64,000 bases of DNA from Selaginella tamariscina (lineage: Eukaryota > Streptophyta > Lycopodiopsida > Selaginellales > Selaginellaceae). A program made the position numbers and the translations under genes. The stretch is from positions 453,945 through 517,944 of the forward strand of contig PUQB01000134.1 of assembly GCA_003024785.1 (NCBI GenBank), in the 5' to 3' direction. The notes beneath the pieces were generated by a model. That model ran no database searches and had not been told where the DNA came from. It worked only from the letters and a program-made list of their open reading frames with translations. Below are positions 1-64,000 of the stretch, piece after piece (position 1 is the first letter of the stretch; each line of letters opens with the position of its first letter).

Positions 1-210
1 CCTTTCAACTTACACCATGTTAAAAAAACAATTAAAGTACGTGTTTGGTTTTAAATTTGAATAGTTTTTGATTAATTTATAACTAGGTTTTAATAACTGT
101 TAATAATCTTAAATAGTAAATTTATTTAACATGTGTATTTGTCATCAATGCCCCATCAACAATTATCTTAAATCCTATCTAATAGTTATTTTAATTTATC
201 CATCCTAAAT
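1..210 (+). repeat. Copy of the 3' flank of a GDSL lipase duplicate
   Basis: This stretch aligns by eye, with scattered mismatches, to 32348-32560, which lies directly after a decayed GDSL lipase last exon. The shared sequence begins with CCTTTCAACTTACACCATGT. That opening is itself a decayed form of the lipase exon 4 sequence at about 60680. The window therefore starts inside another member of the GDSL/PPR duplication family described below. No open gene is present. Confidence 0.65.
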
Positions 211-1084
211 CATCTTCAAAAATATATCGATGTTGATACTAAAATATGCCTTGAAAATTGATATCAAAATATGTCTTGAAATATTTTAAGAATATTCATT
301 GTCATTTTAACATATGCCTTGTGCTATATGTAAATGCATGACACTCATTAAAACATTTCGATTTAATATAAGTTTATGGACCTTTCTTATGTTTAATTAA
401 TTATTCTTTTATTATTTCTTTTACTCTTTTGTTCATAAATAATAATAAATATTCTGATTCATATTTTGTTCTTGGCTTCATCTTTCAGCAAAATTGAAAA
501 GGACAAAGACAACCACTAAGAAAAGAACAAATGAAGAAATGCAACAATTTTTCACTAGAATTCCTATTATATTCTTTTGTAATATAATGTATCTACCTTG
601 TGTTAACACATGTTTATAATTCATTTTTAAAAATTGATTTGATAACACTATTTACAAACATCATTTCAAAAATAGATTGAAAAAAAACATTAATGATCAA
701 AAGATCAACCATCACTCCAAGATAGTCCACTTTAACAAATCTTTTCATCTCATTCAAATTAACCTTTGATAAAATGTAATTAAATCCGTAGTGAAAAATG
801 CTACAGAAATATTTAATTACTAATCTAATTATTAATTTATTAATTACTAATCTAATTTAATTACTAATATGTAACATTTTTTTAATACAACATATATCAC
901 TGTTCATAAATATGAAAATAATGTATCCTAAATATATCATTAACGTTCCTTTGGTGCCAAAGGACCTAAAGAGACATAACCAAACACCATTTAGTGTATT
1001 AAATTGTTCTTGGATCTGTAATGAAAATATTCAAAGATCTTTGGTATGGAGGTGCCCAGTGCGCGTAAGGCAGACTGCGCAAAT
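211..1084. other. AT-rich spacer without recognisable gene
   Basis: The sequence is AT-rich with short direct repeats such as the TTAATTACTAATCTAA repeats near 820-870. The short ORF at 912-1103 has no family features. Nothing else could be recognised. Confidence 0.5.
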
Positions 1085-1329
1085 TAGTCACCCCCAACAG
1101 TGACATGCACATGCACAGTATCATGGACGCTGCAAACCTGCACGCACTTCGATAATGTTTGAACACTTAATAAAAATAATAAAGAAACTATTTAACCAGT
1201 AGCAAAATCTTACTCCAGAGGTTTGTGTTTCATTCTTTACATGAGATGATTCATGCATGCTTGAAGAATACCTAGTTCTTGTCCTCCTCCATCCTTGCTT
1301 GAGGTTGAAGAGTCGTGTGCATTTGATGG

Positions 1330-1542
1330 AACCCTATAAGCCCTCTCCCTCTATGGTCTTCCGTGATGGTATGCTACCATTGTCAGAGTTGTCATCACCC
1401 TTCCTTGGGCATTGGCATCGATCGTCCTCCTGAAGGCGCTTCGGAAGCATTGAGTAAGCAACATAAACAACTTCCCACATGAACCGCATTTACATCCAAT
1501 GTATTGGATCAGAATGCCCTTTCCTTTGGCCGATTGAGTCAA
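1330..1542 (-). pseudogene. Broken counterpart of the small Cys-rich ORF upstream of lectin B
   Basis: On the minus strand this region is homologous to the ORF at 3966-4298. It keeps the start MTQSA and, in a second frame, the block NAVHVGSCLCCLLNA. About 37 extra bases after the start change the frame, and a TGA follows the conserved block. It is either a decayed duplicate of that ORF or evidence that neither is a gene. Confidence 0.45.
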
Positions 1543-1946
1543 AAGTGAAGGGATTGTCTTTTAGCGTGTTCTAGACGATCTAATGCAACATTTGAAACTG
1601 AGAATGAATAAAAAGACACTACAAGGTTGGTTGGTGGAAACAATACTCTTTATTAAGTATACTATTAAACAATGCATCGTATGCATTTTCCTTTGGTGAT
1701 TGAGAAAGCAATTAAGAGATTGTCTTTTAAAGAGGAACAGTTGAATCTGAATGAACGAAAATGCTACCACTAGTAACACTTGCCCGAGACATGTTCTCAG
1801 AAAGATAAAATATGTCGTTAGTCCACTACAGTCACAGTCGGTGACTATTTTCGAGTGCAAAAAATGCATAATCTTATAAATTATGCATTTAAAATGCAAA
1901 TTTTGCACCTGAAAATACGCACTGATCACAGTGTATACAAGATGTG

Positions 1947-1954
1947 TATTTAAA
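1947..1954 (+). promoter_or_regulatory. TATA-like box of lectin A
   Basis: TATTTAAA lies 64 bp upstream of the lectin A ATG. The same motif occurs at 4583 ahead of lectin B, 43 bp before its ATG. The position fits a plant TATA box, but no transcript start is known. Confidence 0.45.
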
Positions 1955-2017
1955 GATAGAATGGAACAAAGTTAGTACTTACAAGTTCTTAGAGTTCAGA
2001 TTGGAGAGTTCTTCACA

Positions 2018-2592
2018 ATGTCGATAGTTTCCCCTCCAAAGTTCTTTAGCATTCAGTCAGTGACCTTTCCTGGCTACAATCTCACTCAGCGAGGAACTCA
2101 GCTCGTCCTTTCTGCTTCCAACAATGACAATCCTTTTCAGGTCTACCAATCAATGATAAACACTGTTCTAATTGTTAATTCGGTGTTTTGTTCAACTGGC
2201 AGCTGTGGTACAGGGACGAGTCTTGGCAGTTCATACAAGGTGCCTTCGTCTTCATAAATCACGGCTCTAAGATGGCTCTCAAAGCAACAAAGTCTGGAGC
2301 AAAGGTAGTGATCGTGCATTCTCATTTTCTTCTAATCATGTTCTTAATTATGCAGGTTATTTTGGGTCCTTATGATCCTGCTGTAGAGGATGACACTCTA
2401 CTGTGGAACCAGTACAATGATGCTACGAGAAACGAGGTGAAATTATCACCTATACTTCTCAGCAACCAGACACTTGCTCTAGGAATTAATAGTTCTGCGG
2501 CTCCCGATGGCATTCCAGCAATTGTGTCAATTCTGGGATCGTCAACCTCGTCCTGGAAATTTGTCCCCTTTGGTACAAGCGATTACAAGTGA
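2018..2592 (+). CDS. EUL-type (R40-like) ricin-B-like lectin, lectin A, first EUL domain
   Basis: Three exons (2018-2140, 2203-2304, 2356-2592) join in frame across GT-AG introns of 62 and 51 nt and give a protein of about 153 residues, the length of one Euonymus-lectin (EUL) domain. The EUL signature is visible: a PGYNLT start, QLWYRDE after intron 1 (family form QHWYKDE), an INHGSKMALK segment, ILGPYDP, LLWNQYND, and a closing SSWKFVPF (family form RWKIVPY). EUL/R40 proteins are nucleocytoplasmic carbohydrate-binding lectins linked to stress responses; no signal peptide is seen here, consistent with that. The ORF stops at TGA 2590, but a second EUL-like half follows directly, so the gene may once have been, or may still be, two-domain. 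No ribosome-inactivating A-chain is present, so it is not a ricin-type toxin. Confidence 0.8.
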
Positions 2593-2627
2593 TAATCTGT
2601 GTTACTAATATTGTGCTTGAATTTCAG

Positions 2628-3270
2628 TGCCTAATTCCTACAACCTCCAGTGCAGCTGGTTCACCAACAACTTGACTTACAAAACCCTCACACTGACGTG
2701 ACCTACGTCGCTGCAGTGACTCACAACGACGAGAATTCGGTGGTTGGATTTCATCCCAACAACAATACTGGTGACAACATGGTGAGAAGACTTCGGATGA
2801 TTGGTCTAAAATCTAATCACATGTTCAAATCTTACAGATATGGAATCGAATACCTGCTGGTGGTCAGGGAGATACCACATCCTATACATCCTTCATTGTC
2901 ATCAACAAGGGGACTGGATTGGCATTGAAGGGTTCAACCAAGCCTGGTGACAAGGTACTAAACATGACATGTCTCGAATTGCTCGAAACGTAATTAATCC
3001 TGCTTGGCATCTACTAATCAGGTGATTGCGGCTGTGTATGATCCTGTGGATTATGACTTTGTTTGGTCGGAGGATCGTAACCAGAGATCGATCCAAGAGT
3101 ATGTTAGCATCAACCTCTCCAAGGCTGGTGCTACCAATCTTCACTGGACTTTGTCTCCAGATGACCAGTATCAGAATAGTGCATGGTACCACCCCTTGAC
3201 TCTTCTTCCTGGAACTGCTGATGGTGGCTTCCTCGATCGTCAGTCTTGGAAATTTATCCTCCTCAAGTAG
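2628..3270 (+). pseudogene. Lectin A second EUL-like domain, joint with the first domain unclear
   Basis: Three exon-like blocks (2628-2781, 2838-2954, 3022-3270) with GT-AG introns of 56 and 67 nt encode a second EUL-like half: DVTYVAAVTHNDENS, then IWNRIPAGG and FIVINKGTGLALKG, then VIAAVYDPVDYDFVWSEDRN, ending QSWKFILLK and TAG. A 39-nt intron candidate (2589-2627, GT...TTTCAG) would link it to the first domain, but that splice yields an immediate in-frame TAA. Either lectin A is a two-domain protein damaged at the joint, or splicing differs, or the second half is a relic 3' of a functional single-domain lectin. A polyadenylation-like AATAAA lies at 3290. Confidence 0.6.
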
Positions 3271-3470
3271 ATGGCGTTTGAATGGAGAGAATAAACGTTT
3301 GTCATTTAATAAAAGCATATATGTTTGTTTCGAGACACTCGAACACATTTGGAACATATCCTAATTCACGGCTCCTAGACCAACATTTTGGTACGATTTG
3401 TTTTCTAGTTGTTCAGGGGGGTCTTTATAAACTCATATTAAGTTTGTGGCAGGTGCCCCCATTGTCAAGA

Positions 3471-3879
3471 ATGGAGGAAAGTTTTTTTTGTGTCAAGAAT
3501 TGAACCCTTTCACCGAATTTCATTAAAAAACGTAGAAAAAAACACATCTTGCTACAATAAACGAAACACCTTCGAATCACGATAAGTTTGTCATGCTCGT
3601 TTTTTTTTTTAATTTCTATTGTTTTTTTTTTTTTGTAACGAAGTTGCTCCCTCAGTTTTCTTCAGCTACAAAAAATGTGTTTACTTCTAATAATTTTATA
3701 TAATGTCTAATCAAACACTTGGGACATATCATATTCCCGTTCAATATAGTTCTCTCGTAAATTTGAATTTTCTACCACTCTTTTTCATGATCGTCGTGTC
3801 TATATAAATATAAGAAAAGCAAAGATATATTTCATAAAATTTTGATCGTTTCGACTTGGCAATGAATTCCAACTTGAAA
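3471..3879. other. Spacer between lectin units A and B
   Basis: Low-complexity sequence with two long T runs near 3600-3635. No coding features and no clear transposon ends were seen. Confidence 0.5.
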
Positions 3880-3965
3880 GTGACACGCACACGCACATAC
3901 ACGTGATCACGAACGCTGCAAACCTCAATAATGTTTGAACACTATAAATAAGAATAATAAAGAAA

Positions 3966-4298
3966 CTATTTAAACTTCTTTGGTGCAAAACAGCAACAAA
4001 AGTTTACTGGAGAGGTTTGTGCTTCATTCTTTACTGCAGAATCACGAGATGATTCATGCATGCTACTTGTCCTCCTGCTTGACCTTGAAGAGTCGTGTGC
4101 ATTTGATCGAACCCTATAAACCCTCTCCCTCTTTGGTGCCGCCCGCTGTTGTTGCTTCCGTGATGGTATGCTACCATTGTCAGGGTTGCCATCTTCCTTG
4201 GGCCTGGGCATCGATCGTCCTCCTGAAGGCGCTTCACGAGCATTGAGCAAGCAACATAAACAACTTCCCACATGAACTGCATTGGCTGATTGAGTCAA
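3966..4298 (-). CDS. Hypothetical 110-residue basic, Cys-ended protein divergent from lectin B
   Basis: This ORF is unrecognised. It has a Cys-rich N-terminal block (GSCLCCLLNA), a long Arg/Ser-rich hydrophilic middle without hydrophobic core, and a C-terminal NFCCCFAPKKFK. Clustered cysteines next to basic residues at both ends could be acylation sites of a membrane-anchored peptide; that is inference. It starts 334 bp from the lectin B ATG on the opposite strand, so the two could share a divergent promoter. A homologous but frame-broken stretch precedes lectin A. It could be a chance ORF in a duplicated promoter. Confidence 0.3.
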   Translation of the reverse strand: MTQSANAVHVGSCLCCLLNAREAPSGGRSMPRPKEDGNPDNGSIPSRKQQQRAAPKRERVYRVRSNAHDSSRSSRRTSSMHESSRDSAVKNEAQTSPVNFCCCFAPKKFK

Positions 4299-4582
4299 AA
4301 CTGGAGGGCTGGCCTTTTAGCGTGTTCTAGACGGCCTAATGCAACATTTGAAGCTGGACAAGGTTGATGGAACAATACTCGCTATAAAGTATGCTCGGAC
4401 TATTAAATAATGCATCGTATGCATTTTTCTTTGGTGATTGAGAAAGCCATTAAGAGATTGTCTGTTGTTGAAGCTGAATGAACAAAAATGCTACCACTAG
4501 TAACACTTAGGTAATCGTGCAATAAACACATGTTCTCAGAAAGATAAAATATGTCATTAGTCCACTATAGTCACAGTGTGTG

Positions 4583-4589
4583 TATTTAA
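4583..4589 (+). promoter_or_regulatory. TATA-like box of lectin B
   Basis: TATTTAA lies 43 bp upstream of the ATG at 4632 in the same promoter context as lectin A. Confidence 0.4.
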
Positions 4590-4631
4590 GGATGAGTACG
4601 TACAAGTGAGTTCAGATTGGAGTTCTTCACA

Positions 4632-5302
4632 ATGTCGATAGTTTCCCCTCCAAAGTTCTTTAGCATTCAGTCAGTGACCTTTCCTGGCTACAATCTCACT
4701 CAGCGAGGAACTCAGCTCGTCCTTTCTGCTTCCAACAATGACAATCCTTTTCAGGTCTACCAATCAATGATAAACACTGTTCTAATTGTTAATTCGGTGT
4801 TTTGTTCAACTGGCAGCTGTGGTACAGGGACGAGGCTTGGCAGTTCATACAAGGCGCCTTCGTCTTCATAAATCACGGCTCTAAGATGGCTCTCAAAGCA
4901 ACAAAGTCTGGAGCAAAGGTAGTGATCGTGCATTCTAATTTTCTTCTAATCATGCTCTTAATTATGCAGGTTATTTTGGGTCCTTATGATCCTGCTGTAG
5001 AGGATGACACTCTACTGTGGAACCAGTACAATGATGCTACGAGAAACGAGGTGAAATTATCACCTATACTTCTCAGCAACCAGACACTTGCTCTAGGAAT
5101 TAATAGTTCTGCGGCTCCCGATGGCATTCCAGCAATTGTGTCAATTCTGGGATCGTCAACCTCGTCCTGGAAATTTGTCCCCTTTGGTACAAGCGATTAC
5201 AATTGATAATCTGTGTTACTAATATTGTGCTTGAATTTTCAGTGCCTAATTCCTACAACCTCCAGTGCAACTGGTTCACCAACAACTTGACTTACAAAAC
5301 CC
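4632..5302 (+). pseudogene. Lectin B, 5' half, interrupted by MULE copy 1
   Basis: Exons 4632-4754, 4817-4918 and 4970-5206 reproduce lectin A almost base for base and still encode an intact 153-residue EUL domain ending at TGA 5204. Differences include DESWQF to DEAWQF. The GT of the 39-nt candidate intron after the first domain is TT here (ACAATTGATAA), so it could not be spliced. The second domain is cut at 5302 by the MULE; the remainder resumes at 13614. The first domain alone could still be expressed as a single-domain lectin. Confidence 0.8.
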
Positions 5303-5311
5303 CTCACACTG
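5303..5311. repeat. Target-site duplication, left of MULE copy 1
   Basis: CTCACACTG occurs here and again at 13614-13622, while lectin A has it once (near 2687-2695). A 9-bp duplication is typical of MULE insertion. Confidence 0.9.
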
Positions 5312-5337
5312 GGGTCTCGGCGAAAAGGAGGCTCCGG

Positions 5338-5432
5338 CTCAGGAGGCTTCATATTATTCTAGTATATTCGCGGATATTCTAGGGTTATTCTAGCATATTC
5401 TCAAGAATATTCTAGAATATATAAGTTTTTTT
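5338..5432. repeat. Subterminal GAATATTC array, left end of MULE copy 1
   Basis: Repeated TATTCTAG/GAATATTC units occur here, including GAATATTCTAGAA near 5405. Read as nGAAnnTTCn units these form a heat-shock-element-like array. The opposite end of the element has a better array at 13529-13570. They may alternatively be transposase-binding subterminal repeats. Confidence 0.55.
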
Positions 5433-5498
5433 AATATGCCGACTGGCTTAATATATGCCGACTGGCTTAATAAAACATTATCCTAAACCCTAAACCAT

Positions 5499-8400
5499 TT
5501 ATCCTTGTAGCACCGGTGGGTCATGAACTCTGCTGCAATTCACCAGCAAACGGTGGACCTCCATCTCACTGAGCGATCGCCTTTGTAGAAAATATGTGAC
5601 GTCCGGGTTCAAGCCAAGCACACGGCTATAGACGAAGTACATGTGTACACATGGGCTCTAACTTTTGCTCTTCTGAAATGTAGAACAACTGCATGAAGGA
5701 TAAGTATTAATAGTCACCTTTGCAGAGTCATTTCCTGCCGACACAACGAAAGCCTCCTTCCGTCCTCTAGCTGTCACTTCAACATTTCGCACACAACCTA
5801 AAAACGTCTTGGCCTTGCGGAAATTCTTCTCTTGTTCCTTAGACATTTTTGTTGGAGTCCGGACCATACGTCCTTCGAAAGGTGGAATTGTTGTAGATCC
5901 AGCTCCACGTGGTGGCAATGGTGTTTTGTCCTTCTGACCCTCATCTATTCTTCCTGCCATCCCCTGTAAACCTTCCAGAAACAAAGCCTGCATCCTGTAG
6001 TTCTCTGACCTCCTCACTTGTCAGCTTCGTTTCCTTGAGCACAGGCCAAACTGTTGGTGGTGTTGGAATTCGTGACCGAAGAATTTTGCCGTTTGGCTGT
6101 GTGAAACACCCTGAATCTTTTGGGCAGAACACATCATCTGTTGTACATACTCCTCATTCCCCAAGGCATCAATGTACATTCGTTTTCCATAGAATCCTGG
6201 TGCTGGCACTCTGCTTGGATAACCGATTGGTTTTCCACACAGATCAGTTCCTTCCTGATTCATCCCCAAACACTTAACCTTACTGGATGCTCCGATTCGT
6301 CTGATGACCCACTCTGTTTGAGCAATCTCTCTCTCCGAAAACCTCTTCGAACCTTAACCTCTTTCTCCTGTTGTTTTGGACCACCCGCTCTGTGTACTCT
6401 ACATCATGTCTGTGTGAACGTCGAGCATCAGACTGTTCTGTTCCTGTGACTGTTCTCCTAACAGTTTGCACTCGAACGTTAGTGGTACTCGTGAACTCCG
6501 GGCTGGTCAAGTGTTCCTCGCCTTCCACCAGATTGATAATTGTTGATGGAGATACACTTTTCCCCTCAGAGAGTTTGCGTTGCACTCGTTTCAACAGAGT
6601 TTCCTTCGAAGGCCCTGACCCTGTATACCTCCCTTCTATTGCCGCTTTCACCTTCGCACTCTGCATAACTGCATCGGTGAGGTCTAACATTGTCGCTCCA
6701 GCAGTGGTACTCTTTTGGCCAATCTTGCTCTTCTTGCTCTCGCGTGAATCACTTCAGCATTGTTTGTAGTTGGAACGCTCGCGAGTCCTTCTTCTGTCAT
6801 GTCTCCCAGTTCCGCCATGGAGATGTGGTCCTCATGCCTGATCCACCAAGACAGCCATGTCTTCAAAGCTCGAATGTTTGACGCTCGTCCTTCCCAAAAA
6901 CTCGAGAATTGCCAGTTGTTCTTTCTTAGATTGTTCATTCAGTGCTGCAGGCCAGGCACGAGCAAGCTTCATGTGTTCTTCGCGATGTTCTTCTGCGATC
7001 CATTTCTTTGTCACCTGACGCACGGATTGCATAAAGTGAAACAGACAGCTTCTTTCCCTCCCTTTCATCTTTGCTCCGTTGTTGAATACTTGGCGCAAGG
7101 CTATCCATATCGCTCCAGCCTCATCCGACATGAAACCAGCAAAGTTGACATTCTCCAAACCCTGCTTCTTACAAACCTCTAGCATTGTGTTCAAGAACTT
7201 CAGCACTGCAACATTATCTTCGCGGCACATATCTGCGTAAGCTATAGTCACCATGGATCTGACACTGCAAGAGAGCGTTAGATAACGAAGATTAGAAAGT
7301 GTTATGAAGAGTTTTACAACTTACAATGGGTCATAAAGGTGTATTCCAATTGTCGCCCAGTCTGGTATGCGGTGCGTGTGGTCCAGAACAACCCATTGAT
7401 CATGAAGGTCTCCTCCACTTTGACACCTTCTGATGTACTCAACTCCTGAACCCGGTCCCTCAACTGTCATTTTGAAGATCAGAGGCTGCTCCTCAGCACC
7501 ATGCAGTTCCATCCCTGGAACATGTATGACGTGAATGAAAGGTATTGGCAGCTTTGTCTTCAGCTCCAGAAGACCCTCGTAACCCTCTCTAAAGTGTGTC
7601 TCCTTCTGTCTTGATTGTGTAATCCAGTCCCGAGTCCTAAAGAAAAGGTCACGTCAGTGTGTAGAGATCTAAAAAAAATACCTTCGATGGTTTGTTAGAG
7701 GTTCAAGTTTTGAGAGTAAACCAGTGTACGAGACTTCTCCTTCTTCCTTGAAAAGTTCTTCAAAGATGAGCTCACGCGCGGCTTGAAACTCAATCACTCG
7801 TTGATTGGTTCGCGGACTGCTCTTTACCACGTTGCTGACACTAGATCTGGCTCGCTGAACGTTTGAAGCTGACACTGAGGGGCTGACTGGATGCTGATGA
7901 ACACCTCTGTGAATGAACAACCTTGTAAAAGAAATGTCGTCTGGCAGAATGTAGTACACATAAGCCGGACAAGTGTGCACCAGCAATGGCTCCTCTCCAC
8001 AATGCTTACATTTTATGCCTATTACTTTGCCTGTCTCAGTTGTCTTTGCCTTCTCCACAGCACCCTTGAAGTGACATTCATTTGCTTTCTTCTCAAAAGC
8101 CAAGTAGGGGCAGTAGGATTGATGCATTGGAGATGTCCGACACATGAACTTCGACTGACTCGCGCCGGAACATGCCAGTGTGTTGTGCTCGGGTGTGTCC
8201 AATGGTAGCAGCCATCCTTGCGATTCATCCCCGAGTACTTCTCTGTGCTTTCTGTCTTAGGGGGAAGTTCGAAAATGACATTTCCATTGTATATCTGCGG
8301 TAGTTCAGAGACTCGTTTAACTTCAGACGAACCAATGAGATCCTTCCCTATCCTACATTTGTCTGCTCTTAGAAGACACACCAGCATGGATTCCTCACGC

Positions 8401-8660
8401 TCCTCTGTCCGCAACCTGAACAACGGGCCCTTTGCCGGGCACAATGTGTAAAAGACAAACTGGTTTGATGCATTGCCTTCTGGTAACAACTCCACATCTT
8501 CTCCAGAACTCGCAGAAACTGACATCAATTGAACCACATGTATACTGAACCAACAAGGAATGTTGAAAGCAATGTGAAGATCATGTTCAAACACAAAAGC
8601 ATTTCCATCTTCATCGACTGGGAAATCTTTGTCAATGCCTTCATAGGTAACTCTGGCCAT
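5499..8660 (-). pseudogene. MULE transposase, copy 1 (frameshifted)
   Basis: Three exons on the minus strand (8660-7682, 7636-7325, 7264-5499), with introns of 45 and 60 nt, are shared with copy 2. In order: an N-terminal region beginning MARVTYEGID; a Cys/His zinc-binding region (GCYHWTHPS ... CVGHLQCINPT ... KCKHCGEE), WRKY/FLYWCH-like as in other MULEs; a DDE catalytic core with WVVLDHTHRIPDW, GFMSDEAGAIW followed by the RSCLFHFMQSV helix, and the TTNNAEVIHAR block; and at the C-terminus a SWIM zinc finger (PSCSCSTFQK followed by CVH). Relative to copy 2 there are frame-changing deletions near 8115, near 6895 and near 6705, and a stop inside the SWIM region. It therefore cannot encode a full-length enzyme. 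It is transcribed away from the methyltransferase gene. Confidence 0.8.
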
Positions 8661-9239
8661 GACAACGCAAGGAGAAAGCTCGGTGGTTTAGGAAAGCAAA
8701 GCAAAAGATTAAACACACTTTCCTTACCAAAAAAAAATTACAATCGTTAACAATAAACGTGAATACACGTTTGTATATAATTAATTCTATGCTGCCCAGT
8801 TCACAGTGTTCTTAATGATGTCCTCTCTAGTATCACCGATTTAATTTAATTTCTACCTTTTATGATTTGAAATATCTTCACATTTACCAATTATTCACAT
8901 ATTTTAAAATAAACCCTAAATATTAATGTCACATTTATTCCGTAGGGTTCACTGTTTTCATTGCGGCTAGGGTTTTTTGGTAGATAGGGTTTACTGTTTC
9001 CATTGCGGCTAGGGTTCTTTCAATCTCAGATCTGTTTCCACTGCGGCAGATCCAGAGGGTTTCTTTAATCTCAGATCTCAGAGTTACGGTTTCCACTGCG
9101 GCGCCATCCATTTCGACTCGATTCGTGCAGCGCCCAAGTATAACAATGGAGATTTCTGTGCCGATTTAGATTCTCGGCACCATCCTGCTCAGCCGGCGGC
9201 CACAAGGTATGTGTAATTTCTGTATTTTATGATTTGCTG
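8661..9239. promoter_or_regulatory. Divergent promoter region of MULE copy 1 with telobox cluster
   Basis: Between the two divergent genes, 8905-9075 contains AAACCCTAA and at least three TAGGGTT/TAGGGTTT teloboxes, embedded in a repeated unit that includes TTTCCATTGCGGCTAGGG. Teloboxes are common in plant promoters active in dividing cells. The transposase start codon is at 8660 and the first cassette begins near 9260, so this is the likely core of a bidirectional promoter. Copy 2 has the same arrangement near 18780-19000. Confidence 0.5.
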
Positions 9240-10190
9240 CTCAAAGTATTTCTTTTTCCAGAGATATAGGGTCTTCTTATTTGTGCCGACTGAGAGCACG
9301 GCACCATCCTGGTTCAGTCGGCAAACACAAGGTATCGTCGATTTATTTATTTTTTTCCTTGCGGCTCAAGTATACGTGTCACAATGTTTTTTTTTCAGAG
9401 TTAATGGGTCTTTCCATTTGTGCCGACTGAGAGTGACGGCACCATCCTGGTTCAGTCGGCAAAAACAAGGTATTTTCGATTTGTTTTTTTTTTGCTTTCT
9501 GGCTCAAGTATTCGTATCACAAGGTTTTTTTTTCAGAGTTAATGGGTCTTCCCATTTGTGCCGACTGAGAGTGACGGCACCATCCTAGTTCAGTCGGCAG
9601 CCACAAGGTATGTTCGATATATTTATTTTTTGCTTTCTGGATCATGTATTCGTATCACATTGTTTTTTTTCAGAGTTAATGTGTCTTCTCATTTGTGCCG
9701 ACTGAGAGTGACGGCACCATCCTTCTTCAGTCGGCAGCCACAAGGTATTTTGAATTTGTTTATATTTTGCTTTGCGGCTCAAGTATCCGTATAACAATGT
9801 TTTTTTTCAGAGTTATAGTGTCTTCCCATTTGTGCCGACTGAGAGTGACGGCACCATCCTTCTTCAGTCGGCAGCCACAAGGTATTTTGAATTAGTTTTT
9901 TTTTTTTTGCGTCTCAAGTATTTCTTTTAAAACAGTTAATGGGTCTTCCCATTTGTGCCGTCTGAGAGGGACGGCACCATCCTATCTCAGTCGGCACCAT
10001 TATCTCTTCTGTGCCGTCTGACAGAGTCGGCACAAACTATCTCAGTCGGCAGGTTTTTTCTTCTACATCTCTCTGCCGACTGAGAGGGTCGGCAGCATCT
10101 AGCTTGAGTCGGCAGCCACAAGGTTAGTCATCTTTGTTTGTTTTTTTATTTTGTCTCATCAATTGACTTGTGTGTTTACTTTCCAGAGTT
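9240..10190 (+). repeat. Tandem array of exon-like cassettes in the 5' leader of the ParB-methyltransferase gene
   Basis: At least five full units with spacings of about 124-138 bp (core GTGCCGACTGAGAG near 9284, 9420, 9558, 9695 and 9830, with a diverged core near 9955) are followed by degenerate units to 10120. Each unit reads T-run + CAG, then an exon-like block of about 85 bp (AGTTAATGGGTC ... CAGTCGGCA ... CACAAG), then GTA. Every block thus has a 3'-splice-site-like start and a 5'-splice-site-like end. Inside it, TGCCGACTGAG and CTCAGTCGGCA-type arms can pair. The last acceptor (TTTCCAG at 10182-10188) precedes the ATG at 10197. The short ORFs through the array are repetitive and not considered genes. 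Confidence 0.7.
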
Positions 10191-10196
10191 TACAAA

Positions 10197-13100
10197 ATGG
10201 TGAGAGCTTCAAAACGTCTACTAGAGACTGCGCCTGATGAAGAGCCACGGGAAGAGAAGAGGATATCGAAGCAGAAGCGAGGCAAGAGAGGAGAACCATC
10301 TAATGTAGCAAAGGAGGATCCTCCAGTGACTCAGTCTGGAGTAGTAGCAGTTGAGCAAGAACAGCCTCCACCAACAATCACAGATTTCCCGGAGAGCTCG
10401 TCGCAGTTGCCTCCTTCATCCGCTGAGGTTGCAGTCCTGAACGAGCAAGTGCAGATGACAGAGGCAGCTGAAGCTAGCGAGGACGACTTGGAGGAGGCAG
10501 TCAGCAAAAAGAGAGGCCGCGGGAAAGCTGATTCAAAAGGCAAGAAGGCGAAGAGCGATAAGGAGCCGAAGGAGTTATACAGCATACCGGCGAGCCTGCA
10601 TTTGGAGAGCTCAGCAAACCTGCTCGACAAAATTACTATCAAGGGACTTGGTGATCCTCCTGATGTGCCCATCTGCAGAATACATTCCAACGAGGTGGTT
10701 CGACGAGTGAACCCAGGGGACTTGGACAGGCTGGTGTCATCGTTGAAGAAGGCTGGTTATCTACGCAACACGGCCTTGTTCATTCTGTCCATCGGAGATC
10801 GACTCACTGCTGAGGAGCTATCGGAGCTGTCGAAGGACACGATTCAGTACGAGCAGCACCGGTCTTTCGAGCAAGCTCTTACTCAGCCGGAGTACAAACA
10901 GTGGGCTTCAAGGCTCTCAAACAGGAAGTTTAGCTGCTGGGACGGGAACCATAGGCTACAGGCTTTGCAGAAGCTGTACCGAGAGGATGCAGAGGACAAC
11001 CAGCGATGGGCTATTCGCGTTCGATCGAGTTTCATCTCCACGGAGAACCTCGACATTCTTCAACTGGTTTCGATGTTCCAATCGATTAACATGTGAGTAT
11101 TTTCTTTTCTTTTTGTTAAGAGTTTAGACTTACAGTTTCGTTGAACAGATCTTCAGCAACATCTGTGGAAACAACGCTACCACATATTCTCCTCGCTGTA
11201 AAGGCGGTCTGCACTAGTACAGAAGGAACTCAGAAAATCCTCGAGTCACTCACGGAGGTTGATCGTCTTGAGGTGCGGAAGTGGAAGGAGAGTTCATCAG
11301 GAAAGACGGCTTGGCATCCTCTTCCGAACCTGATCTGCGCAAAGATCTTTTCAAGGTAACCTCCGATTTAATTTATAGGAAAGAAATTTTTAACTTGTTC
11401 TATGTGCAGAACGAGATCGACGATGATCTCGACAGAGCAGTCACCAGTGCTAAGGGCAATTCACAGGTTGAGGTGAACCTAAGCAGCTAGTGTACAAGAA
11501 GCATGACAAGCGTATGCACAAGTTCCTCTCCATCATAGACCCAGACTTGGGGGAGGAGTGGTTCCAGAAGGTGACAAACATCTCTCATAAGCAGTGTCGC
11601 TGGATGGGCATTGAGAAGCTGTATGCGATGTCAAGGGCGAAGATTCCAAACATGCTGCGACTCCGATACCTGAACAAGCTCACCCGTCTCGAATCCAAGG
11701 CAGAACAACAGACACTTGGGCTACCGGGCATGCAGGACAAAGAGTGGATCAAGTGGTTCACCTTGGACTTATATTGGAAGGCTGTGCGCGAGGAAGCCAT
11801 TCAGATCCTTAAGGGGTTGCGAGAGGATGGTGAAGAAGTTGGAACGGATGTCGACTTCATGAGCTGGTTTGACGAGATGAGAATTCGGAGCAAGTGCCTG
11901 GTCTTTCAGCCCTTCCATGACTGCATACGGTTCACTTATTCGATGGAGCCGAATGAGTTTCTGGAGCGTGAGGAATCTGCGCGTCGGATGATATGGAGGT
12001 AAGCTTTCAATCCAGCATTGCTACTGTCTGACTTTGTGTTGCAGGTTCATACTGGCGAAGCAAATGACACCGTCCCATACGATGAAGCTGTGGACAGATC
12101 ATACAAGCGAGCCTCACATGTGGTCGAAGAGCAGAGGAGCTCTAACACCGTTCGAACGGGAGCATGTTCCATTCTGGCTCGACTGTCCGTCGCAACAGCC
12201 ACCAGCTTGGGAGAGCACACTATTCGACATGCACGCCAATGATCTACCAGCGATTGTTTGGGAGCCAGAAGAAGTAGAGGCTATCAAGAAGAGCAAGATG
12301 AAGAAGACGGTGCGGAAGACAACTACACCTGCAAAGGGATCGGGAGCGGGACCAAGCTCTTCTACAGCACCTCCGCCGGCATTCGACTTTACAATCAATG
12401 AGGTACAGCCACTTGTAGCTAGTTTGGACATCAAGGACGACCTGATGACCTTCATCCCGACCCTGGCTGCATCCCGTGGATCCTACGACCTAGCTGTGTG
12501 CGACATGGAGGAGATGAGCAGGTCTTTCTTCGAGCCAGGTGCTTCCCAGACAGAGGTGTACACCAAGCTCCGAGAACAGGTTGACAGACTACATACGGTT
12601 GAGTCACAAACGTTGTTCCAGGAAGTGGTAGGTGAATACGGCTTCAACCTCATCATCCTCGACTTGCCCAATGAGCTTGTATATGGAGGTGCTAGCATCA
12701 ACAAGGACATTGTGCAGCTAGATCCGGTGAAGTTTGAGGAGGCCTTGCAGTTCAGTGGAATGCACTTGGCAGCGAGTGGTTTCATGGTCGTCTTCGCGAG
12801 TTCTCCTTCTGTTTCGGCGGTGATTCAGGCGGCTGCAGTAATCAACTTGGAGGTTGCAGGGACTTACAGCGTCTACCGTGCACGAGGCTGGGGATACCGT
12901 GACAAAATTAAGGTAAGCTAGCTATTCAAGTTCAAGTTTAACTTGGTCTATGTGGCAGGATAACTTGTTAGTTCTCTTGGTGCTGCAAAGCTCTGAGAAG
13001 AAGTCGAAGAGGCCAAACCCTCTGGCGTTGACGAACACGATCCTCGTCGACACTGCCGACCGTTATCAGGAGGCTTGGTAAGGAAGTGCTTTGCTATGTT

Positions 13101-13421
13101 TATCCTAATGGAAGATTGTGCAGGATTATGATTCAACCGAAGAGTGTTCGACTCATGCAGCTTTTGATCGAGCGTCTCAGTAGACCTGGCGACCTAGTCT
13201 GGGATATTGGTTCCGGAACCGGGTCATCATTGTTAGCTGCCGTCGAGCTCGGAAGGAATATTATAGGAACCGAGAAGAGTTTCGAACTCTCTAGGTTGGC
13301 AACAAACAAGCTTGCAGAGAACATTAGACCAGAAGAGTTACCTACTCAAACACCTCCACGTCCAAGCGTAACTGGTGGTTCGAGAACTGCAGCTTTACTT
13401 AAGATGAAGAAGAAACTTTAG
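10197..13421 (+). pseudogene. ParB-like domain + amino-DNA-methyltransferase protein, MULE cargo, copy 1
   Basis: Six exons (10197-11092, 11149-11355, 11410-11998, 12045-12912, 12959-13077, 13124-13421) with GT-AG introns of about 46-57 nt, giving roughly 990 residues. Order: Lys/Arg-rich tail with NLS-like KKRGRGK; acidic/Ser region; ParB/sulfiredoxin-like domain (NEVVRRVNPGDLDRLVSSLKKAG and, at residues about 249-253, DGNHR followed by LQAL); a long unrecognised middle; a second basic linker; then a Rossmann methyltransferase region with motif IV-like LIILDLPNE at 12652-12678 and, in exon 6, PKSVRLMQLLIERLSRPGD and motif I DIGSGTGSSLLAA at 13203-13240. The order IV before I is that of beta-class N6-adenine/N4-cytosine methyltransferases. 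Exon 3 carries two frameshifts relative to copy 2 (near 11410-11430 and near 11480), so this copy looks disabled, though most exons are open. Its role in the element is unknown; modifying element DNA or regulating transposition is inference. Confidence 0.7.
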
Positions 13422-13499
13422 CTAATGTATATTGAGTAATAAATTAAGCTAATATAAAAAAAAATAAAAAAATACAACAGTTTTAATAGAATTCTTTTT

Positions 13500-13575
13500 T
13501 GCCGACTGAGGCCAATACTGCCGACCAGAAAGAATATTCCAAAATATTCTAGAATATTCTTGAATATTCGAGCCC
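13500..13575. repeat. Subterminal array at right end of MULE copy 1 (GCCGAC motifs and GAATATTC units)
   Basis: TTGCCGACTGAGG and TGCCGACC are followed by GAATATTC units that run in register: AAATATTCTAGAATATTC then TTGAATATTC. GAA/TTC alternation every 5 bp matches the plant heat-shock element pattern. The mirrored set in copy 2 is at 14578-14645. Confidence 0.6.
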
Positions 13576-13613
13576 AGGCCTCCTGGGCCCCAAGCCTCCA
13601 AAATGGCGCACTC

Positions 13614-13622
13614 CTCACACTG
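13614..13622. repeat. Target-site duplication, right of MULE copy 1
   Basis: CTCACACTG, identical to 5303-5311; lectin B reading resumes immediately after it. Confidence 0.9.
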
Positions 13623-14176
13623 ACGTGACTTACGTCGCTGCAGTGACTCACAACGACGAGAATTCGGTGGTTGGATTTCATCCCAGCAACAATACTGGTG
13701 ACAACATGGTGAGAAGACTTCGGATGATTGGTCTAAAATCTAATCATGGAATCGAATACCTGCTGGTGGTCAGGAAGATACCACATCCTATACATCCTTC
13801 ATTGTCATCAACAAGGGGACTGGATTGGCATTGAAGGGTTCAACCAAGCCTGGTGACAAGGTACTAAACATGACATGTCTCGAATTGCTCGAAACATAAT
13901 TAATCCTGCTTGGCATCTACTAATCAGGTGATTGCGGCTGTGTATGATCCTGTGGATTATGACTTTGTTTGGTCAGAGGATCGTAACCAGAGATCGATCC
14001 AAGAGTATGTTAGCATCAACCTCTCCAAGGCTGGTGCTACCAATCTTCACTGGACTTTGTCTCCAGACGACCAGTATCAGAATGGTGCATGGTACCACCC
14101 CTTGACTCTTCTTCTTGGAACTGCTGATGGTGGCTTCCTCGATCGTCAGTCTTGGAAGTTTATCCTCCTCAAGTAA
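13614..14176 (+). pseudogene. Lectin B, 3' half (second EUL-like domain) after the MULE
   Basis: Blocks 13614-13708, about 13747-13860 and 13928-14176 correspond to lectin A exons 4-6. The intron after 13708 has lost about 21 bp, including its TTACAG acceptor (lectin A 2828-2838 region), so the exon junction can no longer be spliced normally. Together with the 8.3-kb insertion this makes the second domain of lectin B non-functional. The last exon remains open with few substitutions and ends in TAA. Confidence 0.8.
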
Positions 14177-14424
14177 ATGGCGTTTGAATGGAGAGAATAA
14201 ACGTTTGTCATTTGGGTTTTTACGGTTTTCAAGTTGTTGTAGTAACTAATGTTAAATTACAAACGTATTTGTGTTCTACATTTTCACGATTGACCCGAAT
14301 GGTGTAATGCAGAACACAAAATCAATGGTTCGTAGAGGATGTTCCAAAATTGTTCTAATGTCTCGACGCAAGCATATACGTTTTATTCAAAATGACACTT
14401 GTATTGTCGGCACAATTTCAACCC
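14177..14424. other. 3' flank of lectin B up to MULE copy 2
   Basis: The flank begins like that of lectin A (GGCGTTTGAATGGAGAGAATAAACG) and then diverges. No gene or other element was recognised. Confidence 0.5.
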
Positions 14425-14433
14425 CGGCCAAAT
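14425..14433. repeat. Target-site duplication, left of MULE copy 2
   Basis: CGGCCAAAT occurs here and at 22556-22564, flanking copy 2 exactly. Confidence 0.9.
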
Positions 14434-14577
14434 GAGTGCCGCCATTTTGGACACAAGCAAATCATAAGAGCACCTCACCAATATCAAGTCAGCATCCACT
14501 TGATGAGTCACTAGCACCATGTTTTCGACGCCAGCGCTTTAAGGACGATTTGGCTTGGGGTCCAGGAGGCCTGGGCT

Positions 14578-14650
14578 CGAATATTCAAGAATATTCTAGA
14601 ATGTTTTGGAATATTCTTTTTGGTCGGCAGTATTGGCCTCAATCGGCAAA
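14578..14650. repeat. Subterminal GAATATTC/GCCGAC array, left end of MULE copy 2
   Basis: GAATATTCAAGAATATTC, then TAGAATG and GGAATATTC, followed by GGTCGGCAG. This is the counterpart of 13500-13575 in copy 1. The other end (22440-22520) has a weaker GAAT/ATTCTAG array. Confidence 0.55.
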
Positions 14651-14724
14651 AAAAAATTCTAGTAAAACTGTTGTATTTTTATCTTTTTCATTTTATATTA
14701 GCTTATTACTCAAATATACATTAG

Positions 14725-17700
14725 CTAAAGTTTCTTCTTCATCTTGAGTAAAGCTGCAGTTCTCGAACCACTAGTTACGCTTAGACATAGAGGTGTTTGA
14801 GTAGGTAATTCCTCTGGTCTAATGTTCTCTGCGAGCTTGTTTGTTGCCAACCTAGAGAGTTCGAAACTCTTCTCGGTTCCTATAATATTCCTTCCGAGCT
14901 CGACGGCAGCTAACAACGATGACCCGGTTCCGGAACCAATATCCCAGACTAGATCGCCATGTCTACTGAGACGCTCGATCAAAAGCTGCATGAGTCGAAC
15001 ACTCTTCGGTTGAATCATCATCCTACACAAACTTCCATTAGAATAAACAAAGCAAAGTACTTCCTTACCAAGCCTCCTGATAACGGTCGGCGGTGTCGAC
15101 GAGGATCATGTTCGTCAACGCCAGAGGGTTTGGCCTCTTCGACTTCTTCTCCGAGCTTTGCAGCACCAAGAGAACTAACAAGTTATCCTGCCACATAGAC
15201 CAAGTTAAACTTGAACTTGAATAGCTAGCTTACCTTAATTTTGTCACGGTATCCCCAGCCTCGTGCACGGTAGATGCTGTAAGTCCCTGCAACCTCCAAG
15301 TTGATTACTGCAGCCGCCTAAATCACCGCCGAAACAGAAGGAGAACTCACGAAGACGACCATGAAACCACTCGCTGCCAAGTGCATTCCACTGAACTGCA
15401 AGGCCTCCTCAAACTTCACTAGATCTAGCTGCACAATGTCCTTGTTATGCTAGCACCTCCATATACAAGCTCATTGGGCAAGTCGAGGATGATGAGGTTG
15501 AAGCCGTATTCACCTACCACTTCCTAGAACACCGTTTGTGACTCAACCGTATGTAGTCTGTCAACCTGTTGTCAGAGCTTGGTGTACACCTCTGTTTGGG
15601 AAGCACCCGGCTCGAAGAAAGACTTGCTCATCTCCTCCATGTCACACACAGCTAGGTCGTAGGATCCACAGGATGCAGCCAGGGTCGGGATGAAGGTCAT
15701 CAGGTCGTCCTTGATGTCCAAATTAGCTACAAGTGGCTGCACCTCATTGATTGTAAAGTCGAATGCCGCGGAGGTGCTGTAGAAGAGCTTGGTCCCGCTC
15801 CGATCCCTTTGCAAGTGTAGTTGTCTTCCACACCGTCTTCTTCACCTTGCTCTTCTTGATAGCCTCTACTTCGTCCGGCTCCCAAACAATCGCTGGTAGA
15901 TCATTGCCGTGCACGTCGAATAGTGAGCTCTCCCAAGCTGGTGGCTGTTGCGACGGATAGTCGAGCCAGAATGGAACATGCTCCCGTTCGAACGGTGTTA
16001 GAGCTCTTCTGCTCTTCGACCACATGTGAGGCTCACTTGTATGATCTGTCCACAGCTTCATCATATGGGACGGTGTCATTTGCTTCGCCAGTATGAACTT
16101 GTAACACAAAGTCAGACAGTAGCAATGCTGGAATGAAAGCTTACCTCCATATCATTCAACGCGCAGACTCCTCATGCTCTAGAAACTCATTCGGCTCCAT
16201 CGAATAAGTGAACCGTATGCAGTCATGGAAGGGCTGAAAGACCAAGCACTTGCTCCGAGTTCTCATCTCGTCAAACCAGCTCATGAAGTCGACATCCGTT
16301 CCAACTTCTTCACCATCTTCTCGCAACCCCTTAAGGATCTAAATGGCTTCCTCGCGCACAGCCTTCCAATATAAGTCCAAGGTGAACCACTTGATCCACT
16401 CTTTGTCTTGCATGCCTGGTAGCCCAAGTGTCTGTTGTTCTGCCTTAGATTCGAGACGGGTGAGCTTGTTCAAGTATCAGAGTCGCAGCATGTTTGGAAT
16501 CTTCACCTTTGACATCGCATACAGCTTCTCAATGCCCATCTAGCGACACTGCTTATGAGAGATGTTCGTCACCTTCTGGAACCACTCCTCCCCAACTCTG
16601 GGTCTATGATGGAGAGGAACTTGTGCATACGCTTGTCATGCTTCTTGTACACTAGCTGTTTTAGGTTCAGCTCAACTTGTGGATTGCCCTTAGCACTGGT
16701 GACTGCTTTGTCGAGATCATCATCGATCGATTCTGTTCTGCACATAGAATAAGTTAAAAAAAAAATTTCCTATAAATTAAATCGGAGGTTACCTTGAAAA
16801 GGATCTTTGCGCAGATCAGGTTCGGAAGAGGATGTCAAGCCGTCTTTCCTGCTGAACTCTCCTTCCACTTCCGCACCTCAAGACAATCAAGCTCCGTGAG
16901 TGACTCAAGGATTTCTGAGTTCCTTCTGTACTACTGCAGACCGCCTTTATAGCGAGGAGAATATGTGGTAGCGTTGTTTCCACAGATGTTGCTGAAGATC
17001 TGTTCAACGAAACTGTAAGTCTAAACTCTTAACAAAAAGAAAAGAAAATACTCACATGTTAATCGATTGGAACATCGAAACCAGTTGAAGAATGTCGAGG
17101 TTCTCCATGGAGATGAAACTCGATCGAACGCGAATACCCATCGCTGGTTGTCCTCTGCATCCTCCCGGTACAGCTTCTGCAAAGCCTGTAGCCTATGGTT
17201 CTCGTCCTAGCAACTGAACTTCCGGTTTGAGAGCCTTGAAGCCCACTGTTTGTACTCCGGCTGAGTAAGAGCTTGCTCGAAAGACCGGTGCTGCTCGTAC
17301 TGAATCGTGTCCTTCGACAACTCCGATAGCTCCTCAGCAGTGAGTCAATCTCTGATGGACAAAATGAACAAGGCCGTGTTGCATAGATAACCAGCCTTCT
17401 TCAACAATGACAGCATGTCCAAGTCCCTTGGGTTCACTCGTCGAACCACCTCGTTCGAATGTATTCTACAGATGGGCACATCAGGAGGATCACCAAGTCC
17501 CTTAACAATGATTTTGTCTAGCAGGTTCGCTGAGCTCTCCAAATGCAGGCTAGTCGGTATGCTGTATAACTCCTTCGGCTCCTTATCGCTCTTCGCCTTC
17601 TTGCCTTTTGGATCAGCTTTCCCGCGGCCTCTCTTTTTGCTCACTGCCTCCTCCAAGTCGTCCTCGCTAGCTTCAACTGCCTCTGTCATCTGCACTTGCT

Positions 17701-17947
17701 CGTTCAGGACTGCAACCTCAGTGGATGAAGGAGGCAACTGCGACGAGCTCTCCAGGAAATCTGTGATGATTGGTGGAGGCTGCTCCTGCTCAACTGGTAC
17801 TACTCCAAACTGAGTCATTGGAGGATCCTCCTTTGCTACATTAGATGGTTCTCCTCTCTTGCCTCACTTCTGCTTCGATATCCTCTTCTCTTCCCGTGGC
17901 TCTTCATCAGGCACAGTCTCTAGTAGACGTTTTGAAGCTCTCACCAT
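14725..17947 (-). pseudogene. ParB-like domain + amino-DNA-methyltransferase protein, MULE cargo, copy 2
   Basis: Same exon layout as copy 1 on the minus strand, start at 17947, stop at 14725-14727. Exon 3 is in frame here across the region that is frameshifted in copy 1 (SRTESIDDDLDKAVTS follows the splice), so this copy shows the original frame there. It carries several stops absent from copy 1, mostly CGA to TGA or TGG to TAG (for example at 17864-17866, at the Trp codon before the DGNHR motif where DGN has also become DEN, and near 17346). Motif IV-like LDLPNE and motif I DIGSGTGSSLLAA are both preserved. Disabled by stops, but useful for rebuilding exon boundaries by comparison. Confidence 0.7.
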
Positions 17948-18700
17948 TTTGTAAACTCTGGAAAGCAAACACACAAGTCAATTGATTAGGAGACAAAATA
18001 AAAAAACAAACAAAGATGACTAACCTTGTGGCTGCCGACTCAAGCTAGATGGTGCCGACCCTCTCAGTCGGCAGAGAGATGTAGAAGAACAAATCCTGCC
18101 GACTGAGATAGTTGGTGCCAACCCTCTCAGACGGCACTGAAGAGATAATGGTGCCGACTGAGATAGGATGGTGCCGTCCCTCTCAGACGGCACAAATGGG
18201 AAGACCCATTAACTAGTTTAAAAGAAATACTTGAGCCGCAAAGAAACAAATAAACTAATTCAAAATACCTTGTGGCTGCTGACTGAAGAAGGATGGTGCC
18301 GTCACTCTCAGTCGGCACAAATGGGAAGACACATTAACTCTGAAAAAAAATTGTGATACGAATACTTGAGCCGCAAAGAAAAAAATAAACTAATTCAAAA
18401 TACCTTGTGGCTGCCGACTGAAGAAGGATGGTGCCGTCACTCTCAGTCGGCACAAATGGGGAGACCCTATATCTCTGAAAAAAGAATATTATGACACGGA
18501 TACTTGAGTCGCAAAAAAAAAATAAATAAATCAAAAATACCTTGTGGCTGCCGACTGAACCAGGATGGTGCCGTCGCTCTCAGTCGGCACAAATGGGAAG
18601 ACCCTATATCTTAGAAAAAAAATACTTTGAGCCGCAAATCATAAAATACAGAAATTACACATACCTTGTGGCCGCCGACTGAGCAGGATGGTGCCGACAA
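17948..18700 (-). repeat. Exon-like cassette array, MULE copy 2
   Basis: Mirror of 9240-10190. Cores (CTCTCAGTCGGCACAAATGGG) recur near 18301, 18441 and 18575, with diverged cores near 18060 and 18180. There are fewer full units than in copy 1, so cassette number differs between the two insertions. Confidence 0.65.
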
Positions 18701-19208
18701 TCTAAATTGGCATAGAAATCTCCATTGATATACTTGGGCGCTGCACGAATCGAGACGAATGGATGGCGCCGCAATGGAAACCGTAACTCTGAGATCTGAG
18801 ATTGAAAAAACCTCAGGATCTGCCGCAGTGAAAACAGATCTGAGATTGAAAAAACCCTAGCCACAGTGGAAACAATAAACCCTATCTACCAAAAAACCCT
18901 AGCCGCAATGAAAACAGTGAACCCTATGGAATAAATATGACATTAATATTTAGGGTTTATTTTAAAATATGTGAATAATTAGTAAATGTGAAGATATTTC
19001 AAATCATAAAAGGTAGTAATTAAATTAAATCGGTGATATTAGAGAGGACATCATTAGGAACACTATGAGCTGGGCAACGTAGTATTAATTATATACAAAC
19101 GTGTATTCACGTTTATTATCAACGATTATAAATTTTTTTGGCGAGGGAAAGTGTGTTTAATCTTTTGCTTTGCTTTCCTAAACCAACGAGCTTTCTCCTT
19201 GCGTTGTC
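18701..19208. promoter_or_regulatory. Divergent promoter region of MULE copy 2
   Basis: Contains AAACCCTAGCC-type teloboxes at about 18850-18905 and AAACCCTA/TAGGGTTT near 18890-18960, as in copy 1. It lies between the cassette array and the transposase ATG at 19209. Confidence 0.5.
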
Positions 19209-22200
19209 ATGGCCAGAGTTACCTATGAAGGCATTGACAAGAGATTTCCCAGTTGATGAAGATGGAAATGCTTTTGTGTTTGAACATGATCTTCACATTG
19301 CTTTCAACATTCCTTGTTGTTTTAGTATACATGTGGTTCAATTGATGTCAGTTTCTGCGAGTTCTGGAGAAGATGTGGAGTTGTTACCAGAAGGCAACGC
19401 ATCAAACCAGTTTGTCTTTTACACATCGTGCCCGGCAAAGGGCCCGTTGTTCAGGTTGCAGACAGAGGAGCGTGAGGAATCCATGCTGGTGTGTCTTCTA
19501 AGAGCAGACAATTGTAGGATAGGGAAGGATCTCATTGGTTCGTCTGAAGTTAAACGGTCTCTGAACTACCGCAGATATACAATGGAAATGTCATTTACGA
19601 ACTTCCCCCAAAGAAAGAAAGCACAGAGAAGTACTTGGGATGAATCGCAAGGATGGCTGCTACCATTGGACACACCCGAGCATAACACACTGGCATGTTT
19701 CGGTGCGAGTCAGTCGAAGTTCATGTGTTGGACATCTCAAATGCATCAATCCTACCTTCCCCTACTTGGCTTTTGAGAAGAAGCCAAATGAATGTCACTT
19801 CAAGGGTGCTGTGGAGAAGGCAAAGACAACTCAGACATGCAAAGTAATAGGCATGAAATGTAAGAATTGTGGAGAGGAGCCATTGCTGGTGCACACTTGT
19901 CCGGCTTATGTGTACTACATTCTGCCAGACGACATTTCTTTTACAAGGTTGTTCATTCACAGAGGTGTTCATCAGCATCCAGTCAGCCCCTCAGTGTCAG
20001 CTTCAAACGTTCAACGTGCCAGATCTAGTGTCAGCAACGTGGTAAAGAGTAGTCCGCGAACCAATCAATGAGTGATTGAGTTTCAAGCTGCGCGTGAGCT
20101 CATCTTTGAAGAACTTTTCAAGGAAGAAGGAGAAGTCTCGTACATTGGTTTACTCTCAAAACTTGAACCTCTAACAAACCATCGAAGGTGTTTTTCTTTA
20201 GATCTCTAAACACTGACGTGACCTTTTCTTTAGGACTCGCGACTGGATTACACAATCAAGACAGAAGGAGACACACTTTAGAGAGGGTTACGAGGGTCTT
20301 CTGGAGATGAAGAAAAGTTGCCAACCTTTCATTCACGTCATACATGTTCCAAGGATGGAACTGCATGGTGCTGAGGAGCAGCCTCTGAAATGACAGTTGA
20401 GGGACCGGGTTCAGGAGTTGAGTACCATCAGAAGGTGTCAAAGTGGAGGAGACCTTCATGATCAATGGGTTGTTCTGGACCACACGCACCGCATACCAGA
20501 CTGGGCGACAATTGGAATACACCTTTATGACCCATTGTAAGTTGTAAAACTCTTCATAACACTTTCTAATCTTCGTTATCTAACACTCTCTTGCAGTGTC
20601 AGATCCATGGTGACTATAGCTTACGCAGATATGTGCCGCGAAGATAATGTTGCAGTGCTGAAGTTCTTGAACACAATGCTAGAGGTTTGTAAGAAACAGG
20701 GTTTGGAGAATGTCAACTTTGCTGGTTTCATGTCGGATGAGGCTGGAGCGATATGGATAGCCTTGCGCCAAGTATTCAACAACGGAGCAAAGATGAAAGG
20801 GAGGGAAAGAAGCTGTCTGTTTCACTTTATGCAATCCGTGCGTCAGGTGACAAAGAAATGGATCGCAGAAGAATATCGCGAAGAACACATGAAGCTTGCT
20901 CGTGCCTGGCCTGCAGCACTGAATGAACAATCTAAGAAAGAACAACTGGCAATTCTCGAGTCTTTTTGGGAAGGACGAGCGTCAAACATTCGAGCTTTGA
21001 AGACATGGCTGTCTTGGTGGATCAGGCATGAGGACCACATCTCAATGGCGGAACTGGGAGACATGACAGAAGAAGGACTCGCGAGCGTTCCAACTACAAA
21101 CAATGCTGAAGTGATTCATGCGAGAGCAAGAAGAGCAAGATTGGCCAAAAGAGTACCACTGCTGGAGGCGACAATGTTAGACCTCACCGATGCAGTTATG
21201 CAGAGTGCGAAGGTGAAAGCGGCAATAGAAGGGAGGTATACAGGGTAGGGCCTTCGAAGGAAACTCTGTTGAAACGAGTGCAACGCAAACTCTCTGAGGG
21301 GAAAAGTGTATCTCCATCAACAATTATCAATCTGGTGGAAGGCGAGGAACACTTGACCAGCCCGGAGTTCACGAGTACCACTAACGTTCGAGTGCAAACT
21401 GTTAGGAGAACAGTCACAGAACAGAACAGTCTGATGCTCGACGTTCACACAGACATGATAGAGTACACAGAGCGGGTGGTCCAAAACAACAAGAGAAAGA
21501 GGTTAAGGTTCAAAGAGGTTTTGGAGAGAGAGATTGCTCAAACAGAGTGGGCCATCAGACGAATCGGAGCATCCTATAAGGTTAAGTGTTTGGGGATGAA
21601 TCAGGAAGGAACTGCTCTGTGTGGAAAACCAATCGGTTATCCAAGCAGAGTGCCAGCACCAGGATTCTATGGAAAACGAATGTACATTGATGCCTTGGGG
21701 AATGAGGAGTATGTACAACAGATGATGTGGTTCTGCCCAAAAGATTCAGGGTGTTTCACCGGCCAAACGGAAAAATTCTTCAGTCACGAATTCCAACATC
21801 ACCAACGGTTTGGCCTGTGCTCAAGGAAACGAAGCTGACAAGTGAGGAGGTCAGAGAACTACAGGATGCAGGCTTTGTTCTGGAAGGTTTACAGGGGATG
21901 GCAGGAAGAGTAGATGAGGGTCAGAAGGACAAAACACCATCGCCACCACGTGGAGCTGGATCTACAACAATTCCACCTTTCGAAGGACGTATGGTCCGGA
22001 CTCCAACAAAAATGTCTAAGGAACAAGAGAAGAATTTCTGTAAGGCCAAGACGTTTTTAGGTATTGTTGTGTGCAAAATGTTGAAGTGACAGCTAGAGGA
22101 CGGAAGGAGGCTTTCGTTGTGTCGGCAGGAAATGACTCTACAAAGGTGACTATTATACTTATCCTATATGCAGTTGTTCTACCTTTCAGAAGAGCAAAAG

Positions 22201-22359
22201 TTGGAGCCCATGTGTACACATGTACTTCGTTTACAGCCGTGTGCTTGGCTTGAACCCGGACGTCACATATTTTCTACAAAGGCGATCGGTGAGATGGAGG
22301 TCCACCGTTTGCTGGTGAATTGCAGCAGAGTTCATGACCCATCGGTGCTACAAGGATAA
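19209..22359 (+). pseudogene. MULE transposase, copy 2 (frameshifted, stop-containing)
   Basis: Exons 19209-20187, 20234-20536 and 20597-22359. Frame changes relative to copy 1 occur near 19240 (one base gained), near 19558 (one lost) and near 21246 (one lost); CGA to TGA gives a stop at 20068-20070. Where copy 1 is broken, this copy is open: the zinc region (HWTHPSITHWHV ... CINPTFPYLAFEKK, with a Cys to Phe change) and the whole DDE core from MVTIAYADMC through TTNNAEVIHAR to MLDLTDAVMQ (213-residue ORF at 20607-21248). The SWIM region near 22170-22225 is frame-shifted. Between them the two copies cover the full family protein; neither encodes it. Confidence 0.8.
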
Positions 22360-22555
22360 ATGGTTTAGGGTTTAGGATAATGCTTTATTAAGCCATCGGC
22401 ATATATTAAGCCAGTCGGCAGATATTAAAAAAACTTATATATTATAGAATATTCTTGAGAATTCTAGAATATGCTAGAATACCCTAGAATAATCCCCGAA
22501 TATACTAGAATAATATGAAGCCTCCTGAGCCGGAGCCTCGTTTTCGCCGAGACCC

Positions 22556-22564
22556 CGGCCAAAT
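22556..22564. repeat. Target-site duplication, right of MULE copy 2
   Basis: CGGCCAAAT, identical to 14425-14433. Confidence 0.9.
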
Positions 22565-23179
22565 TGCAGCCACCATGACTTTCTTCTAAGAGTAAAACAC
22601 CTCCCAGTTCAATGTGGTTCTCAAAAGTGTCTCTATTGGGACCAAAGCACACAAGCAAACAGACGTCGTCATTCTGGTACGATTTGTTTTCTAGTTGTTC
22701 AGGTTGTTAGGGGAGGGGCTTCATATAGAATCATGTCAAGCTTGTGGCAATTTCTTTCTTTGTTTTTTTTTTTTTAAATTTAAACTTATTATTCATGAAT
22801 TATAAAATTCCTGTATACGGGTCACAAAAGAACACCCAAAAAAATGATGACGTCACTTGATGCTTTAAGTATGAGGTCGCTTTAGAACTGCAATCGGCCG
22901 CTTGCAGTTCTTGGCGGTAGCTACAAAAGTAAAACTAGTTTGCAAAGTTTGGAATCACACGCGTGCTTTCGTAATTATTTTATTTTATTTTCAAAAAAAA
23001 CTAAATACCACACAAACTCTACGACTTAGACTTTGCCCGAATTAGCTTCCTAATTTGTGTTTCTAAAACTTTTTTTTTATATAAAATTTCCTAAAATGGG
23101 TTTATCAAACACGTTTGAGGATAACCCCTAAACTCGTTTTGCAGCTACACTGGCCCAATCACAATTAATATATCCAATG
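22565..23179. other. Remaining 3' flank of lectin unit B
   Basis: 22672-22750 matches the lectin A 3' flank at 3384-3465 (ACGATTTGTTTTCTAGTTGTTCAG). After that, AT-rich sequence without recognisable genes runs to the copia 5' LTR. Confidence 0.6.
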
Positions 23180-26100
23180 TGTTAGAATAGGAGTCAGTAG
23201 GGTGTTGGGATATGAGTTAATTGGGATACTCAAGTCATAAGTGGGGAGCCTATACTTACGTTACTCAATGATACAATAGTCTTTGTATATATATATAAGG
23301 TTTATTCTATGAAAATGATATATTAGCCGTTCTTCTAATATTCTCTTTATGATATCAGAGCCTTGATCTTGTTGCTCTTGTTTTTCTTCACAAGAATCAC
23401 ATCAGTTCTTGTCCTAGTCACTCTCGCTCCATGGCCCTCTGGGAGCAAGATCGCTCTTATCCCTTCTCCAAGACATCAAGACCTTTAATGGGTCTAAGGG
23501 CTTCATATCATGGCTAGCTGATATGACTCATGTCCTCAAGTTGGAGGACATAGGTCGTTGCTCCAAAGGGAGCCGAACAACAAAGTGCTAGAGTCGTTGG
23601 AGGAGTTGAGGAAGAGGATTCAGTGGATGCTGGTGGAAGTGTAGCCGCCAGCATGAAAGAAGAGAAAGCCATTACTCTCATTCGCTCCAAACTTTTAGAA
23701 TCCATTCGACTGCAAATTAGAACCAAGACAACAAGTGAAGTCTGGAACTATTTGCTAGAGCGCTATAGCAAGCTTTTGATTGTAAAAATGAATGTGATTG
23801 AGGTAAACATCAACAACGCAAAATTCAACCCCAAAGACGACTTCAACTAGCTCGTGCTATCCCTCCAAGAGAATTTTGCCAGTCTGGAAGGGATGACCTA
23901 GTTCTATACAAAATCAAAAAAGGTGCTCGCACTTTATAGCTTCTTCAAGGATCCTTGTTTTGGAACCATTGCAACAATTGTCCACAATGGGTACCAGTTC
24001 TTTCAAAATGCAGTTGACACCTTACACTCCAAGCTAACAATCCAAGGTCTCATGAAGGGAGCTCCACCAACTGACTCAACCTCCTCAATCTTGGCAGAGG
24101 CAACTAAGGCAGAACCCTCAAGAACTGCACAAGCTCATTTCGCAGATCGAGGGCATGGCCAAGGTCATGGGTGCAGCCACAACCAAGGACGTCTTAAGTT
24201 AGAAGGACACTAGAACTTGCTTTGCATGCGGGATTGAAGGGCACGTGAAGAGCAATTGTCCTATTGTCACATGGCTATTGCAATTTGGACTTGGTTCAAA
24301 CAATGCAAACTTTGATGAGACTAAAGAACATGGTGGACGAGCGGAAGAAGGGGTCTAGGAAATGCACAAAAAAGACTAACTTTAGATTCAGGATGTGAGA
24401 GACACTTGATGAAGAACGTCAAGCACTTCAAGAAGCTCGTTCTAGCAACCAAGGAGAAAGTGAGAGTTCGAAATGGAACGTTGTTAGAAGTAGCTAGAAA
24501 AGGATATGCTGGGATACCTATATAAGAGGGAAAGTTGTTGAAGTTGAAAGAAGCATTGTTGGTTCCCCAACTAGTCAAAAACTTGGTATTTGTTGCCAAG
24601 TTAATAGATGAAGGAATAGATGTAACTTTGTCTAGAGATCAATGCAAGCTTCAATCAAATGGAAAAACATTCTTGAACTTTCCAAGATTTGGAGACTTAT
24701 AGGAACTCGACATCGCCTCAATAAGCTCACATGTAGACTCGCTCTCAAGCAATTGCTCATCTGCAAACACACAGACATGGCATGAGCGCATAGGACACAC
24801 CAACCTCCCGCTGATCCACCACATGCACAAGGAAAAGCTGATTGACGAGCTAAAAATAAATGTGACCAAAGCGGGCCTTATGAAGATATGTTGTGGGTGT
24901 ATGTTGGGAAAACAAACTTGATAGAGATACAAGATCTCTTCGTTGACAACTTTTGCTCCTCTAGAACTGGTCCACACATATGTATGCGGACCCATGCGCA
25001 CGGCCAACCCAACAGGGAAGAGATACATGATGATAGTCATTGATGACTACACCAGGTATTGTGAAGTATACTTCTTGTGACATAAGTCTGATGCCTCTCA
25101 AGCTTTGTGCCACTACATCAACTACATTGAGACAGCCACTAGCCACAAGATGAAGATTCTACGCTTGGAATATATAGGAGCTACCATGAAAACGTTTTTA
25201 GTTGAGCAAGGCGTCGTTCATAAGAAGCAAAGAGCTTGATGCATCACTTCAACTTCCCATAACAAATGGGCCTTGCAAAGTTGAGCGTCTAACAAAAACA
25301 CTGCCGTTTGATCCATTTGGCCTTGGGAGGAATGCAGAAGATCAGCCTCCCTTCCCTCATTGCTTGTTCGTAAGAAGTTGGCTCTTGGTTAATCTCCACA
25401 TGAAAAAATTGCCATGGCTTGTGAGAGCAATGGCTTAAAGCCATGCAAGATGAATTGGAGTCTCACAAGAAGAAGGATACCTTCAGCTTGGTCCAACAAG
25501 AGCCTAAACATGAGGTAATCGGTGGGAAATGGGTATTCAAGCTCGTTCTTGGTGCTGATGGCCAACCATCACGTTATAAAGCAAAAGGCTTTTTACAAAT
25601 ATTAACCACCAAGACGTTCTCACCCATTGTCAAGGCTACAAGCATCAAAACACTTTTGGCGTTCACCACTTAGTTCAACTTGGAGTCACATTATCATGAT
25701 GTAAAAACCACATTCCTTAACGCACTGCTGCATGAGAAACTATACATGCAACATGCGCCAGGGTTCAAGGTCCATGGAGAAGGTGGTGAGGAATATATCT
25801 AGAAGCTACAAAAGGCTGTATACGGCCTTAAGTAAGCAGCCCAAGAATGGTATGATTGCATCAACTTGTTCCTTCACTCACAAGGGTCCATAAAGCTCAA
25901 CTCTGATGGCAACATCTACCTCAAGGATCTGGACGGATGCTTCATCATCATCGCGGTGTACGTAGATGACTGCCTCATAGTAGGAAATGACACAGGATTG
26001 CTTAATGACTCCAAACACTCTTGCTCCACTCAAGGTATGCCATGAAGGACCTCGGCCCCATATCCAAACTCCTAGGAATGGAAGTGAGTAGGGACAGACG

Positions 26101-27092
26101 TCAAGGAACAGTCAAGCTCACACAAGTTCATAACATTCAAAAGCTGCTCGAAGAGTTTGAAATGCAGCGATGTAATCTCGCTCCAACACTGATGGTGACA
26201 TGTCGCAAACTCAAGGTCGAAATAGGTGAAGCGTTTTCAGATCCCACAAGAGAAGCCTCTTGTACATCACCAATCTGACTCATCTAGACATCACATTTGC
26301 TACTAGCTTTCTTAGTTGCTACAACTGCAATCCCACCACAAAGCACTGGATTGTTGCCAAACGAATCCTCAGGTACCTGCGTGGAACACTTTCCTTTGGC
26401 ATGTCCTACCAAGGGAGCTCCACTCCTATGATGAAACTCCAGACATACTCTGATGCCGATTGGGCTGGAGACTTCAACTCACAGCACTCCACTACAGGAA
26501 TGTTTTGTCTCCTCAATGGAACTCATGTTTCGTGGGGAAGCAAGTGTTAGATGACTATTGCATTATCCAATGTTGAAGCCAAATATGTAGCCACCAGTTC
26601 TTGCATGAGGGAGGTGGTATGGCTCCAACATATGCTCTCTGAGCTCAAGCAAGAGCAACTCTCTCCAACACCCCTCTTCTCTGACAATCAGAGTACCATT
26701 GCCATAACAAAGAACCTAATGTTTCATGCCCGAACTAAACATATCGAGATCTAGCATCATTTTATTCATGAAAAAGTACAAGATGGTGAGATTGTCCTAG
26801 AGTATGTTCCTTCAACAAAACAACTCACTAATATTTTCACCAAGGCCTTGGGAGAAACAATTTTCTACAAGCTGCAGCATCAACTAGGAGTCCTCCCTTG
26901 GAGGGGGAGTGTTACAATACAAGTTAGTTGAGATACTCCGATAATGTGTTGCAATATGAGTTAGTTGGGATACTCCGATTCATCACATGAGTGCGGAGCC
27001 GATACTTAGGATACTCAATGATATGATCGTCTTTGTATATAAGGTTTATTCTATGAAAATGATATAGTGGTTCTTTCAATATTCTCTTTACA
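23180..27092 (+). mobile_element. Decayed Ty1/copia LTR retrotransposon
   Basis: LTRs of about 170-185 bp at 23180-23349 and 26910-27092 share GTTAG-start sequence, GATACTC, CTTTGTATATA and AAGGTTTATTCTATGAAAAT. The primer-binding site follows the 5' LTR as TGATATCAGAGCC, one base from the initiator-Met-tRNA type TGGTATCAGAGC. A purine tract GGAGGGGGAG precedes the 3' LTR. CCAAT just outside both ends may be the target duplication if the LTR boundary is shifted by a few bases. Confidence 0.85.
23430..26880 (+). pseudogene. Copia gag-pol remnant
   Basis: Domains in copia order, with many stops and frameshifts: gag (MKEEKAITLIRSKLLESIR, 23651), a CCHC knuckle (CFACGIEGHVKSNC, near 24217), protease remnant with DSGCERHL near 24385, GAG-pre-integrase (TWHERIGHTN, 24776), integrase core (VIDDYTRYCEVYF near 25038), reverse transcriptase (GGKWVFKLV, 25523, and YVDDCLIVGND, 25960) and RNase H (YSDADWAGD near 26448, FSDNQSTIAITKN near 26680). 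Integrase before RT defines Ty1/copia. Internal stops such as LQ-TAG contexts near 25073, 25672 and 25800 show it is not functional. Confidence 0.85.
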
Positions 27093-30000
27093 AGGTCCAA
27101 TCGCTATAACTATAAGTAGTTTGCTTGTAGTTTACTCAAGTCTAATTCACAAAACTGTGAGCAAACTGCTCGCAATAATTGGTTGATGGTGGTTTGACCA
27201 CCATCAAACTACCAGCCGGAGCGAATGAGTGACGAGGACAAACGACCGAGCGGGAAAGGTAGAACGGGTAATAATCGACAGTGATGACTGTTAGGCGCGC
27301 TGACAGCAACTGGATTTGATCGTCCGGATCAATTACCAAGGTACTCAAAACAACACAAGTGAGGGAGACGCATTAAGGCCAAAGGACAGACTCCACCATA
27401 GGGTGGTAGACTAATGAGGAAGTGCCACCTAGGCCTACAATCTAGCAACAATCGACCCACTATTTAAGGAGGAAGGCAAGTAGTGGGTTAGGGTCCTTCT
27501 AGTCCATCTATTCTTCATTGTATTTTGCTATGACCTTCTCTGGGGAAGGGCCATCTTGTATCACAACATGCAATACATACATCACTTCTCTTTTGTCTAT
27601 TGTGGCTCCTTGCCAGATCCCCTCTCCTCCTCCTCAATTGGCTCTCCTATCATGCCAGTAGCAGCACCACCAAACACAAGCTCCAACCCACATGTACATG
27701 GACCCTCGCAGTGTCTGAGTAAAGGCCACCATAGCACCTTCCTACATCTCATGAGGTAAAGACCAGGCCCCCGACTCAGACCCCCAAGACTGGCATTGAC
27801 AATAGTGTCCTAGTGACCACTGAGGTTACATAAGTCACACCACATCTGGCTTGTGGAGTCCCTGACGACCAATAATAGTGCCAACACTAAACCCACTCAC
27901 ATTTCTAATGATCAGTCCTTTGATCCAACCACTTGCTGTTATAATCAAATCCCAAGCAGAATTGTGAGTCAGTCACTTGCAGTACTGCTTTTCAAACTTT
28001 GGCATAGTTGTGAACAAGCAACTAGCAATTCTAACCAAGCACCAAAGTTCTGCTGAAAACTCCAATTGGTCACTCATAATTATATGTACATTGTAACTAA
28101 AATGGGTATGTTTATAGTCTCATTTCTTAATAATATTAGCAATTTTAAATATTTAAATAGCATTTTCTAATATTAAATAAATATTCTTTAGAATAATATA
28201 TGTTTAAAGAAATATTTAAATATATATTTATTAAATAATTAATTAAGAATTAGAACTTAAGTATTAATTAATATTATTTTATATCCCATTTTCATATATC
28301 ATGCCCATTTTAGTTACAACGTACATTTATGCATGAGGGCCAAAGTTTAGAACTACCTACCTTGGCCTAAAGGATAGAACCGTGAACGAGCTTTTTGCAG
28401 TTTGTCAAAGTTCTTTAAGAATATTAATATTGTAGCATGTCTATCTTCATAGAATACATAAATTGAACCACTCTATTTTATTGCCATTGAAAGATGGAGT
28501 ACTGGACAAAGAGAAGAAATGAGGCTTTTGCTAATGCATGCTTCATCAGGTTAGATCCAAAGAAGATGTTCAATGGAAAGGAATGAGGCCTTCGCTAATG
28601 AATGCCTTATCAAACAAGATGTTTAATGGAAAGGTGCTGGTGTCGGTATGTGGAGCTACAAATCATGAATGTGTAACTAACATCTGCAAGGTTATATACT
28701 GTTGGGAATGCAATGAAGATGGCGTATAAAGAAGCCTTTCATTCCATCAATTCTTGGGAGGACGCGACTTAAATCACACACAAGATTATAAGAGTTCATG
28801 AATAGTATTTCCATGTGGTTAACGAGGAAGGTTCTTATCAATCATCAAATGTTCATATATTGGACGTAGAGATCAATTAGACTTGGGCATCTTGATTAAG
28901 GCTACATAAGATATGGATGAAAAATATGACTACATGAATACTTAAGGGAAGAAGCCATGCACCTCAACATGGATTGGGTGATGAAGTTGAACACTGAGAT
29001 CTCTAATTCTACCATGAAGCTTGAGCTAGCTTCTCTGGTGCCTTATATCGCCAAATCATGAAGAGCATGGTCACATGCACAATAACACTTGTCAACACAT
29101 TCCTCCACTGTCACTTCTACATCCTCAACAAACAACATTAGATCACCACACAATAGCTTATAAGCAAACACAAAATATTCTCAATGTGGCATATTTGATA
29201 AGGAAGACTTAGACCTTATAGAGTTCATTTGGGTTTCAAAAATACAAAACTAAATGAACAAAAAGATCTATATCTCTCCTCTCCACGACTAGTACATACA
29301 CACTAGGGACACTTAGAAGAGTATGATGAAAGGCCTTATTAAGTATACCACTCAAAGGATGAACATGATTGGGATTTGGTTGTTGCAAGCAATGAAGATG
29401 ACATTGACTTCATCATTTTAGATATACATGATGAAGTTTAAAAGAAACAAAAGGAGCTCCAGATATTAATCTAAAGGCTCGTGAACAAAACGTGGGCAAA
29501 GAGAATATAACATTCTCTTTATAGTGAGCAAGAATACCTATTCTTACTTTAGCAAGGGTTGTTGATGGAGAAGTGTCAACTTAGTTTTCTAAAGAAATTG
29601 TAAATTCTAAACACACTAATTCACCTAGTTGGATGCAGGATCTTTATTTTTATGCCAAAACTAAAATATTCGAGGGAAATCTAGGAGCAATATAAAGAAT
29701 TCAGCAAGGGGGATATACTTTAAAAGGGGGTGTGGTGTAGGAAATCTTATAATGCATCAAGCCTCGCAAGGTGTTGGAGGTAAATTGTGCTGGATTTTTC
29801 TTTTAAGAAGGCATTCTACTAAACATCCCCTTTATTAACATTCTTCAAATCATAAAGAAGTTAACGATAACATGGATTTCTTATGTAGGGAAATATTGTT
29901 CCACTCTTTATGTAAAGTTTTGCAAGTTGGAGAAAAAATTAAAATCCTCAAGTGGTGGTGTTTTTGACATTGGGATGCTAGAGGCTTTACATTTGGAAGA

Positions 30001-30530
30001 TCAAGTGGAGTATGAGACAATGAGGACGAACATAGTGATGATTTGAGGGGTAATGCATATACATATTGGAATGCACAGAAGACACCTTACTTAAGTCACA
30101 TAAGTCATGTTATAGTTTTTATCATGATAGCTTTTTACTTTGAAGGTTGATTATAGTTACTTATTAAATATATTGATGGGGCATGATATTTTTATTTTAA
30201 AGGTTAATTGTTATTACTTATTGAAATATATTAACATGCATTATATGTAATAGGAAAAGTATGTTTAGTGCACTTGGGCATCTTCAAAAAGTTCTAGGCG
30301 AAACTAAAATTTACTTTTTAGAAAATTTTACTCTCATTTTTTGGTTAACAAGGCTGCCCATCTATCTCGATGAATATTAAACAAGAAATTCTTAAGAATA
30401 TTGGATTAAAGATACTTTGACAAGGATCATAATGATGGAATTCATATGTATTTTGTCATGCTAGAGACCATCTTTAATATTGGTAAGGTGGTGGATAACC
30501 TCCAACTTAAAACACAGAATTTAATGATGT
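27093..30530. other. Gene-poor spacer
   Basis: No intact gene is recognisable. A perfect 11-bp inverted repeat (TTGATGGTGGT/ACCACCATCAA) lies at 27183-27207. 27450-27860 contains a pyrimidine-rich transcript-like segment with several short ORFs that may be an LTR or gag leader remnant. 28500-30100 looks like decayed coding sequence (many short in-frame runs, repeated GAAGATGAC), probably old retrotransposon, but no domain could be named. Confidence 0.4.
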
Positions 30531-30533
30531 GAA

Positions 30534-30606
30534 GCAAGTATAGCTCAGTTAGGAGAGTCTTAAACTAAAGATTAAAAGGTCATATATTTGATATATGCTC
30601 ACTACA
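30534..30606 (+). pseudogene. tRNA-Phe-like pseudogene or tRNA-derived SINE head
   Basis: The sequence keeps a near-perfect A box (TAGCTCAGTTAGGAGAG), an anticodon-loop-like ACTAAAGAT in the place of ACTGAAGAT of plant tRNA-Phe, and the variable-loop AAAAGGTC. The T arm is degenerate (ATATTTGATAT for GGTTCGATCC) and the acceptor ends no longer pair. It is therefore a tRNA-derived relic and not a working tRNA. Confidence 0.65.
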
Positions 30607-30616
30607 TTTTCTCCTT

Positions 30617-30835
30617 TTATAGATTGATCATTTGATAAAAAAATTATCCTTTTATGGGTTGACCATATGGTAAAAATTAGGTTTATCAAAATTTCACCAT
30701 TTGTAAAAGTTAGGATTATGAGTTGACCATTTGGTGAAGTAAAGTTTATTGTGAGTTGGCCATTCAATAAATGTTAAGTTTACCATGGGTTAACCATTTA
30801 TAAAAGTTAGGCTTACCATGGCATTCATAAAAGTA
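30617..30835. repeat. Degenerate tandem repeat, unit about 35-40 bp
   Basis: About six units of the form (G)TTGACCATTTGGTAAAAGTTAGGTTTA are seen, starting near 30622, 30658, 30690, 30722, 30760 and 30790. The array directly follows the tRNA-like sequence. Confidence 0.65.
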
Positions 30836-31860
30836 TATAACTAGCTAGATATATGTGAAAGGCTCCCTCTCACACATGCACACATGTGATGAGACATATT
30901 TATAAAGATAGCCAACCAAGAATCTAAGCTGTGTTTCAGTCTATATACACATCTGCATTTGAACGTATATAGAAGTTTTTAAATGTTTAAAAAGATCTGT
31001 AAAAAATAGTGTATGTATATATATGGTGCACAATACAAATGTAGTGTATGTACAAAAGTGATTTTTTTAATTAATGCCCACCAATATGAACAATGAAAAA
31101 ATAAAATGTCATAATGAGAATATATGTATCTTTACATACACATGTATATATATGTGACACTTTGTATGTATGTGTGTATGAAATGAAGTGTGACACAATG
31201 ATCAACTTAGAAGATGACGTTTTGATTATAATTTAATAGTCATTTCAAAATCACAACAATAATAAATTAGTGAGGGAACTGCAAAAGAATGAGATTTTAA
31301 AACTCTCTTATCCCATAAAATCTCATTAAGAATAAATTAATTACAAATATATATTTTATATCATATGTAATATATACAATCTTTTATTTTAAAATAAGGT
31401 CATGGCTTCAACGATGTTCAAACTTGCAATCTTCTATATATAAAACATCTCTTAAGGATGGACATGCATTGATATGGTGCATTTCTTGTATTAATTTTAT
31501 AAAGTCTACAATTGTTAAAAATCAAGTTCATGACTTAATCTCAATGTTAAATATGGGACATGCACTTCATTTGTGTCAATTATAAGGGTTCATATTTGTT
31601 TTAACACAAATGTCAACTATTGCAACATAAAATCAAAATTATTTTAATTTATGTCAAGCAAAATTTTATTTATATAAGCATTCTCTTTCTTTTTTAAATA
31701 AAACAAAAGAATTTATAAAATTTCATTCACAACACATTTTATAATAGTAATAAGGATAAATTTTTCATTATGTTTACAATGGTATTTATCCAAAAGTTTT
31801 AAGCGAATATGAAAGTATACGAAAGTCCATAAGTGTGCAATAATCAGCGTGTGCATTAAA

Positions 31861-32020
31861 CACACTCAAAGAGGACCATGAACAAAACTATTATAAATTT
31901 ATTAATAAAGCTTTTAGTGAATAGAATAAAAACTATAATGTGCACACTCAAAGAGGACCGTGAACAAAACTATTATAAATTTACTTACTAAAGCTTTTAG
32001 TGAATAAAATATAAAACTAA
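31861..32020. repeat. Direct duplication, period 82 bp
   Basis: CACACTCAAAGAGGACC and the following AACAAAACTATTATAAATTTA ... AAGCTTTTAGTGAAT occur at 31861 and again at 31943. The motif is related to sequence in the second intron of the GDSL gene (60119-60150) and to 62030-62075, so it belongs to the decayed GDSL copy. Confidence 0.75.
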
Positions 32021-32390
32021 CAATAGGTGCTCAAAAATTTATGATTTTTAATTTGCCACCTTTATGCTGTAATCACAATATATGGAAATCCACTTGTCAA
32101 TGACTCAACAAAGGCGTTCAATATACAAACTTCAATGTGGCCTTAAACAACAAGATATCAATTTTAAAAATTGAACTACGAAATATTATAAGCATTTCAT
32201 TCTACGATCTTTCCTCATTCTCTACATATTCAATATGACATTTTTATGTGACAATTGTCTTGTCTTGTCTAGTGAAATTTAGTAGGCTTTGTAATGAGCT
32301 TGTTAGAATAATTCAAAGTATGTTTTCTTTGATATCTTCATATTATCCTTTCAACTTACACCATGTTAGAAGAAACAACTCAAGTGTGTG
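32015..32390 (+). pseudogene. Decayed GDSL lipase, 3' exons
   Basis: 32035-32160 aligns with exon 3 of the GDSL gene (GATTTTTAATTTGCCACC, TGTAATCACAATATATGG, GGCGTTCAATA) and 32180-32385 with its intron 3 and exon 4 (TTTGTAATGAGC, CAACTTACACC). Frames are destroyed by indels. The 5' exons are missing. Confidence 0.75.
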
Positions 32391-33479
32391 TTTTGATTTT
32401 AAATTTGAATAGCTTTTTATTAATATATAATTAATAATTATTACTAATCTTAAATAATAAATTTATTCAATGTGTATGTTTATCATCAATGCTCATATTT
32501 AACAGTATTTTAATTTATCCTATTAACATCCATTCAAAATCCTATTCAACAATTATTTTAAATTCTAAACGTGTGTCATTAATACTCATTATGGCCATCC
32601 TAAATTTTATCAAAAGGCCATTCTAAATTATAAACCCACATGGCCAAATCTAATAGCCAAACCTTTGTTTACATGTCATGAATACTTAATGAACGATCAT
32701 CTTAAATCTGTGTTTTAAGAGAACTCAAAACTTCAACTCAACTTGTGCAGTTGGAGCTTGCTTTCATGGCTGCTGCAGCACGCAAGCGGGTAAATCTTAA
32801 ATCGCACATGACACTATAGGTTGAACCGCATTAATAGCCATTTTAAATTTTAAACCCATCAATGACCATCCTAAACCCAAGTGACAAACACTATTAAGAG
32901 GACCCTAGATTAGCATGGGCCATGCACGACCATACATGATATGGGTGATTGACTAGGTTAACTACTTAAGAATAATCTCACTTGCATTAAGAGATAAACT
33001 CATTAAGGTTTAGGGAATAAACTCGCCAAAAATAAACAACTAGGCTAAGGATCATATTTATATGTATAAGTAAACTTTAGGAGCTTAAGAATAAACTCAT
33101 AAGGTAGATATAAATTCATCATGTTAAGACTAATAATTAAATTAAAAGTCCAATTTAAGAATAAACTCATTATATTAAGGATAACAATTAGGTTAAGAGT
33201 CTAGATTAAAAATAAATTCATTAAATTAAGAAAGTTAATGGTCATTAAATAATTAATAATAAACATGAGTAAACATAAGAGCTTGAGGATAAACTCACTA
33301 CAACTAGGTAAAAAATTCAATTTATAGAAAAACTCATCAGATACAACTAAGTTAAGGTTAAGAATAATAATTGGGTTAAAAATTTATTAATTAATAAATT
33401 ATTATTAAATAATTATGTCCACTTAGTCTTTCATAAATCTATTATTACTCAACCATGTATTGCCCACACACACACACAC
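32391..33479. other. AT-rich spacer with GDSL 3' flank
   Basis: Up to 32560 this matches 1-210. The rest is built of short related phrases (AATAAACTCAT, TTAAGGATAA) repeated irregularly at 33000-33420, suggesting an old degenerate tandem repeat. No gene is seen. Confidence 0.5.
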
Positions 33480-35700
33480 TAACATTACTTAAATATGTAT
33501 ATTGAAGTTAACAATAATAAAATACATTCCTTCCTATTAACCTGCTTATTGCTTATTGCTCTACCAAGAAGTAAACCGATTGAGCTGCATAGCCAAGTTA
33601 TGCTAGCTACCTGGCACCGAATTGTGTAGCCCAAGCTCAGCTCTCCAAGTCTGGACTTGTATATACCAGGGTAATCCACACATAGCTTGTTGGTAGCCTC
33701 TATTTACCCATTCTTCCACAAGCCCTTAAGAAGAAGTTGAGTATTATAACTTGGCATTAGCTGCTGCCTCTGCATCTCCTCCAAGAACTCCAAAGCATTC
33801 CCAACCTCGTTATACCTCTGAGCCATCAACACATCAATAAGCCCGCAATATGTGTATTGATTCGAGGATATCCTCCCACTCCGCATCTCCTCGTACAAGT
33901 TGAAAACCTCCTCAATCAGTCCCCCTCTTCCCAACATGATTATGAGTGTGTTGGAAGTTATAACACACAGGGAATACCATGTGTGCTTCATGCTCCCGAA
34001 CTCACTCCATGCCTCATGGTATCAACCTGTCCTCCCATATATGTAATCTCGTTTGGTTTGCTCTCTAGGAACGCCTTCATATCCTGGAAGAACTCTAAAG
34101 CAAGAGTTGACTTGCCAACTTTACTAAGTTTGTTTTAACAAGTTGTTACATGCAACCGAACTCGGGTATATCTTCTTCTCGATAAGCGCCCTAAAGAACC
34201 CCAAGGCACTCTCTATTTCATCTACCGTTGCAAATGTATCAACCAGCATGGAGTATGACTTCACAGTGGGCTGGCACCAGCTTCTTGAAGTGGTTGACAC
34301 CATGGTCTTTTTCCCTTGATTTCACATGTAACCCGAATAGTAAGTTGAATATGTCCTCCCCTGGTAAACAACCTCTTTCCAGCATCTCCACAGAGAGCTT
34401 TGTGCACCTATTGCATTGTGGCACTTGATGTACCCATCTATGAGTATGGTATACGTGAAGATATCTATAGTAGACTTCTTCTTCATGGTCTCAAAGAGAG
34501 ACATAGCCTCGCCCATTGCATAAACTGCTTGTAATTGCATTATAAGCATATGAGTCCGGCAAGTGTCCTGAGGCTCTTGAAGAGACAAGGGACAACCGTA
34601 TAACACTTCGTGTTCAACATATGATCTATAACGTACTTGTACTCGTTGTACAAGAGGGGGTCAATCTGATTTCTCCATTTTGTTGAATGTCTTTAGTGCT
34701 TCCTCCAGGGAGCCGGCCTTGAAGAACGAAACCAGGAGGATCTTGTATAAGGAACCTCTGTAATGTACTAGCTTAACCATTTCTGTATACTTCTTATTTG
34801 TACACACATATATATGTTGTGTGTGAGTGTTTGTGCATGCACATGCGCCTGTTTCTCATACATACATGCGCATGAGTGTATACACTATATTGACATGTAG
34901 ATTGATGTGTTTACCCATAGGAACTCTTATGCTGATAGTTAAACTTCACACAGACGCATATTGTGTGTCTGTTTATGTATATGTATGTCATGAAAACATA
35001 CTTACCCATAAACAATAGAACAAAACAAACTAAACGGACCGAATGTGTTCAAAACTTGAAGACTTTTGATATGAACGGAGATAACGGTTTGCATCAAAAA
35101 ACCCTAAAGAAACCTTAAATATATGTAAAAGAAATCAATTTGAAACATTGATAAATTTCACAATGTGGCCTTGCTCATAAGCTGTGCTGCAGATAGTAAA
35201 TTGATCCCACAAGGAGTTTCACCTTTTCTCTAGACAATCAAAAGAGGTGGTACAATAAAAAGAGGTGGTTTGGCAAGCCATTGCACCAGTAATTGCCTCC
35301 CGCCTGCGGAAAGAAACTTAAAAATTAATAAAAGATTTTGATTTAACTTGAAATATTCATTTAATTTTGTAACCCTTTGCAAACGGAACGCAAACACATA
35401 TGCAAATGCCTGTTTGCAAACAAGGTTTTTACAAATCAAACACATTTTCTGGTAAGAATGCATGAAAACCTCTATAGATGTATATATTTAGATTACACGT
35501 ATGCATAGGAATTGATTACAAAAATAATAAGCATGCAGCAGAGACAGGGAGAGGAGGGAGTGTCTTTGAGTTCATAAAAGCAAACATGTACGTATATATT
35601 GTGTATGTAAGAATCTACTTGTGTGTGTGTGTGTGTTTGTACCATTATATATAGTATATGTACTACACATACATTTATTTGAACACATTGTTTTTAATGT
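33480..35700. repeat. Segmental duplicate of the PPR locus (partner 62200-64000)
   Basis: The PPR sequence and the region beyond its 5' end match the end of the window with many small indels: 33540-34800 with 62270-63600, 34900-35030 with 63710-63785, 35462-35520 with 63780-63840, and 35540-35700 with 63845-63960. A shorter third copy is at 38590-40250. Confidence 0.75.
33540..34800 (-). pseudogene. Pentatricopeptide-repeat (PPR) protein, decayed copy 1
   Basis: Minus-strand fragments carry PPR repeat signatures: NQYTYCGLIDVLMAQR, NALEFLEEMQRQQLMPS (33704-33991), IDIFTYTILIDGYIKC (near 34440-34500), VEMLERGCLPGEDIFNLLFG (near 34340-34400). Frames change repeatedly and the tract reads as one gene only if several indels are ignored. 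PPR proteins bind organellar RNA; nothing here suggests a retained function. Confidence 0.8.
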
Positions 35701-38589
35701 TGTTAAGAGTTTATTTGAAGATATCTTCTACTTGGGATTTCACATTATAATGAGGGAAGTTTTGGTCATCTCCTCATTAGTTCTTGATCTCAAAGAGTTT
35801 TATCATGTACCTTATGGATTCTATCGTTTTGTATACTCTTCTTGCATCTCTAATGATCACATGTAGAGTCCCTTTATGCTAAGGTAAGTCTTGAGTATTG
35901 AATTCGGATATCTACATAAGTTGAGCATTAAAGAATCATATGGAACTAATCTTTCACCTTTTGGTGGCAAAGGTTGTATATCCTCTTTCCTTGTGATTAC
36001 CCATCCACCCTCAAACCTCTATGAATAGTTGATGTGACCCATCCTAAACATATCGATTCTCTTGCATTACCGGTGGTGAGACTTAATATATGTAAATGTC
36101 TTAGTCAAGGGTTTAAAATGGGTTCTTCAACTCTAATTTACTCTCCTTTGTCTTTATGAATTCACCTTATAAATGCATGTTGTAACCATTTATCATCAAT
36201 TTGTTTTTTTCCAACAAGAGCTCAATGCAAATTATGTTCATTTTTCCAACTCTTTTCACAATTCTTTATTACATTCTTTTGTTAAACTTTGTGAGTCTTT
36301 AACCATAGCTTTAACCACATTTTGTTATTAGACCTTTTTTTATATTAATAAGATATTGTATTATGCACTTCTATGCCATTAACTCCGTTGACATAAAACA
36401 TGTCTTTATGACCATGCTGTACTATGTGGACGGCATTGCCCAAATTATGTCCTTAAGAACTATTGTTGGTTTTAATTTTCTAGCGTATTCTATATTGTTT
36501 GCAAAACAATTAAAACCTTACATCTTACATCCATATAACACTATTGTACTCACTTTGTCATGTAATATATGTGCTTTACATCCTATACATATTTGTACAT
36601 TGTTCTTCTTTGCCTCACTTTGCATAATTACTATGCATAGAGAACTACCTAAATCCTTTCGAAAGTTTTTCCTATTCACCATGCATTTTTAAGTATTTAT
36701 ATTCTTGTACCACTTTGATTTCATGTTCTTTATAGAAACATCACCTTATTAAAAAGTTATTATCTTGTAACTTCTTCTCAATCATTAATGCAAATAATTT
36801 TAAAAAGATTGAGCTCACCACGATGATATCGTAGTTGGATAGCACTAGAGTGTCCCAACTTGTGTTTCGGTAGAACCTTATTTATTGACCATGTATGTGG
36901 GAATCGTGTTTGGACAATGTTATTGAAGATGAGTATAAGTATCTTTGTTACAAATTAGCCCTAAAACCATATGCATTTGCTACTTTCCCTCTTGAGCAGA
37001 GAGCTTGCTTAAGATCCAATGAAAAGGAAAGTTAAACCAAGAACAGATTGAGCATATCATTTTCAAACTCTTTTATAGTTCCTTAAGATATGATGTTCAT
37101 ACATAATAAAAGTGTTATTCTTCTTTTTGTGAACACTTTATATGCTTTTTAGGGTTATATTATTGATTGAATCACTATGCAAATCATCTTCTCTTGATTC
37201 TAATTGCATTATAAAGAAGTGCATGTAATAAGCTACATTCTTGATCCCACCATGGGTTAATGGAAGTTATAGTGTGTTCATTACTAGACATTGTTCGAAC
37301 ACTTTCATAACTTCCTACTTTATCAATATTACTCTAAAATTTATGAATTTCCCACATAACTTTGAGAACATTCTAGAAAAGGACTTATTTGATAACATCC
37401 ATTCTATACACGATTGGTCTCATATCTCCTTATTATTTTGTATGTCATAATAAAGTAAAATGCAGGTACGTATCCAACTTAATAAAATAATCTAGAAGTT
37501 GTTTATTACTTGGCTTGGATGTAAGAAGATAATCATTTAACTTTATCATATTCATGTGAAACATATGATTCCTCCTATTTTTTGGCTATTTATTAGTGCC
37601 ATTATGAATGAGTAACTTTGTTGTTGTACATAAACTTATAAACTTTAGTCTTGTGGCATTGAATTCTTCATCTTCAACATGTGGTAGTGCCCATTAGTCT
37701 TCATATTTTAATAGTTTCACATTCACCCATGAGTGGTAATGCCCATTCATCTTTATATTATAATAATTCCACATTCACCCCATTAATTGGTTTGTGTAGA
37801 AATTGTCCATGATTGAAATCCCTCACAATAACCTGTGTGTGCCTCTCAACCTCCTATGTCATTACTAACTCTTCTAGGTCACCAAACCACGATACTTGAG
37901 TCCTCGTTCACTTTGGAGGGAAATAACATATATAGTACATATTATCACATTAAGTGCTTATGTTTGTTTGATGTGATTTGAACATGTTATTGTCACAATA
38001 ATCCTTCACATAGATTATTACTCCTTCAGTCTCTCTCCTTCTCGTGTTTGGGACTTTGTTCCACGTGAATACAATGTTCATCCATTATACTCCAGTAATT
38101 TTATTTCTAGGTATTATTCCCATGTCTCTAACATGTAAATAACATTGTATTTGCTTATGGTTGTGTTTTCAGCCTCTACCAAGTCTTTTTCAACTTATGC
38201 ACTTGTTTAGATGGGCTCCTTTTCTTCCTCAACAAATCTATCTCATGGCGCTGTTAACTAACTTTCCAGATTATGTTTGCAAGATTTTATTTGTTTTTCT
38301 CTTAAATGCAACGTGGGTCTATTGATCATAGTGATATACCCTTGGTTATTACTGATTGCTCCTGTCGCCTACTTATATGTCAATCTTACATATTGTGCCA
38401 CAATCGATGCTCTATGGTTTTATACCTTGTACTCCAATCTTGTGTGAGTCAATTCCATATTGTATTGCTATGAAGTTCACAAAACATGTACCTCTTATGC
38501 ATTCTACATAAAATATTCTTTACTTTTGCAGGGAGAGCTGCTTTTATAATGATTTCTCTAGCCTATTTGTTGTATAAATTAAAGTTATA
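35701..38589. other. AT-rich spacer, no recognisable gene
   Basis: A (GT)n run lies just before at 35619-35637. Only short ORFs without family features are found (for example 36363-36692). Repeated phrasing such as GTAATGCCCATT near 37685-37750 shows a local duplication. Some of this may be very old retrotransposon, but no motif could be identified. Confidence 0.4.
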
Positions 38590-39130
38590 AATATATATAT
38601 ATATAAAAAATTAAATATGTATAAAAGAATATATGAAAAATATACATCATTTAAGAATCTATTTTCCTGCTTTTAAGAATATTCTTAATTACTTAATACG
38701 TTAATTTATATAACCCTACAAATGTGGGATACAAAATATGGAATAGATAATTGAAAAAAAAAATACAAAAGCAATTTTTCAATAACACAAAGTTTCATTC
38801 TAACAATTAGTAATATGTATGTAATAAAAATTCTCTTTAAAATATATATTTAAGGGAAAAAAAATGTACGGTAGCTTTGTTATAAAATATTTAAGAAATA
38901 CTAGTATTAAGTATTATTAAGTATTAAGCGTATTGTTTAGTCTACAAAGACGCATGGGTCGGAGCCGTAGATCTTAGCTTATTTACATGTTGTCATGAAA
39001 GTACTACGGTTTGAAATTTGTGTTCATCTTGAAATACTTTAAAAAAGAGTAAAAACAAAACAGAGAAAGAAAGAAAGAAAAGAGAAAAGGGACTATACGG
39101 AGTATATCATTTAATAATTTATTAGCAAAA
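38590..39130. repeat. Spacer duplicate related to 61200-61930
   Basis: TAGCTTTGTTATAAAATATTTAAGAA, GGCGTATTGTTTA-type and TTTGAAATTTGTGTTCATCTT blocks here recur in order at 61437-61875. It is the GDSL-PPR intergenic spacer of another duplicate. Confidence 0.6.
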
Positions 39131-39214
39131 TACTAAGTTGTTATCTTGATAATAATTTATAATCCTCTGGAGTTTCTTGTGATAATATTATTAATATTTG
39201 TTAATCCTCAAATT

Positions 39215-39360
39215 AATTTTGCTAATAATACTTGGTGATTCTTTTACAGACAATGGCAACGACAACTATATTATAACACTTTATCCTACTGTAAGATATA
39301 ATCAACTTCCTTATGGACGGCTCGTTCAACTGGAAGATTCACTAGTGATGAAAAGCGTTA
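39215..39360 (+). pseudogene. GDSL lipase exon 1 fragment
   Basis: CTTGGTGATTCTTTTACAGACAATGG followed by CAACTTCCTTATGGACGG and GGAAGATTCACT matches exon 1 of the GDSL gene (59180-59320). The nucleophile block reads GDSFTDNGND here. The rest of the gene is missing. Confidence 0.75.
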
Positions 39361-39524
39361 AACAATGCGAATAAGAACGTTGTATATAACAATTTATTGA
39401 AAGCTGAATTTGCTAGTCAGTTTGCAAATCAACTTAATAATAAGATCATACAGTATATTTGATGTTACGAGTGAAATGATATTACATAAACATTACACGT
39501 ACTAAAGCACAATCACAGACATAC

Positions 39525-39690
39525 GGATCTGTGTGTGGGTGCGTGTAAGAGAGTGAAAAGACAGAGGGAAGCTGGTATAAATGACACGAAGCTTCTCTCT
39601 CTTATACACACCCACGCACAGACATACACATTTGTGCGTAAGAGAGAGAAAGAGGGAGGCTTCGTGTCATTACTATATGCTTCTTACAGA
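39525..39690. repeat. Interleaved inverted repeats
   Basis: GTGTGGGTGCGTGTAAGAGAG (39531-39552) pairs with CTCTCTTATACACACCCACGC (39594-39616), and ATGACACGAAGC (39580-39591) pairs with GCTTCGTGTCAT (39659-39670). The two stems interleave, so they are alternative or pseudoknot-like structures. The ORF across them is not credible. Confidence 0.65.
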
Positions 39691-39949
39691 AAATGGCCTG
39701 GTATAATATCAATTATCTTGTCTAACTCATTCAGTATCACTATGAAGACCACAAACAAAACTATCATAAATTTACTTAATAATTTTTTTAGTGAATAGAA
39801 CATAGAAATATAATAATTATTTTGTGTGCATGAAGATAATCTTTAAGAATCTCTTTAAAGATGCATCAACCATGTATGTGTTTGGTTCATATATATCAAC
39901 ACACATTGTAGTACTGCTTAAATATGTATACCGAAGTTAACAATAATAG

Positions 39950-40235
39950 CCTCGTCCATCTTGGCCACGTTGCATAAACTGCTGTGAGGCTCTTGAAGAG
40001 ACAAGGGACGTCCGTATAACACTCCGTGTTCAACATACGATCTATAACGTACTTGTACTCATTGTACAGAGGGGGTCGAACGGATTGCTGAATGTCTCTG
40101 GTGCTTCCTCTAGAAAGCTGGTCTTGAAGAGGAGGATCTTGTATGTCTTAGTCGAATAAGGAACCTTTATAGTCTCCATCTCATGTACTAGCTTAACCAT
40201 TTCTGTATACTTCTTATCCTTATGTACACACACAG
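39950..40235 (-). pseudogene. PPR gene fragment, copy 2
   Basis: Matches 34560-34800 and 63280-63600 (CTCTTGAAGAGACAAGGGACG, CACTCCGTGTTCAACATACG, CTAGCTTAACCATTTCTGTATAC). Minus-strand reading contains DKKYTEMVKLVHEMETI and YSTKTYKILL. Only the N-terminal part remains. Confidence 0.75.
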
Positions 40236-40249
40236 ATATATGTGTGTGT

Positions 40250-41326
40250 GAGAGAGAGACAGACAGACCACGTTATGGATATAATAGTGCAGGGTTTGAT
40301 AATGTTAAAAAGAATCGTATTATTGATGTGAACCATATTAAGATGGTGAAGGATTATTACTGGTTAAAAAATAAATATAAAAAGTAAGGTGATGTAAATT
40401 GAGAGCACCTTTGATCTCTTTGGTTAAAATATGTGTTCACTTTATTAATAATAAATTCGCACATGTTTAATCAAAGTCAAATGCTTTTATCTTTGAATAA
40501 GATACTATAGACTTTTAAATTCAAGTTGGTACAACGAAATATGTAAATATGTAAATTCTTAACCAATTAAATTTAATTTTTACAGTGATGTTTAGAGAAT
40601 AATAGTTAAAGTTTAGAATAATAACTTAATTATATAATACTGGCATATATACAAAGTATATACTAATACCATAGTATATATATAATGTGCGATAGTGTTT
40701 GAGGACCAAGCGTTGTTTTTTAAATTATAAAAATTCATTATTAGATTGGATTAGTTTAAGGTTTAAGATTTATTAATTTAATAAGTTTAAATTAATAATT
40801 GCATAAAAGATGATGGGATGGAGACTTCACTCAATCATCTAGTTCTCACCTCTTTTACGTTGAGTGTGTGGTGTTTTAATGACTATTTTAGTTGATATCA
40901 ATTCCAATACGTCAAAAACAATTGAATCTTTCGTTAAAATGTTTCTTATTTTGTTTCTTACTTTTAACATGTGCTAACAAAATCTTGTACATTTTATATG
41001 GTAATGAATAATCCTATGCAATGTTTTAGTGCACGACAATAATAACATTAGTCATTAGTGATAAACTTAAGTTTGCTTTTAGTTCACTAAGGTAGTCCCT
41101 TCACAAGTCTTTAGGTTGTGATGGTTAAAATAATTCAAAGGGGTTAATAATTTTTTTGTCACTACTACAATTTTATGTTTTCCACAATTGGAGCACAATT
41201 GTTTTTGCGATTTATTTCTTTGTCAAAAAAGCTTAATGTTTAATGCTTCACACATATTGCACCACTAATTCTTCTTAGGTGATGTTTGTCCCAATAGGTT
41301 CTTGTATTTAATTCACCATTAAAATA
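40250..41326. other. AT-rich spacer, probably older gypsy sequence interrupted by the chromovirus array
   Basis: No gene is recognised. The target duplication CCTTG at 41327-41331 and 56245-56249 shows that 41326 and 56250 were once adjacent, so this is the 5' side of the decayed gypsy element that continues at 56250. Confidence 0.45.
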
Positions 41327-41331
41327 CCTTG
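41327..41331. repeat. 5-bp target-site duplication of the outer chromovirus (left)
   Basis: CCTTG directly before the first LTR; the same pentamer follows the last LTR at 56245-56249. Confidence 0.8.
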
Positions 41332-41860
41332 TGTTACAACCCGATACATGATACAGGATTTCCGATACAGGATACAGAATTCCGGATACAGGATATAGGA
41401 TGCAGGATTTTGGATACAGGATACGGGTTACAGAATATACCTATAGGATATGCCTGCAGGATATACTACAAGATATTCCTACAGGATATGCCTAGAGGAT
41501 AAGGTCACTATTCTTAGCTCATGACTAGATTAGACTCATGACCAGATTAGCTTGGAGTTGTGAGCATAAAAGCTCCGACCTAATTGTTGTACAATCAATT
41601 ATTATCAACACCAGTCTTTCTACGATTAATCTTGTCTTGTCTTGTTCTTGTCTTGTCTTGCTCTTGGATCCTGTCTTGCTCTCGGATCCTGTCCTGTTCC
41701 GGTCTTGCTCCTAGATCATGTTCTGCGCCTTCCTGTCCTGTTCCTGTCTTGTTCCCGGATCCTAACTTGTTCCTATTCTGCTCCATGTCCTGCTCCTAGA
41801 TCGAGCCTTCTTGTTCTCAGAATCCTGCTCTTTTCCTGGTTTCTGGATCGTGGCTTGACA
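41332..41860 (+). repeat. LTR A, 5' LTR of outer element I
   Basis: Starts TGTTACAACCCGATAC and ends GGCTTGACA. U3 begins with GGATACAGGAT-type short repeats. A TATA-like CATAAAAG lies at 41565-41572. The transcript-start region CAATTATTATCAAC is at 41596-41609. The downstream part is a pyrimidine-rich CTTGTCTTG / CCTGTCCTG array. Confidence 0.85.
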
Positions 41861-41875
41861 ATTTGATAGTAATTG
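41861..41875 (+). promoter_or_regulatory. Putative self-priming primer-binding site, element I
   Basis: ATTTGATAGTAATTG immediately after LTR A is complementary to CAATTATTATCAA near the start of the predicted transcript, with one G-U pair and one unpaired T. No tRNA-type TGGTATCAGAGC is present. Equivalent sites are at 45022-45036 and 50541-50555. Confidence 0.6.
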
Positions 41876-41959
41876 CTTTCATAGCTCTTCATTTCCCAAC
41901 TACTTTTTTTTTTCCCTTGATTCTTTTCCTTCGTTTTCCTCCTTTTTCTTTCATAGATC

Positions 41960-44423
41960 ATGACTGATTTTGAGCGCTTTCAATGCGAGCACCAAATGTT
42001 GCTTCATGAGCTGGCCACTTTGCGCCAAGTGGTCACCGATCTGCAAGGTTTCACCAACGTGGCGCATGCAGTTGCTGATGCATCCTCTAAGGCTGCTGCA
42101 TCCTCCAAGTCTACTGCGCAGGCTCTCTCTCAGGCATCAGTGGTTCCCTCTTCATCGAATTTTTTTTTGGAGCCAAAGATCAGCATGCCAGAAAAGTTCA
42201 GTGGTAATCGTGCCGATTTCCAAAGTTTCCTGAATCAGATCCGACTCTTGATTCGCATGCAACCACGCCGCTACTCGACTGATGCACAAAAGGTTGGCCT
42301 TTTGGCATCCTTACTAAGTGGATCTCCACGAGCTTGGGTTGCCCCCTTGCTGGAGCATGACGACCCATTGATGAAAGATTTTGAAGGTTTCGTGGCTACC
42401 TTTGAAGCCTGCTTTGGAGATCCTGATAAGTAACGTTCCGCATGCACGAAGTTACGGAAGCTCACTCAAGGATCCCGACTAGCTTCTGTCATGCATCTGA
42501 ATTTCAACAACTTTGCATGAACATTCCATAGGACGAGACTGCATTGATCGAACACTTCCGTTTTGGGTTGAGGGATGACGTGAAGGACCTTCTCCTTACA
42601 TTACCGGATGCCCAAACATTAGCGAAGATCATGCAACAAGCTGTTCGTTGCGACAACCATTTGTTCAAGCGTCGTCAGGAAAGATCCCGTCAATAGTTCC
42701 TGCAAATTAATCCTGCAGCTGTGGTACATGTTCCTGCACCACCTTCTGGAGTAGTTCCTATGGAGGTTGAGAAATCCAAACGTGGCTCTCTTTCCGCTGT
42801 TGAGAAGCAACGTCGATGCAGTGAGAACCTATGCTTGTATTATGGTGAAGTAGGACACAAGGTGGCAGAATGTCCTATTAAAGCCAGGAAGTTCAAGACG
42901 CGTGAAGTTGAAGCTGAAGTTCAGTCGAAAAACTCCAATGTCCACTTCGTTAGGAGCCGCGAAGTTGGGCATAGTGCAGGCTCTATTGGTGTTGCTCATA
43001 TCATTCCATCACTTAAGTTTCCTATACACATTCATCTTAATAATCGAGAGCTCAAGGAGTTTGCCCTGTTAGACACTGGTGCAAATGCATGCTTCATGGA
43101 TGACACTTTTCAACTCAACATGGCATTTCGATGGTGAAGTTGAAGCGTGCAGTTCCTGTAGAGGTGGCCGATGGGCATTTGATTGCTTCTGGCGCAGTTA
43201 CCCATGTTACCGAACCTCTCTCGCAGTCATGGCACATTCAACTGTTCAATTTCCTTCAACTTGATCAAGACTCAGTCGACTCCCATCATTTTGGGCATGC
43301 CATGGTTCGTTGTTGCAAATCCGCAGATCGACTGGAGGTCTAGGACGCTCACGTTTTCCTCTACGACAGTTGGATCAATCCTGTACCATCCTGCGTGCAG
43401 GACACATCCTTAGTATCTGAGGCAGTACAAGCTACAGGATTGACCGTGACTGTTCTTATCAGTATTGAAGACTCCTTCTCGACAGATCCACCTCATGTCA
43501 GCTCCTCAGCACATCCGCAGGTTCTCTCCACTCCTGTAAGTTTGCGGATTTCTGTACAGGGTTCTTCCAATCCTGTATCAATGTCGAAGGTTCCTCCTCA
43601 ACAGGATCCACCTCCTGTTGGTTCATTAACACACTCGCAGGCTTCCCTCACTCCTGTGCAACCACGGACTTCTGTACAGGATTCTTCCAATCTGTACACT
43701 CGTCAACATCCACACAGGTTTCTCCCAATCCTGCCTCCTTTTATTACTCTGCTTTTGTTCCACCCCCAAGATCCTTCCTCTTTTTCAGTCACAGCTCCCT
43801 CCTTCTCCTCTCCGAGTTCTTACCACTACCATGCATGAACTTGCCACTATCCTGCTCCTTTTCATCTTTTTGCCTTTCAAGTAACTCCTACGTCCTCTTC
43901 TACCTTTCCTGTGTCTGACTCTCTTGTTTTTCAATCTCCTTCTCCTGCTCCTTTTCCTTCTCCTCTTTCTTCCCTACCATCCAAATATCACTCTTTCAGG
44001 ACATTTTTAACAAGCACAAGGCTGCAGTTCTTCCTGTTCACAGGTCCTACGACTGTCCTATTGATCTTGCGGAAGGAAAGACTCCACCGTTCGGACCGAT
44101 TTATGCACTGTCACCCACAGAGTTGGAGGTTCTTCGTCAGTACATCGAGGACAACTTGGCATCTGGCTTCATTCGTCACTCAAAGTCCCCTGCAAGACCA
44201 CCTATTTTTTGTCAAGAAAAAGGATGGGAGTTTACGTTTGGTTGTGGACTACAGGGGTTTGAATCAAGTCACCACTCGGAATCAGTACCTGTTGTCATTA
44301 ATCCCAGAACTTCTCGATCGGCTGTGAGGAGCAAAGGTGTTCACGAAGATCGACTTACGAGGGGCCTATAACCTTGTACGGATTCGTTTAGGCGATGAGT
44401 GGAAGACTGCCTTTTGTACAAGG
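41960..44423 (+). pseudogene. Element I gag, protease and start of reverse transcriptase (truncated)
   Basis: Gag begins MTDFERFQCEHQ and is frame-broken near 42433. The capsid-like block MPEKFSGN ... LLASLLSGSPRAW resembles sushi/Tf1-type chromovirus gag. The knuckle has mutated (CLYYGEVGHKVAEC, second Cys to Tyr). Here gag runs in frame into protease (LLDTGANACF) through VHFVRSREVGHS. A Pro/Ser/Thr-rich linker (43395-43990) precedes the RT N-terminus ([19 protein letters not shown]). The sequence ends at 44423, in the RT, where LTR B begins. Confidence 0.8.
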
Positions 44424-45021
44424 TGTCACGACCCGATACAGGATATATGATTCCGGATATAAGATACGGGTTGCAGAATATACCTATAGGATATTCCTAC
44501 AGGATTCGGATACAGATACGGTCGCAGGATATTCCTATAGGATATGCCACAGGATATGCCTAGAGGATAAGGGACATGTGGACTCATCTTAGCCTCTGCA
44601 TGCATGCAACACTTTACATGCATGCAACCACTTTTAGCACTCATGCCTAGATTAGCTCTTGGAGTTGTGAGCATAAAAGCTCCGACCTAATTGTTGTACA
44701 ATCAGTTACTATCAACACCAGTCTTACTACGATCAATCTTGTCTTGTCTTGTTCTTGTCCTGCTCCTTGCTTTTGTTCTTCCTTTCTCGCTCTGGATCCT
44801 GTCCTGCTCCTATCTGCTCCTGGATCCTATCCTGTTCTGTCTTGCTCCGGATCCTATCCTGTCCTGTCTTGCTCCCGGATCCTATCCTGATCCTGTCTTG
44901 CTCCTGGATCCGTCTGTTCTTGTCTGTTCCAGTTCCTGTCCTGCTCTCGGTCCTGTCCTGAGTCAAGCCTTCTTGTCTTGGAATCCTGCTCTCTTCCTGG
45001 TTCCTGGATCGTGGCTTGACA
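44424..45021 (+). repeat. LTR B, 5' LTR of element II
   Basis: Starts TGTCACGACCCGATAC and ends GGCTTGACA. TATA-like CATAAAAG is at about 44671-44678 and the R start CAGTTACTATCAAC at 44703-44716. It is followed by GTTTGATAGTAACTG at 45022-45036, complementary to that R start. Confidence 0.85.
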
Positions 45022-45115
45022 GTTTGATAGTAACTGCTTTCATAGCTCTTCTTTCCAGCTACTTTTTTTTCCTTGATTCTTTTCCTTCGTTTTCCTCCTT
45101 TTTCTTTCATAGATC

Positions 45116-48100
45116 ATGGCTGATTTTGAGCGCTTTCAACGCAGCACCAAATGTTGCTTCATGAGCTGGCCACTTTGCGCCAAGTGGTCACCGATGCAAG
45201 GTTCCACCAATGCGGCACATGCAGCTGCTGATGCATCCTCCAAGGCTGCTGCGCAGGCTCTCTTCAGGCATCGGTGGTTCCCTCTTCATCGAACTTTTCT
45301 TCGGAGCCGAAGGTTAGCATGCCAGAAAAGTTCAGTGGCAATCGTGCCGATTTCCAAGGTTTCCTGAATCAGATCCGGCTCTTGATCCGTATGCAACCAC
45401 GCGCTACTCGACTGATGCACAAAAGGTTGGCTTTTGGCATCCTTACTAAGTGGATCTCCACGGGCTTGGGTTGCCCCTTGCTGGAGCGTGACGACCCATT
45501 GATGGAAGACTTTGAAGGTTTCGTGGCTGCCTTTGAAGCCTGCTTTGGAGATCCTGATAAGTACCGTTCGCATGCACGAAGTTACGGAAGCTCACTCAAG
45601 GATCCCGACCAGCTTCCGTCTATGCATCCGAATTTCAGCAACTTTGCACGAACATTCCATGGGACGAGACTGCATTGATCGAACACTTCCGTTTTGGGTT
45701 GAGGGATGACGTGAAGGACCTTCTCCTTACGTTACCGGATGCCCAAACATTAGCGGAGATCATGCAACAAGCTGTTCGTTGCGACAACCGTTTGTTCGAG
45801 CGTCGTCAGAAAGATCCCGTCAGCAGTTCCTGCAAACCAATCCTGCAGCTGTGGTACATGTTCCTGCACCACCTTCTGGAGTAGTTCCTATGGAGGTTGA
45901 GAAATCCAAGCGTGGCTCTCTTTCGCTGCTGAGAAGCAACGTCGCGTGAGAACCTTGCTTGTATTGTGGTGAGCAGGACACAAGGTGGCAGATGTCCTAT
46001 TAAAGCCAGGAAGTTCAAGACGCGTGAAGTTGAAGCTGAAGTTCAGTCGGAAAACTCCAATGTCCACTTCGTCTAGGAGCCGCGAAGTTGGACGTAGGTG
46101 CAGGCTCCATTGGTGCTGCTCATACCATTCCATCACTTAAGTTTCCTGTACACATTCATCTTAATAATCGAGAGCTCAAGGAGTTTGCCCTGTTAGACAC
46201 TGGTGCAAATGCATGCTTCATGGATGACACTTTTGCAACTCAACATGGCATTTCGGTGGTGAAGTTGAAGCGTGCAGTTCCTGTAGAGGTGGCCGATGGG
46301 CGTTTGATTGCTTCTGGCGCAGTTACCCATGCTACCGAACCTCTCTTGCAGTCATGGCACATTCAACTGTTCAATTTCCTTCAACTTGATCAAGACTCGG
46401 TCGACTCCCATCATTTTGGGCATGCCATGGTTCGTTGTTGCAAATCCGCAGATCGACTGGAGGTCTAGGACGCTCACGTTTTCCTCTCCAGCAGTAGGAT
46501 CAATCCTGTACCTTCCTGTGTGCAGGATACATCCTTAGTATCTGAGGCAGTACAAGCTACAGGATTGACCGTGCCTGTTCCTGTACCAGTGTTGAAGACT
46601 CCTCCTCGACAGGATTCACCTCATGTCAGTTCCTCAGCACATCCGCAGGCTCTCTCCACTCCTGTAAGTTTGCGGTTCCTGTACAGGGTTCTTCCAATCC
46701 TGTATCAGTGTCGAAGGTTCCTCCTCAACAGGATCCACCTCCTGTTGGTTCGTCAGCACATTCGCAGGCTTTCCCACTCCTGCACAACCACGGACTCCTG
46801 TACAGGATTCTTCCAATCCTGTACACTCGTCAACATCCACACAGGTTTTTCCAATCCTGCCTCTTTCTGTTACTCTGCTTCTGTTCCACCCCCAAGATCC
46901 TTCCTCTTTTTCAGTCACAGCTCCCTCCTTCTCCTCTCCGAGTTCTTACCACTACCATGCATGAACTCGCCACTGATCCTGCTCCTTTCCACCTTTTTGC
47001 CTTTCAAGTAACTCCTACGTCCTCTTCTACCTTTCCTGTATCTGACTCTCCTGTTTTTCAATCTCCTTCTCTCTTCCTCTCCTTCTCCTCCTTCTTCCCT
47101 ACCATCCAAGTATCACTCCTTTAAGGACGTTTTTGACAAGCACAAGGCTGCAGTTCTTCCTGTTCACAGGTCCTACGACTGTCCTATTGATCTTGCGGAA
47201 GGAAAGACTCCACGTTCGGACCGATTTATGCATTGTCACCCACAGAGTTGGAGGTTCTTCGTCAGTACATCGAGGACAACTTGGCATCCGGCTTCATTCG
47301 TCACTCAAAGTCCCCTGCAGGAGCGCCTATCTTCTTTGTCAAGAAGAAGGATGGGAGTTTACGTTTGGTTGTGGACTACAGGGGTTTGAATCAAGTCACC
47401 ATTCGGAATCGGTACCCGTTGCCATTGATCCCGGAACTTCTCGATCGGCTGCGAGGAGCAAAGGTGTTCACGAAGATCGACTTACGAGGGGCCTACAACC
47501 TTGTACGGATTCGTCCAGGCGATGAGTGGAAGACTGCCTTTCGTACAAGGTATGGACACTTCGAGTACACGGTGATGCCTTTCGGCCTTACCAATGCCCC
47601 AGCCGTGTTCCAACACATGGTGAACGACATCTTTCGTGACTTCTTGGACCAGTTTGTGGTGATCTACCTCGACGACATTTTGATTTTCTCCAAGGACCAG
47701 GCGGCACATGACAAGCATGTACGATTAGTTCTACAGCGGCTTCGCGAGCATGGCCTGTATGCGAAGTTGGAGAAGTGTTTTTTCGATAGGGATTCTGTGG
47801 AGTTCTTGGGCTACATCGTCTCTCCTGCTGGCGTTTCCATGGACATGCACAAGGTGAAGACCATCGTGGAGTGGGAGAGGCCCAAGTCTGTACGAGATGT
47901 ACAATGTTTCCTTGGCTTTGCAAACTTCTACAGGCGGTTCATACAGGACTTCTCCAAGCGTGTACTTCCACTCACGGAACTCACCAAGCGCACAGGGTTT
48001 TCTCTTGGTCCGACAAGGCGGAACATGCATTCACAACACTCAAGGACGCCTTCACGACAGCTCCGATTTTAGCACATCCTGACCCTTCTCGTCCTTTCTT

Positions 48101-49929
48101 CGAAGCAGATGCCTCGGATTTTGCAGTAGGATCCGTCCTATCACAAGTTGGAGAAGACAAGTTGCTTCATCCTGTAGCTTTTCACTCTCGTAAGTTCCTT
48201 TGGCGGAGATCAATTACGAGATTCATGACAAGGAACTCAAGGCCATTGTGGATTCGTTCGAGGAGTGGCGGCATTTCCTGGAAGGTGCTGCACATCCTGT
48301 ACAAGTTCTTACGGATCACAAGAACCTGGAGTATTTCAAACGGCTCGAGTTCTCAGTCGGCGACAGGCTAGGTGGGCGGAGTTCCTATCACGTTTTGATT
48401 CGTCATCGTCTACAGGCCCGGTTTTCGGAATGGCAAGGCGACGCATTGTCTAGGCGCTCTTACCTTGCACCGATCCCGGGCGATCCTGCATATGACTGTC
48501 AAAGACAAGTGTTGTTGGGTCCTGATCGTTTCGGCTTGCGGCACTACAGGTTCATCAGGCTCCAGCAAATTCAACACTTCTACAAGACATCCGTTCGTAG
48601 TTGGCTGTCACGACCCGATACAGAATACAGGATTCCAGATACAGACATGGGTTGCAGGACTTTCCTACAGGATTCCGGATACAGGATATGGGTTGCAGGA
48701 TTTTCCTACAGGATATTCCTACCAGGATTCCGGACACAGGATTCGGTTGCAGGATATTCCTACAGGATATGCCACAGGATATGCCTAGAGGATAAGGGAC
48801 ATGTGGACTCATCTTAGCCTCTGCATGCATGCAATCACTTTTGCATGCATGCAACCACTTTTGCATGCATGCCTAGATTAGCTCTTGGAGTTGTGAGCAT
48901 AAAAGCTCCGACCTAATTGTTGTACAATCAGTTACTATCAACACCAGTCTTACTACGATCAATTTCGTCTTGTCTTGTTCTCGTCTAGTTTCCTGTCCTG
49001 TTCCTGTCTCGCTCCTGTTTCCTGTCCTGCCCCTGGATCCTATCCTACTCCGGGATCCTGTCCTGTTCCTGTCTCGCTCCCGGATCCTATCCTGATCCTG
49101 TCTTGCTCTTAGATCCGTCCTGTTCCTATTTCCAGTTCCTGTCCTGCTCTCGGTCCTGTTCCTGAGTCAGGCCTTCATGTCCTTGGAATCCTGTTCTCTT
49201 CCTGGTTCCTGGATCGTGGCTTGACATTGGCTACAGACGACTTGGTAAAGAATGTGTTCTCACACATTCATCATGACATTGCAAGTTCCTCTTCCTCCAG
49301 TTCCCGTTCAGACTACAAGTTGTTCGCCATATAAGATGGACTCCTATACCGGGAAGGTCTCCTGTACATTCCTGTTGGTATTTCCAGGATTCGTGTGGTA
49401 CATGATTGTCATAATACCCCGGCTACAGGACATTTTGGTGTGGCCAAGATAGTGAAGTTGGTGACTCGCAACTATTGGTGGCCTGGGTTGCGAGGTTTTG
49501 TGGAAAGGTTTGTACGAAGCTATGACACTTGTAACAGGTCGAAGATGTCTCATCATGCACCCTCTGGTCTTCTTCATCCTCTTCTTGTTCCTTCTGCTCC
49601 TTGGAGATCTATTTCTATGGATTTCCTCACAGATCTTCCTCCTTCTCGTGGATTCGATGCAGTTCTTGTGGTGATTGACCGTTTCACCAAGAAGGCTCAT
49701 TTCCTACCTTGCAACAAGATAGTTACATGTCAGACAACTGCTGAATTGATGATCCACGAAGTGTTCCGACATCATGGTCTTCCTGAGAGCATTGTTTCTG
49801 ATCGAGGTCGTCCAAGTTTTGGCGAGAGCTTCTTCGGAGTTACAGGTTAAAGCGGATCTTTCTTCAAGATATCATCCGCAAACTGATGGCAGTTAGAACG
49901 CACAATTCAGACCTTGGAACAGTATCTTC
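45116..49929 (+). pseudogene. Element II gag-pol, truncated in integrase and split by a solo LTR
   Basis: Gag (MADFERFQ start) has several frameshifts and a damaged knuckle region. Protease is open at 46088-46468 (LLDTGANACFMDD). RT and the start of RNase H are open at 47233-48072 with the catalytic YLDD ([10 protein letters not shown]). RNase H continues ([11 protein letters not shown]) with frameshifts to 48605. After the solo LTR, integrase resumes at 49226 with the HHCC finger (GHFGVAKIV ... DTCNRSK) and SMDFLTDLP, then stops at 49929 at LTR C, before the end of the catalytic core. Confidence 0.8.
48606..49225 (+). mobile_element. Solo LTR inserted in element II pol
   Basis: A complete LTR of the B/C type (TGTCACGACCC ... 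GGCTTGACA) is flanked by TTGGC at 48601-48605 and 49226-49230. Element II coding sequence continues directly on both sides, as shown by element III (GTTGGCTACAGACGACTTGG near 54139). It is the product of LTR-LTR recombination of a fifth insertion. Confidence 0.88.
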
Positions 49930-50540
49930 TGTCACAACCCGATACAGGATACAAGATTCCGGATACAGGATATGGGTTGCAGAACTTTCCTACAGGATAT
50001 TCCTACTAGGATTCCAAACACAGAATACGGTTGCAGGATATTCCTACAGGATATGCCACAGGATATGCCTAGAGGATATGCCACAGGATATGCCTAGAAG
50101 ATAAGGGACATGTGGACTCATCTTAGCCTTTGCATGCATGCAGTCACTTTGCATGCATGCAACCACTTTTAGCACTCATGCCTAGATTAGCTCTTGGAGT
50201 TGTGAGCATAAAAGCTCCGACCTAATTGTTGTACAATCAGTTACTATCACACCAGTCTTACTACGATCAATCTCATCTTGTCTTGTTCTTGTCTTGTTTC
50301 CTGTCCTCCTCCTGTCTCGCTCTTGTTTCCTGTCTTGCTCCTGGATCCTGTCCTGCTCCTGGATCCTGTCCTGCTTCTGGATCCTGTCTTGCTCCTAGAT
50401 CCTATCCTGATTTTGCCTTGCTCCTGGATCCATCCTATTCCTGTTCCTAGTTCCGTCCTGCTCTCAGTCCTGTTCCTGAGTCAAGCCTTCATGTTCTTGG
50501 AATCCTGCTCTCTTCCTGATTCCTGGATCGTGGCTTGACA
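49930..50540 (+). repeat. LTR C, 5' LTR of element III
   Basis: Starts TGTCACAACCCGATAC and ends GGCTTGACA. TATA-like ATAAAA is at 50208-50213, about 30 bp before CAGTTACTATCAC at 50238-50250. PBS-like GTTTGATAGTAACTG is at 50541-50555. Confidence 0.85.
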
Positions 50541-50632
50541 GTTTGATAGTAACTGTTTTCATAGCTTCCATTTTCCAGCTACCTTTTTCTTGATTCTTTT
50601 CCTTCATTTTCCTCCTTTTTCTTTCCTAGATC

Positions 50633-51610
50633 ATGGCTGATTTTGAGCGCTTTCAACGCGAGCACCAAATGTTACTTCATGAGCTGGCCACTTTGTGCCA
50701 AGTGGTCACCGACCTGCAAGGTTCCACCAATGCGGCACATGCAGCTGCTGATGCATCCTCCAAGGCTGCTGCGCAGGCTCTCTCCCAGGCATCGGTGGTT
50801 CCCTCTTCATCGAACTTTTCTTCGGAGCCGAAGGTTAGCATGCCAGAGAAGTTCAGTGGTAATCGTGCCGATTTTCAAGGTTTCCTGAATCAGATCCGGC
50901 TCTTGATCCGTATGCAACCACGGCGCTACTCGACTGATGCTCAAAAGGTGGGTCTTTTGGCATCCTTACTAAGTGGATCTCCACGGGCTTGGGTTGCCCC
51001 CTTGCTGGAGCGTGACGACCCATTGATGGAAGACTTTGAAGGTTTCGTGACTGCCTTTGAAGCCTGTTTTGGAGATCCTGATAAGTACCGTTCTGCATGC
51101 ACGAAGTTACGGAAGCTCACTCAAGGATCCCGACCAGCTTCCATCTATGCATCCGAATTTCAGCAACTTTGCACGAACATTCCATGGGACGAGACTGCAT
51201 TGATCGAGCATTTCCGTTTTGGGTTGAGGGATGACGTGAAGGACCTTCTCCTCACATTACCAGATGCCCAAACATTAGCGAAGATCATGCAACAAGCTGT
51301 TCATTGCGACAACCGTTTGTTCGAGCATCGTCAGGAAAGATCCCGTCAGCAGTTCCTGCAAACCAATCCTGCAGCTATGGTACATGTTCCTGCACCACCT
51401 TTTAGAGTAGTTCCTATGGAGGTTGAGAAATCCAAGCGTGGCTCTCTTTCCGCTGCTGAGAAGCAACGTCGTCGTAGTGAGAACCTGTGCTTGTATTGTG
51501 GTGGAGCAGAACACAAGGTGGCAGATTGTCCTATTAAAGCCAGGAACTTCAAGACGTGTGAAGTTGAAACTGAAGTTCAGTCGAAAAACTCCAATGTCCA
51601 CTTCGTCTAG
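50633..51610 (+). CDS. Chromovirus gag, element III
   Basis: Open ORF of 325 residues, the best-preserved gag in the array. It has an N-terminal Ala/Ser-rich linker after a coiled start, then the capsid-like domain (about residues 65-210: MPEKFSGNRADFQGFLNQI, LLSGSPRAWVAPLLER, FEACFGDPDKYRS, FRFGLRDDVKDLLL) and a single CCHC knuckle CLYCGGAEHKVADC near residue 290. Capsid similarity is to sushi/Tf1-type (PEG10-like) gag. It ends at UAG; the protease frame lies one base back (-1) with no stop between, and the same arrangement occurs in element II but not in I. The product would form the virus-like particle shell of a plant retrotransposon. Confidence 0.85.
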   Translation: MADFERFQREHQMLLHELATLCQVVTDLQGSTNAAHAAADASSKAAAQALSQASVVPSSSNFSSEPKVSMPEKFSGNRADFQGFLNQIRLLIRMQPRRYSTDAQKVGLLASLLSGSPRAWVAPLLERDDPLMEDFEGFVTAFEACFGDPDKYRSACTKLRKLTQGSRPASIYASEFQQLCTNIPWDETALIEHFRFGLRDDVKDLLLTLPDAQTLAKIMQQAVHCDNRLFEHRQERSRQQFLQTNPAAMVHVPAPPFRVVPMEVEKSKRGSLSAAEKQRRRSENLCLYCGGAEHKVADCPIKARNFKTCEVETEVQSKNSNVHFV

Positions 51611-54600
51611 GAGCCGCGAAGTTGGACGTAGGTGCAGGCTCCATTGGTGCTGCTCATACCATCCCATCACTTAAGTTTCCTGTACACATTCATCTTAATA
51701 ATCGAGAGCTCATGGAGTTTGCCTTGTTAGACACTGGTGCAAATGCATGCTTCATGGATGACACGTTTGCAACTCAACATGGCATTTCAGTGGTGAAGTT
51801 GAAGCGTGCAGTTCCTGTAGAGGTGGCCGATGGGCGTCTAATTGCTTCTGGCGCAGTTACCCATGCTACCGAACCTCTCTCCTGCCAGTATGGCACATTC
51901 AACTGTTCAATTTCCTTCAACTTGATCAAGACTCGGTCGACTCCCATCATTTTGGGCATGCCATGGTTCGTTGTTGCAAATCCGCAGATCGACTGGAGGT
52001 CTAGGACGCTCACGTTTTCCTCTCCGACAGCTAGGATCAATCCTGTACCTTTGCGTGCAGGATACATCCTTAGTATCTGAGGCAGTACAAGCTACAGGAT
52101 TGACCGTGCCTGTTCCTGTACCAGTGTTGAAGACTCCTCCTCGACAGGATTCACCTCATGTCAGTTCCTCAGCACATCCGCAGGCTCTCTCCACTCCTGT
52201 AAGTTTGCGGTGTCCTGTACAGGGTTCTTCCAATCCTGTATCAGTGTCGAAGGTTCCTCCTCAACAGGATCCACCTCCTGTTGATTCGTCAGCACATTCG
52301 CAGGCTTTTCCACTCTGCGCAACCACGGACTCCTGTACAGGATTCTTCCAATCCTGTACACTCATCAACACCCACACAGGTTTTTTCCAATCCTGCCTCT
52401 TTCTGTTACCCTGTTTCTGTTCCACCCCCAAGATCCTTCCTCTTTTTCAGTCACAGCTCCCTCCTTCTCCTCTCCGAGTTCTTACCACTACCATGCATGA
52501 ACTCGCCACTGATCCTGCTCCTTTCCACCTTTTTGCCTTTCAAGTAACTCCTACGTCCTCTTCTACCTTTCCTGTATCCGACTCTCCTTTTTCAATCTCC
52601 TTCTCCTACTCCTTCTCCTTCTCCTTCTTCCCTACCATCCAAGTATCACGACTTTAAGGACGTTTTTGACAAGCACAAGGCTGCAGTTCTTCCTGTTCAC
52701 AGGTCCTACGACTGTCCTATTGATCTTGCGGAAGGAAAGACTCCACCATTCGGACCGATTTATGCATTGTCACCCACAGAGTTGGAGGTTCTTCGTCAGT
52801 TACATCGAGGACAACTTGGCATCCGGCTTCATTCGTCACTCAAAGTCCCCTGCAGGAGCCTATCTTCTTTGTCAAGAAGAAGGATGGGAGTTTACGTTTG
52901 GTTGTGGACTACAGGGGTTTGAATCAAGTCACCATTCGGAATCGGTACCCGTTGCCATTGATCCCGGAACTTCTCGATCGGCTGCGAGGAGCAAAGGTGT
53001 TCACGAAGATCGACTTACGAGGGGCCTACAACCTTGTACGGATTCGTCCCGGCGATGAGTGGAAGACTGCCTTTCGTACAAGGTATGGACATTTTGAGTA
53101 CACGGTAATGCCTTTCGGCCTTACCAATGCCCCAGCCGTGTTCCAACACATGGTGAACGACATCTTTCGTGACTTCTTGGACCAGTTTGTGGTGATCTAC
53201 CTCGACGACATCTTGATTTTCTCCAAGGACCAGGCGGCACATGACAAGCATGTACGACTAGTTCTAGAGCGGCTTCGCGAGCATGGCCTGTACGCGAAGT
53301 TGGAGAAGTGTTTTTTCGATAGGGATTCGGTGGAGTTCTTGGGCTACATCGTCTCTCCTGCTGGCGTTTCCATGGACATGCACAAGGTGAAGACCATCGT
53401 GGAGTGGGAGAGGCCCAAGTCGGTACGAGATGTACAATGTTTCCTTGGCTTTGCAAACTTCTACAGGCGGTTCATACAGGACTTCTCCAAGCGTGTACTT
53501 CCACTCACAGAACTCACCAAGCGCACAGGGTTTTCTCTTGGTCCGACAAGGCGGAACACGCGTTCACAACACTCAAGGACCTTCACGACAGCTCCGATTT
53601 TAGCACATCCTGACCCTTCTCATCCTTTCTTCATTGAAGCAGATGCCTCGGATTTTGCAGTAGGATCCGTCCTATCGCAAGTTGGAGAGGACAAGTTGCT
53701 TCATCCTGTAGCTTTTCACTCTCGTAAGTTCCTGTCGGCGGAGATCAATTACGAGATTCATGACAAGGAACTCAAGGCCATTGTGGATTCGTTTGAGGAG
53801 TGGCGGCATTTCCTGGAAGGTGCTGCACATCCTGTACAAGTTCTTACGGATCACAAGAACCTGGAGTACTTTCAAACGGCTCGAGTTCTCAGTCGGCGAC
53901 AGGCTAGGTGGGCGGAGTTCCTATCACGTTTTGACTTCGTCATCGTCTACAGGCCCGGTTTTCGGAATGGCAAGGCGGACGCATTGTCTAGGCGCTCTTA
54001 CCTTGCACCAAGCCCGGGCGATCCTGCATTTGACTGTCAAAGGCAAGTGTTGTTGGGTCCTGATCGATTCCGGCTTGCGGCACTGCAGGTTCATCAGGCT
54101 CCAGCAAATTCAACACTCCTACAGGACGTCCGTTCGCAGTTGGCTACAGACGACTTGGCAAAGAATGTGTTCTCACACATTCATCCTGACGTTGCAAGTT
54201 CCTCTTCCTCCAGTTCCCGTCCAGACTACAACCTGTTCACCATACAGGATGGACTCCTGTACGTTCCTGTTGGTATTTCCAGGACTCGTGTGGTACAGGA
54301 TTGTCATGATACCCCGGCTACAGGACATTTTGGTGTGGCCAAGACAGTGGAGTTGGTGACTCGCAACTATTGGTGGCCTGGGTTGCGAGGTTTTGTGGAG
54401 AGGTTTGTACGGAGTTGTGACACTTGTAGCAGGTCGAAGATGCCTCATCATGCACCCTCTGGTCTTCTTCGTCCTCTTCCTGTTCCTTCTGCTCCTTGGA
54501 GATCCATTTCTATGGATTTCCTCACAGATCTTCCTCCTTCTCGTGGATTGATGCAGTTCTTGTGGTGGTTGACCGTTTCACCAAGCAGGCTCATTTCCTA

Positions 54601-55560
54601 CCCTGCAACAAGACAGCTACAGGTCAGACAACTGCCGAGTTGGTGATCCGTGAGGTGTTCCGACATCATGGTCTTCCTGAGAGCATTGTTTCCGATCGAG
54701 GTCCACAATTCATGTCCAAGTTTTGGCGAGAGCTTCTTCGGAGTCTACAGGTTAAAGCGGATCTTTCTTCAGGATATCACCCACAAACCGATGGGCAGTC
54801 CGAACGCACAATTCAGACCTTAGAACAGTATCTTCGTTGCTTCATCAGTTACCAGCAGGACAACTGGTTGGACCTTCTTCCAATGGCGGAGTTTGCCTAC
54901 AACAACTCCGTTCACGCATCTACAGGACAGACACCTTTCTTTGCTCTTACAGGCCACCATCCACGTTTTGACTTTGCTCCTCCGCTTCTCCTTCTTCCGC
55001 TCCTGCAGTACAGGATCGTCTCAGCATCTTGCAGGTACAGGATGATCTCCAGGTTCATCTTCAGCAGGCACAGGAACGATACAAGCATCATGCTGATGCT
55101 CACCGTCAGCCGGCACCTGCATACAAGATTGGTGATCTCGTGTGGCTTCTTCGTCGACACATTCGCACCAACAGGCCTTCTTCTAAGTTGGATTTTCAAC
55201 GATTGGGCCCTTACAGGATCGTGGCGGAGGTAAATCCTGTAGCTTTCCGACTCGAGTTACCATCACGGTGAAACTTCATCCTGTGTTTCACACCTCCTTG
55301 TTGGAGCCGTATCATCCTTCTTCTCTTCCTGGTCGTGCTTCTTCTCCTCCCCCTCCTGTGGTCATTGCTGGTGAACCTGAGTACGAAGTTGCAGCCATCC
55401 TTGATTCTCGTCTTCATCGCGCCAACTCCAATACTTGGTGGATTGGAAAGGTTATTTGCCTACGATCGCACTTGGGAACCTGCATCCAACTTACTCCATG
55501 CTTCTTCCAAAGTTGCTGCTTCCATCGGCATTATCCTGCTAAACCAGGTCAAGACTCGTG
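51611..55560 (+). pseudogene. Chromovirus pol, element III (protease to chromodomain, a few frameshifts)
   Basis: Protease LLDTGANACF near 51730 (ORF 51622-52080). A Pro/Ser/Thr-rich linker follows (52080-52640). A long ORF (52898-54646, 582 residues) holds RT with YLDD at 53198-53209, RNase H ([15 protein letters not shown]), and integrase with the HHCC finger (GHFGVAKTV ... SCDTCSRSK) and SMDFLTDLP. A one-base loss near 54548 moves the integrase to the next frame (SDRGPQFMSKFW, QTDGQSERTIQ). Near the end, [35 protein letters not shown] and HRHYPAKPG, spread over frames, are a C-terminal chromodomain, the defining feature of chromoviruses. The purine-rich GGGAGGAGGTGC before 55583 is the polypurine tract. 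The 3' portion may derive from element I. Confidence 0.8.
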
Positions 55561-55582
55561 GAACTCCTTAGGGAGGAGGTGC

Positions 55583-56244
55583 TGTCACAACCCGATACAG
55601 GATACAGGATTCCGATACAGGATACAGGATACAGGATTCCGAGGACATGATTCTCGATACAGGATTCCGAATACAGGATACAAGATGCAGATTCTCGATA
55701 CAGGATACAGGATTCCGAATACAGGATACAGGATGCAGGATGCAGGATACAGGATAAGGGTTATAGGATATACCTACAGGATATGTCTGCAGGATATACC
55801 TACAGGATATTCCTACATGATATGCCTATAGGATATGCTACAGGATATGCCTAGATGATAAGGGTCACTATTCTTAGCTCATGACTAGATTAGACTCATG
55901 ACCAGATTAGCTTGGAGTTGTGAGCATAAAAGCTTCGACCTAATTGTTGTACAATCAGTTACTATCAACACCAGTCTTTCTACGATCAATCTTGTCTTGT
56001 CTTGTTCTTGTCTTGTCTTGCTCCTTGCCTCTTGCTCTTGTCTTGCTCTCGGATCCTGTCCTGCTCTTGGATCCTGTCCTGCTCTGGTCTTGCTCCTAGA
56101 TCCTGTTCTGCACCTTCCTGTCCTGTTCTTGTCTTGTTCCCGGATCCTATCTTGTTCCTATCCTGCTCCCTGTCCTGCTCCTGGGTCGAGCCTTCTTGTT
56201 CTGGAATCCTGCTCTCTTCCTAGTTTCTGGATCGTGGCTTGACA
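55583..56244 (+). repeat. LTR D, terminal 3' LTR (A-type)
   Basis: 662 bp, TGTCACAACCC ... GGCTTGACA. Its U3 has an expanded run of GGATACAGGATTCCGATACA-type repeats. After U3 it carries the A-type segment with AGATTAGACTCATGACCAG, not the GCATGCATGCAA segment of LTR C, so it pairs with LTR A. CCTTG follows at 56245-56249. Confidence 0.85.
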
Positions 56245-56249
56245 CCTTG
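56245..56249. repeat. 5-bp target-site duplication of the outer chromovirus (right)
   Basis: CCTTG, matching 41327-41331. Confidence 0.8.
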
Positions 56250-58700
56250 CACAATGTATTGAACATGAGTATACAAATTTGTTTAAGTTTGACTTATTTC
56301 AAAGGGCACGGATGAAAACTTAACATTGTATACGAATTAGTAATGCAAGGTCTTTTAAAGTATCAATTTAAAGATGATCACCAAAAGACTATTGTTACTG
56401 ATATGATCAACAAATATATAGTTGTCCATTGTATGCATGTAAGCCATATTTGGTGCCCAAGATTAATGAGTCTTTACGATTTTACATGGATTATTAACTT
56501 TTTAATTATGTCACTGTTAAGGATGTTTATTCGTTTTCCAACATTACCGATATGTTATATTGTTTGGGACATATTAAATAATTTACCAAATTGGATTTAA
56601 CATTTGTGTATTAATAAGTTCCCATGGCTGATAAAGATGTTCTAAAGATCATATTTTGTACATCTTTTGGTCTTTACAAATTTATGGTTATGCTATTTAA
56701 GTTAACTTTACATCCACCTTTCATCACATAATAAATGAGTTTTGTCAATACTACTAATGATGTTTTGATCCATAAAGTTGGGTCATGAGATAATCATTTC
56801 CATGATGTGGATGTGTCTTAAACCAATTTCAAAAAGTTAATTTGCAATTTAAACTTAAAAAGTGTGTATTCAATTCAATACACACCACTTATTTAGGATA
56901 TCACATTTTTTATGAAGGTATGCATATAGATTCAGAAAACTTATGTGCAATATAACAATTTCTTTGTCAATAGACATTTTATAAGGTTTAATGTTTTCTT
57001 GGCAAGATGCAATATTTAAAGCGGTTCATTAATCACTTATTAAATCAAATTGCTCCTCTCCGGGAGTTAGTTTTTTCACATGTACCTTTCAGATGTACAT
57101 GTAAGTAAAGACCAACTTTTAATCAATTGAAAGAGTTATTAAAAACTCCTTTTGTGTCATTTTATTCAATTGTTTATATTACAAGTCAGTACATCGAAAA
57201 TCGACATTGAAGGTGTACTAATGAAAATAAATGTAAATAATTCCTCCATTTGACATTGCATAGCTTATATCAATCGAACACTTATACCAAATGAACGGAA
57301 ATATTCGACTACAAAATGAAAATGTTTTATTATTGTTTGGAATTTTAAGTGTTTTTATGCTTATTTACATGGGAGTGAGACATTGTTGGAGTATGATTAT
57401 GTTGTGGTAACTTCTCTGTTGAAGTGCAAGAACTTAATGAGTTATGTAACACATTGAGCATTGTGGTTTCGAGTTTATAGTTTCAAGGTGGTGCATCAAC
57501 ATGGATAGACAATGGTTAATGTTAATGTCCTTTCATAAGTACTTCTTATGAATTTCATGTTGCTTAGTAATATTTTTGTTGTTGTTTTGGTTTAGTACAA
57601 CCACCCTAGGTGTTTGATGTTAACTTATCATTTTTGAAGCAGTTATAAACTACATAAGAACTTGAGCTATGAACAAGACACTTATAAAATGGATTTGGAA
57701 GTACTCCCTCTAGCTTAAACCTTAACTCATGCAATATCATGCTCAATATTGATTTCATGATAATTTGTTGTACTTTGTAGGGACCAATTAAAAGATCGGT
57801 TGGAATTAGTTGTACCTTTTATTTATATTTCACATTTTTTATTAACATATATCATGACTCTTTTTTGGTCGGGGATCGTCAACATGTATTGAAGAAACTT
57901 TAATATTTATTTTATTAGCTAAGCATGTTTGTTGATGTAATTAGATACATTCTGAGTTATCCAACTTGCTAAATTCAGAACTCTAGCATAACACGAACAA
58001 CAAGAGTGTTAAAATTTATTAATTTTTCTTATTCTTTTTGAGTTGATTGCAATTGATTTCATAAAACCTTTTGTCACATTCTTCTCAAAGAAACTATATT
58101 GTTGTCTTTAATTACCTAAATTGTTAGGTAAAAGTTGGTCCACTTTCATATGCATTACTATGTTAGTGACATTATTTCAGTTTGATCGTGTTGTTTTGCA
58201 ACACTCTTATCTAGAGTGGATAATTCTTAAATAATGGTCCATTTTTCATTGTAAAGATGCACTCGATTAGGTGTTAAACACTTCATATAATTTATAAACT
58301 AATGCTTTTGTAGAACAACTAAATTGAACATTTAAAGACATGATCTCCAAATTCATGACCTTCATGCATACTGACTACAATTAATATATGCAGTGTTTAA
58401 GATTTACATATATAACATATATTTAAAGGTAGATTGGTATCTCTTTATTTAAGACATTTTATGAATATGATTCAAACTATCTAATGGGTTAGAGTTATCA
58501 TCAACATCTAGATGGTTGTTTTACTTCTTTTGCATGTAAAGTTTGTTGAACATTTTGAGTAAGCTCAACTTTATCAATAATCTTCATATAATGCACAACA
58601 TCAAGCCTCACCAAAATAAAATAGTGATTTAGTATTAATATTTATTTCAAAGCACACCAAATCATGTTTAGTCACTAGTTTATACAAGTGGTTGGGTCCT
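56250..58700 (+). pseudogene. Ancient Ty3/gypsy element, RT-RNase H-integrase remnants
   Basis: Heavily decayed plus-strand pol. RT is recognisable at 56660-56800 (TSFGLYKFMVMLFKLT, then a DVLIH block), the RT thumb near 56830-56930 (LICNLNLKK ... LGYHI), RNase H at 57000-57470 (RFINHLLNQIAPLREL, QLKELLKTPFV, LIPNERKYSTTK), and integrase fragments around 57840-58140. Stops and indels are everywhere. It is the host sequence into which the chromovirus array inserted. 58400-58700 shows nothing identifiable. Confidence 0.7.
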
Positions 58701-58974
58701 TATTGAATGTTTTATCGAGTACAATCAGTGGACTTTCATGAATAAGAGATTATTCATGGGATTCAAATAAAGTAATTCATAATTAGAGATCCTCTGAAAA
58801 CATTTTGACACACCAATACGGGAGGAAAGGATGGTGTAAAGTAGTATAATGTATGCATGTGTGTATATACTGCATGTAATATATATACATACATAATGAC
58901 ACATGGATGGTGATATACCTCCTATGTGTTAACGCCACATGTGCCACATGGCAGGGAGACCCACTATATAATCA
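58701..58974. other. Upstream region of the GDSL gene
   Basis: Contains an AT/GT microsatellite-like stretch (58850-58895) and repeated CCACATG motifs (58937-58952). No gene is present. Confidence 0.4.
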
Positions 58975-58981
58975 TGGTTTC
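58975..58981 (+). promoter_or_regulatory. TATA box of the GDSL lipase gene
   Basis: TATATAA lies 129 bp before the candidate ATG at 59110, in a GC-richer stretch typical of a core promoter. Confidence 0.5.
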
Positions 58982-59109
58982 TCCCTGTACAAAAAATCAT
59001 TCAGTTTATACATTTCCTTCTCTTTTAATACAAGTTTCTTTCAATATAAATTTTTATTATTTTGAAAAAGTATATGGTTTTTATAAGTAGTTATCCTCCA
59101 CATAGTACC

Positions 59110-60750
59110 ATGGAGTTCCTTATATTAATATTGTTTTTCCTATAGCCATTCTTGCTAATAATAATGTGTCAGGAATCATTAGTGTTGGTGATTCATATGT
59201 GGACAACGGTAATAATAACTATATCCTTACTCTTAATCCTATTGCAAGGGCTAATCAACTTCCCTACGGAAGGCTCTTTCAAGGAGGCAAACCCACTGGC
59301 AGATTCACTGACGGACCGCTCATAAGTGATATAATTGGTAGATTTCTATATATATATAAAACTATTTGATAGCATAAGAAATTTATATCATTTTTCTAAT
59401 ATATTTAACTAAAATTTTCATATAAAATACAAATTATAAGAATTTCAACTCCATCTTCATTTTCTTTCATAATTAAAGCCTGGATTTAAAATTCTATAAT
59501 AAGATCTCTGGATATTAATAATGATAATGATATTACATAACATTTACATCTGCACAGCTCTCACGCACGTCACAGGCCCACTCTCTTTCTCTCACACACA
59601 GCCTTTGTTTAATTCCATTATAATATAGAGAGAGATTCATTACTGTGTTGCTTATTTGTACAGCCCAAGATCTAGGACTTCCGTTTGCACCTGCATACCT
59701 GGATCCTAATGCGACTGGAGAAAACTTGTTACATGGTGCAAACTGCGCCTCTGCCGGTTCATCTTTGCTCGTGTCAAGCTCTAGATTGATTATGAGTGCA
59801 ACCTTACAAGTTCAACTAAGCTGGCTTAGAGATTACAGAAGGAAATTGATAACTCTTCTCGGTGATACTGAGGCTGACGAGTTTCTTCATAATGCACTTT
59901 ATTTCTTCAGTGGTGGAACCATCGATTACTACTTCAAACTACTTAACCCATTTGAAATAGCCACAGACACTACAACATTCAGACAAAAGCTCATCCAGAG
60001 CTTCAGAAATGTCACAAAAGTAAGTCCTGTTTCTTAACACACACACAAACTATAATATATATGAATTAACGAATTAAAACCACATAGATATTAATCAAGC
60101 TCTTGTCTAATTCTCAATATGAAGACCATAATAAATTTACTTGATAAGCTAGAATTAAGCACCAACCAATGAGGATTTTTATATAAAACTTTTTTATTGC
60201 TGTAATATAATAACTATTTTATCTGCATGCAGGAAATGTACTTGATAGGTGCTCGGAAATTTGTGATTTTTAATCTACCACCTTTGGGTTGTCTTCCTAC
60301 TGTAATCACAGTATATGGAAATCAACTTGACCTAACACGACCTTGTGTGGAGGCGTTCAATACACAAGCTTTCGACTTCAATGTAGCCTTAAACAACACC
60401 ATATCAATCCTGGAAACTGAACTACCAGATGTAAAATTCGTGGTCCTTGATACGTACTCCATCGTTTTGGACATGGTGAAAAACCCAACCGAGTATGGTA
60501 AGCATTTCATACCCATTCTCCACGTATCCAACATGACAATTGTCTTTTAGGATACAAGGTGACAAACAGGGGTTGTTGTGGAACTGGCCTGTTGGAGTTT
60601 GGAGCTCTTTGTAATGAGGCCGTTGGAGCCTGTAAGAATGGTTCAGAATATGTTTTCTTCGATGTCTTTCATGGTACCAATTCAACTTACACCGTCTTAG
60701 CTGCACATTTGAGGAAACAGATAGAGTTGGTTCTAAATCTGGATAGTTAA
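59110..60750 (+). CDS. GDSL esterase/lipase (SGNH hydrolase), four exons, start region damaged
   Basis: Exons about 59148-59337, 59664-60019, 60233-60497 and 60551-60750 splice in consistent phase (introns 326, 213 and 53 nt, GT-AG) to about 336 residues, the usual size of plant secreted GDSL lipases. Block I is SVGDSYVDNGNNNY with the nucleophile Ser; block II GANCASAGSSL; the LIGARKFVIFNLPPLGCLP segment; GCCGTGLLEFGALCN; and block V FDVFHGT with the catalytic Asp and His. Block III, normally GxND, reads SGGTIDYY, so the oxyanion Asn is missing. The ATG at 59110 starts a signal-peptide-like MEFLILILFFL but meets TAG at 59143 and is one base out of frame with block I. Either a one-base loss disabled the start or an upstream exon is used (TTTTTCCTATAG could be an acceptor). 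It is one of several GDSL copies here. Confidence 0.78.
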
Positions 60751-62029
60751 GGGCGGTATGCCTACTACTATGGCATGGCATGGAAGTTCTACAATGCTCA
60801 ATTTAATAAATTTTATGTATCCTTATCTTTTCAAAATAAATTAAAATATGCTTAATAAATTAAAGTATAATACTGTAAGAACCTGAGATACTACAAACAA
60901 ATACACAACAAATAAATAAATTATTAAGGTTAAGATTTCTATACACAAAGAAAAAATATATTCCTTTTTAAAATTATAAGATATAACAAGGTTAACCTAA
61001 TATTAAACATTAATGTTTAAAATTTTAATGCAAAACAAATATAATAAACTAATTAAGATATTTCACATATGTAAGAATGTGGAAACTAATATACCTAGAA
61101 AATCTAAGAAAATAAACAAGCTTTGCTTTTTTTTTTTTGATATTTATGCTGTAAATATAAATTCAATAAATATGTATTGTTGTATAAATTAGTAAGTTAT
61201 ATACTAAAACATTATTATAAAAAAATAAGATATACACAAACAAGTTATATATATGCATATATGATCAAGTTTATGTATATATACATATTTGTTTTTAATA
61301 TAAATATAAATATAAAGGATTGTTAAAAACAAACAAGACTTATTATTTTAAGAATATTTTTAACTACTTAATATGTTAATTAATACTATTTTACATTTAG
61401 TTATATAACCACATAATTGAAAAATAATACACATGGTAGCTTTGTTTTTAAAATATTTAAGAATCCTAGTGTTAAAAGTTTTTAAAAAAGCGAAGGCGTA
61501 TTGTTTAAGAAATAATATATCTCCGTACAAAGATCTTATATATTTACATCATATTTTCATATTTCTCGTGAAAGTCAAAAATAATATGGCATGTATATGT
61601 AACTTTCATTTCTGGTGGCGGTCCATCAAATATTATGTTACGTATCAATTTGTTATAGGTTAAAAACACACACACACCACACACAACACATATCGGTATC
61701 AAACCTCCGGTTGGCACACACATATACATACTCGTATGATAACCGTAAAATAAAGTGTGGCAAATTTTTATAACACATGTAATTGACATAACATACGGTC
61801 GGTTGAAAAATCAAAATTAAATATGACATGCCATAAGATGGTACTACACTTTGAAATTTATGTTCATCTTTAAACGAAGTCACGTCTGTATATGTGTTGT
61901 GGACACTTCATATATATATTATATATATATATATAATTAAAAAAGAAAAAGAAAACGAAAAACAAAGAAAAGACGATTCCAGAAAATGGCCTGATATAAA
62001 TATTCATTAAGCTCTTGTCCAATATCAAT
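60751..62029. other. GDSL-PPR spacer, AT-rich
   Basis: No gene. It includes a (TA)n run near 61909-61935 and CACACA-rich sequence at 61667-61690. 61200-61930 is related to 38590-39130. Confidence 0.5.
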
Positions 62030-62165
62030 ATGAAGACCATGAACAAAACTATAAATTTACTTAGTGAATAGAACATAGAAATGCAGGAAATGTATTCGAT
62101 AGGTGCTCGAAAATTAATTCTGCCACTGTCTTCCTGGTGTAATCAGAATATATGGAATTGATTTG
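62030..62165 (+). pseudogene. GDSL lipase intron 2/exon 3 fragment
   Basis: ATGAAGACCATGAACAAAAC and then GCAGGAAATGTATTCGATAGG, GTGCTCG, CTGTCTTCCTGGTGTAATCAG and ATATATGG follow the intron 2 to exon 3 sequence of the gene at 60119-60320, with internal deletions. Confidence 0.75.
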
Positions 62166-62272
62166 GTGTCTAACAGCTGTTAATAATCTCTTTATATCAC
62201 ACACACACACAGACATTGTAGTACTGCTTAAATATGTATATCGAAGTTAACAATACTAAAATACAAACCTGC

Positions 62273-63600
62273 TTATTGCTCTACCATAGAAGTAAATCGA
62301 CTGAGCTGCATTGTGGAGTCGAGGGCCGAGTTATGATCAGCCAACTGCCTGGCACCGAACTGTGTAGCCCAAGCTCGGCTCTCCAATTGTGGACTCGTAT
62401 ACACACCTGGGTAATCCATACACAGCTTGTTGGCAGCATCTATGTACCCATTCTTCCACAAGCCCTTAAGAAGAAGCTGTAGAGTATTATAACTTGGCAT
62501 CAACTGCTGCCTCTGCATCTCCTCCAAGAACTCCAAAGCATTCCCAACCTCGTTATACCTAGTCAACACATCGATAAGCCCGCAATATGTGTATTGATTC
62601 GGGGATATCCCCCGGTCCGCATCTCCTCGTACAAGTCGAAAACCTCCTCAATAAGCCCCCTCTTCCCATCCTGATTATGAGTGTGTTGTAAGTTATAATA
62701 CACGGGGAACACCTGTGTTCTTCATGCTCCCAAACTCACTCCAGGCCTCGTGGTATCGACCTATCCTCCCATACAAGTCGATCGCGATGTTATATGTAAT
62801 CCCGTTTGGTTTGCTCTCTGGAAACTCCTTCATATCCTGGAAGAACTCTAAAGCAAGAGTCGACTTGCCAGCTTTACTAAGCTTGCTTAACAAGTTGTTA
62901 CAGGCAACCGAACTCGGGTATATCTTCTTCCCGATAAGCTCCCTGAAGAACCCCAAGGCACTCTCAATATATCTACCATTGCAAATGTATCAACCAGCAT
63001 GGAGTATGACTTCACAGTGGGCTGGCACCCGTTCTCTGCCAGCTTCTTGAAGAGGTTGACAGCCTGGTCTATATCCCCTGATTTCACGTGTAACCCGAAT
63101 AGTAAGTTGAATACGTCCTCCCCTGGTAAACAACCTCTCTCCAGCATCTCCACAAAGAGCTTTGTAGCACCTATTGCGTGTGTGGCACTTGATGTACCCA
63201 TCTATGAGTATGGTATACGTGAAGATATCTATAGTAGACTTCTTCTTCATGGTCTCGAAGAGAGCCATAGCCTCGTCCATCTTGGCCAGGTTGCATAAGC
63301 TGCTTATAACTGCATTATAAGCATATGAGTCCGGCAAGTGTCCTGCAGCTGTGAGGCTCTTGAAGAGACAAGGGACGACTGTATAACACTCCGTGTTCAA
63401 CATACGGTCTATAACGTACTTGTACTCGTTGTACAGAGGGGTCGATCTGATTTCTCCATTTTGTTGAATGTCTCTAGTGCTTCCTCCAGGAAGCCGGCCT
63501 TGAAGAACGAAACCAGGAGGATCTTGTATGTCTCGGTCGAATAAGGAACCTCTGCAGCCTCCCTCCTGTACTAGCTTAACCATTTCTGTATACTTCTTAT
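62273..63600 (-). pseudogene. Pentatricopeptide-repeat (PPR) protein, decayed copy 3 (best preserved)
   Basis: Minus-strand reading gives successive 35-residue PPR repeats: PDSYAYNAVISSLCNLAKMD, IDIFTYTILIDGYIKC, GEDVFNLLFGLHVKSGDIDQ, PTVKSYSMLVDTFAMVD, PSSVACNNLLSKLSKAGK, KPNGITYNIAIDLYGRIGRY and the C-terminal YNEVGNALEFLEEMQRQQ followed by NTLQLLLKGLWKNG. The C-terminus ends at 62273. Frame changes near 62570-62700, 62970, 63160-63200 and 63420-63560 prevent one continuous protein. PPR proteins act in organellar RNA processing; this copy seems to be a pseudogene unless the frameshifts are sequencing errors. Confidence 0.8.
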
Positions 63601-63617
63601 CCTCCTGTACACACAGG

Positions 63618-63624
<7 letters not shown>

Positions 63625-63649
<25 letters not shown>
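63625..63649. repeat. (GT)n microsatellite
   Basis: Uninterrupted GT dinucleotides next to an AT-rich stretch, just beyond the PPR N-terminal coding region; the related copies also have GT-rich sequence here (34810-34830 and 40230-40250). Confidence 0.9.
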
Positions 63650-64000
63650 AGCGTTTGTGCATGCGCGCCGCGTGTTTCTCATACATACATGCGCGTTGAT
63701 ATGTTTACGCATAGGAACTCTTATACTGACATTTAAACTCTTATACTGTATATCTGTTTATGTATGAATATATGTATGTCATGAAACCTCTGTAGATGTA
63801 TATATTTAGATTACGTGTATGCATAGGAACTCCTTACCAAAACCACAGAGGGAGAGAGAGAGTGTGTCTTTGAGCTCATAATATGAATCTACTTATATAT
63901 GTTATATGTCTGTTTGTGTTTGATTATATATAGAATACGTACATATACATACCTGTAGGAGCTTGAGCATCATATTGTATGTGGGTGTGACATGGAAGTA
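63650..64000. other. Region upstream of PPR copy 3, no gene
   Basis: Matches 34850-35700 in blocks. It is rich in ATGTATAT-type repeats and no coding feature is seen. Confidence 0.5.

Follow-up and report, generated by a model that had tools for sequence, protein, structure and literature searches.

The window, by which we mean the whole stretch of 64,000 nucleotides analyzed here, contains one Mutator-like element (MULE) twice, in opposite orientations, as comparison of the window with itself makes plain. Copy 1 occupies positions 5312-13613 on the plus strand (8302 bp) and has the termini GGGTCTCGGCG and GCGCACTC. Copy 2 is inverted and occupies 14434-22555 on the minus strand (8122 bp). 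The two are 96.3% identical over aligned columns (7686 of 7983). Each has a perfect TSD of the 9 bp typical of MULEs (range 8-11), CTCACACTG at 5303-5311 and 13614-13622 for copy 1 and CGGCCAAAT at 14425-14433 and 22556-22564 for copy 2, and because these two duplications differ in sequence the insertions are independent. Copy 1 splits a gene, an intact paralogue of which, at 1992-3307 on the plus strand, presents the same site without the element and is 98.6% and 95.0% identical to the two flanks of copy 1. This empty site, together with the perfect TSD, is the basis for the boundaries of copy 1. The TIRs are degenerate (GGGTCTCGGCG versus GAGTGCGCC/GAGTGTCGCC), and local alignment of the element ends found no long TIR.

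In element orientation, each copy carries a transposase gene running leftward and a six-exon gene, called the cargo gene below, running rightward, divergent from a central region. The first-pass annotation had described a MULE inserted twice independently with a cargo gene at the same place, and the differing TSDs, the empty site for copy 1 and the SWIM-bearing transposase all uphold that description.

Genes of the element

The transposase gene lies at 5640-8660 on the minus strand in copy 1, with several frame breaks, and at 19190-22240 on the plus strand in copy 2, where a contiguous stretch of 235 residues is encoded at 20541-21248; the ends given are approximate for both. SWIM zinc fingers are common in MULE transposases, and one is found at the C-terminus here, where model PF04434 scores 21.7 bits against a cut-off of 19.6 on a piece of copy 1 with one in-frame stop read as X. 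For the transposase core, no Pfam model matched at E values up to 10. D/D/E-type motifs can be picked out by eye, namely VVLDHTH, FMSDEAGAI, CLFHFMQSVR and TTNNAEVIHAR, which we take to conform to the MULE pattern. A search of 5.8 billion protein sequences with the transposase found no relative among the 800 scored.

The cargo gene of copy 1 spans 10197-13421 on the plus strand, with five introns of 46-56 bp that all follow the GT-AG rule. Exon 1 (10197-11092) encodes a basic N-terminus and a conserved domain containing DGNHR (10941-10955), ParB-like by motif only. It is followed by exon 2 (11149-11355), exon 3 (11410-11998), and exon 4 (12045-12912), which has the sequence DLPN (12661-12672) at the motif IV position of a methyltransferase. 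Exon 5 (12959-13077) leads to exon 6 (13124-13421), which has the SAM-binding motif I, DIGSGTG (13203-13223), and the match to model PF01555 described below. Compared with copy 2, copy 1 has two 1-bp deletions, one near the end of exon 2 and one early in exon 3, near 11482, so the gene is broken there; these frame breaks do not appear in the first-pass annotation. The gene of copy 2 (14725-17947, minus strand) is decayed by 10-11 in-frame stops and by indels. Two of 13 gap-free genomic copies are open throughout their 992 codons with GT-AG introns, while the frame is broken in the other 11. The two fully open copies show that the six-exon model is correct and that intact copies exist. Some of the 1-bp frame breaks could be artefacts, base errors of the assembly. 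The coordinates first proposed hold, as does the order of the three motifs.

The cargo gene across the genome

The assembly searched comprises 300.7 Mb in 1391 contigs. With exon 6 as query, 147 of the best 150 places among 1284 candidates have no internal stop, one being a run of N, and about 111 of these 150 score as copy 1 does. Twenty of the 150 were hand-chosen down the list and examined. One of them (L015, on C1235) has a 492-residue open frame that was considered as an intronless copy and rejected, because it is a run of N; its removal leaves 19. Of the 19 informative cargo regions, 15 also contain the transposase stretch to a fraction of 0.84 or more, and the remaining four consist of two with assembly gaps and two without. 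Both element ends were found in 14 of the 19. Scored with the ends free to move by up to 3 bases, those 14 comprise eight with perfect 9-bp TSDs, one with a single mismatch, two with two mismatches, and three in which none is recognisable. One of the eight perfect duplications, TATATATAT, is of low complexity.

The reciprocal search used the transposase as query, taking the best 150 of 1752 candidates. Among the matches listed, 38 of the first 75 places belonging to the family of the window copies, family A, pair with an exon 6 in the right orientation and 5.1-7.0 kb away; so do 18 of 25 places belonging to a second family, family B. Ten of the 37 unpaired family-A places were checked at the predicted spot, and cargo sequence was present in eight. 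With at least 38 of 75 paired and eight of ten of the checked remainder positive, we estimate that about 90% of family-A transposases have the cargo gene. The cargo gene belongs to the element. It had been proposed as an integral part on the strength of the two window copies, its absence from most full-length copies being named as grounds for rejection; the family copies instead carry it at the expected place in an estimated nine cases in ten.

Family B came to light through a search of the assembly with PF01555, in which all of the best 150 of 739 candidates score over the cut-off and the majority score like this second family. Six of the 150 places were examined. Four resemble family A (L039, L040, L041 and L044, the last with a perfect 9-bp TSD) and two, L042 and L043, are family B. 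The L043 element is 7743 bp long, has a perfect TSD, CGCCTTTAA, and carries the same two divergent genes; no TSD was found for L042. The cargo gene, its place, its orientation and its motifs are common to both families, with identity of 0.50-0.72 depending on the part compared. Four parts were compared between the families, lying in exons 1, 3, 4 and 6; in all of them pS is saturated (0.79-0.87) while pN stays at 0.20-0.34. This pattern reflects long purifying selection on the cargo gene.

Gene capture is frequent among MULEs, and 11 of 13 gap-free cargo frames are broken, so the gene could in principle be a host fragment picked up in the style of a Pack-MULE and without function in the element. 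We consider this very improbable and reject passive capture, given the saturated pS and low pN between families that share the gene at the same place and in the same orientation, and given its presence beside most family-A transposases.

Comparison of the two window copies with each other yields dN/dS values, by a counting method, of 0.36 for the cargo gene and 0.34 for the transposase. We rejected these as evidence of selection, since much of the signal is C>T bias under the observed mutation spectrum; the claim of selection accordingly rests on the comparison of families A and B. When the observed spectrum itself serves as the null, the cargo gene shows 58 nonsynonymous differences where 71.9 would be expected (P 0.003), and its 45 synonymous differences exceed the expected 34.8 (P 0.02). 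Its stops are not depleted (10 against 6.3 expected), and the methyltransferase part alone, with 15 nonsynonymous differences against 18.6, does not reach significance (P 0.11). In the transposase there are 17 nonsynonymous differences where 20.4 would be expected (P 0.14), and 14 synonymous ones where the expectation is 9.3 (P 0.045). These mixed counts indicate constraint mixed with decay, with selection weak once mutation bias is modelled.

The bias itself is informative. Sites with C in copy 1 and T in copy 2 number 50 of 630 in CG, 53 of 788 in CHG and 42 of 2291 in CHH contexts, an excess of CG plus CHG (103 of 1418) over CHH with P 4e-16. In the reverse direction there is no bias (21 of 1261 versus 38 of 2364, P 0.89). 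Copy 2 has probably been long under plant-type cytosine methylation, and copy 1 seems to be the younger or the less methylated of the two.

Domains of the cargo protein

The C-terminus of the cargo protein scores 36.5 bits against PF01555, for which the cut-off is 26.7, and the alignment runs from position 164 to 219 of the 221 in the profile, its SAM-binding half. The family-B protein scores 40.2 bits. A PHROG DNA methyltransferase family matches at 3.7e-11, solved enzymes match weakly (MboIIA, 5e-4), and NCBIfam matches to the methyltransferase region fall far under their cut-offs. Alignment by hhalign to two small phage-enzyme profiles gave 97.0% and 98.0%, as compared with a maximum of 2.03% among 20 controls made by shuffling the columns of the first profile. 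A chance motif match is rejected on the grounds that PF01555 scores over its cut-off and that the region is conserved between the families. Judged from its sequence, the C-terminus is a real SAM-binding region of the N6_N4-type DNA methyltransferases. The first-pass annotation had called for exactly this Pfam comparison, and the result is significant.

Known amino-methyltransferases carry [DNS]PP[YFW] at motif IV. The cargo protein has at that position DLPN, with no aromatic residue, in both window copies and, as FDLPNG, in family B. Two low-threshold hhalign runs disagree, one setting DLPN on DIPY and the other setting YDLAVCDMEEM at motif IV, and default runs stop short of the motif IV half, so the identification of DLPN as motif IV rests on position and pattern. 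Motif IV thus placed lies N-terminal to motif I, the order seen in the beta class. Shared unchanged by the two window copies and family B, DLPN is conserved rather than decayed, and since it lacks the aromatic residue, catalysis is uncertain; DLPN would be either non-catalytic or an altered active site. Of the original assignment to the beta-class amino-methyltransferases, then, the SAM-binding region and the motif order stand, and enzymatic activity does not follow from them.

One reading is that the protein is an active DNA N6-adenine/N4-cytosine methyltransferase writing a bacterial-type mark on the element, so as to govern its excision or escape silencing. The SAM-binding region over its Pfam cut-off, conserved between families, and the placement of motif IV before motif I speak for it, and the bdelloid enzyme N4CMT shows that such marks are workable in eukaryotes (PMC8885841). 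Yet all five phage enzymes compared have D(I/L/P)PY where the cargo protein has DLPN. The N4CMT report names SPPY, DPPY, NPPY and DPPW as motif IV variants and describes a change of SPPY to APPA that abolishes N4CMT activity (PMC8885841). We regard an active enzyme as possible but rather unlikely.

The domain in exon 1 follows the pattern DVPICRI...LKKAGYLRNTALFIL...CWDGNHRL..LQKLY...WAIRVRS, with a GxHR-type motif after a helix-turn-strand. DGNHR is invariant in three rows from families A and B, and the surrounding domain is well conserved between the families. We take its motif order to be like that of ParB. No significant match was obtained for this part in Pfam, PHROGs, NCBIfam or PDB sequences, even with the sister family, 57% identical, included. 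One weak ddrB-ParB match, below cut-off (E 0.063), came with a 46-residue family-A piece and did not recur with the family-B piece. AlphaFold on exon 1 alone, as a single sequence, gave a mean pLDDT of 32, and a translated search of phages returned one chance-level place only (E 5). The ParB assignment made initially thus finds no significant profile or PDB-sequence match behind it, and stands on motif order.

Relatives outside this genome were sought broadly. Cargo residues 120-992 have none at E values up to 1 among 8000 sequences scored from 5.8 billion proteins. The methyltransferase part has one weak match in the same collection (E 0.12, among 229 candidates), and scans of viral_contigs found no relative. 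Translated searches returned 406 phage records (E up to 1) and 2867 plasmid records (E up to 0.1), which show general methyltransferase similarity only; no place among them covers 80% of the query. These searches provide no external sequence close enough for origin or phylogeny.

An intergenic and subterminal motif

The region between the two genes of copy 1 contains an array (9253-10116) built of a 137-bp tandem repeat at 9253-9922 and further units. It includes eight palindromes of the form TGCCGACTGA-N20/21-TCAGTCGGCA, five of them exact and three with one mismatch in one arm. The window has 28 occurrences of the 8-bp motif TGCCGACT, where 0.93 would be expected, and every one is within the two elements, 18 in copy 1 and 10 in copy 2. 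In copy 1, 15 of the 18 are in the intergenic array; two more lie close to the left end (5437-5463, plus strand) and one close to the right end (13500-13507, plus strand). The right end of copy 2 has no exact TGCCGACT. Fifteen other family-A elements have 6-19 occurrences each, the lowest two counts coming from elements with assembly gaps. The family-B element L043 has nine, against 0.15 expected, of which seven are intergenic and one lies near each end. The motif thus appears at corresponding places in the two families though the DNA there aligns only in fragments. The presence of TGCCGACT both in an intergenic array and close to the two ends, in each of two families, is new here.

No RNA family was found in the window at gathering threshold, and three array units folded as RNA hairpins are only marginally more stable than their shuffled versions (z -1.98, -2.68 and -1.47). 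We read the palindromes as putative DNA sites; they may have a role in a 5'UTR too.

Sites near both ends in both families are what would be expected if the cargo protein were an accessory of transposition, using TGCCGACT in strand transfer or excision and having no epigenetic role. A precedent is the second ORF mudrB of maize; according to the published description, integration apparently depends on it (PMC6446971). The array, however, holds the majority of the motifs, with 15 of 18 in copy 1 and 7 of 9 in L043, few of them being at the ends, and no mechanism known to us joins a SAM domain to strand transfer. We think an accessory of this kind unlikely.

Discussion

MULEs with second genes (PMC6446971, PMC5735166, PMC13317346) and retroelements with methyltransferases (PMC5890265) are already known. 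Searches of the open-access literature turned up no MULE carrying a gene of the N6_N4 type, and the main text of the MULE survey by Dupeyron et al. (2019) contains no word starting with "methyl" (PMC6446971). The second proteins of MuDR (mudrB), Mutyl (mutB) and the KIU/Ulp1 MULEs resemble the cargo protein in being encoded by a second gene of a MULE, but as described they are proteins of other kinds (PMC6446971, PMC13317346). DIRS elements with Dam-like enzymes and the dinoflagellate and charophyte retrotransposons with Dnmt share an element-encoded relative of a DNA methyltransferase (PMC5890265); those accounts concern retroelements with Dam-like or C5 enzymes, whereas the present element is a cut-and-paste DNA transposon with an N6_N4-type domain in beta order. 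Bdelloid N4CMT and a Marchantia 4mC enzyme are likewise bacterial-type amino-methyltransferase domains in eukaryotes, but are reported as host genes, N4CMT with SPPY, while the domain here is element-borne and has DLPN (PMC8885841). Fusions of ParB and methylase in bacteria and phages, such as Bce_0392 (PMC5512222), may have the same order, a ParB-like part and then a methyltransferase. Compared by description, the protein here differs in its long middle region, its eukaryotic introns and the putative status of its ParB part.

The closest working model is VANC of the VANDAL elements, which this element resembles. VANC, as in Arabidopsis Hiun, is encoded by a MULE; it binds to motifs repeated in tandem in noncoding DNA and takes silencing marks away (PMC5735166, PMC10398659). 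The likeness extends to degenerate TIRs (PMC10398659), an extra gene, silencing by host cytosine methylation, and short tandem motif arrays of varying copy number in noncoding element DNA (PMC5735166). Two differences are apparent in the published descriptions. The VANDAL motif YAGTATTAY is reported in one orientation, while the putative sites here are TGCCGACT in palindromes; and no methyltransferase domain is named for VANC in the accounts compared (PMC5735166, PMC10398659).

On these grounds we propose that the cargo protein is a regulator acting on its own element's DNA, with an amino-methyltransferase fold and most likely an anti-silencing role like that of VANC, a proposal we hold to be evenly balanced between right and wrong. 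The two genes occur together at many sites and in both old families, and the lineage would be a MULE that has long kept the pair. Its second protein would be a DNA-binding regulator, and this protein, or less likely the transposase, would be held at the array and the ends through predicted binding to TGCCGACT. The SAM-binding domain may mark the element or, were DLPN non-catalytic, serve as a structural or SAM-sensing module. Most likely its job would be to protect the shared promoter region and the ends from closure by host CG/CHG silencing, in the way that VANC acts for VANDAL MULEs. With copy 2 evidently methylated, any such anti-silencing would be incomplete. We count against this explanation the missing aromatic residue of DLPN, the rival placement of YDLAVCDMEEM at motif IV, the ParB-like part's want of profile support, the weak selection between the two window copies, and the 11 broken cargo frames among 13.

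A bolder version would have the element, in its hundreds of copies, as a self-marking transposon: a sequence-targeted amino-DNA-methyltransferase with DLPN as its altered active site would bind the palindromic TGCCGACT arrays and write a mark other than 5mC that blocks host CG/CHG silencing. This is speculative, and we think it distinctly unlikely on present sequence evidence.

If the anti-silencing proposal is right, this plant cut-and-paste element links a long-conserved gene of amino-methyltransferase fold to a cis-motif array that is open to direct testing. It would then stand beside VANC as an example of a transposon that governs its own chromatin, here by means of a domain whose enzymes in bacteria produce 6mA or 4mC. 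The genome offers intact copies of the gene, and the two old families provide natural controls for co-evolution of motif and protein.

Structure of the element copies and their surroundings

The insertion of copy 1 (5312-13613) breaks one member of a tandem gene duplicate, whose members lie at 1992-3307 and at 4608-5311 with 13613-14213. The main translated part of the duplicated gene had no Pfam match at E values up to 0.1. Farther along, remains of a nested LTR retroelement (42000-56250) were recognized by eye from reverse transcriptase and integrase-like reading frames.

Both ends of copy 1 and one end of the inverted copy 2 (14434-22555) carry GAAnnTTCnnGAA / TTCnnGAAnnTTC arrays (pattern GAATATTCTAGAATATTC; 5405-5417, 13547-13569 and 14579-14601), and seven of the nine matches to this pattern in the window fall at element ends. 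Similar repeats, GAATATTC, occur at the ends of family B, an old second MULE family with the same gene layout. The arrays match heat-shock elements; they could also be transposase sites.

Between the transposase and cargo genes, the 137-bp tandem units at 9157-10196 resemble 5'UTR exons: they are bordered by AG and GT and contain a palindrome able to form a hairpin. RNA folding of three units gave z values of -1.98, -2.68 and -1.47, slightly better than shuffled sequences. The units are possibly noncoding exons in tandem array.

A palindromic derivative and an inverted pair

The family-B locus L042 (1599-9037, reverse strand) is a nearly perfect palindrome, 98.2% across 7475 aligned columns, made of two cargo halves head to head with the array in the middle. 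No transposase sequence was matched at the locus, and no target-site duplication was found at the palindrome. L042 is a natural derivative with the cargo only.

Divergence between copies 1 and 2 is non-uniform, 1.0-1.5% in one section of the transposase (6142-7800) versus 3.1-7.3% in the remaining element, possibly through inter-copy gene conversion or recombination. Together, the copies form a large inverted repeat (5312-22555) in which the two cargo genes point toward each other across 820 bp of spacer. The arrangement resembles that of the maize Mu killer locus and could give rise to hairpin RNA directed against the MULE family.
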